36,537 nt of DNA, taken from positions 1 to 36,537 of the forward strand of contig JAJXZF010000028.1 of the NCBI GenBank assembly GCA_021780225.1, written 5' to 3'. The DNA is from Deltaproteobacteria bacterium. Its GTDB lineage: Bacteria; Desulfobacterota; Binatia; Binatales; Binataceae. Of this stretch, positions 1 to 36,537 are shown piece after piece. Under the pieces are notes generated by a model. The model had not been told where the DNA came from. It saw only the letters and a program-made list of their open reading frames with translations, and did not search any database. The position numbers and the translations under genes are program-made. Numbering within the stretch: position 1 is the first letter of the stretch; each line of letters opens with the position of its first letter.

Positions 1-120
1 GGGAGAAAGTAAGAACTCTGGAAGGTGGATCACTTTTAGAGCGCGAAACGAGGAGCGATCAAAAACAACGTAGGGGGTGGGCCAAATCTGAATATCAAAG
101 TGGGCCAAGCCGCATTGTCA
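1..120. mobile_element. possible IS21-like element end (remnant)
   Basis: The motif GTGGGCCAA occurs at 77-85 and again at 100-108, a 23-bp period. Short multiple terminal repeats of this kind are typical of IS21-family ends. The segment stops at a CA dinucleotide (119-120), and recognisable recombinase coding begins only a few bases later, as if an insertion had cut that gene. No transposase coding is visible, because the window starts here. The family call is an inference from repeat style only. Confidence 0.3.
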
Positions 121-124
121 AAAT

Positions 125-478
125 CACAGCCTGGCCGATCTGATTCGACTGACGCAGGAACTCCAGGGACGAGGCGTCGGATTTGCCTCGCTGACTGAGC
201 ACATCGACACGCGCTCACCCGCCGGGAAGCTCGTGTTCCACATGTTCGGCGCACTGGCGGAGTTCGAGCGCAATCTCATCCGCGAACGAACCCTCGCTGG
301 CCTTAAAGCCGCGCGAGCTCGGGGCCGCAAGGGCGGACGGCCAAAGAAGCTCAGCCAGAAGGAGTTAAAGACGATTCACGCTCTGCTGCGCTCAAATGAG
401 GTGCCCGTCAAGGATATCGCCGCGCAATTCGGCGTTAATCGCTCGACCCTGTACCGCAATATGACGTCAGCGGCTTAA
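125..478 (+). pseudogene. 5'-truncated serine recombinase (resolvase/invertase family)
   Basis: This is the C-terminal two thirds of a resolvase/DNA-invertase-type serine recombinase. Reading frame homology runs from about 125 and includes the AGKLVFHMFGALAEFERN segment, the long E-helix (LIRERTLAGLKAARARG), the GRPKKL linker and a C-terminal helix-turn-helix ending NRSTLYRNM. The catalytic N-terminal part with the YxRVS serine is absent, and the sequence before 120 does not continue the family. It therefore cannot be an active recombinase. The reading frame opens at a GTG at 233, but that lies inside the conserved domain. It is clearly related to, but not a duplicate of, the intact recombinase at 14138. 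It ends 32 bases before the left copy of the 18-bp direct repeat. Confidence 0.8.
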
Positions 479-510
479 CATAGCGTTGACGACCACGACC
501 AAGTGGCCCT

Positions 511-528
511 TGGTGACACGACTGTTGG
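511..528 (+). repeat. left copy of an 18-bp direct repeat
   Basis: TGGTGACACGACTGTTGG is repeated exactly at 16421-16438 in the same orientation, 15,910 bp away. Counting back to 500 and 16410, 25 of 29 bases agree. Similarity stops sharply after the final GG on both sides. Each copy lies just downstream of a recombination or transposition gene remnant. It may be a transposon terminus or an attachment/duplication site; the two explanations cannot be separated from this sequence. Confidence 0.7.
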
Positions 529-529
529 G

Positions 530-1147
530 TCAACCCGAGATAGAGAGGTGAGAGAATTCTTCAAACCGAGTCAGCACGTCTTCCGCTCTTTCGCGGGATA
601 GGCCAAGCAGGCTTAGAAGCCGTAGGAGCTCCGCGTCATCGGCGGGAGCAAATCGCTCGGTGGTTGACGGCCATGTAAAGATCGGTCCTCGATCCTCGTC
701 AAACCAAAGGGCATACGAAAAGATATCAGCTCGGTGAGCGCTGCGATCAAGAAATGAGGACAACCTCCTCATCTGCTTCACCAACCACAATTGCGAACGA
801 ACCCCTACTTCGTCAAAGGTCAACCTATCGAGAGAATTGACCGGCGTGGCTGATGCCACGGCTGCAGAATCAATTTGGCTTATCGCTGGCTGCATCATTG
901 GAGCCCGGCAGTGCGAGTGCCCGCAAAGCACGATACGCCTGATCCCCAGTTGCTGGATTGCATAGTCAACCGTTCCCCAACCCGAGTCGCTCCAGCCCGC
1001 GGGGAGTGTCCCGCCAAAGTTTTGGTATATGCAGGCGGGATCCAATAAAGTCGCGAACGCCGTATGTAACGCGCTTTCGGAGCAGGTCACGAGAAGCGCG
1101 TTGGCCGGATTATGAGAGATACCCTCGTTGTTTTGATTGCGTTTCAC
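530..1147 (-). CDS. beta-carbonic-anhydrase-like protein, last gene of hydrogenase-like operon
   Basis: The 205-residue protein resembles beta-class carbonic anhydrases, cytosolic zinc enzymes that interconvert CO2 and bicarbonate. Putative zinc ligands are Cys22, His77 and Cys80 (VLCGHSHC, the H-x2-C motif). The usual first motif CxDxR reads CSESA here. The catalytic Asp is Glu24 and its partner Arg is Ala26, so the classical Asp-Arg dyad is not intact. After about residue 110 the sequence departs from ordinary beta-CAs. The GTG start overlaps the stop of the HyfI-like gene (GTGA), showing that it is the last gene of the membrane-complex operon. It may be a CO2/bicarbonate-binding or regulatory subunit, or an altered CA. 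The family call is good and activity is uncertain. Confidence 0.68.
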   Translation of the reverse strand: MKRNQNNEGISHNPANALLVTCSESALHTAFATLLDPACIYQNFGGTLPAGWSDSGWGTVDYAIQQLGIRRIVLCGHSHCRAPMMQPAISQIDSAAVASATPVNSLDRLTFDEVGVRSQLWLVKQMRRLSSFLDRSAHRADIFSYALWFDEDRGPIFTWPSTTERFAPADDAELLRLLSLLGLSRERAEDVLTRFEEFSHLSISG

Positions 1148-1929
1148 GATGATTTACCCACGGCGGCGGAACCTTCAATTCTGCCGGTAAGGCGCAGCAG
1201 TCCATCGAGAATTGTGATCGGATGTGGCGGACATCCAGCAATGAAGAGATCGATGGGCACAACATTGCCCGCGCCATTGAGAACCTCGGGATGATCGCTG
1301 AACGGACCTCCCGAGATCGCGCACGCTCCGACGGCGATCACGATCTTCGGGTGGGGTACGGCCGCGTAGGTCTTCTCAAGCGCGAGATACATATTGCGGG
1401 TGACCGGACCGGTGATCAGAAGTCCGTCCGCATGCCGCGGTGAGGCCACGAACTGGATTCCGAAGCGTCCCAGGTCAAAGACTACCGTGTTCAGGACGTT
1501 GACATCCGCTTCGCATCCGTTGCAGCCGCCGGCGCTCACCTGCCGGAGTTTGAGGGAACGGCCGAGAACACGACGGATCTCGCCGGCGAGCCGGTCGGCG
1601 AGTTTGAGCGTTTGACCGGGTTTCAAGAGCAAATCGGTCCGGGTGCTTGCCGCAAGGCGATGTTCGTGGCTGAGCTCGATCGCCTTTTCCGGACAGGCGC
1701 TCACGCATTCCGGACAAAAAAGGCATCGCCCGAGGTCGATTTGCAAAGAGCCGTCGCTGGCTATCGCCTCGGTGGGACAGGCGTCAACACAGGCTTTGCA
1801 GCCGACCCGGCATCGCGACTGGTCGATTACGGGCAGACCGCGGAAGCGGTCCGGCAGGTTGGGTTCGGCATCAGGAAACGGCAATGTGCGCTTGCCTTGC
1901 CGGAGCCGGGTTAGCAGTAAGCTCGCCAC
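1144..1929 (-). CDS. ferredoxin-HyfI-like fusion (NuoI-like + NuoB-like small subunit)
   Basis: This 261-residue electron-transfer subunit belongs to a membrane-bound hydrogenase-like complex on the cytoplasmic side. Residues about 30-95 form a two-cluster ferredoxin domain: C40, C44, C47, C51 and C69, C72, C75, C79. Residues about 120-250 are a NuoB/HyfI-type small subunit with the four ligands of the proximal [4Fe-4S] cluster at C136, C139 (GGCNGCE), C203 (GACAISGG) and C233 (GCPPHP). In formate hydrogenlyase complexes these are usually two proteins (HyfH and HyfI); here they are one chain. The start is GTG, supported by a GAGGAA ribosome binding site about 8 bases upstream. The gene follows the large-subunit gene by 9 bp. 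All cluster ligands are present, so electron transfer should be intact. Confidence 0.87.
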   Translation of the reverse strand: MASLLLTRLRQGKRTLPFPDAEPNLPDRFRGLPVIDQSRCRVGCKACVDACPTEAIASDGSLQIDLGRCLFCPECVSACPEKAIELSHEHRLAASTRTDLLLKPGQTLKLADRLAGEIRRVLGRSLKLRQVSAGGCNGCEADVNVLNTVVFDLGRFGIQFVASPRHADGLLITGPVTRNMYLALEKTYAAVPHPKIVIAVGACAISGGPFSDHPEVLNGAGNVVPIDLFIAGCPPHPITILDGLLRLTGRIEGSAAVGKSS

Positions 1930-1938
1930 CGAAATTCC

Positions 1939-3441
1939 TCAAAGGTCATGACCGCAGTAGGAAAGGTTGAAGCTTTTGTTGCAGAGGGGGAAATCGGAGA
2001 TTTGCTGATCGCGCATGGCGATCGCCAAGCCCATCCAATTGCGAAATGACGGGTCGATCACCTTGTAGCGGGCGAATCGTCCGCTATCATCAGTGATAGC
2101 CACATGTGCGATCTCTCCGCGCCACCCTTCAGTGAGAGACACGACCAGGTAAGCCGGCGCCATCGGCGAAACCGCAATCCGGGTCGGGCCTTGCGGCAAC
2201 GAGGCTAGTTGTTCTCGAACGAAGACGGCGGAGCGCTGGATTTCGAGCCATCGCACCCACGCGCGGGCGAAAACGTCGCCTGTGTTCCACTTCGATATGG
2301 GAATCTGAGCGAACCTGAAGATCCCGCTAGGGGCGTCCTGCCGAACGTCCCGCTCGACGCCCGAGGCGCGAGCCGCCGGGCCGACGAGTCCGAGCGCCTT
2401 GCAGGTGGCGGCATTTATGGCGCCGGTGTCCTCGAAACGCGCTTGCACAGAGGGTGCATCCCACATAAGCCGGGTCGCATCCTCGACGTCTTTTAATGCC
2501 TTGTCCAGGCGGCGCGAGAGTTCGCCGGCGAGATTCGCGTCGACATCGGATAAAACGCCGCCAGGTCTGAGCATGCCGCGACCGAATCGACTTCCACAAA
2601 TCGCGGCTGTGAGATTGAGGAAATCTCCGCGAATCCGCCCACAATACGCCGCTGTTGGCAAATAGCCGACGTCACCCGCCAGTGCACCGAGGTCGCCGGT
2701 ATGGTTTGCGATCCGCTCGAGTTCGAGGGCGATACCGCGCAGAACCAGCGCGCGCGGGGGGACTGCGGTCCCGCTCAAGCCTTCAACCGCTTCGCAATAG
2801 GCAGTCGCGTGTCCAATGGAGCTGTCTCCCGACAGCGTTTCGATCAAGTGGATCGCGCGTTTGTTCGGCCCTCCAGCTAGAGCGGCTTCGACGCCGCGAT
2901 GCTGATAGCCGAGCGAAATCTCGAGGTGGAGAACACGCTCGCCGTGGCATTGGAAGCGAAAGTGACCAGGCTCGATGACTCCGGCATGCACGGGGCCGAC
3001 AGCGACCTCATGGACTTCGTCCCCGTCAAGTCTGAAGAACTCGGTTGCGCCACTAAGCGGGGTTCGAGCAGCCCCGGACAACCGATAAGGGGGGTGGAAC
3101 CGAATCGGCTTGAGCCACGGATGGCCTTGCGGCTCAATGTTCCACTGCTCCGCAATTTCGCGCTCGAACCAATGCGCTTGCGTGCACTCGACCGTCAGGC
3201 TGGGGTAGGCCTCGTTCACTTTGGCGCTAAGCGCGGACAGGCTGCTGGAAATCGAGTCGGCCAGTACGCCGAACAAATGTATCTCGCTATTTTCCGCAGG
3301 TGCGCCGAACAGCGCCGTCAGAGTGGAACCGGCGTGCACTGCGGAAATGATTTCGGCTCTGAACTGGCGCACAGGAAGACACGGCACGCTCGCGAGCGCT
3401 ACCGGCTCTCCGCTATGGAACGATGGCAATGAGATCGTCAT
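1939..3441 (-). CDS. HyfG/EhrL-like large subunit without the N-terminal Ni site
   Basis: This is the large catalytic-type subunit of a group 4 hydrogenase/complex I-like enzyme. An N-terminal NuoC-like region (about the first 120 residues, including HWFEREIAEQWNI) is fused to a NuoD-like region, as in HyfG/HycE. Where [NiFe] hydrogenases carry RxCGxCxxxH, this protein reads LSGDSSIGH (residues 203-211), so the first Ni-binding cysteine pair is missing. Near the C-terminus it ends PLCNKSFNLSYCGHDL, with Cys487 and Cys496 instead of DPCxxC. It should not bind a normal NiFe centre, which matches the described Ehr (energy-converting hydrogenase-related) complexes. ATG at 3441 is preferred, 8 bp after the preceding stop; an in-frame GTG at 3474 would add 11 residues. 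Confidence 0.85.
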   Translation of the reverse strand: MTISLPSFHSGEPVALASVPCLPVRQFRAEIISAVHAGSTLTALFGAPAENSEIHLFGVLADSISSSLSALSAKVNEAYPSLTVECTQAHWFEREIAEQWNIEPQGHPWLKPIRFHPPYRLSGAARTPLSGATEFFRLDGDEVHEVAVGPVHAGVIEPGHFRFQCHGERVLHLEISLGYQHRGVEAALAGGPNKRAIHLIETLSGDSSIGHATAYCEAVEGLSGTAVPPRALVLRGIALELERIANHTGDLGALAGDVGYLPTAAYCGRIRGDFLNLTAAICGSRFGRGMLRPGGVLSDVDANLAGELSRRLDKALKDVEDATRLMWDAPSVQARFEDTGAINAATCKALGLVGPAARASGVERDVRQDAPSGIFRFAQIPISKWNTGDVFARAWVRWLEIQRSAVFVREQLASLPQGPTRIAVSPMAPAYLVVSLTEGWRGEIAHVAITDDSGRFARYKVIDPSFRNWMGLAIAMRDQQISDFPLCNKSFNLSYCGHDL

Positions 3442-3448
3442 AAGAGGT

Positions 3449-4915
3449 TCAGCCGAGGAGGCGCGCGGCTTCACGAAGCGCGCGTGACAAAACTGGCGGC
3501 ATATAGATTCCCATGACTAGAACTCCAATGCCGAGCATCGCTGGCGCCACGCTCAACGCCATGCTTCTCGGACGCGCTGGAGCAACGGGTTCGGCCGGTG
3601 TCCCCTGCGCCATCGCGAGCGCCGGCGCGGCCATAGCGGCCAGAATCACGGCCAGGATAGCCAAATAAGCGACGGCGATAAGAATTTGGCCTTGATCGAG
3701 CGCGGCTTTCAGAATTGTGAATTCACTCAGGAATGGTCCGAAGGGGGGAGAACCCGTGATTGCGAACAATCCCAATAGCCACAGCACGCCGGATGCCGGC
3801 GCCACGCTCAACACTCCCGCAACACCATCGGTATTCTTGGTGCGGTAAAGGGCCAACAGGTTTCCAGCCACCAAAAAAAGCATCGCCTTCGTCAGCGAAT
3901 GGTTAATGATGTGGAGCACCGCACCAAAAACGGCGGCGCCACCCAGACCCACGCCCACGGCGAGAATCCCCATGTGCTCGACACTAGAATAGGCCAGCAT
4001 GCGCTTGTAGTCGGTCTGGCCGGAAATGAACACGGCTGCCACGGCCATCGAGAGCAAACCGAACGCGAGCAGCAGCCGGTCGCTGAAGTCGGCCAAGCCA
4101 GCGGCGACACAGATCTCCTGAGCGCGCAGTATGCCCAGGAAAGCGCAGTTGAGCAGCGCTCCGGAGAGGAGCGCCGATGCGACCGAGGGGGCCTCGCTAT
4201 GAGCGTCCGGCAGCCACGTATGAAACGGCGCCAAGCCCATCTTGGTCCCGTAGCCGACCAGCAGCAAAACGAAAGCCGCCTTGAACCATGGGACATTAAG
4301 GTGATGCGCGTTCAAGCGCAGGTCTTGCATCATCAGTGCGATAGTTGAGCCATCGGGACTTGTCGCTGCGACGGCCAAAAAGAAAACGCCGAGCAGCGCG
4401 AGCGCGATTCCCACTGAACAGATGAGCAGATACTTCCACGTCGCTTCCAACGAACGGTGATGACGGTGGAAGTAGATCAACGGCGCGCTCGCGAGCGTGG
4501 TGGCTTCCACAGCTATCCAAAGCAACGCGACCTGCTGGCTGACGGCGACCAACGTCATAGCGGCCAGAAAGAGCAGCAAACAGCCAGTGAAGCTCGCCTC
4601 GCGAGCGTTGGAGAAGATAAAGCCCTCCTCGATATCGCTATGCGGCTGGCTTCTTTCTTCGCGAAGATACGCTACGGCATAAAAGCTGACGGCCAGAAAC
4701 AGCACGCTGGTTAGAGTCTCGATGAGTCTCCCGAGCGCGTCTTCCGCGAGCCAGCCGCATAGCACCGGCGTCGGCCAGACAATCCAGGTTTCAAGGCTGA
4801 GCGCGGTTTGCGTCAGGGCGGCGAAGATCAGCAGACCACGACGGAGCCGGTCCGATGCGACGAAGAACGTCACGATTCCGGCACAAGCCGGTATTAATAC
4901 GAGCAGCGTAATCAT
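3449..4915 (-). CDS. HyfF-like proton-pumping membrane subunit
   Basis: The 488-residue polytopic membrane protein belongs to the Mrp antiporter/NuoL-M-N superfamily, closest in type to HyfF. Landmarks are LLWIAVEATTLASAP (membrane Glu), GYGTKMGLAPFHTWLPDAH (Lys and the loop-helix motif), YKRMLAYSSVEHMGI and HIINHSLTKAMLFL. These residues form the proton half-channels in complex I-like antiporter subunits. The ATG overlaps the stop of the HyfE-like gene (ATGA), so translation is probably coupled. Together with the HyfB-like protein it gives the complex two antiporter-type modules, as in hydrogenase-4. The ion moved (H+ or Na+) cannot be told from the sequence. Confidence 0.87.
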   Translation of the reverse strand: MITLLVLIPACAGIVTFFVASDRLRRGLLIFAALTQTALSLETWIVWPTPVLCGWLAEDALGRLIETLTSVLFLAVSFYAVAYLREERSQPHSDIEEGFIFSNAREASFTGCLLLFLAAMTLVAVSQQVALLWIAVEATTLASAPLIYFHRHHRSLEATWKYLLICSVGIALALLGVFFLAVAATSPDGSTIALMMQDLRLNAHHLNVPWFKAAFVLLLVGYGTKMGLAPFHTWLPDAHSEAPSVASALLSGALLNCAFLGILRAQEICVAAGLADFSDRLLLAFGLLSMAVAAVFISGQTDYKRMLAYSSVEHMGILAVGVGLGGAAVFGAVLHIINHSLTKAMLFLVAGNLLALYRTKNTDGVAGVLSVAPASGVLWLLGLFAITGSPPFGPFLSEFTILKAALDQGQILIAVAYLAILAVILAAMAAPALAMAQGTPAEPVAPARPRSMALSVAPAMLGIGVLVMGIYMPPVLSRALREAARLLG

Positions 4916-5568
4916 CGCGGCCGGTCAGTCAGCGCTACAAGCTTGTCCGTATCAATGTGATCGAATTCGCGGCTGATATGAAATATCGCAATCCCCATTA
5001 CAAACACTCCCACAAAGACATCGAGCAGGATTCCAAGTTCCACGAGAACTGGAAGCCGGAGAGCGGCCGCGGCGCCAAATGCGTAAACGCCATTTTCGAG
5101 AGCGAGGTATCCGACCACCTGGGTCAGAGCCTTTCGGCGGCTGACTATCACGATCATGCCCACGAGACTGGTGAAAAGGGCCGCAGGAACGAGAAGTGAT
5201 GAAGGTAACTGACTTGGAAGCTGTAAACGTTCTCCCAGCCACAGGGCAAGAGCCAGAACAACGGCGCCGGAAATGATCGACAGGTTATAACTAATAAGCG
5301 GCTCGACTTCGCGCACGGTGTCGGCTTCACGCATGGCCCGTGAGAGCAACCACGGAAGTAGGAAGCCCTTGACCACTGCTGTGGTGATAGGAAGCAGCAC
5401 ACCGGATATGGTCAGTTGTCCACTTTGCATCGAGATGGCAAGAAGACCAAGCAACACTCCTTGAAAAGCGACCGATCGTATACAGGTGGCCAGCCGGCTT
5501 GAACCAAGAAGCATAAATCCGCTGAGCACCAGAAGGACGAGAATCGGGTTAATCAGTTGCATCATCAT
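4912..5568 (-). CDS. HyfE-like small membrane subunit
   Basis: The 218-residue hydrophobic protein has about six or seven predicted membrane segments, beginning INPILVLLVLSGFMLLGSS. Its length and position between HyfC- and HyfF-like genes match HyfE of hydrogenase-4, a NuoK/MrpC-related subunit that bridges the antiporter modules. The start falls in three successive ATG codons; the first (5568) is used here. It lies 9 bp after the HyfC-like stop, and its own stop overlaps the next start. The assignment leans on context, since HyfE proteins are weakly conserved. Confidence 0.8.
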   Translation of the reverse strand: MMMQLINPILVLLVLSGFMLLGSSRLATCIRSVAFQGVLLGLLAISMQSGQLTISGVLLPITTAVVKGFLLPWLLSRAMREADTVREVEPLISYNLSIISGAVVLALALWLGERLQLPSQLPSSLLVPAALFTSLVGMIVIVSRRKALTQVVGYLALENGVYAFGAAAALRLPVLVELGILLDVFVGVFVMGIAIFHISREFDHIDTDKLVALTDRPR

Positions 5569-5577
5569 TCAATACCG

Positions 5578-6480
5578 CTAAAACGCCAGCGCGAGAGCCG
5601 AGAGCACGATCGCGACGAGGAGCAACTGGGGCACACGGAGCAGCCGCAATCGCGCCATCGTGGATTCGACCAAGCCGGTCGCAATTCCGAGAATCAACAT
5701 GCCCATCAAGCCGACGGCCGTATCGACCCATCGATTGCCGGAGCGCCATGGAGCCGCCACGGCGATGATGATTGTCGCGAACAGCCACATCTTCAGCGCT
5801 GCGCCATATTGAATCATGGCGAAATCCGGTCCGCTGTGATCGAGTACCATCACTTCATGAATCATGGTCAATTCTAGATGGGTAGTCGGATCGTCGACTG
5901 GCATCCGGGCGTTCTCGGCCAAAAAAACGATCATCAGCGCGCCCAGCGTCAGACTGAGCATAGGTGCCGCATGGCTCCATGCGCCGGGGGAAACCGCTGC
6001 CAGCAGCAGACTGAGCGACAGCTGTCCCGTTTGCCGTGCCAGCGCAGCAAGGGCCAGAAATAGAGCAGGCTCCGTGAAAGCAGAGAATGTCACCTCACGG
6101 CTCGCGCCCATTCCTTCGAAGCTGGAGCCAGTGTCGAGAGCCGCCAGAACCGTGAAGAAGCGGCCGAGCGCTATCAGGTATGCAAAGACGACGAGGTCGC
6201 CAGAGAACGCCGAGAGCGACGGGAACCCTCCAAATGGGAGCAGTGTCAGCGCAAAAACAACGGACGCAAGGCCGACTACGGGGCCCATCTGGAAAATCCA
6301 TGAAGTCGTGTGACTATAAACAGCGCCCTTGTGCAGTAGTTTCCATATATCCCAGTACGGCTGCATCAGCGGCTGACCCGCGCGCCCCGCCACTACAGAC
6401 TTGGTTCGGATGATTACGCTCTGCATCAGCGGAGCAAGTGCGCCCGCCGCGATCAGCGGAAACAAGGATGGAGCAGCCAT
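5578..6480 (-). CDS. HyfC/HycD-like (NuoH-like) membrane anchor subunit
   Basis: This NuoH-type membrane protein of about 300 residues connects the electron-transfer arm to the antiporter modules. Diagnostic segments are QPYWDIWKLLHKGAV near the N-terminus, ALDTGSSFEGMGASREVTF, FTEPALFLALAAL and the loop ENARMPVDDPTTHLELTMIHE with its conserved acidic residues. All are characteristic of HyfC/HycD and NuoH proteins. ATG at 6480 lies 2 bp beyond the HyfB-like stop and is preferred; an in-frame TTG at 6498 would add six residues and overlap the upstream gene. The protein is full-length for the family. Confidence 0.88.
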   Translation of the reverse strand: MAAPSLFPLIAAGALAPLMQSVIIRTKSVVAGRAGQPLMQPYWDIWKLLHKGAVYSHTTSWIFQMGPVVGLASVVFALTLLPFGGFPSLSAFSGDLVVFAYLIALGRFFTVLAALDTGSSFEGMGASREVTFSAFTEPALFLALAALARQTGQLSLSLLLAAVSPGAWSHAAPMLSLTLGALMIVFLAENARMPVDDPTTHLELTMIHEVMVLDHSGPDFAMIQYGAALKMWLFATIIIAVAAPWRSGNRWVDTAVGLMGMLILGIATGLVESTMARLRLLRVPQLLLVAIVLSALALAF

Positions 6481-6482
6481 GA

Positions 6483-8456
6483 TTAGGCGAGTTGCCAAAG
6501 CAGCAGCACAAGTAGGGTTACGACGATATACAACACGTAAAGCTGGACTCTCCCTTGCTGTAACGGCCGTAAGGACGCCATCGCCCGGCTGACGGACTGA
6601 AATAAGGGCTGGAAAAAATATCTCCGGTAGGGATCGTCGGTGTGTGAATGAAACTCCGCCCGTTGCGGGAACAATGGCTCTAATCCCGTGAGGACTTCAC
6701 GCGTTTGCAAGAGCATCCCGAAACTTTCTGTCAGGGGTTGCGCAAACGACGACGCTGTGTATTGCATCCGTGGCGACGGGCTGGCATACCCGCAGTCCCA
6801 CGTCGGGGCGGTTGAAATTTGGCGTCGACCAAACGTCTTGCTCCGGGCGAGACTGAGCAACGCGACCACTCCGGTCAGGAGGGCGCCGAATTGGCCAACG
6901 CGCGCCACGGAGTTTCCCATTTCAATGAGGTCGCGAGAGATCAGGATGGATGGCAGTCCGGTCGCGGTTGATATCAACGGACCCATCGACCTCACCACGC
7001 TGGAGCCCAACAGTCCTATCAAAACGCATCCCGCCGCCAGTAAAAATCCGGGGACAAGCATCGCCAGGTTGACGTCCTCGGGATGGCCGGCGCCCTCGCA
7101 TCGTGGATGACCGAGAAAAACAATGCCGAACGCCTTGGTAAAACACGCCACCGCCAGAGCTCCGATCAGTGCAAGCCCCGAGATCGTTGCCAGCATCGGC
7201 ACGCTGCTCGACGCGCCCAACGATACGGAGCCCTTAAGGCTGGCGAGGTAAATCAAGAACTCGCTGACGAATCCGTTTAGTGGCGGCAAACCCGAGATAG
7301 CTGCCGCTCCGATGAGGAAAGTCACGCCGGTGCCGGGCATGCAGCGCAGAAGGCCGCCGAGGTGGTCGATCTCGCGAGTATGGGTAGCGTGAACGATGTT
7401 GCCCGCGTCGAGAAAAAGCAGGCCCTTGAATATTGCGTGGTTCAGTACATGAAGTAACGCGCCGGCGAAGCCCGCGACCGCGACAAAGGGTTCGTCAACG
7501 CTCAGTCCGACGATACCCACACCGAGGCCGAGAGCTATTATCCCGATGTTTTCAACGCTGTGATACGCGAGTAACCGCTTGAGGTCGTGTTGCGCAAGCG
7601 CGAGCAACACACCCAGAATGCCGGAACTCAAGCCAACGATGCACAGCGTCCACCCCCACCACGCATGCACTGGACCGAGAAAAATTAGAATCCGCAGCAG
7701 ACCATAAATTCCTGTTTTGATCATGACCGCGGACATAACCGCAGAAACATGACTTGGCGCCGCTGGATGAGCCTCCGGCAACCACACGTGAAGCGGCACA
7801 AACCCCGCCTTGGCGCCAAACCCAACCAGCGCCAGGACGAAAAGTACTCCGGCGTTCGAAGCCGGACTGAAGCGATCGAAATCGAGCGACCCATTTGATT
7901 TTCCGAGCAGCACGAAGAGCACGAACAAGAATGCCGTGCCAATATGGCTCGCCACTAAGTACATCCATCCCGCCTGACGCGTGCTCTCCTCCTCGCTCTC
8001 GAAGGTGACCAGAAAAAACGAGGAAAGCGCCATGGTCTCCCATGCCATGAGAAACAGGACTGCGTTGTTGGCCAAAACGACCACCGCCATGCTGGCGGTA
8101 AGCACGTTCAGGAAGAACCAGGGAGGCGCCAGCGCTTTTCTGCCGCAGTAGGCTTCGAGGTATTCAGTCCCATAGAGGGCGGCAAGCGCCGATATCAGAA
8201 AAGTCGGCAAGAGGAAGAAAGCCGACAGCGCATCGAGCCGCAGGTATAAGCTGCCATAAGGAACATCCCATGCCACGCGCAGCGACTGCGGCGGCGCTCC
8301 CAGTGCGACGCCAATCGCCGGGACCAACCCGAGCACAGACCCGAGAATGATGCCGCCGGCCCCGAAAATCCGCAGCCAGCGTTCGCGCTTGGCGAAGGCA
8401 AGCGAAGCCGCGGCTCCCGCGCCAAAGATGAGCAGCGAGATCAGCAGTGCGGTCAT
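6483..8456 (-). CDS. HyfB-like proton-pumping membrane subunit
   Basis: The 657-residue NuoL/Mrp-superfamily protein is of the HyfB/HycC type. Visible landmarks are FLMAWETMALSSFFLVTFE (membrane Glu), GFGAKAGFVPLHVWLPEAHP (Lys and loop), LKRLLAYHSVENIGIIALG and HVLNHAIFKGLLFL. The C-terminal TWDCGYASPSPRMQYTASSF block is typical of HyfB-like proteins. The ATG overlaps the stop of the HTH-EIIA regulator (ATGA), so regulator and structural genes share one transcript. It is the first and largest structural subunit of the complex, whose expected role is ion translocation coupled to electron flow through the ferredoxin/NuoB-like arm. Confidence 0.88.
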   Translation of the reverse strand: MTALLISLLIFGAGAAASLAFAKRERWLRIFGAGGIILGSVLGLVPAIGVALGAPPQSLRVAWDVPYGSLYLRLDALSAFFLLPTFLISALAALYGTEYLEAYCGRKALAPPWFFLNVLTASMAVVVLANNAVLFLMAWETMALSSFFLVTFESEEESTRQAGWMYLVASHIGTAFLFVLFVLLGKSNGSLDFDRFSPASNAGVLFVLALVGFGAKAGFVPLHVWLPEAHPAAPSHVSAVMSAVMIKTGIYGLLRILIFLGPVHAWWGWTLCIVGLSSGILGVLLALAQHDLKRLLAYHSVENIGIIALGLGVGIVGLSVDEPFVAVAGFAGALLHVLNHAIFKGLLFLDAGNIVHATHTREIDHLGGLLRCMPGTGVTFLIGAAAISGLPPLNGFVSEFLIYLASLKGSVSLGASSSVPMLATISGLALIGALAVACFTKAFGIVFLGHPRCEGAGHPEDVNLAMLVPGFLLAAGCVLIGLLGSSVVRSMGPLISTATGLPSILISRDLIEMGNSVARVGQFGALLTGVVALLSLARSKTFGRRQISTAPTWDCGYASPSPRMQYTASSFAQPLTESFGMLLQTREVLTGLEPLFPQRAEFHSHTDDPYRRYFFQPLFQSVSRAMASLRPLQQGRVQLYVLYIVVTLLVLLLWQLA

Positions 8457-9157
8457 GATTGAGACGCGTCCGTATGCGGCCGACGCGGGATCGCATCTTC
8501 CACTCTCTGAAATTCAGCGATCATCTCCGTTAAGGGCGCACGGCGCGCAAGCGCCGCTCTCAACTCCGGATCATGAAGCGCGAACGATAAGCGCGAGAGT
8601 AGGTGCAGATGCATGCGCGCGGTCGGACTGCCTATCAGGAAAATCGCGAATACAGGTTTGTCGTCGGGAGCGCCGAAATCGACTGGCCGCTCGAGAAGGT
8701 ACAGCGAAATTGAAGCGGGCGAACCGTTCAAGAGAATGGGTCTGCGCACGTGCGGTATCGCGATACCTTCGCCGATTGCGGTAGAGCCCATCGTCTCACG
8801 CGCGAGCAGAAGCTGCGCGACCGCTTCGCGGTCGAACTTGGGCGGCAGAGTGAGAGTATCAACTATGCCGCGCAGCACCGTCGGCTTGTCAGCGCCGCCC
8901 GGTCCGTGAAAAATCCCACCGGCGCTAAGCGCGTCGACCAGCGAAGAGTTGTGTTCTCCGTCTGGTTTGGGAGACGCGAAGATTTCCGCTTGGACGTCGA
9001 TCTCGCGCGAAGACGCCAACTCAAGAAGGTCACTCCGGTGGAGCTGGTATTGTTGGTTGACAAGATCGGCGCGTAAAATCCCGCGCCTGATCCATTCGTT
9101 TATTCTTTTTTCGGAAACCTTGAGAAGTCTTGAGACTTCCCGAATGTTCAGGTGCAT
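8453..9157 (-). CDS. HTH (excisionase/MerR-like) + PTS EIIA-domain regulator, operon leader
   Basis: The 234-residue two-domain protein has an N-terminal helix-turn-helix of the excisionase/MerR type (NIREVSRLLKVSEKRINEWI). A linker leads to a C-terminal EIIA domain of the fructose/nitrogen PTS class (about residues 85-225). The EIIA phosphoacceptor is present in GIAIPHVRRP. No other PTS protein is encoded in the window, so this is likely a phosphorylation-responsive sensor and not a sugar transporter part. A good ribosome binding site (GGAGAG) lies about 9 bases before the ATG. The stop overlaps the HyfB-like start, making it the first gene of the hydrogenase-like operon. It is paralogous in architecture to the divergent gene at 10082. 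Control of the complex by these two proteins is an inference from position. Confidence 0.82.
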   Translation of the reverse strand: MHLNIREVSRLLKVSEKRINEWIRRGILRADLVNQQYQLHRSDLLELASSREIDVQAEIFASPKPDGEHNSSLVDALSAGGIFHGPGGADKPTVLRGIVDTLTLPPKFDREAVAQLLLARETMGSTAIGEGIAIPHVRRPILLNGSPASISLYLLERPVDFGAPDDKPVFAIFLIGSPTARMHLHLLSRLSFALHDPELRAALARRAPLTEMIAEFQRVEDAIPRRPHTDASQS

Positions 9158-10081
9158 TTAAGACAGCTCTCCGCCAGCCGCGCCACAACTTATGCGCGGC
9201 TCTTCTCAAACCTCGCAAATGTCAGAAATGACTCAACTCTGGTCCGAATGCAGCAGCCGGGCCGATAGACCGGGGAGCATTACCGAAGCAGAGCAGTTAT
9301 CAGTCAATCCAGCGTTGGGTGACGTTTATCGCAGGTTCGCTGCGGAGCGCAGGCCCAAGCGAAGAGCGTCATTGCCAACAGGCTATTCAGTGCGCAGTCC
9401 ATACACTTGCAGGGCGAGCACTCTGCGAAATGAAGGTTCAACGGCTCCACGTTGCGCGCAACACAATATCGGCGCCAGAGCAGATGCCTGCCGGGATGTC
9501 CGTCGGCCGTCTCACCGTCCGTCGGGTCGTCGCTGGTGAACCCAAGCAGGCCACAGAGAAGCTGCCCGATTCGATACCGTAGGTAGGACGCCCGGCCGGC
9601 GTAAAGGAGCTTGCCAGCGCCATCAGGCATCCCCCAAATGTCCGTTCGGATACAACGGACACGCCTGGCGCATCCGGCGGCCTCGGATTCGAACCGCCAA
9701 TCACCTTGGTGAGATAATCGTCGATTCTGAACGGCCCCACTCAGGAAAGCGCGGTTGAGCCGTTTTCCTTTCCGCCTCCTCGCACATCACTCAACCCCCG
9801 ATGACGATCGCACCGTGCAATGCACCATCATGACGCCCACGACAACGCCTCCCCATGCGTGTCGCGTAGTCTCTCATGCGCTTGGAGAGGCCGCAGGCCC
9901 CGATGGGCCGACAATCATCGAAACGCATCCATTCAAAAGTCGCTCCAAGAAGTCTGCGCCTCGCAAGTCGCATCATAACGGTAATTCATTGCGCTCTGGC
10001 GTAGTTTTACGTAATCTTACGCCTGTGTCAAATGTTCTCCGTAAAGCGACGGAAGAATCGATCAAGATTAGCGACCGGCTT
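9158..10081. other. long intergenic region between divergent regulators
   Basis: These 924 bases separate two divergently oriented HTH-EIIA genes. No open frame here looks coding. One minus-strand frame (9304-9630) is cysteine-rich but has no family features I recognise. An in-frame N-terminal extension of the plus-strand regulator from 9755 is low-complexity and unlike the paralogue. The minus-strand promoter of the hydrogenase-like operon must lie here, but I see no unambiguous -35/-10 or -24/-12 pair. An inverted repeat at 9998-10023 is listed separately. A tRNA T-loop-like string at 9685-9695 has no tRNA around it. Confidence 0.5.
9998..10023. promoter_or_regulatory. inverted-repeat operator candidate upstream of the plus-strand regulator
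   Basis: GGCGTA (9998-10003) and TACGCC (10018-10023) are perfect inverted arms around an AT-rich core. Inside lie two direct heptamers, TTTTACG and TCTTACG. The element sits about 60 bp before the proposed ATG at 10082, in the intergenic region shared by the two regulators. It is a reasonable binding site for either HTH protein. No experimental or comparative support is available here. Confidence 0.4.
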
Positions 10082-10795
10082 ATGACCGCGCGACAAGTCG
10101 CGGCGTACCTGAATGTGAACGAGCGCACCGTCCTGAAGCTCGTTTCAGAGGGGGCGCTGCCCGGCGTGAAAATCGGCAACCAATGGCGCTTCCGTAAGGC
10201 GATGCTTGATGCATGGCTTGATGACCAGATGCTTGGCGTGGCGCCGCAGCATCTTGAACTCGAAAATCGAACCCAGGCGCCGCGCCGGATGCTCGATCTG
10301 GCGAGCTGCTTTCAGCCCAGCCATATCGTGCCGGAGCTCGCGGCCACTACGAAAATCGGCGTTATTGAAGAGCTTGCGGACAGCGCCAATCGCCTGGGCT
10401 TGGTCCGAGACAAAAACTGGTTCGTTGGCGCGCTCATCGAGCGCGAGAACATCATGCCGAGCGCCGTTGGCAATGGCGTGGCCTTTCTGCACACGATGAA
10501 TCGCCATCCCGAGCAAGTGGTACGACCCTTTATGGTGCTTGGCCGTTCGCGTGCCGGTGTCGATTTCGACGCGCTGGACGGCCGACCCACGCATCTCTTT
10601 TTCGTCCTTGGTCTCAAGTTCCATGAGTTGCACCTTCCATGGCTGGCCAAGCTCGCGCAGCTTTTTGCACATCCTGAGGCAACGGACGCGCTGGTTGCGG
10701 CGCCGAATGCTTCGGCAATGTTCGATTCTCTGTCCCAGGCGGAGCGGTGCTTGTTTCCCTTGCACAGCGGGCACGGACGGGAGATCGCCCGATGA
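10082..10795 (+). CDS. second HTH + PTS EIIA-domain regulator
   Basis: This 237-residue protein (ATG 10082) has an excisionase-type DNA-binding domain at its N-terminus (MTARQVAAYLNVNERTVLKL, then GALPGVKIGNQWRFRK). An EIIA-type domain follows. The phosphoacceptor region reads GNGVAFLHTMNRH: the His is kept, but the surrounding motif is less canonical than GIAIPH in the paralogue at 8453. The open frame extends upstream to 9755. The extra 109 residues are low-complexity with no counterpart in the 234-residue paralogue, so the later ATG is preferred; no strong ribosome binding site is visible. The gene is divergent from the hydrogenase-like operon. The two proteins may sense different signals or act as a heteromeric switch, which is inference. 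Confidence 0.75.
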   Translation: MTARQVAAYLNVNERTVLKLVSEGALPGVKIGNQWRFRKAMLDAWLDDQMLGVAPQHLELENRTQAPRRMLDLASCFQPSHIVPELAATTKIGVIEELADSANRLGLVRDKNWFVGALIERENIMPSAVGNGVAFLHTMNRHPEQVVRPFMVLGRSRAGVDFDALDGRPTHLFFVLGLKFHELHLPWLAKLAQLFAHPEATDALVAAPNASAMFDSLSQAERCLFPLHSGHGREIAR

Positions 10796-11040
10796 ACGTT
10801 CCCCTCGCGGTATCAACTTCAGGCTCGCTTTCGGACTGGGTTGATGCGGTCGCCCGTCTGACAAGGCCGAATCGTGTGGTTTGGTGCGACGGTTCGGAGG
10901 ACGAGCGAAGACGTCTGACCGTGCAGGCGGTTCGGGAGCGTGTTCCGGCCTCCTTCTCTTATGCGGACGACGTACCTGCGCGATCTTCTATGATCGAAGT
11001 TTTTTATCGCAAAGGAGAGAGGCCCGAATATGGCCGGTAG
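10792..11040 (+). pseudogene. N-terminal remnant of GTP-type PEP carboxykinase
   Basis: The 82-codon frame begins with an ATG overlapping the preceding stop (ATGA). It carries LSDWVDAVARLTRPNRVVWC followed by DGSEDERRRL, which matches the N-terminus of GTP-dependent phosphoenolpyruvate carboxykinase. Full enzymes are about 600 residues with a P-loop and metal site. None of that is present: similarity fades after about residue 45, and a stop follows at 11038. The intact ancestor would have converted oxaloacetate to PEP. The ATGA junction suggests pckG was once co-transcribed with the EIIA regulator, or that the deletion fused them by chance. An inactive relic is by far the likeliest reading. 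Confidence 0.75.
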
Positions 11041-11307
11041 CGGCGCGCTTCCCGAAGCGATCGGATTGGACTCGGGGCGACCGGCGAAGAAAAGCGGCTT
11101 ATTGCCGAAGCCGCCGCACGGGAGCAGCTCGACGTTACGAGATTTATCATGCGCAGCGTTCTTCCGGCGGCACGGGAAGTAATGAAGCGCTCCGAGCTAA
11201 TTGTCCTGTCGGAGCGCGATTCCAAGCGCGTCTTCGAACTGTTGGAGAAACCTCCGAAGCGTACCCCCGCGCTGATTGCCGCGGCCAGACGTCGCGCGAA
11301 AGCGTGA
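11041..11307 (+). CDS. DUF1778/TacA-type antitoxin (start lost or non-standard)
   Basis: The coding resembles TacA-family antitoxins, ribbon-helix-helix proteins that bind DNA and neutralise GNAT toxins. SDRIGLGATGEEKRLIAEAA gives the N-terminal fold, EQLDVTRFIMRSVLPAAREV follows, and LSERDSKRVFELLEKPP leads to the C-terminus. The frame runs from just after the TAG at 11038 to TGA at 11305. It contains no ATG, GTG or TTG before the conserved start. The first in-frame ATG (11149) is too late. An ATG at 11030 lies in a different frame, so a small frameshift or a rare ATT start is implied. Its stop overlaps the toxin start. Function is plausible but the 5' end is suspect. Confidence 0.68.
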   Translation, partial: RRASRSDRIGLGATGEEKRLIAEAAAREQLDVTRFIMRSVLPAAREVMKRSELIVLSERDSKRVFELLEKPPKRTPALIAAARRRAKA

Positions 11308-11858
11308 GCAGCGGGATCGTTTGGCGCGAGGAAGCGATCAGCAGGCGCCACGACCGGAAGAATGTCGACTGCGGGTCTGCTGAACTCAACGAGTATCTTC
11401 GGCGATACGCGCGTCAGAACCACGAATCCGGCGGCGCCAAGACGTTCGTCGCGATTGCGCCGGCCGAACCGACCCGAATACTTGGTTATTACACGATTAG
11501 TCCAGGCGCTATCGAATTCGCCAAAGTCCCAGCCACGGTGACAAGGAGGCTCGGCCGGTACGAAGCGCCGGTGTTGCGGCTGGGGCGTCTCGCAGTATAC
11601 CGCTCCGTCCAAGGCTGCGGCTTAGGCGGTGAGCTTCTGCTCGCGGCCGGAAAAAGAGCGCTCTCGGTGGCCGTCGAGGTTGGCGGCGTCGCGCTCGCGA
11701 TCGACGCCAAGGACGAACGCGCGGCGGCGTGGTATGAACGGTTCGGGGCATTGCGGCTTCTTGATGATCCGCTGAAACTGGGTCAACATTCAATCGGCGT
11801 TGACAGCGTGCGATTACGTGCTCAGCGCGAAACGCGACTAATTCAAGGAGGGTGTTAA
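11304..11858 (+). CDS. TacT-like GNAT acetyltransferase toxin
   Basis: The 184-residue GNAT protein is of the TacT/AtaT type. These toxins acetylate the amino group of aminoacyl-tRNA and block translation. The family N-terminal signature DCGSAELNEYLRRYARQNHE is clear. RILGYYTISPG and LGRLAVYRSVQGCGLGGELL follow; the latter contains the acetyl-CoA pyrophosphate-binding Q-G-x-G/A-type loop. A WYERFG segment near the C-terminus is also typical. The GTG start overlaps the antitoxin stop (GTGA), the standard arrangement. The open frame extends upstream to 10881, but that part overlaps the antitoxin and pck remnant and is not real. The C-terminal tail (about 15 residues) differs from usual TacT ends. 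Confidence 0.83.
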   Translation: MSSGIVWREEAISRRHDRKNVDCGSAELNEYLRRYARQNHESGGAKTFVAIAPAEPTRILGYYTISPGAIEFAKVPATVTRRLGRYEAPVLRLGRLAVYRSVQGCGLGGELLLAAGKRALSVAVEVGGVALAIDAKDERAAAWYERFGALRLLDDPLKLGQHSIGVDSVRLRAQRETRLIQGGC

Positions 11859-11863
11859 TGAAC

Positions 11864-11887
11864 GGGTTCGGGCTTTAACCCGAAGCC
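11864..11887 (+). terminator. hairpin after the TacAT-like pair
   Basis: TTCGGG (11867-11872) and CCCGAA (11879-11884) pair perfectly around a six-base loop, and the stem extends outward with one mismatch. It begins a few bases after the toxin stop. There is no U-rich tract, so it may be a weak terminator or mRNA end protector. Confidence 0.4.
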
Positions 11888-11941
11888 GTTTGAGCATCCG
11901 CCCGAGATGCTAAGGCGCCGTCGCAGTTGAGGTGCTGCGCG

Positions 11942-12430
11942 TCAGATTCTAAGCGGGCGCTCCATCCAGAGTACGTCCCAATACTTTCCGAACTTGCGCC
12001 CGACCTCGGAGAACGTGCCTATCGGCTTGAAGCCGAATCGCTCGTGGATTTTTACTGATGCCTCGTTCGGAATCGTGATCCCGGCGAGGATGCGATTGAT
12101 ATCTTCGTTTCGAATCGCTTCGAATAACGCGCGGCACATAATCGAGCCGATTCCGCGCCCGGTCGCTTCCGGCGCGCAGTAGATCGTCGTCTCGACACTC
12201 GTGTCGCAGGCTGCGCGGTCGGGAAATCGTCCGGTTCTCACCCAGCCCAAGACGCGTCCGTCGTCGTCCGCGACGAAGAGCCTGTAGCGCGCGCCGGCGC
12301 TGTGATGGTCGACCCACGCGGCACGCTCCTCGATCGTCACCGGCTTCAAATCGAAGGTGATCGGCGTGTTGATCACATAGTAGTTGTAAATCTCGGCTGA
12401 AATGGGAAAATTATCGCTAGAAGGTATTAC
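11942..12430 (-). CDS. GNAT N-acetyltransferase (Pat/MddA-like), 5' end uncertain
   Basis: The protein resembles phosphinothricin/methionine-sulfoximine-type acetyltransferases, small cytosolic GNAT enzymes. Recognisable parts are AEIYNYYVINTPITFD (helix 1), ERAAWVDHH, CAPEATGRGIGSIMCRALFE with the acetyl-CoA-binding R-G-I-G loop, and HERFGFKPIGTFSEVGRKFG. Family members normally start 10-12 residues before the EIYN motif. The residues in that place (VIPSSDNFPIS) fit the family, but no ATG, GTG or TTG occurs there. The open frame to 12685 runs through the divergent secreted-protein gene and is unlikely to be used. Either a rare start (ATA near 12427) is used or the 5' end was lost at a junction. 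Confidence 0.72.
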   Translation of the reverse strand, partial: VIPSSDNFPISAEIYNYYVINTPITFDLKPVTIEERAAWVDHHSAGARYRLFVADDDGRVLGWVRTGRFPDRAACDTSVETTIYCAPEATGRGIGSIMCRALFEAIRNEDINRILAGITIPNEASVKIHERFGFKPIGTFSEVGRKFGKYWDVLWMERPLRI

Positions 12431-12448
12431 AGTGCAACGATATCTAAA

Positions 12449-13057
12449 GTGATAGGCGCAACCACTGCGGCGGCTGCGGTTTTGTTGGCCCTTTCGGCTC
12501 CTCCTGCGCTGGCGAAAAACAAGCCCCCGCCTCCCACACGGCCGCCCAGGGTCACTATGCAGAATTTCGTCGCAGCTGGTACGGGAACGGGCTTGGACAA
12601 GACGTCGGCCTGCCCCAGCGGCACGCCGACGGGCGTCGATTGCTTCGCGCTCACCGGCTATCTGCACGGCGCGCCGATTGGCCAAGCAACGTTTACGGCG
12701 AATCTCAATGTGGTCACGACGGCTACGCCAATCGGCAACGGGAGCGGCGGCACATGTTCTCCGGCCAGCGGCACCATGATGATTACCTTCGGTCGGAAAG
12801 GTGCCAACTCGCTCTCGCTCGGCTTTGACGGCGTACAGTGCGATGTCGACGCCGCACCAACGGCACCGGCGGTGGGACCAACGGTGCTTACCGGCAGCTT
12901 CTACGTGTTGGGCGGCTCGGGTGGGAAATTTGCCGACCTCAATGGCAAATCCGGTCCGGGCGAAGGCGGCGCAGGTCTCGGCAGCTTGACCCTTGGCGGC
13001 GACGATGCGCTGGCGGTGTTGTCCGGCAGTCTCGAATTTTCACCGGCACCCAAGTGA
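12449..13057 (+). CDS. secreted protein of unknown function
   Basis: The protein has about 202 residues and an evident signal peptide (IGATTAAAAVLLALSAPPALA, cleavage probably before KNKPPPP). A mature part rich in Gly, Ala, Thr and Ser follows, with two or three cysteines. The second half (TGSFYVLGGSGGKFADLNGK) resembles the Gly-rich beta-strand pattern of extracellular proteins with a GTGxFAGATG-type motif, but I cannot name the family. GTG 12449 is chosen because the signal peptide follows at once and a stop precedes the frame; no good ribosome binding site is visible. It is divergent from the acetyltransferase. The perfect hairpin at 13071-13117 lies just downstream. Confidence 0.6.
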   Translation: MIGATTAAAAVLLALSAPPALAKNKPPPPTRPPRVTMQNFVAAGTGTGLDKTSACPSGTPTGVDCFALTGYLHGAPIGQATFTANLNVVTTATPIGNGSGGTCSPASGTMMITFGRKGANSLSLGFDGVQCDVDAAPTAPAVGPTVLTGSFYVLGGSGGKFADLNGKSGPGEGGAGLGSLTLGGDDALAVLSGSLEFSPAPK

Positions 13058-13070
13058 CCCAAGCTTGAAG

Positions 13071-13117
13071 TTAGCTGGCGCTTCGCCCCGCAGAGCGCGG
13101 GGCGAAGCGCCAGCTAA
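13071..13117. terminator. perfect 20-bp inverted repeat, likely bidirectional terminator or REP-like element
   Basis: The arms 13071-13090 and 13098-13117 are perfectly complementary over 20 bp with a 7-base loop (CAGAGCG). The left arm begins TTAGCTGGCG and the right arm ends CGCCAGCTAA, giving an A/T flank on both sides. It starts 13 bp after the stop of the secreted-protein gene. A rho-independent terminator is the simplest reading. The length and perfection also suit a palindromic mobile repeat. Confidence 0.65.
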
Positions 13118-13219
13118 ATCAGCAGCAGAACAATCAAGCAGAGGGCCGTTTCCAACGGTGAGAGCGGATGCCACCCCCCCCCCACCCCGGTCTGGCGTGA
13201 AGCTGTCGCATGATGGATT

Positions 13220-13645
13220 TCACTTGAGGGATGCGAGTCCCCGTGTTTTCGCCGCCGCGTTTAACGCACCGTCAAAACAGGCGAAGGTCACCGTGGTGCG
13301 GAGCACCGCCTGCAAGGCGTCGGCGGTCGCCAGATGAAGAGCGTCCAGCGCCCGCAGAGCATGTTCCTCCGTCAGATTGCCAGCCTTGCGCACCAGCGCT
13401 TCATCAACCGGCAGCAGATGAAGCCGCTCCCAATCGCGCTCGAATTCCTGCCTTAATCGATTAAGCGTACTGCGCGTGATTTCCTCGCCGCGATGCTTCC
13501 TCGCCAGCGCCGAACGCGCTTCGGCATAAGACAAAAGACTGGTGGCGACGAGGCCCGCGTCAGCCACCGCCCGCCGCACAACTTCGCTCCCTATCTCTTC
13601 GGCGTAGAGCTTTACCAGCGCCGAAGTGTCAAGGTAGAGAATCAA
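13220..13645 (-). CDS. vapC: VapC-like PIN-domain ribonuclease toxin
   Basis: The 141-residue PIN-domain protein belongs to the VapC type, Mg2+-dependent endoribonucleases that cleave tRNA or rRNA when free of antitoxin. The acidic residues are visible: Asp6 in MILYLDTSALVKLY, the Glu in LSYAEARSAL, the Asp in RALDALHLATADAL, and the last Asp in TFACFDGALNAAA. Length is normal for the family. Its ATG overlaps the stop of the antitoxin gene (13642-13645), so the two are translated from one message. The gene looks intact, which fits maintenance of a mobile region. Confidence 0.88.
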   Translation of the reverse strand: MILYLDTSALVKLYAEEIGSEVVRRAVADAGLVATSLLSYAEARSALARKHRGEEITRSTLNRLRQEFERDWERLHLLPVDEALVRKAGNLTEEHALRALDALHLATADALQAVLRTTVTFACFDGALNAAAKTRGLASLK

Positions 13646-13932
13646 CCCCGCTCTTCCAGGACTATTTCTGCAAGCGTCTTGTGTCCGGGCGGTATTCTGA
13701 TGGGCCTCTTCGCGCCCAGCGGTTTACCGCCCGACCCCGGTCGCGCGCCGGAAATGAGCTTGAGTCGGCGCAAGAGTTCTTCACGGTCCGGCTTCTCGCC
13801 CGACTCTTCCGGCATCGCCAACAAACGCACCACCGGCCGGCCGCGCGATGTGACCACCACGTCGCGGCCGGCGCGGGCGTCCTTCAGATATCGAGACAGC
13901 CTCGCCTTGAGATCGCGAACCGATACGTTCAT
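13642..13932 (-). CDS. vapB: Phd/VapB-type antitoxin
   Basis: The 96-residue antitoxin is of the Phd/YefM class. It begins MNVSVRDLKARLSRYLKDAR and continues GRDVVVTSRGRPVVRLL, the usual DNA-binding and dimerisation fold. A flexible C-terminal half follows, which would wrap the PIN toxin. It is the first gene of the pair, overlaps the toxin start by 4 bp, and is expected to autoregulate the operon. The promoter should lie in 13933-14000 on the minus strand, close to the candidate res region of the divergent recombinase. Confidence 0.85.
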   Translation of the reverse strand: MNVSVRDLKARLSRYLKDARAGRDVVVTSRGRPVVRLLAMPEESGEKPDREELLRRLKLISGARPGSGGKPLGAKRPIRIPPGHKTLAEIVLEERG

Positions 13933-14019
13933 GACTACATTTTAATCATTTGTGACTACAATGTCAATGCGCCGCGCCGCCGTGACGTATCAGAATCAGG
14001 ATTAGGCAGGCGACAGCTT

Positions 14020-14119
14020 GCGAAAACGAACGTTTGTGCGGGCGAATCGCGGGATCGCCGTTTTCGCGGATTTACGCAGGTTTTTGCATTGCAGAAAGGT
14101 GTTGCGTTTCTAAACGCAA
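14020..14119. promoter_or_regulatory. candidate recombination (res-like) site
   Basis: Two inverted repeats lie between the antitoxin and recombinase genes. GCGAAAACG (14020-14028) pairs with CGTTTTCGC (14059-14067). TTGCGTTT (14102-14109) pairs with AAACGCAA (14112-14119) around a 2-bp centre. Serine recombinases bind dyads with a 2-bp crossover, often in tandem beside their own gene. The second dyad has exactly that geometry. The site could also act as an operator. Confidence 0.5.
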
Positions 14120-14137
14120 TGGCGATAGCTTTACGCA

Positions 14138-14719
14138 ATGCTGCTCGGCTACGCTCGCGTCTCCACTACCGAACAGGAAACTGCCGCGCAGGTAGCCGCG
14201 CTGAAGGCGGCCGGGTGCGAGCGCATCTATCGCGAGAAGGCCTCGGGCGGGCGCTGGGACCGGCCCGAGCTGCACCGGCTGCTCGATCAGTTGCGCCGCG
14301 GCGACGTGTTGGTGGTATGGAAACTCGACCGGTTGTCACGCTCGCTGCGCGACGTGCTGACCATCATGGAGCGGCTGGCGGAAGCCAAGGCCGGGTTTCG
14401 CAGCCTGACCGAGGCGATCGACACGACCACGCCGGCGGGACGGATGATGATGCAGATGGTCGGGGCGTTTGCGGAGTTCGAACGCGCGATGCTGCGCGAG
14501 CGCACCAGGGCGGGCCTGGAAGCCGCGCGGCGGGAGGGGCGGATTGGCGGGCGCCCGCCCAAGCTGACTCCTCAACAACAGGACGAGATTGTGCGGATGG
14601 TCTCCAAGGGCCGGAAGACAGCCGCTGATGCGGCGCGGTTGTTCGGCGTGCACCCGGCCACGATTTCGCGGCTGTTATCGAGAGCGCGCGCCGAAGCCAG
14701 CTTCAAGCGCGCCAAATAA
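14138..14719 (+). CDS. serine recombinase (resolvase/invertase family), intact
   Basis: This 193-residue recombinase breaks and rejoins DNA at paired sites through a serine-phosphodiester intermediate. It starts MLLGYARVSTTEQ with the catalytic Ser9. KLDRLSRSLRD, GRMMMQMVGAFAEFERAMLR (E-helix) and GRPPKLTPQQ follow, with a C-terminal helix-turn-helix ending HPATISRLLSRAR. All parts are present and the length is normal for resolvases. Dyad repeats just upstream are candidate binding sites. It is the only complete recombinase in the window and could drive rearrangement of the left block. It may equally be the leftover tnpR of a Tn3-type element, since a broken Tn3 transposase lies 1.1 kb downstream. 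Confidence 0.88.
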   Translation: MLLGYARVSTTEQETAAQVAALKAAGCERIYREKASGGRWDRPELHRLLDQLRRGDVLVVWKLDRLSRSLRDVLTIMERLAEAKAGFRSLTEAIDTTTPAGRMMMQMVGAFAEFERAMLRERTRAGLEAARREGRIGGRPPKLTPQQQDEIVRMVSKGRKTAADAARLFGVHPATISRLLSRARAEASFKRAK

Positions 14720-14962
14720 CGATCAAAATTTCGCGCCATTTATTTTTGAAAGTGACACCAATACACCCAGAAGCCGGCGCCCGTGAGAAGCAAAGCCCAG
14801 CTGCCGAGCACGGCACTTCGTCTCCGCGGCTGAACCGAACCGCCCGTCCATGGTTCCGTGGCCAAAAGAGGTGGCGCCAGACCGGGCGGCTCGTGTCGGC
14901 GCGACCCCGGAAGACGTTGAGTTCGACGCGCCGATCGGCTCAGTTACGGCGGACCATGACGC

Positions 14963-14991
14963 TTGACATTTGACACAGAGCGTCATATGCT
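14963..14991 (+). promoter_or_regulatory. sigma70-type promoter for higBA
   Basis: TTGACA (14963-14968) and TATGCT (14986-14991) are separated by exactly 17 bp, close to the sigma70 consensus. The predicted transcription start (about 14998) coincides with the preferred higB ATG at 14999, suggesting a leaderless or nearly leaderless message. Confidence 0.7.
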
Positions 14992-14998
14992 GAGAGTC

Positions 14999-15280
14999 AT
15001 GGCGATCCGGTCTTTCAAGGATGCCGACGCCGAAGCCATGTTCAACGATAAACCGGTCGTCCGATTTCAGGCGATCCAGCGGGCGGCTCGCCGCAAGCTT
15101 CTGGTACTGGATGCTGCGACTGACCTCCGGGTGCTGGCAATCAATCGTGGCAACCATCTCGAAGCTCTTAAGAAAGACCGGGCAGGCCAACACAGCATCC
15201 GAGTCAACGACCAATGGCGGATCTGTTTCGTATGGAAAGCGGGAGATGCATTCGATGTAGAAATCACTGATTACCACTAA
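14999..15280 (+). CDS. higB: HigB-like (RelE/ParE fold) mRNA-interferase toxin
   Basis: The protein has about 93 residues from the ATG at 14999, a HigB/killer-type toxin of the RelE superfamily that cleaves mRNA on the ribosome. Family segments are RFQAIQRAARRKLLVLDAA, NRGNHLEALKKDRAGQHSIR and NDQWRICFVWKAGDAFDVEI, ending ITDYH. In-frame ATGs at 14987 and an open start at 14963 lie inside the -10 and -35 elements, so 14999 is the best start. The toxin precedes its antitoxin, the reversed order typical of higBA. The gene looks intact. Confidence 0.87.
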   Translation: MAIRSFKDADAEAMFNDKPVVRFQAIQRAARRKLLVLDAATDLRVLAINRGNHLEALKKDRAGQHSIRVNDQWRICFVWKAGDAFDVEITDYH

Positions 15281-15298
15281 TGCGGCGCCATGGCCGTA

Positions 15299-15319
15299 AC
15301 TGCATTTAATTACTGCATT
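15299..15319. promoter_or_regulatory. direct repeat before higA (operator candidate)
   Basis: ACTGCATT occurs at 15299-15306 and 15312-15319 with a 5-bp AT-rich spacer, in the 50-bp gap between higB and higA. TAGTAT (15321-15326) follows. It may be an HRE-like operator or an internal antitoxin promoter. Confidence 0.35.
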
Positions 15320-15330
15320 CTAGTATCTAT

Positions 15331-15627
15331 ATGTCTAAGACGCTTGCCCCAATTCATCCCGGCGAAATCCTGCTCGAGGAGTTTCTGAAGCCGCTCGATA
15401 TGAACCCGCACCAACTGGCGATGGCGCTGCGGGTGCCGCCGAACCGTATCGCGCAGATCATCGACGGCGAGCGCGGGATCACCGCAGACACAGCCTTGCG
15501 GCTTGGCCGCTATTTTGGCGTCAATCCGCAATTTTGGCTGAACCTGCAGAGCACCTACGATTTGCGCCTCGCAGCGCGGGAACGCCAGGCGCAGATCGAG
15601 CGCGACGTTCAGCCGCGCGCCGAATAG
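15331..15627 (+). CDS. higA: HigA-like XRE-family antitoxin
   Basis: The 98-residue HTH antitoxin binds HigB and represses the operon. The HigA opening LAPIHPGEILLEEFLKPLDM is clear. The XRE helix-turn-helix NPHQLAMALRVPPNRIAQII and DGERGITADTALRLGRYFGV follow, with NPQFWLNLQSTYDLRLA near the end. Length and order match higBA modules. The 50-bp gap to higB contains a direct repeat that may be its operator. This pair, VapBC and the TacAT-like pair make three toxin-antitoxin modules within about 5 kb. Confidence 0.88.
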   Translation: MSKTLAPIHPGEILLEEFLKPLDMNPHQLAMALRVPPNRIAQIIDGERGITADTALRLGRYFGVNPQFWLNLQSTYDLRLAARERQAQIERDVQPRAE

Positions 15628-15849
15628 CCGTGGTGGCCTCGCGCAAGGACCTCGATTGTCGCGGGCTGTTTGGACTAGTATCCGGCTCGATCTTTCGGCC
15701 CCCCGTCGTTCCCGTTCGCTTGGTTTGGTGCATTTTCGGGTCGGACAAGGGGCGCAAGATCGGTGGCTTTGGTTACGGTCGTGGCAGCCCTCACGGTCTT
15801 GGCGGGAGCGACAGTGGTTGGGATGACCTTACAAAAGGTCGGACGCACC

Positions 15850-16406
15850 ACCGCCAGCGTGATCGGACAGTCCGCACCCCCGATCGACTGGGAATTGATC
15901 CGCCAGCAATACGACGAGATGGTGAAATACGCCACCGCGCTGCGCCTTGGCACTGCGGAAACCGAGGCCATCCTGCGTCGCTTCACGCGCAACAATCTCC
16001 AACACCCAACTTACAGAGCTCTCGCCGAGATGGGCAAAGCAGTCAAGACCATCTTCCTTTGCCGCTACCTGCACGATGAGGCGCTACGACGGAAATCAGC
16101 GATGGGCTCAACGTCATCGAGCACTGGAACAGCGCCAATGACTCCGTGTTCTTCGCCCGACGCGGCGAGCTTGGCGGCAATCGGCGCGGGGATCGGGAAA
16201 TTAGCATGCTCAGTCTGCGCCTGCTTCAGAACTGCATGGTCTTCGTCAACACCCTCATGCTTCAGCAGGTTCTCGCCCAGCCCCATTGGGCCAATCGACT
16301 CACGCCACGCGACCGACACGCCATTACCCCGCTGATCCGGGACCACGTCAACCCCTACGGCCGCTACGATCTCGACATGGAGAGCCACATCCCGATCCTC
16401 ACCTGA
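15850..16406 (+). pseudogene. frameshifted C-terminal remnant of a Tn3-family transposase
   Basis: Roughly the last 185 codons of a Tn3-type TnpA (normally near 1000 residues) are present. The first part reads [20 protein letters not shown] and [20 protein letters not shown] up to HDEALRR. Near 16085-16090 the frame shifts. The continuation reads [55 protein letters not shown] and HVNPYGRYDLDMESHIPIL, then a stop at 16404-16406. Everything N-terminal, with the first catalytic acidic residues, is missing. The stretch just before 15850 is hydrophobic and not clearly TnpA. The right 18-bp direct repeat begins 14 bases after the stop, where a Tn3-type terminal repeat would be expected. Confidence 0.82.
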
Positions 16407-16420
16407 CCTCAAATGGCGGC

Positions 16421-16438
16421 TGGTGACACGACTGTTGG
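16421..16438 (+). repeat. right copy of the 18-bp direct repeat; composition boundary
   Basis: This matches 511-528 exactly and lies 14 bp beyond the transposase remnant. Immediately after it the sequence changes to the GC-rich codon style of the rest of the window, in a reading frame that looks like the tail of an interrupted gene. It therefore marks the likely right edge of the acquired block. Confidence 0.7.
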
Positions 16439-16535
16439 AATTGGGCCCTATTACGGCGCGCGCGACGATACGCGACTGTACGCGGTCGCGGACAAGCTGT
16501 GCGCGCAATTCGGCGAGCCGGCGGCCGCCCATTGA
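16439..16535 (+). pseudogene. C-terminal tail of an interrupted, unidentified gene
   Basis: A short frame ending in TGA reads GPYYGARDDTRLYAVADKLC and then AQFGEPAAAH. Its amino-acid mix and GC-rich third positions look like genuine coding of the right-hand block. It opens directly after the 18-bp repeat. A frame from ATG 16413 through the repeat to the stop gives a 40-residue peptide, but I do not regard that as a gene. The parent protein is not recognised. It is probably a native gene cut by the insertion or deletion. Confidence 0.45.
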
Positions 16536-16643
16536 GCGGCTGAAATCCGCCAAGTTTCGGGATTCGCGCCCCGTTGCGGCGCGCTGCGGCCATTTCAAGG
16601 CCGGCCGGCGCCATCCCTCAATCGCGCGCCGCGCGGTCGGGAA

Positions 16644-16958
16644 TCACTCGCTGACGGTCGCGCCGCGATAATAATGCTCAAGTATCTCCGCGTGGGTTCC
16701 GCCTTCCTCGGCCATCACCGCCGCGCCAATCTGGCACAAGCCGGCTTCGTGTCCCCATCCGGCGCCGCGCAGGACAATTCGATGCGGCTCCCTGACGATT
16801 ACGAATGTGGAGCTGTAAAGATGCGACGGCGACAAAACGCGGAGAATTTCCGGCGAAATTTCTGATCCCGACGACTGGTGATCGCGGCACACGCGCACCG
16901 GAATATCGCGCTTCAGCCCGGCTGACAATTGCCTCCGGAAATTGCCAGTCCCAGACGA
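16644..16958 (-). pseudogene. C-terminal remnant of a SpoIID/LytB-domain protein
   Basis: The minus-strand frame carries RIVLRGAGWGHEAGLCQIGA and VMAEEGGTHAEILEHYYRGA. This is the C-terminal signature of SpoIID/LytB-domain proteins, secreted peptidoglycan lytic enzymes or amidase activators. Upstream the frame reaches a stop at 16959-16961, and no normal start or signal peptide is present, so only about 100 residues survive of a domain that usually exceeds 250. The canonical GWGHG reads GWGHE here. It lies between the composition boundary and the intact wall-enzyme genes, so it was probably damaged by the same rearrangement. Confidence 0.65.
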
Positions 16959-17013
16959 TCATTCACAGCGTTCGCGATGAATCGCTGGCCACCGCGCCGA
17001 GTCGGGAGCTACG

Positions 17014-19389
17014 ATGTTGGTCGCGGTTGGCGGCTTGCCAGCCTGTACGATGCGCGCTCTACCGATCTTAATTTTTGCGCTGTCGTTGGCGCTCGGTCCG
17101 GGTCTCGATTCGGCGGCCGGCGCAAATGCGCCCGTCGCGCTCACGCCGGCGGCGCTCGCGCCGATTGCCGAAATTGTTCATTCCGAGATCGCCGCCAGGC
17201 ATATCCCCGGCGCGGTCGTGATAGTTGGCCAAGGCGACGCGACGCTTTACCGCCGCGCCTTCGGCCTGCGCCGCGAGGGACTCGTCCGCACGCCGATGAC
17301 AGCCGACGCGATTTTCGATCTCGCGTCGCTCACCAAAGTCGTCGCCACCACCACGGCCGTGATGCAACTGGTCGAGCGCGGCAAGCTCAGGCTCGACGCT
17401 CCCGCGGCCGATTACTGGCCGCGCTTCGGCGCGGCGGGAAAATCCGCCGTCACGATCCGCGAATTGTTGACCCACTATTCCGGGCTGAAGGCCGATCTGT
17501 CGCCGGCCGGCCGCTGGTCGGGCTACGGCGCCGCGATGAACCTGCTGGCCGCGGATCGGCCGCGCTTCGCGCCCGGCACGCGCTACCTCTACAGCGACGA
17601 AAATTTCGCGGCGCTCGGCGAACTGGTGCGGCGCGTTGCGGGGCTGCCGCTCGACGTCTATTGCGCGCGCAATATCTTCCAGCCGTTGGGGATGGACGAC
17701 ACGCGCTTCGACCCGCCGGATGACGAGGGCGGCCGAATCGCTCCGACCGAATCGCGATCGCGCGCGCCGGCGACGGTCAACGATCCGACCGCGCGTCGGA
17801 TGGGTGGAGTGGCCGGCCACGCGGGCCTTTTCTCAACCGCCGACGACCTCGCGAGATTCGCGCGGATGCTGCTTGGCGGCGGCCGGCTGGGCGGGGCGAG
17901 GATACTCGCCCCGTCGTCGGTCGCGCTGATGACGACGCCGCAATCGCCGCCCGGCGCCACGCGATGGCGCGGCCTGGGATGGGACGTCGCAGCGCCGTTC
18001 GCCTCGGATCGCGATCGACTCTTTCCCGCCGGCTCGTACGGCCACACCGGCTATACCGGCACGATGATGTGGATCGATCCGGTAACGCGCGTGTATGTGA
18101 TCGTGCTGACCAATCGCACCTACCCGGACGGCGGCGGCGACGCACGGCCGCTGCGCAAACGGATTATCGATTTGATCTGCGCGGCGGCCGGGCCGCTCGC
18201 GCCGGCGCAGATCGCCGCGGCCGTTCCCGGCCTCGAACGCTACTACCCGGACGGCGCGGCGCCGGCGGTCGCCGCCGGAATCGACGTTCTGGCGAGCGAG
18301 GATTTCGCGCCGCTGCGCGGCTTGCGAATCGGTCTGATCACCAACCAGACCGGACGCGACGCGGCGGGCGCCGCCGATAGCGACCTGCTGCGCGCCGCGC
18401 CGGGGGTGAAGCTGGTCGCGATCTTCACGCCCGAGCACGGTCTCGCCGGCGACCGCGACGGGAGGATCGCTTCGCGGACAGATCCCGCTACCGGCCTGCC
18501 GATCTTCAGCCTCTACGGCGACGTGACCAGGCCGACGCCGGCGATGCTCGACGGAATCGACGCGCTGGTCTTCGATCTTCAGGACGCCGGCGCGCGTTTC
18601 TACACCTATGTCGCGACGATGGCTTACGCGATGCGGGCGGCGGCCGCGCGCCGAATCGAGTTTTTCGTGCTCGACCGGCCCGACCCGATCGACGCGGCGG
18701 TGGTGCAGGGTCCGATGCTCGATCCGGCGCTGGAGTCGTTCACCGGCTATTTTCCGATGCCGGTGCGATACGGCATGACGATCGGCGAGCTGGCGCGGAT
18801 GTTCAACGCGGAAAATCATCTCGGCGCGCGCCTGCATGTCGTCGCGATGCGCGGATACCGGCGCGGCGACTGGTACGACGAGACCGGCTTGCGCTGGATC
18901 GATCCCTCGCCGAATCTGCGCTCGCTTGCCGAAGCCGCGCTCTATCCGGGCGTGGCGCTGGTCGAGGGCGGCAATCTCAGCGTGGGACGCGGCACTCCGA
19001 CGCCGTTCGAACTCGCCGGCGCACCGTGGATCGACGGCGCCCGGCTCGCCGATTATTTGAACCGAAGGGGAATTTCAGGGGTCGCCTTCGCGCCTGCGGA
19101 TTTCAGTCCGGCGGCGGCGCCGTACCGGGGCCGGCTCTGTCATGGCGTGCGAATCAAACTGACCAATCGCGACCAACTCGACTCGCCGGCGCTGGGCGTC
19201 GAATTGATCGGCGCGCTCCGACGGCTCTATCCGGCGAAATTCCGCGTCGGCGACACGCTCGGCATGATCGGTTCGCGCCGGGCGCTCGAGGCGCTCGAGC
19301 GCGGCGACGATCCCCGGGTTGTCGCGCGCGGATGGCGCCCGCCGCTGCGCGCGTTTGACGGGATGCGCGCGAAGTACCTGATCTACTGA
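17014..19389 (+). CDS. secreted serine beta-lactamase-fold hydrolase fused to NamZ (DUF1343) muramidase
   Basis: This 791-residue two-domain exported protein has a hydrophobic signal region (MRALPILIFALSLALGPG) in the first 35 residues. Residues about 55-390 are a class C beta-lactamase/esterase-type domain with the SxxK motif at Ser105-Lys108 (SLTK), YSD at 193 in place of YxN, and HTG at 344 (GHTGYTG). Residues about 430-791 form a DUF1343/NamZ domain (LRGLRIGLITNQTGRD, IFTPEHGLAGD, FDLQDAGARFYTYV), the GH171 exo-beta-N-acetylmuramidase family that releases MurNAc from glycan ends. The fusion suggests sequential trimming of peptide-bearing wall fragments. ATG 17014 has GGGAG at the right distance; ATG 17050 is an alternative and also leaves a signal peptide. 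The next gene follows within 11-14 bp. Confidence 0.85.
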   Translation: MLVAVGGLPACTMRALPILIFALSLALGPGLDSAAGANAPVALTPAALAPIAEIVHSEIAARHIPGAVVIVGQGDATLYRRAFGLRREGLVRTPMTADAIFDLASLTKVVATTTAVMQLVERGKLRLDAPAADYWPRFGAAGKSAVTIRELLTHYSGLKADLSPAGRWSGYGAAMNLLAADRPRFAPGTRYLYSDENFAALGELVRRVAGLPLDVYCARNIFQPLGMDDTRFDPPDDEGGRIAPTESRSRAPATVNDPTARRMGGVAGHAGLFSTADDLARFARMLLGGGRLGGARILAPSSVALMTTPQSPPGATRWRGLGWDVAAPFASDRDRLFPAGSYGHTGYTGTMMWIDPVTRVYVIVLTNRTYPDGGGDARPLRKRIIDLICAAAGPLAPAQIAAAVPGLERYYPDGAAPAVAAGIDVLASEDFAPLRGLRIGLITNQTGRDAAGAADSDLLRAAPGVKLVAIFTPEHGLAGDRDGRIASRTDPATGLPIFSLYGDVTRPTPAMLDGIDALVFDLQDAGARFYTYVATMAYAMRAAAARRIEFFVLDRPDPIDAAVVQGPMLDPALESFTGYFPMPVRYGMTIGELARMFNAENHLGARLHVVAMRGYRRGDWYDETGLRWIDPSPNLRSLAEAALYPGVALVEGGNLSVGRGTPTPFELAGAPWIDGARLADYLNRRGISGVAFAPADFSPAAAPYRGRLCHGVRIKLTNRDQLDSPALGVELIGALRRLYPAKFRVGDTLGMIGSRRALEALERGDDPRVVARGWRPPLRAFDGMRAKYLIY

Positions 19390-19402
19390 TTGCGTTCGCG
19401 TG

Positions 19403-20224
19403 ATGACCCGTATCCGGAGCAAATTCGCCGCCCTGATTTGCGCGCTCTTCGTGGTCGCGGCGACGCTCTCCGCGCGCGCCGGCGCCGGAGCGGCGCCGGC
19501 GCGTATTCCGATTCTGGTTTATCATCGTTTCGGCCCGCGTGTCGCCGACAGCATGACCGTCAGGACGGCGGTGTTCGCGGCCCAACTCCGTTTTCTCAAA
19601 GATCATCATATTACCGTCGTGCCGTTGCGCGTCGTGACGCGCTACTTTTTGAACGAGGGGCCGCCGCCGCCGCCCAACTCGATCGCGATCACCGCCGACG
19701 ACGGCCATCGCACGGTCTTCACCGAGATGGCGCCGCTGGTCAGGCAATATCGGATTCCGGTCACGCTGTTCATCTATCCCTCGGCGATTTCCAACGCCTC
19801 CTACGCGATGACCTGGAGCGAGCTGTCGGAATTGAAAGCCGGCGGCCTGTTCGATATTCAATCCCATACCTATTGGCATCCCAATTTTCATATCGAGAAG
19901 CGGCGGCGCGATCCGGGCGGCTATCGGAAATTCGTCAACGACCAACTGATCGCCTCGAAAAAACGGCTCGAGGATCGGCTGGGCGGGACGGTCGATATGC
20001 TGGCGTGGCCGTTCGGCATCTACGACGACGAGCTGATCGAGCTTGCGCGCCGGGCCGGCTATGTCGCCGCTTTCAGCATCGAAAGGCGCCCCGCGTCGAC
20101 GCGTGACAACGTGATGGCGCTGCCGCGCTATCTGATGACCGACGCGGATCGGGGCGAAGCCTTCGCGCGAATCGTCGAAGCGGAACCGGCCGTGTCGCGA
20201 TCGAGGTCGCAAACAAACCGATGA
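19403..20224 (+). CDS. secreted NodB-type polysaccharide deacetylase
   Basis: The protein has about 273 residues with a signal peptide (FAALICALFVVAATLSARA). Its NodB-homology domain removes acetyl groups from N-acetylated glycans using a divalent metal. PILVYHRFG marks the PgaB-like type. The metal-binding Asp is in SIAITADDGHRTVF (motif 1), the two His in DIQSHTYWHPN (motif 2), and the later arginine/tryptophan motif in VDMLAWPFGIYDDELIELA. A GTG directly before the ATG (19400) could also start it. Its stop overlaps the start of the next gene (ATGA). With its neighbours it forms a periplasmic glycan-processing operon. The substrate, peptidoglycan or exopolysaccharide, is unknown. Confidence 0.86.
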   Translation: MTRIRSKFAALICALFVVAATLSARAGAGAAPARIPILVYHRFGPRVADSMTVRTAVFAAQLRFLKDHHITVVPLRVVTRYFLNEGPPPPPNSIAITADDGHRTVFTEMAPLVRQYRIPVTLFIYPSAISNASYAMTWSELSELKAGGLFDIQSHTYWHPNFHIEKRRRDPGGYRKFVNDQLIASKKRLEDRLGGTVDMLAWPFGIYDDELIELARRAGYVAAFSIERRPASTRDNVMALPRYLMTDADRGEAFARIVEAEPAVSRSRSQTNR

Positions 20225-21495
20225 AACGCCTGATGCGCCTGATGTGCGGATTGCTGTTTCTGACGATCGCGGCCGCTCCGGCGTCCGCGCGGACGCTGCG
20301 CGGCACAGTGGTCGACGCCGCGAATCACGCGCCGATCGAGGGCGCGTTCGTGACGATGGGCGAAACGGTGGCGCGCACCGCGGCGGACGGCTCGTTCACG
20401 ATCGCGGGCGACGCCAGCGTGGTTGGAACGCGCGCTTACGGCCATCTGCGGGCGGAGACGCCGGCGGCGGCGTTCGCGCGCGGCCCGCGGGAGATCGCGC
20501 TCAAACCCTTCAAGCCCAAGGCGCTCTATCTGTCGGGATACGGAATCGGCAGCGGGACGCTGCGGATGCGGGCGCTGAATCTGATCGAGGCGACCGAGCT
20601 GAACGCCGTCGTGTTCGATTTGAAGAGCGAGCGCGGGCAGATCGTCTATCGAACGGCGATACCGCTGGCCGCCGAGGTCGGCGCGCAAACTCAGATTACC
20701 GTCGGGAATCTCGCCGCCACGGTCCGCGACCTGCGCGAGCGCGGCGTCTATACAGTCGCCCGGATCGTCGTGTTCAGCGACGATCGGCTGGCGCGCGCCC
20801 GGCCGGCGTACGCGGTGCGATGCTCGCAGGGGGGACTTTACACCGATCGCCTGCATCTCGCCTGGACCGATCCGTTTGTGCCGCAGGTGCGGGAATACAA
20901 TATCGCCGTCGCGGTCGAGGCGGCGCGCGCGGGTTTCGACGAGATCCAGCTCGACTACGTGCGTTTTCCGGACACGCCCGGCCTGCGTTATCGCGAGGCG
21001 AATACGCGCGCCAACCGGGTCCGGGCGATCGACGGCTTTCTGGCCGAGACGCGGCGCGCGCTGACGCCCTACAACGTTTTCCTCGCGGCGGATGTTTTCG
21101 GCTACGTCGCCTGGAACCTCAACGACACTGAAATCGGCCAGCAGATCGAGGATTTGCCGGCGATCGTCGATTATATTTCGCCGATGCTCTATCCGTCGGG
21201 GTTTCAGTTCGGAATTCCCGGCTATCGCAACCCGGTGCGGAATTCCTACCAAATCGTCTATCGGTCGCTGGAGCGCGCGCGCCAGCGCACGGGCGCCGCG
21301 CCGATCCGGTTTCGTCCGTGGTTGCAGGCCTTTCGCGATTACGCCTTCGACCGCCGTCCCTTCGGCGCGACGGAAATCCGGGAGCAGATCTCCGCGGCGG
21401 AGAAATTCGGCTCGGACGGCTGGATGCTGTGGAATCCGCGCAACGTCTACACATCCGCCGGCCTGAATCCGGAAAAGTATCCCGCTTGCCAGTAA
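20221..21495 (+). CDS. secreted DUF4015-type putative glycoside hydrolase
   Basis: The 424-residue protein has a signal peptide (MCGLLFLTIAAAPASA). An N-terminal carboxypeptidase-regulatory-like beta-sandwich follows (RGTVVDAANHAPIEGAFV, then TAADGSFTIAGDA). A TIM-barrel domain of the DUF4015 putative glycosyl hydrolase family completes it. Barrel landmarks are LNAVVFDLKSERGQIVY, GVYTVARIVVFSDD, GFDEIQLDYVRFPD, FLAADVFGYVAW and DYISPMLYPSGF. GH13/GH18-like active-site acidic residues probably lie in QLDYVRFPD and AADVFGY. The ATG overlaps the deacetylase stop. The substrate is unknown; context suggests a secreted or wall polysaccharide. Confidence 0.82.
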   Translation: MKRLMRLMCGLLFLTIAAAPASARTLRGTVVDAANHAPIEGAFVTMGETVARTAADGSFTIAGDASVVGTRAYGHLRAETPAAAFARGPREIALKPFKPKALYLSGYGIGSGTLRMRALNLIEATELNAVVFDLKSERGQIVYRTAIPLAAEVGAQTQITVGNLAATVRDLRERGVYTVARIVVFSDDRLARARPAYAVRCSQGGLYTDRLHLAWTDPFVPQVREYNIAVAVEAARAGFDEIQLDYVRFPDTPGLRYREANTRANRVRAIDGFLAETRRALTPYNVFLAADVFGYVAWNLNDTEIGQQIEDLPAIVDYISPMLYPSGFQFGIPGYRNPVRNSYQIVYRSLERARQRTGAAPIRFRPWLQAFRDYAFDRRPFGATEIREQISAAEKFGSDGWMLWNPRNVYTSAGLNPEKYPACQ

Positions 21496-21770
21496 ACGCC
21501 GCCGCGCGATTGCCGGGCCGGCGCCGATCTGCTGCCGAACCGATTCGGAGTCGCGGGCGACGCGAAAAACGATCCGGCCGGCGCGGCGCCCGGTGGGCAA
21601 TCGCGTCCGCGACGGTCGCTTCGGTTTGCGTGATTTCGCCAAAGCTCAAATGAGCCGCTTCGAGACGCGCGTGTATTTCGGGATTCCGCCGCGCCGCCGG
21701 CAAGGGCCGTCGCACGCGCCTTTTTCGATATCGCCGCAAGCGCTTTTGCGCTACGCTGAAACGCACGACG
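21496..21770. other. spacer before the hydrogenase operon, presumed promoter
   Basis: The 275 bases between the glycoside hydrolase and hypA have no convincing gene. A small hairpin, AGCGC TTTT GCGCT (21739-21752), is followed by TACGCT (21752-21757), 14 bases before the hypA ATG. That hexamer resembles a -10 element, but I see no matching -35. No Shine-Dalgarno sequence precedes hypA. Confidence 0.35.
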
Positions 21771-22115
21771 ATGCACGAATTGGCGATTGCGCGCGATCTT
21801 CTCCACATCATCGATCGCACGCTCGGCGCGGACAACGTCCGAGTGTTGCGAATCGATCTCGCCGTCGGCGCGGCGTCGGGAATCGCCGCCGATGCGTTGC
21901 GCTTCGCCTTCGGCGTGATTGCCGAGGGCACCAGAGCGCACGGCGCGGAACTTTCGATCGCCGCGTCGCCCGCTCGCGGCCGATGCGTCGGATGCGGCAT
22001 ACTGTTCGAGTTCGAAGGCATGATCGGCGTCTGTCCGGCCTGCGGGAAACTGGGCGGCGAACTCTTGGCGGGCGACGGGATGATGCTGCGGGCGATCGAG
22101 GTGGCCGATGTGTGA
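21771..22115 (+). CDS. hypA: HypA, nickel metallochaperone for hydrogenase maturation
   Basis: The 114-residue protein hands Ni(II) to the hydrogenase large subunit together with HypB. The N-terminus MHELAIARDLL has the His2 and Glu3 used in nickel binding. The zinc site is formed by two CxxC pairs, CVGCG and CPACG, in the C-terminal half. Length matches the family. It opens the hydrogenase operon and overlaps hypB by 8 bp. No strong ribosome binding site is visible before the ATG, so a leaderless message is possible. The presence of this gene fits the intact Ni-binding site of the large subunit encoded downstream. Confidence 0.92.
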   Translation: MHELAIARDLLHIIDRTLGADNVRVLRIDLAVGAASGIAADALRFAFGVIAEGTRAHGAELSIAASPARGRCVGCGILFEFEGMIGVCPACGKLGGELLAGDGMMLRAIEVADV

Positions 22116-22812
22116 CAGTTGCGGCTGCGAAACCCTGTCGCGACGAACGATCGACGTGAACCAGCCGCTGCTGGCGGCGAACGCGGCCGCCGCGCGGCAT
22201 AATCGCGAGCATTTCGCGGCGCGACAGATTTTCACCGTCAACTTGATGGGCGCGCCGGGAGCCGGGAAAACCGCGCTGCTCGAAGCGACGATCCGGAACT
22301 GGCGCGGCGCCGGACGAATCGGCGTGATCGAGGGCGACCAGGCGACCGAGCGCGACAGCGCGCGCGTGCGCGCGGCGGGCGCGCTCGCGCATCAGGTCGA
22401 AACCGGCCTGGGATGCCATCTGGACGCCGCCCAGATTCATCGCGCGCTGCATCGCATGGAGCTCGCTCGCGGCGACGTTTTGTTTATCGAGAACGTCGGC
22501 AATCTGGTATGCCCGGCGCTGTTCGATCTCGGCGAAAATCTGCGGATTGTCGTGACCAGTCCCGCCGAAGGGGTCGACAAACCGCTCAAATATCCGCCGA
22601 TGTTCCGCGCGGCCGAGCTGGTAACGCTCAACAAATGCGACCTGCTCGGGCATGTGCCGTTCGCGCCGGATGAATGGACGGATTACGTGATCGCGGCCAA
22701 TCCGCGCGCCCGCATCCTCAGAACCGCCGCGATCGACGGCGCCGGCATCGAGGCGTGGCTGGAGGAAATCCTGCGCCGCCGGCGGGCTTTTCTCGAGTCG
22801 AGCGCCAAATGA
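22108..22812 (+). CDS. hypB: HypB, GTPase for nickel insertion
   Basis: The 234-residue SIMIBI-class GTPase powers nickel delivery with HypA. MCDSCGC at the start is the high-affinity nickel motif of some HypB proteins. It lacks the long His-rich stretch seen in rhizobial forms. The P-loop GAPGAGKTALLE, IEGDQATERDS (switch), ENVGNLVCPA and LNKCDLL (NKxD-type guanine specificity) are all present. Its start overlaps hypA and its stop overlaps the hydrogenase beta gene (ATGA). Confidence 0.93.
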   Translation: MCDSCGCETLSRRTIDVNQPLLAANAAAARHNREHFAARQIFTVNLMGAPGAGKTALLEATIRNWRGAGRIGVIEGDQATERDSARVRAAGALAHQVETGLGCHLDAAQIHRALHRMELARGDVLFIENVGNLVCPALFDLGENLRIVVTSPAEGVDKPLKYPPMFRAAELVTLNKCDLLGHVPFAPDEWTDYVIAANPRARILRTAAIDGAGIEAWLEEILRRRRAFLESSAK

Positions 22813-23915
22813 ACGAGGCGACGCGCATGCCGAAGGCCGCACTCGATAATCTGATCGCGATTCTGGGACGCGAAGGTTACCGGGTTATGGGTCCGGTTGC
22901 GCGCGACGGAACGGTCGCGTTCGACGAAATTCGCTCGGCCGCCGATCTGCCGGTCGGAATCCGCGACGCGCAGGAGGCCGGCCGTTATCGATTGGCGCCA
23001 GGAATCGACGGCGAAATTTTCGGCGTGGTCAACGGCGCCGGATCGCTCAAACCGCACTTTTTCGCGCCTGCGGAGCCGCTGCTGGAAATCCGCCGCGAAC
23101 GCCGCGGATTCAAGGCGAATGAAATCGCGTCGGCCGCGCCGCCCCATGCGTTTATCGGCGTGCGCGCCTGCGACCTCGCCGCGCTCGCGATTCAGGATCG
23201 TATCTTCCTGCACGATCGCTTCCGCGACGCTCATTACGAATTGCGCCGCAAAGACGCTTTTTTCGTCGCGGTCGACTGCACCCGATCGGCGCCGACCTGC
23301 TTCTGCGTCTCGATGAAAACCGGACCGCGGGCGACGGCGGGTTTCGACCTTGCCCTGACCGAGTTGCCCGGCGGTTTCGTGGCGCGCCCCGGTTCGCCCG
23401 CCGGCGAGGCGATGATCGTGAAGCTGGGCTTGAGCGCCGCCGGCGGCGCCGACGAAGCCGCCGCGCGGGCGCTAATCGACGAATGCGCGCGCGGCATGGG
23501 CCGGCGGATGGACACCGCCGATTTGCCGCGGCTGCTGTACGACGAGGCCGAGAATCCGCGCTGGCGCGAAGTCGCGGCGCGATGCCTGTCGTGCGCCAAC
23601 TGCACGATGGTCTGTCCGACCTGCTTCTGCCATACGGTGATCGATCAAACGGAAATCGACGGCAATATGAGCCGGCGCGTCCGGAAGTGGGACTCCTGTT
23701 TCTCGCTCGAGCACGCACACATTCACGGCATCAACTTGCGGCCGAAGATCCACGACCGTTACCGCCAATGGCTGACCCACAAGCTCGCTTCCTGGATCGA
23801 TCAATTCGGCTCGTCGGGATGCGTCGGATGCGGACGATGTATCACGTGGTGTCCCGCAGGTATCGATTTGACCGAGGAGGTCGCCGCGATTCGCGCCAGC
23901 GCGGGCAAGGGCTGA
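22809..23915 (+). CDS. group 3b hydrogenase/sulfhydrogenase beta subunit (Fe-S)
   Basis: The 368-residue cytosolic iron-sulfur protein carries electrons between the small subunit and the flavin subunit in NAD(P)-linked group 3b hydrogenases (HydB/HyhB type). Two [4Fe-4S] motifs are visible in the C-terminal half: CLSCANCTMVCPTCFC and CVGCGRCITWCPAG. The N-terminal part (FGVVNGAGSLKPHFFAPAEP, IGVRACDLAALAIQDRIFL) is typical of the sulfhydrogenase beta family. The ATG at 22809 overlaps the hypB stop; an upstream extension to 22674 lies inside hypB and is not used. One base separates it from the gamma gene. Confidence 0.88.
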   Translation: MNEATRMPKAALDNLIAILGREGYRVMGPVARDGTVAFDEIRSAADLPVGIRDAQEAGRYRLAPGIDGEIFGVVNGAGSLKPHFFAPAEPLLEIRRERRGFKANEIASAAPPHAFIGVRACDLAALAIQDRIFLHDRFRDAHYELRRKDAFFVAVDCTRSAPTCFCVSMKTGPRATAGFDLALTELPGGFVARPGSPAGEAMIVKLGLSAAGGADEAAARALIDECARGMGRRMDTADLPRLLYDEAENPRWREVAARCLSCANCTMVCPTCFCHTVIDQTEIDGNMSRRVRKWDSCFSLEHAHIHGINLRPKIHDRYRQWLTHKLASWIDQFGSSGCVGCGRCITWCPAGIDLTEEVAAIRASAGKG

Positions 23916-23916
23916 C

Positions 23917-24747
23917 ATGGCGACTCCCTACCTCACGCATCCGGCGCGAATCGTCGCGCGGCGGACCGAAACCGCCGGCATCTACACGTTCACGACACGT
24001 TTCGTCGATCCGGCGGCGCGCGCCGCGTTTCGCTTCCGGGCCGGCCAGTTCAATATGATCTACGCTTTCGGCGTGGGCGAGGTTCCGATATCGATCGTTT
24101 CGGATCCGGAGGATCCGGCGACTCTGGAACACACCATCCGAATCGCCGGCCGGGTCACCGGAGTGATGGCTAAATGGGACGTCGGCGACGTGGTCGGCGT
24201 GCGCGGTCCGTACGGCAACGGCTGGCCGGTCGAGCGCGCGCGCGGGCGCGACGTCGTGATCGTCACCGGCGGGCTCGGATGCGCTCCGGTCGTCGGGCTA
24301 ATCAATTATATCTTCCGGCGCCGCGACCAGTACGGCGACCTGCATATCCTGCACGGCGTCAAGACGCCCAACGATCTGCTGTATCGCGAGCGTTTCGACC
24401 AGTGGCGGCGCGAACCGCGCACTCGGGTTTACCTGACCACCGATCATCCGGACAAAAGCTGGCATTATCGGATCGGCGTGGTGACGGAGCTGTTTGACGA
24501 ACTCGCCGCGCCGGCGTCGGCGATCGCGATGATGTGCGGGCCGGAAGCGATGATGCGGCTGGCGGCGCATGCGCTGCGCGCGAAGGGGATCGCCGACGAC
24601 GCCATGTTCATGTCGCTGGAACGGCGCATGGAGTGCGCGGTCGGGATGTGCGGCCACTGCCAGTATCGCGAGAACTTCGTGTGCAAGGACGGGCCGGTGT
24701 TTTCGTGGCGCGCGGTGAAGGAACTGACGCGGGTGTCGGGCCTATGA
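23917..24747 (+). CDS. group 3b hydrogenase gamma subunit (FAD/NAD(P)-binding)
   Basis: The 276-residue flavoprotein of the ferredoxin-NADP reductase superfamily exchanges electrons with NAD(P)H. FRAGQFNMIYAFGVGEVPIS is the FAD-binding stretch. VRGPYGNGWP and VIVTGGLGCAPVVGLI form the nucleotide-binding core. A C-terminal [2Fe-2S] site uses the cysteines of MECAVGMCGHCQYRENFVC, as in dihydroorotate dehydrogenase B electron-transfer subunits. The preference for NAD or NADP cannot be fixed from sequence. It overlaps the small-subunit gene by 4 bp (ATGA). Confidence 0.9.
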   Translation: MATPYLTHPARIVARRTETAGIYTFTTRFVDPAARAAFRFRAGQFNMIYAFGVGEVPISIVSDPEDPATLEHTIRIAGRVTGVMAKWDVGDVVGVRGPYGNGWPVERARGRDVVIVTGGLGCAPVVGLINYIFRRRDQYGDLHILHGVKTPNDLLYRERFDQWRREPRTRVYLTTDHPDKSWHYRIGVVTELFDELAAPASAIAMMCGPEAMMRLAAHALRAKGIADDAMFMSLERRMECAVGMCGHCQYRENFVCKDGPVFSWRAVKELTRVSGL

Positions 24748-25517
24748 AACCTCGCGTCGCGGTCTTCAAATTCGCCTCGTGCGACGGTTGCCAGCTGCAA
24801 TTCCTCAACGCCGGGGACGAACTGCTGAAACTCGCCGGGCAGGCGGATATCGTTTACTTTCCCGAGGCGCGCGGCCGCGCGCTCGCGGGGCCTTACGATC
24901 TCGCTTTCGTCGAGGGCAGCGTCACCACTCCCGCCGACGCGCGGCGCATTATCGAGGTGCGCGAAGAGAGCCGCTATCTGGTCACGATCGGCGCGTGCGC
25001 GGCGGCCGGCGGCATCCAGGCGTTGCGCAATTGGGCCGATATCGAGCAATACCGGCGCGCGGTCTATCCCAGTCCGGAATTCATTTCGACCCTTTCGACT
25101 TCGACGCCGATCTCCGAGCACGTTCGCGTCGATTTCGAAATCTGGGGCTGCCCGATCGACAAAACCCAGCTGCTCGCCGTCACGCGATCGCTGCTGTTCG
25201 GCGCGCAACCGGTTCTGCCGGGCCACAGCGTATGTATCGAATGCAAGCGCAGCGGCAACGCCTGCGTGATCGTGACGCGCGGCGAACCCTGCCTTGGCCC
25301 GGTCACGCGCGCCGGATGCGGCGCGTTGTGCCCCGCGATGAATCGCGGATGCTACGGCTGTTTCGGACCGGCCGACGCCCACAACATGGAGTCGTTCGCG
25401 GCGCTGCTGGCCGATCAGGGCGTGCGCGGAGACGACGCGATGCGGCGTTTGCGCGGAATCAACGGCTACGTGCGGCCGTGGCGGGAGAGCGCCGATGCCC
25501 TCGCGGCGAAAAAGTAG
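24744..25517 (+). CDS. group 3b [NiFe] hydrogenase small (delta) subunit
   Basis: The 257-residue small subunit holds the [4Fe-4S] clusters that take electrons from the NiFe site. The N-terminal proximal-cluster motif FASCDGCQLQFL uses Cys13 and Cys16. GACAAAGGIQAL and EIWGCPIDKTQ supply further ligands. The C-terminal half is cysteine-rich (CIECKRSGNAC, GEPCLGPVTRAGCGALCPA, CYGCFGP), consistent with medial and distal clusters. No Tat signal is present, so the enzyme is cytosolic. The start codon overlaps the gamma-subunit stop, and its 3' end overlaps the large-subunit start by 23 bp. Confidence 0.92.
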   Translation: MKPRVAVFKFASCDGCQLQFLNAGDELLKLAGQADIVYFPEARGRALAGPYDLAFVEGSVTTPADARRIIEVREESRYLVTIGACAAAGGIQALRNWADIEQYRRAVYPSPEFISTLSTSTPISEHVRVDFEIWGCPIDKTQLLAVTRSLLFGAQPVLPGHSVCIECKRSGNACVIVTRGEPCLGPVTRAGCGALCPAMNRGCYGCFGPADAHNMESFAALLADQGVRGDDAMRRLRGINGYVRPWRESADALAAKK

Positions 25518-26796
25518 AACGATTCGGGTCAACTATCTCGCCCGGGTGGAGGGCGAAGCCGCGTTGCATATCAGCCTGCGGGACGGCGAAGTGGTCGATC
25601 TGCGGCTGGAGATTTTCGAGCCGCCGCGCTTCTTCGAGGCGTTTTTGCGCGGCCGTGATTCGCGCGAGGCGCCCGACCTCACCGCGCGCATCTGCGGCAT
25701 CTGCCCGGTCGCCTATCAGATGGCCACCGTCCACGCTTTCGAGCAATCGTATGGAATCGCCGTCGATCCGTCGGTGCGGGAATTGCGCCGCCTGTATCTG
25801 TGCGGCGAATGGATCGAGAGCCATGCGCTGCATATCCATATGCTGGCGGCGCCGGATTTCGTCGGCTGCGACAGCATCCTGACGATGGCGGAAAAGGATC
25901 GTGGAGCGGTCGAGCGCGGCCTGAGACTCAAGGGGGCGGGCGATGCGATTATCGCCGCGTTAGGCGGCCGCCCGGTGCATCCCGTCGGCGCCTGCATCGG
26001 CGGCTTCACGCGGGCGCCCGGCCGCGGCCAGCTTTCGGATTTGCGCGAACGGCTGCTGCGCGTTCGCGACGACGCGGTCGAGTGCGTGCGCTGGGTCTCG
26101 CGCTTCGAGCTGCCGGCGGCGAATCGCGATATCGAATTCGTCGCGCTGCGCCATCCCGGCGAATATCCGATGAACGAAGGCCGGATCGTTTCAAACCGCG
26201 GAATCGACGCGGCCGCCGCCGACTTCGAGGACTGCTTCGAGGAGTATCAGGCGGCGTATTCCAACGCGCTGCACAGCAAGGTGAAAGGACGCGGGCCGTA
26301 CTTTCTCGGGCCGCTCGCGCGCGTCAATCTGAACTTCGACCGCCTGGGAGCGGGCGCCGCCGCGGCCGCGCGCGAGACCGGAATCGCATGGCCGACGTCC
26401 AATCCCTACGCCAGCATCGTGGCGCGGGCGGTGGAAGTGCTTTACGCGGTCGACGAGGCGCTGCGGATTATCGACGCCTATCGGCCGCCGGACGCGCCCG
26501 CGGCGCCGTTCGCGGCGCGCGCCGGAACGGGGCGGGCGATCGCCGAGGCGCCGCGCGGGATGTTGTACCACGCGTTCGAAACCGACGATCGCGGGCTGAT
26601 CCGCGCCGCGCGGATCGTGCCGCCCACCGCGCAGAACCAGGCGCGAATCGAGGCCGACCTGCGCGCCTTGGCGCCGGATCTGGTTCGGCATCCGCAGGCG
26701 GCGGCGACCCGGATCTGCGAAATGGCGATCCGCAATTACGATCCGTGCATTTCGTGCTCGACCCATTTTCTCAAACTCGAGATCGACGCCAATTGA
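25495..26796 (+). CDS. group 3b [NiFe] hydrogenase large (alpha) subunit
   Basis: The 433-residue catalytic subunit has both Ni-Fe ligand motifs: RICGICPVAYQ with Cys67 and Cys70, and DPCISCSTH with Cys418 and Cys421. After His424 there is a nine-residue tail, which a maturation protease removes once nickel is inserted. The downstream protease-HypF fusion fits that need. N-terminal NYLARVEGEAALHI is the usual opening. The enzyme should reversibly oxidise H2 with NAD(P) and may act as a sulfhydrogenase. Its intact Ni site contrasts with the degenerate large subunit encoded at 1939-3441. Confidence 0.94.
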   Translation: MPSRRKSRTIRVNYLARVEGEAALHISLRDGEVVDLRLEIFEPPRFFEAFLRGRDSREAPDLTARICGICPVAYQMATVHAFEQSYGIAVDPSVRELRRLYLCGEWIESHALHIHMLAAPDFVGCDSILTMAEKDRGAVERGLRLKGAGDAIIAALGGRPVHPVGACIGGFTRAPGRGQLSDLRERLLRVRDDAVECVRWVSRFELPAANRDIEFVALRHPGEYPMNEGRIVSNRGIDAAAADFEDCFEEYQAAYSNALHSKVKGRGPYFLGPLARVNLNFDRLGAGAAAAARETGIAWPTSNPYASIVARAVEVLYAVDEALRIIDAYRPPDAPAAPFAARAGTGRAIAEAPRGMLYHAFETDDRGLIRAARIVPPTAQNQARIEADLRALAPDLVRHPQAAATRICEMAIRNYDPCISCSTHFLKLEIDAN

Positions 26797-29552
26797 TTCG
26801 CATCATCGGCATCGGCAGTCCGTTTGGCGACGACGCGATCGGGCTTGAAATCGCGCGGGTTCTGGCCGCCGCGCCGCCGCCGGATTGCGAAGTGATCGCG
26901 GCGGATCGGCCCGGAGCGGCGTTGATCGACCTGATGGACGGCGCCGCCGCGGCGATTCTGATCGACGCCGCGCGCTCCGGAGCGCCGCCCGGCGTGGTCC
27001 ATGAAATCGCCTTCGAGGAACTCGATCGCTGCGCGCCGCGGCTGGTGTCGTCGCACGAACTGGACGTGATCGCCGCGGTGCGGCTTGCCCGCCTGCTCCA
27101 GCGCGCGCCGGCGCGCGGACGGATTATCGCTCTCGAAATCGCCGCGCCGCGCGCCGAGCGGCTGTGCGCTCCAAGCCCCGGCGCGCGCGCCGCGATCGGC
27201 CGCGTGGTCGAGCGCGTCCGGTCATGCGCCGCCGCCCTGAGCGGACGCGAACGCGAGAGATTGACCGTCGCGGGAACCGTGCAGGGCGTCGGAATGAGGC
27301 CCTTCGTATGGCGGCTGGCGCAGGCGGCGGGCCTGTCGGGATTCGTGCGCAACGCCGGTCCGGGCGTCGAGATCGAAATCGAAGGCGCCCGGGATCGCCT
27401 CGACGAATTTCGCCGGCGCATGATCGACGAGCTGCCGCGGCCCGCGACGATCGGCAATATCGACCGCGTCCCGCTGCCCGCGCGCGACGAACCGGGCTTT
27501 CGCGTCGCGGCGAGCGGAAGCGGACAGTCCGCGGCCGCGATTCCGCCCGATCTCGCGGCGTGCCCGGAATGTCTGCGTGAAGTCGCGGACCCGGCGGATC
27601 GGCGCTATCGTTATCCGTTCGCCAATTGCGCGGCGTGCGGGCCGCGTTTCAGCGTGGCGCGGGAGCTGCCCTACGATCGCGCGGCGACCACGCTCTCGCA
27701 CTTTCCGATGTGCGGCGAATGCGCGCGCGAGTACGAAGATCCGTCGGACCGGCGCTTTCGGGCCGAGCCAATCGCGTGTCCGCGATGCGGCCCGCGCGCG
27801 TGGCTGGAGGTCAGCGGCGGAGTTTCGCTTCGCGCCGCTGACGGCGCGGATTGCGTCGCGAAGGCCGCCGCGATTATCCGCGCCGGCGGCGTCGTGGCGG
27901 TGCGGGGAATCGGCGGCGTTCATCTGGCGTGCGACGCGAACGACGAAACCGCGGTCGCGCGGCTGCGCGCGATCAAACGGCGCCCGCGCAAACCGCTGGC
28001 CGTGATGACCGATTCGATCGCGGCGGCGCGGCGGCTCGCGATCGTCTCGGACGACGAGGCGGCGCTGCTCTCCGCGCCGGCGGCGCCGATCGTGCTCGTC
28101 CGCAAACGGAGCCGGGCGCGGCTCGCGCCCTCGATCGCGCCCGGCAACGATCATGTCGGAATCATGCTTGCGTATTCGCCGCTGCATCATTTGCTGCTGC
28201 GCGACGCGCGGCGGGCGCTGGCGATGACCAGCGCGAACCGGCCCGGCGAGCCGCTGGCGCGCGACGGCGACGAAGCGCGGGCGATATTCGCCGCCGAGGT
28301 GGACGCGCTGCTGGCGCACGACCGCCCGATTCATCAGCGCTGCGACGACGGCGTGTGGATGATCGGCGGGCGGGGCCGGCAGCCGATTCGGCTGGGACGG
28401 GGAGACACGCCGCGCGCGATCGACGTTCCCGTGGCCGCGAAGGCGCCGATCCTCGCGGCCGGCGCGGATTTCAAGAACAGTTTCTGCATCCTGTCCGGGC
28501 GGCGCGCGGTGATTAGTCAGTATATCGGCGCGCTGGAAAATATCGCCGCTCAGGATCATTTTCACGAAGCGCTGAATAAATGGATCGCCTTGAGCGGCGT
28601 GACGCCGGCGGTCGGCGTCCACGATCTTCATCCCGGATCGGTCGCGCGCGCGATCGTCGCGCGGCTCGGACTCCAAGCCGTCGGCGTGCAGCATCATCAC
28701 GCGCATGTCGCGTCGTGCCTTGCCGAACACGGCCGCGCCGAACCGGCGATCGGCATCGTCTTCGACGGATCCGGGTACGGCTCTGACGGCGCGATCTGGG
28801 GCGGGGAGGCGATGATCGCGGACCTCTACGGGTTTCGCCGGCTCTCGCATCTGCAATACCTGCAGCTTCCCGGCGGCGACGCGGCGGTGCGATGTCCGGC
28901 CCGAATCGCCGCCGCGTTTCTGATCGCGCGGTTCGGCGCGGCGCACGAGGATCGTATCCGCGGGCTGGTGGGCGAAGCGGCGGCGCGCATCCTTGGCGCC
29001 ATGATCGCGCGCGGCGTCAACACCTTCCCAACCTCGAGCTGCGGGCGCCTGTTCGACGCGGTCGCGGCGCTGCTTGGAGTATGCCGCGAGACGACCTACG
29101 AGGCGCAAGCGGCGATCGAGCTGGAAACCCTCGCCCGCACGGCGCCGCCGGCCCGGCGCGTCTATCCATTCACGATTCGCGGCGGCGAGACGCGAACCGA
29201 AGAGACGCTCGCCGCGATTATCGACGACCTTGAGTCGGGCGCGCCGGCGCCGGCGATAGCGCGGGCGTTTCACGAGACGGTCGCCGAAATGATTGCGCGG
29301 ATGGCGGCCGACGCGCGCGCGCAAAGCGGAATCGCGACGGTCGCGTTGAGCGGCGGATGTTTTCAGAACCGGCTGCTGCTGGCGGCGGCGCTCGAGCGGT
29401 TGGAAAGAAACGGCTTCGCGACGCTGGTCCATCGCGGAGTTCCCGCGAACGACGGCGGCCTGGCGCTCGGGCAGGCGGCGGTCGCGGCGGCCCGCATGGT
29501 CCGCGCGGAATCGGGAGATCGGACATGTGCCTCGGAGTGCCCGGACGCATAA
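26793..29552 (+). CDS. hypF: hydrogenase maturation protease fused to HypF carbamoyltransferase
   Basis: One uninterrupted 919-residue frame joins two maturation enzymes. Residues about 1-145 are an M52 (HycI/HyaD-type) protease with [20 protein letters not shown] and SSHELD, supplying the acidic, Asp and His residues that sense nickel. Residues about 150-919 are HypF: acylphosphatase ([20 protein letters not shown]), two zinc-finger halves (CPECLREV...CAACGPRF and CGECAREY...CPRCGP), a YrdC-like domain, and a Kae1-like domain with [18 protein letters not shown]. HypF makes the thiocarboxamide on HypE that becomes the Fe-bound CN-. The TTG start overlaps the large-subunit stop (TTGA). The frame stays open upstream to 25800, but that part is a shadow of the large subunit. 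Confidence 0.9.
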
Positions 29553-29776
29553 TCCGCGTCGCCGACGATCACGGCCTGCGCATGGGCGAGGTCGATTTCG
29601 GCGGCGTTATTCGCAAGACCTGTCTCGCCTATGTGCCGGAAGCGAGGATCGGCGACTATGTAATCGTGCATGCGGGATTCGCGATCAGCACGGTCGACGC
29701 CGACGAGGCCGCGCGCACGCTCGAATTGGCCGGCGAAATCGACGCGCGGCTCGGCCCGGAGGAGGAAGAGTCGTGA
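29525..29776 (+). CDS. hypC: HypC, Fe(CN)2CO chaperone
   Basis: The 83-residue HypC/HybG protein begins [12 protein letters not shown], with the essential Cys2 that, with HypD, holds the Fe(CN)2CO unit. [20 protein letters not shown] and [13 protein letters not shown] follow the OB-fold family pattern, with an acidic C-terminus. It overlaps the end of hypF by 28 bp and its stop overlaps the hypD GTG start. Confidence 0.92.
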
Positions 29777-30882
29777 GGTTCCTCGACGAGTTTCGCGACG
29801 CGGCCGCGGTGCGCGCGCTGCTCGATCGCATTCGCGGCGCGATCACGCGGCCGTGGACCATCATGGAAGTGTGCGGCGGGCAGACTCATACGATCGTTCG
29901 CTACGGACTCGACGAGCTTTTGCCGGCCGCGCTGACATTGGCGCACGGCCCGGGATGCCCGGTCTGCGTCACGCCAATCGAGATGATCGACAGCGCGATC
30001 GAACTGGCGCGGCGGCCGGGCGTGATACTGTGTTCGTTCGGCGACATGCTGCGCGTTCCGGGTTCGTCGGCGGACCTGTTCGACGCGCGCGCCGCCGGCG
30101 CGGACGTGCGAATCGTTTATTCGCCGCTGGACGCCTTGGCGCTGGCGCGCCGCGCGCCCGCGTCGCAGGTGGTTTTTTTCGCGGTCGGCTTCGAAACCAC
30201 CGCGCCCGCCACCGCGATGGCCGTGCACGAGGCGCGGCGGCGCGGGGTTGGGAATTTCTCGGTGATTTGCGCGCATGTTCGCGTGCCGCCCGCGATCGAG
30301 GCGATTCTCGCCGCGCCCGAAAATCGCGTTCAGGGCTTTCTTGCGGCGGGCCACGTATGCACGATCACGGGGATCGACGAATACCGGCCGATCGCGGAAA
30401 AATTCCGCGCGCCGATCGTCGTGACCGGCTTTGAGCCGGTAGATCTGCTGCAGGGCGTCGCGATGTGCGTCGCGCAACTCGAGGCCGGCCGCGCCGAAGT
30501 CGAAAATCAATACGCGCGATCGGTGCGCAAGGACGGCAACCTCGCGGCGAAGCGGCTCCTGGACGAGGTCTTCACGGTGATCGGCCGGCGCTGGCGCGGT
30601 CTCGACACCTTGCCGAACAGCGCCTTGGCGCTGAACGATCGCCACGCCGATTACGACGCGATTCGCCGTTTCGGCGTGGCTCCGCCGATCGCGCGCGAAC
30701 CCTCCGAATGTCGCGCCGGCGAGGTGCTTCGCGGTCTGCTGACTCCCCCCGCATGTCCGGCGTTTGGCAAATCGTGCACGCCGGAGCGGCCGCTGGGCGC
30801 GCCGATGGTCTCCGCGGAAGGCGCGTGCGCGGCATATTTTCGCGCCGGCAGATCGGCGGCCGAAGCGGCGGCGGCGAAATGA
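29773..30882 (+). CDS. hypD: HypD, scaffold for Fe(CN)2CO assembly
   Basis: The 369-residue [4Fe-4S] protein assembles the iron-cyanide-carbonyl group with HypC and HypE. Recognised segments are [27 protein letters not shown] (redox cysteines), [17 protein letters not shown] and [12 protein letters not shown], with the C-terminal cluster cysteines in [11 protein letters not shown] and EGACAAYF. The start is GTG 29773, overlapping the hypC stop. The frame upstream to 29527 is a shadow of hypC. The protein is full-length for the family. Confidence 0.93.
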
Positions 30883-31946
30883 GCGACGCAAACCGCAATC
30901 GCCCGGCGCCGGCGAGCGCGTGTCCGCCGCCCTCGCCCAAGCACTCGGCGATTGTGCTCGGCCACGGCGGCGGCGGCCGGCTCACCGCCGATCTGGTGCG
31001 CGAGGTCTTCATGCCCGCGCTCTCGAATCCAATTCTGGATCGGCTCAATGACAGCGCGGAGGTGACGATCGGCGCCCGCGGGTTGCTGTTCACGACCGAC
31101 GCGTTCGTGGTCAGTCCGCTGCGTTTTCCCGGCGGCGATATCGGATCGCTGGCGGTCAACGGCACGATCAATGATTTGGCGGTCGCCGGCGGCGAGCCGC
31201 TCGGCCTTTCGGCCGCGTTCATTTTGGAAGAGGGTTTCCCGATCGCGGAATTGCGGCTGATTGTGCAATCGATGCGCAAGGCGGCCGATCAAGCCGGGGT
31301 CGGCGTGATCGCGGCCGACACCAAAGTCGTCGAGCGCGGCAAGGCCGACGGCCTCTTCATCACCACCAGCGGAATCGGCCTGGCGGCGGCGGAATCGCAG
31401 CTCGGACCCGGGGAAATCAGGGCAGGCGACGCCGTGCTGGTCAGCGGTCCGATCGGCGATCACGGCGTCGCGGTGATGTCGGCGCGCGAAGGCCTCGAAT
31501 TCGAAACCACCGTGGTCAGCGATAGCGCCCCGCTCCACGACCTGGTGGCCGCGATGCTGCGCGGCGGCGGCGCGATTCGATGCATGCGCGATCCGACGCG
31601 CGGCGGGGTCGCGACCGTAGTCAATGAATTGGCGAAAAGCGCGGGCGCCGAAATATTGATCGAAGAAACGGCGGCGCCCGTCCGCGACGGGGTCCGCGCG
31701 GCGTGCGAAATCCTCGGTCTCGATCCGCTGTACGTCGCTTGCGAGGGCCGGCTCGTCGCGATCGTCGCCGATGCGGACGCCGATCGGGTCCTGGCCGCGA
31801 TGCGGCGCCATCCGCTCGGCGCGGACGCGCGCCGGATCGGCGGCGTCGTCCGCATGGGCACTCCGCGCGTGTTGCTGCGCACCGCGTTCGGCGCGGTCCG
31901 CGCCCTCGAGCTGCTCGCCGGCGCCCAGCTTCCGCGCATCTGCTGA
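30879..31946 (+). CDS. hypE: HypE, cyanide-forming dehydratase
   Basis: The 355-residue PurM-like ATPase dehydrates the C-terminal thiocarboxamide to thiocyanate and donates CN- to HypC-HypD. The glycine-rich [14 protein letters not shown] and the metal site in [19 protein letters not shown] are clear. [34 protein letters not shown] and the terminal PRIC are also present, with Cys as the last residue as required for function. A proline-rich 20-residue N-terminal leader precedes the core. The ATG overlaps the hypD stop, and no further gene follows closely, so this probably ends the operon. Confidence 0.93.
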
Positions 31947-32421
31947 CCCCTTCGCGTCGTTCGATCCGCGCGCGCGTCCACGGTCGGTTCCGGAGGCGAC
32001 TGACGGTGGGCGTGCCCGACGGACCACAAGATGAATGGCGCCGTATCCTTCACGCGGACCAGCGGCACGCCGCGGAATTCTCACCCAATGGCGCTCGGCG
32101 ACTTGGTCGAGGTGAAAGTGACCGGCTTCGGCCGCTTGCCGGATCGGGTGAGCGAAGCTCCGGCGCCCGCGAATCAGGTTGGCGTGATCGCGGAATGGCT
32201 AATCGACGATATATCGTCTCATGCCGCCGCTCGGCGTTAGTTATCGGACCGAGAAAAAAGGTTTTATGTCAGATTGATTTTGGCGACAATTCGATCATGG
32301 TGATCGATAACGCTCACGGCGCCGCCGCGCGGCGCGCGCCGCATTTTGGGACTCCTGACGAAGCCGGAGCGAAACGCCGCGTCCCCGGGCGCGAACGCCG
32401 GCCGGTCAACTCGATAGAGCG
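31947..32421. other. non-coding spacer with a degraded FAH-like fragment
   Basis: The 475 bases between hypE and the acetyl-CoA synthetase gene contain no intact gene. A frame at about 32031-32150 reads SGTPRNSHPMALGDLVEVKV then TGFGRLPDRV. This resembles the C-terminal end of fumarylacetoacetate-hydrolase-family proteins (GTP...GD-VEVE--G-G-L-N-V). It is too short and has no catalytic part, so I treat it as a possible relic. From 32240 on the sequence is more AT-rich and probably holds the promoter of the next operon. A 7-bp dyad there is listed separately. Confidence 0.4.
32291..32307. promoter_or_regulatory. perfect dyad upstream of acetyl-CoA synthetase
   Basis: TCGATCA (32291-32297) and TGATCGA (32301-32307) are exact inverted repeats around TGG, about 115 bp before the acs ATG and inside the only AT-richer stretch of this region. 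It is a candidate transcription-factor site. No regulator can be named. Confidence 0.4.
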
Positions 32422-34209
32422 ATGGCGGGGGCGGCGGTGAATCGCAAACCGATCGCGAAATCCCCGCGCGACTGGCGCGTCGCGCCGAATTTGCTCGATT
32501 ACGAGCGGACCCGCGCGGAGTTTTCATGGGACGCCGCGCGCCGCGCGCTCGACGGTCTTCCCGGCGGCGGCCTGAATATCGCGCATGAGGCGGTCGACCG
32601 CCACGCCGCCGGCCCGCGGCGCGACCGTCTGGCGCTGCGCTTCCTCGCCAAACGCGGAGCGGTGCGCGACCTCACCTATGCCCGTCTGGCCGTCCTGACT
32701 TCGCGCTTCGCCAACGTGCTGACGCGGCTCGGCGTCGCGCGGGGCGATCGCGTGTTCGCGCTGGCCGGACGAATCCCCGAACTGTACGTCGCGGCGCTCG
32801 GCGCGCTGAAGCACGGCAGCGTCTTCTGTCCGCTCTTTTCGGCCTTCGGCCCCGAGCCGATTCGTCAGCGCATGACGATCGGCGACGGTCGCGTGCTGAT
32901 TACCACCGCGGCGCTCTACAAGCGCAAGGTCGCGGAGCTGCGCTCGGCCCTGCCGGGATTGAAGCACGCCTTATTGATCGGCGCGCCCGAGGAAATTCGC
33001 GCGCTGCCCGGAACCCTCGACTTCAATCGCCTGATGGACGAAGCCGGCGATCAATTCGCCATCGCGCTGACCAAACCCGATGACCTCGCGCTGCTCCATT
33101 TCACCTCGGGCACGACCGGAACGCCCAAGGGCGCCATGCACGTCCATGAAGCCGTCGTCGCTCATCACATGACCGGCTACTACGCGCTCGATTTTCATCC
33201 CGACGACATTTTCTGGTGCACCGCCGATCCGGGATGGGTGACCGGCTCTTCATATGGAATTATCGCGCCGCTGACCCATGGCGTCACCAGCGTGATTGAC
33301 GAAGCCGACTTCGACGCCGAGCGCTGGTACGGAATCCTCCAGGATCAGGGCGTCACCGTCTGGTACACCGCGCCGACGGCGGTGCGCATGATGATGAAGG
33401 TCGGCGTCGAAGTGGTCCGCAAATACGACCTGCGCCGCCTGCGCTTCATCGCCAGCGTCGGCGAACCGCTCAATCCCGAGGCCGTCCTGTGGGGCCGGGA
33501 GGCTTTCGGGATGCCGATTCACGACAATTGGTGGCAGACCGAAACCGGCGGAATCATGATCGCCAATTATCTTGCGATGGAGGTCCGGCCGGGATCGATG
33601 GGCCGTCCGCTGCCCGGAATCGACGCCGCGATCGTGCATCGCGGCAAAGACGGCGCGGTCGCGGAGGTGGACGCGCCCGACGTTGAGGGCGAGCTTGCGC
33701 TGCGACCCGGATGGCCGTCGATGTTTCGCGGCTATCTGCACGAGGAAGAGCGCTACCGGAAATGCTTCGCCGACGGATGGTATCTGACCGGCGATCTCGC
33801 CCGGCGCGACGCCGACGGCTATTTCTGGTTTGTCGGCCGGGCCGACGACGTGATCAAGTCCTCCGGCCATCTGATCGGTCCGTTCGAAGTCGAAAGCGCC
33901 CTGCTGGAGCATCCGGCGGTCGCCGAAGCGGGCGTGATCGGCAAGCCCGACCCGGTCGCGGGCGAAGTGGTCAAGGCCTTTGTCTCGCTCAAAGCCGCGT
34001 ATGCCGCCGACGACGCATTGCGCCGCGAGTTGCTGGGTTTCGCGCGCAAGCGGCTGGGCGCCGTGGTCGCGCCGAAGGAGCTCGATTTCGTCGCCGCCGT
34101 GCCGAAGACCCGCAGCGGTAAAATCATGCGGCGCCTGCTCAAGGCGCGGGAACTCGGACTGCCGGAGGGCGATTTGTCCACGGTCGAGACCGGCACGGAG
34201 GCTTTATGA
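32422..34209 (+). CDS. acsA: AMP-forming acetyl-CoA synthetase
   Basis: This 595-residue ANL-family enzyme makes acetyl-CoA from acetate, ATP and CoA via acetyl-AMP. The P-loop-like [36 protein letters not shown], the adenylate motif [18 protein letters not shown] and the hinge [20 protein letters not shown] are present. The C-terminal [14 protein letters not shown] contains the catalytic Lys that protein acetyltransferases modify in many bacteria. Length fits the short Bacillus AcsA-type enzymes. Its stop overlaps pdhA (ATGA), so acetate activation and pyruvate oxidation are co-expressed. ATG 32422 is used; GTG 32437 is possible. Related acyl-CoA specificities cannot be excluded. Confidence 0.87.
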
Positions 34210-35249
34210 CCCCGCCCGGCAAGGAGCCGCGGCGCGTCGATCGCGACCGCGTCGCGGCCGCGCCGGCGACGGCCGCAGCGCCCGAGCGCCAGCACGCGCT
34301 TAACTTGATGCGCGAGATGCTGCGGATCCGGCGCTTCGAGGAAAAATGCGCCGAGCTTTACAGCGCCGCCAAAATCCGCGGCTTTCTGCATCTCTATATC
34401 GGCGAGGAGGCGGTCGCCGTCGGCGCGATTCAACCGCTCGAATCCGACGATGCGATCGTGGCCACCTACCGCGAACATGGGCACGCGCTGGTGCGCGGCA
34501 TCTCCGCCGCTTCGATCATGGCCGAACTGTACGGCAAGCGGGAGGGATGCAGCCGCGGACGCGGCGGCTCGATGCATATCTTCGACGCGGCCACCCGTTT
34601 TTATGGCGGCAACGCGATCGTCGGCGGCGGATTGCCGCTCGCGGTGGGTCTCGCGCTGGCCGACAAGATGAACCGGCGGCCGCGCGTCACGGCCTGCTTT
34701 TTCGGCGAGGGCGCGGTCGCCGAAGGCGAATTTCATGAATCGATGAATCTGGCGGCGTTGTGGAAACTGCCCGTCGCCTTTTTCTGCGAAAACAATCTGT
34801 ACGCGATGGGCACCGCGCTCAAACGCTCCGAATCCGAAACCGATCTCTGCCTGAAGGCCTCCAGCTACGAAATTCCCGCGTGGCCCGCCGACGGCATGGA
34901 CGTCCTCGCCTGTGAAGACGCCGCGCGCCGCGCGCTGCTCGCCGTGCGCGCTGGCGACGGTCCCTGCTTCGTCGAGTTTCGCACCTATCGCTTCCGTGCG
35001 CACTCGATGTACGACCCGCAGCTATACCGCGCCAAGGAAGAAGTCGAGGAATGGAAAAAACGCGATCCGCTCGTCATCTTCGAGGCGTTCCTGCGCGAGC
35101 GAAGTCTGTTCGATGACGACGACCTTAAGCGGCTCGAAGAAGAAGTCGGCGCGGAGCTGGCGCAAGCGGTCGAATTCGCCGAGGCGGGCACGTGGGAGCC
35201 GGCCGCCGAGCTGACGCGGTTCGTCTATTCCGAAAGGGCCGGCGGATGA
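34206..35249 (+). CDS. pdhA: pyruvate dehydrogenase E1 alpha subunit
   Basis: The 347-residue thiamin-diphosphate enzyme subunit decarboxylates pyruvate and acetylates E2. [20 protein letters not shown] opens the E1-alpha fold. [14 protein letters not shown] is followed by [19 protein letters not shown]. The ThDP motif [15 protein letters not shown] ends in ENNLYAMGT. The phosphorylation-loop region [20 protein letters not shown] is PDH-like. The N-terminal 30 residues are a proline- and arginine-rich leader. The alternative, acetoin dehydrogenase alpha, is less likely because of the SMYDP-type loop and the adjacent acs gene, but it cannot be excluded. Confidence 0.87.
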
Positions 35250-36247
35250 CCGCGGCGCCCAACACCGTCCGCATCACGTATCGCGAGGCGATGCGTCAGG
35301 CGCTTCGCGAGGCCCTCCAGCGCGACCCGCGCGTCTTCCTGATGGGCGAGGACGTCGGCCGTTACGGCGGCTGCTTCGCGGTCAGCAAGGGATTGCTCGA
35401 TGAATTCGGCCCCGAGCGGATTCGCGACACGCCGCTGTCCGAATCGGCCTTCGTCGGCGCCGGAATCGGGGCCGCGATGGGCGGGATGCGGCCGATCGTC
35501 GAAATCATGACGGTGAATTTCAGCCTGCTCGCGCTCGATCAGATCGTGAACAACGCCGCGGCTATCCTTTACATGTCCGGCGGCCAGTTCAACATTCCGC
35601 TGGTGATTCGGATGACCACCGGCGCGGGCCGCCAACTCGCCGCTCAGCATTCCCACAGCCTCGAGGGCTGGTTCGCGCATATCCCCGGCCTCAGAATCCT
35701 CGCTCCGGCGACGCTGGCGGACGCGCGCGGGATGCTGTGGACGGCGCTCCAGGATCCCGACCCGGTGCTGATTTTCGAAAACGGCGCGCTCTACAACATG
35801 GAGGGCGAGTTGGCCGCCGACGCCGGCGCGGTCGATATCGACAGGGCCGCGATCCGCCGCGCCGGAACCGACGTGAGCCTGATCGCCTACGGCGGCTCTC
35901 TCGGCAAGGCGCTCGAGGCCGCCGAAGCGCTCGCCGCCGCCGGCGTCAACGCGGAGGTCGTCGATTTGCGCACGCTGCGCCCGCTCGATTCCGCGACCAT
36001 CATCGATTCCGTCACCCGCACCCATCGCGCGGCGATTATCGACGAGGGCTGGCGCAGCGGCAGCCTTGCGGCCGAGATCAGCGCCCGGATACTGGAGTCG
36101 GCCTTCTATGAACTTGACGCTCCGGTCGCGCGCGTATGCGGCGCCGAGGCGCCGATGCCCTACGCGAAGCATCTCGAGGACGCCGCGACGCCGCAGCCCG
36201 CCGCGATCGTCGACGCCGTGCGCGGGATGATGGCGGAACGTGGCTGA
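35246..36247 (+). CDS. pdhB: pyruvate dehydrogenase E1 beta subunit
   Basis: The 333-residue transketolase-type beta subunit pairs with E1 alpha. [40 protein letters not shown] and [20 protein letters not shown] are strongly conserved in PdhB. The C-terminal domain has [17 protein letters not shown] and the ending [17 protein letters not shown]. The ATG overlaps the pdhA stop by 4 bp, and its own 3' end overlaps the E2 start by 8 bp. Confidence 0.9.
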
Positions 36248-36537
36248 ATTCCGCATGCCCGCGCTTGGCGCCGACATGGAGGCCGGCGTCATCGTTCAGT
36301 GGCTGGTCAAGCCCGGCGACGCCGTCAAGCGCGGCGATATTATCGCCGTGGTCGACACCGAAAAGGCGACGATCGAGGTTGAAGTCTTCGACACCGGCGT
36401 GATCGAAAGCCTGGTTGTTCCGGAGGGCAAAAAGGTGCCGATCGGAACCGTCCTCGCGCTGATTAGCGCCCCCGCGCCGGCGGCGCCGCTGCCCGTCGCC
36501 GCCCCGGTCGTCCGGCCGCCGGCGGCCGCACCGGGCC
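36240..36537 (+). CDS. pdhC: dihydrolipoamide acyltransferase (E2), N-terminal part, runs off window
   Basis: The visible 99 codons start at a GTG within the end of pdhB. Residues about 1-80 form a lipoyl domain: [20 protein letters not shown], then [20 protein letters not shown], where the Lys of DTEKA carries lipoate. A Pro/Ala-rich flexible linker follows and continues past the window edge. The peripheral-subunit-binding and catalytic domains are not visible. Position after pdhAB identifies it as the E2 of the same complex. Confidence 0.88.

Follow-up and report, generated by a model that had tools for sequence, protein, structure and literature searches.

A predicted Ehr operon in a Binataceae bacterium, headed by an HTH-EIIA gene and ended by a divergent beta-carbonic anhydrase-like gene

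The DNA analysed here (the window; 36,537 nt, contig JAJXZF010000028.1, from a deltaproteobacterium of the family Binataceae) carries on its minus strand an operon that is predicted to encode an Ehr complex, a kind of complex that has already been described. The best explanation of the operon, taken as a whole, is that it specifies an Ehr pump, a PTS-linked regulator of the HTH-EIIA type and a carbonic anhydrase-like (CA-like) protein that is an accessory or a passenger, and we regard this as probable. The sequence itself shows the gene content, the typical order of the operon, the loss of Ni ligands from the large subunit, the cluster cysteines kept in the small subunit and the charged residues of the antiporter subunits. 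The complex is of a known kind, and its CA-like addition is restricted to one lineage. The HTH-EIIA gene is better conserved with Ehr than is the CA-like gene and is the more useful lead.

Reading from nt 9157 to nt 530, the ORFs and their translations give eight genes with overlapping or nearly abutting ends. The first (nt 8453–9157) encodes a PtsN-like protein with PTS_EIIA_2 (2.4e-21) and HTH_17 (9.6e-8) Pfam domains and the motif GEGIAIPH. It is followed by genes for a HyfB-like antiporter subunit (nt 6483–8456; Proton_antipo_M, 3.9e-55; NF005086, hydrogenase 4 subunit B, 2.8e-185, below cut-off), a HyfC/NuoH-like membrane subunit (nt 5578–6498; NADHdh, 7.4e-29), a HyfE-like membrane subunit (nt 4912–5568; NF008556, hydrogenase 4 membrane subunit, 1.1e-24, below cut-off) and a HyfF-like antiporter subunit (nt 3449–4915; Proton_antipo_M, 5.4e-49; NF005044, hydrogenase 4 subunit F, 1.2e-107, below cut-off). 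The HyfG/NuoCD-like, or EhrL-like, large subunit (nt 1939–3474; Complex1_49kDa, 3.6e-39; Complex1_30kDa, 1.1e-5) precedes a ferredoxin-HyfI/NuoB-like fusion (Fd-I, nt 1144–1929; Oxidored_q6, 8.6e-29, and Fer4 families), which has 12 cysteines and two [4Fe-4S] motifs. Last comes a divergent beta-CA-like protein (P0001, nt 530–1147; Pro_CA), the start of which overlaps the stop of Fd-I by 4 bp (GTGA, nt 1144–1147; ATGA in the relative L081). The initial annotation had described the seven structural genes as overlapping or nearly abutting, and all seven ORFs are indeed present on this strand, with their families matched by Pfam or NCBIfam; the HTH-EIIA gene, the eighth within nt 530–9157, was absent from it. 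The order EIIA-B-C-E-F-G-FdI is typical of the loci retrieved from the phylum, the family and named organisms, and differs at some (L041, L052 and L153). Just past the CA-like gene, at nt 233–478, the translation reads as a resolvase-like ORF.

The Ni-ligand positions of the large subunit were read from a phmmer alignment to HycE of formate hydrogenlyase (7z0s_E, 1.4e-41), and none of the four holds a cysteine. The CGIC motif of HycE aligns with S215-G-D-S218, and the first cysteine of its DPCYSC motif with S505; the last falls on G508 by gapless extension, as the alignment itself stops at residue 506. Position 218 is occupied by T, S, A or E in the 15 homologues aligned, position 505 is always S and position 508 always G; position 215 is C in just one, hence no homologue has cysteine at more than one of the four positions. 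A C-terminal sequence, DFPxxNKSFxxSYxGxDL, is strongly conserved in the same alignment. The large subunit therefore lacks the two NiFe-binding CxxC motifs by which an energy-converting [NiFe] hydrogenase of the Hyf/FHL kind is recognised. Two earlier statements are borne out by these data, namely that the N-terminal CxxC is missing and the C-terminal motif altered (SGDS for CGIC, S505 and G508 for the DPCYSC cysteines), and that the complex is of the Ehr type and unlikely to carry out H2 chemistry, all four Ni-ligand cysteines having been lost. Elsewhere in the window, the [NiFe] hydrogenase large subunit P0010 (nt 25495–26793) keeps RICGIC and DPCISC; NCBIfam places it closest to sulfhydrogenase alpha subunits, with scores below cut-off. 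Both it and a HypD gene lie between 22.7 and 30.9 kb.

The remaining subunits are of the kinds that make up Ehr complexes. The Ni-ligand-less large subunit is of the group 4 hydrogenase/NuoD kind and is accompanied by a NuoB/HyfI-like small subunit that has its cluster cysteines, by HyfB/HyfF antiporter-like subunits and by HyfC and HyfE membrane subunits. Glu140, Lys216 and Lys344 are present in the HyfB-like protein and Glu137, Lys225 and Lys343 in the HyfF-like protein, residues of the kind that matter in NuoL and NuoM. The name Ehr is said to have been introduced by Marreiros in 2013. Complexes so named are described as lacking Ni-binding residues in four articles (PMC10284858, PMC6349859, PMC4378227, PMC7304191), two of which call their function unknown (PMC10284858, PMC4378227). 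The operon of the window resembles them in combining a group-4-like large subunit without Ni ligands with partners of the complex I/Hyf type, but differs in being headed by an HTH-EIIA gene and, like that of one relative, in ending with a CA-like gene, neither of which is mentioned in the portions available of these four articles. Formate hydrogenlyase and Hyf (hydrogenases 3 and 4) provide the best solved match to the large subunit and the NCBIfam names of the B, E and F subunits, but formate hydrogenlyase keeps the Ni-ligand cysteines. At a threshold of 1e-20, the large subunit had matches in 157 of the 198 phylum genomes searched. Identity is at least 46% for the 33 listed first, the window's own among them, and many of the weaker ones are likely to be relatives from complex I or hydrogenases.

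As the Ehr part of this explanation, a low-potential donor, most likely reduced ferredoxin, would feed electrons in through the ferredoxin-HyfI fusion. These would pass to a pocket without Ni between HyfG and HyfI and may there reduce an acceptor that is not H+ (quinone is a guess), and the redox step would be coupled through HyfC and HyfE to the translocation of a cation by HyfB and HyfF. Donor, acceptor and ion are our suppositions.

Homologues of the HTH-EIIA gene were counted when found within 10 kb of a large-subunit gene at loci with at least 900 bp of upstream sequence, a limit that removed 19 of 80 named, 3 of 32 phylum and 5 of 12 family loci. They occur at 43 of the 61 named loci (drawn from the best 80 of at least 579 candidates), at 18 of 29 phylum loci and at 7 of 7 family loci. 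Since the gene is missing at 18 of 61 named loci (again from the best 80 of at least 579), at 11 of 29 phylum loci and at all 8 plasmid loci, it is not obligatory for the complex. The 8 plasmid Ehr loci that were checked also have no CA gene; at two (L201 and L202) of the seven plasmid loci with annotation (L091, L092 and L201–L205), the annotation includes an HPr gene a few kb upstream. Among the best 80 of at least 579 named loci, grouped from their titles, the share with an HTH-EIIA gene is 12/13 in Planctomycetota, 10/10 in Verrucomicrobiota, 4/8 in the Geobacter group, 1/4 in Acidobacteriota and 0/2 in Elusimicrobiota. At 70 loci where it was found, the first complex gene to follow it shares its strand in 67, with gaps of 0 to 469 bp, and in 59 this gene is a same-strand hyfB; at several loci of Verrucomicrobia and related organisms the HTH-EIIA gene stands between one B-like match and C. 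The histidine motif is present in 67 of 76 HTH-EIIA matches. When ten homologues were scanned with Pfam, both domains were recognised in seven and HTH_17 alone in three (L185, L192 and L180).

The protein resembles PtsN (EIIA-Ntr) in its PTS_EIIA_2 domain and GxGIAIPH motif, and differs from it in having an additional N-terminal HTH_17 domain and in being genetically linked to Ehr. The window's genome has both the PTS_EIIA_2 domain with its phosphoacceptor histidine motif and genes for EI and HPr. EI genes were found in 36 of the 40 genomes of the family and HPr genes in all 12 genomes that were examined for them, the window's being included in both counts; the HPr match in G104 is a weak, partial one. 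G240, which also has a CA-like gene beside Ehr, yielded HPr but not EI, so that our confidence in the best explanation, and in the broader reading of Ehr given below, is slightly lowered. Family genomes with Ehr have more EIIA_2 domains than those without (mean 2.85, n=13, vs 1.30, n=27; Mann-Whitney p 7e-6), a difference that is partly circular, as the Ehr-linked EIIA adds to the count, and that ignores kinship. From these sequence features we infer that Ehr may be under PTS control. As the first gene, HTH-EIIA would be the regulator of the operon, and the cell's PTS, by phosphorylating the histidine of its EIIA domain, would set the expression or the activity of the complex. Linkage of this gene to Ehr across phyla makes the PTS state a testable input for Ehr and gives a direct handle on its function. 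No report of an EIIA or PtsN linked to a hydrogenase was found in the open PMC literature, a statement that holds for that set.

A more far-reaching reading is that Ehr complexes in many phyla are PTS-controlled ion pumps, in which HTH-EIIA, phosphorylated on its EIIA histidine according to the PEP/pyruvate (or nitrogen) state, turns the pump on or off by acting on transcription or by docking on the complex. In one lineage, on this reading, a CA pseudo-enzyme that binds Zn but has no dyad has joined it as a second regulator, one that responds to bicarbonate. We put this well short of an even chance.

Whether the CA-like gene accompanies Ehr was examined at 131 loci: 39 from 37 genomes of the phylum sample (L032–L070), 12 from the family and 80 named loci, the last being the best 80 of at least 579 candidates with labels that include Planctomycetota, Verrucomicrobiota, Deltaproteobacteria, Acidobacteriota, Spirochaetota and Elusimicrobiota. 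Six-frame peptides were searched both with P0001 by phmmer and with a beta-CA HMM trained on three canonical CAs, and over all 131 loci both searches matched only L081. The HMM recovered the CA in 15 of 15 CA-bearing control loci (11 distinct genes, three of them the training genes), as well as P0001 and its homologue in G238, with one low-scoring extra match (L083, 5170–7446). For the counts, loci without Fd-I or with less than 650 bp downstream were dropped (9 of 80 named, 3 of 32 phylum and 2 of 12 family loci); L032, a family member among the 32 phylum loci, was counted under the family, leaving 28 for the phylum, and addition of the window brought the family to 12. On this basis, the CA-like gene adjoins two of the 12 family Ehr copies that have adequate flanks (the window and L081), and is found at none of 71 named loci (from the best 80 of at least 579), 28 further phylum loci or 7 second-type loci with enough flank. 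With the controls working, a conserved partnership of CA and Ehr is rejected for these loci. The initial annotation had named lack of the gene next to orthologous complexes in relatives as the outcome that would refute its reading, and this is the outcome seen in most relatives; the CA-like gene is a rare, lineage-restricted addition to the Ehr operon.

Genome-wide searches gave a similar picture. At 1e-5, P0001 has matches in 10 of 148 class genomes, of which, besides the window's own, only those in G240 (54% identity, beside Ehr) and G238 (42%) are close, and a profile search of 395 phylum genomes at 1e-12 gave five matches, of which one is the window's own and the other four are distant. 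The gene in G238 precedes purE/purK-like genes, as read from the translation, and an Ehr large subunit was not found in that genome at 1e-80. A Pro_CA scan of 40 genomes found matches in 30, but only the window's genome has one at an Ehr locus. G059 and G098 each have a CA some 11–12 kb away from the gene for the Ehr large subunit. In a tree of the large subunit, the window and the relative are left in an open fork, with which a single gain and repeated loss both fit. G240 has a second Ehr copy (contig C88) that is nearly identical to that of G221, and one of the two G240 contigs may be contamination.

The Pro_CA match of the CA-like protein (3.6e-7) is above the gathering score and covers residues 17–82 only. 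The AlphaFold2 model, built on six rows and with a mean pLDDT of 71.9, has beta-CAs for all of its 50 best listed matches, the best being CcaA (5swc_F, E 8.6e-8), and the protein may thus be placed in the Pro_CA family with a predicted beta-CA fold, at TM-scores of only about 0.5. The Zn ligands Cys22, His77 and Cys80 are kept in seven aligned rows, and the protein probably binds Zn. Catalysis by beta-CAs needs the Asp-Arg dyad of the motif CxDxR, and this is lost: the three members have CSESA (window), CSTSA and CAESP. The protein might still be catalytic, acting as a CA or as a related enzyme such as a hydrolase of COS or CS2, with Glu24 substituting for Asp and the Arg missing, given the retained Zn ligands and the beta-CAs that are its nearest folds. 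We consider this quite unlikely, as L081 has Thr at the Asp position, Arg is replaced by Ala or Pro in 3/3 members, and the nine distinct canonical CA genes matched by the motif pattern all have CSDSR (two further HMM matches, L198 and L199, fall outside the pattern). Judged from these replacements, the CA-like protein most likely lacks catalysis and is an accessory or a passenger, and as such would stand outside the core mechanism.

Comparison with G240 shows that the CA-like gene is maintained yet fast-evolving, because its protein is 54% identical, with dN 0.35 and dN/dS 0.21 (dS being high, 1.6), while E (partial), F, G and Fd-I are 79–88% identical, with dN 0.07–0.12 and dN/dS 0.08–0.14. 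It diverges three to five times faster than the complex, and purifying selection persists. A pseudogene is ruled out by this dN/dS and by the open frames. Two forms of the best explanation differ in what the product would do. In the first, the gene is a captured passenger, merely co-transcribed, with a product that acts alone; this has, in our estimate, only a little less than an even chance. It fits the presence of the gene beside just 2 of 12 adequate family copies, in an open fork of the large-subunit tree, as well as the orphan homologue elsewhere in the family (G238) and the resolvase-like ORF (nt 233–478) just beyond the gene. However, the overlap with Fd-I has the same length of 4 bp in two genera (GTGA in the window, ATGA in L081), and this, together with purifying selection, argues against a pure passenger.

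In the second form, which has the gamma-CA-like subunits of plant complex I as its model, the protein would be a pseudo-enzyme that binds Zn and bicarbonate and docks on the Fd-I/HyfG side, with a structural or CO2-sensing role. It would account for the kept Zn ligands with the dyad lost in 3/3 members, for the start that overlaps the Fd-I stop in two genera and for the dN/dS of 0.21, and it has a precedent in plant CA2L, which lacks two of three essential histidines and in which CA activity has yet to be measured (PMC7447434). Nevertheless it appears unlikely, as the gene is not conserved with the complex, diverges fast and has an orphan homologue in G238, where the Ehr large subunit was not found at 1e-80. 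By the same article, some gamma-CA subunits of plant complex I lack Zn ligands, and measurements have so far given no catalytic activity for these subunits. The likeness to the plant mitochondrial gamma-CA domain lies in partly degenerate CA-like proteins in a relative of complex I; the domain differs in being of the gamma fold, eukaryotic and shown by structure to be bound (PMC7447434). A beta-CA that keeps its Zn ligands but not its dyad, and that is under purifying selection next to a redox pump, would make a bacterial counterpart of these degenerate plant subunits.

The operon had also been proposed to form a redox-driven machine that converts or senses CO2/bicarbonate. Known CO2-hydration systems, DabAB and NDH-1/CupAB, place CA-like chemistry beside NuoL-type subunits, and the CA-like protein of the window likewise stands beside such subunits; it differs in that none of the eight operon proteins has a DabA-like or Cup-like Pfam match and in that the CA-like gene is neither co-conserved nor intact in its motif. 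That the protein is a working part of the complex, using redox energy to interconvert CO2 and bicarbonate as these systems do, could be argued from its place inside the operon, with the overlap in two genera, from its Zn ligands and from the purifying selection on its gene. We judge this very improbable: the gene is missing from all 71 named loci (from the best 80 of at least 579), all 28 further phylum loci, all 7 second-type loci and 10 of the 12 family loci with enough flank, the catalytic dyad is lost, and no RuBisCO was found in the window's genome, which has two other Pro_CA genes elsewhere. The proposed machine is not sustained by these observations; a sensing or structural role in the window's lineage would still be compatible with the sequence. 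For the preferred reading, in which an Ehr pump is regulated by HTH-EIIA, the CA-like gene matters less than the regulator.

The initial annotation knew of no description of the combination. In Acidithiobacillus caldus, a hyfBCEFG cluster directly adjoins a beta-CA gene on the genomic island GIAcaTY.4 (PMC3826726), and this, with the gamma-CA-like subunits of plant complex I (PMC7447434), is an earlier example. The likeness lies in a hyf-like cluster adjoining a beta-CA gene, and the two differ in that the A. caldus cluster is treated as an H2-evolving hydrogenase (PMC3826726). Among the papers listed from the open PMC literature for a carbonic anhydrase with EhrL, none was relevant.

A second gene encoding a protein with HTH_17 and PTS_EIIA_2 domains adjoins the Ehr operon on the opposite strand (nt 9755–10795, +), and homologues 70–76% identical to its product are found close to Ehr at loci L110, L111, L114 and L115. 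At the plasmid Ehr loci L201 and L202, carried by Paraburkholderia and Burkholderia plasmids, genes annotated as HPr phosphocarriers (nt 760–1023 and nt 124–387, respectively) lie a few kb upstream of the Ehr operons and on the opposite strand, and these provide a second hint of a link to the PTS.

Directly beyond the carbonic anhydrase-like gene that ends the operon is an ORF (nt 233–478, +) whose translation, as read, resembles a resolvase, and which may mark a mobile boundary. An orphan homologue of the carbonic anhydrase-like protein, with the motif CAESP, is encoded at locus L082 (nt 11611–12153), where it is followed by purE/purK-like genes; a search of that genome for the Ehr large subunit at 1e-80 gave no match.

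Elsewhere in the window, a sulfhydrogenase-like [NiFe] hydrogenase is encoded together with HypD (nt 22674–30879, +), separated from the Ehr operon by about 13 kb, and the Ni motifs of this hydrogenase are intact. A single ORF (nt 17014–19386, +) encodes both NamZ exo-beta-N-acetylmuramidase domains and a domain of the beta-lactamase family, and a gene pair at nt 13220–13932 (−) appears, from its translations, to specify a PIN-like toxin and an antitoxin-like protein.
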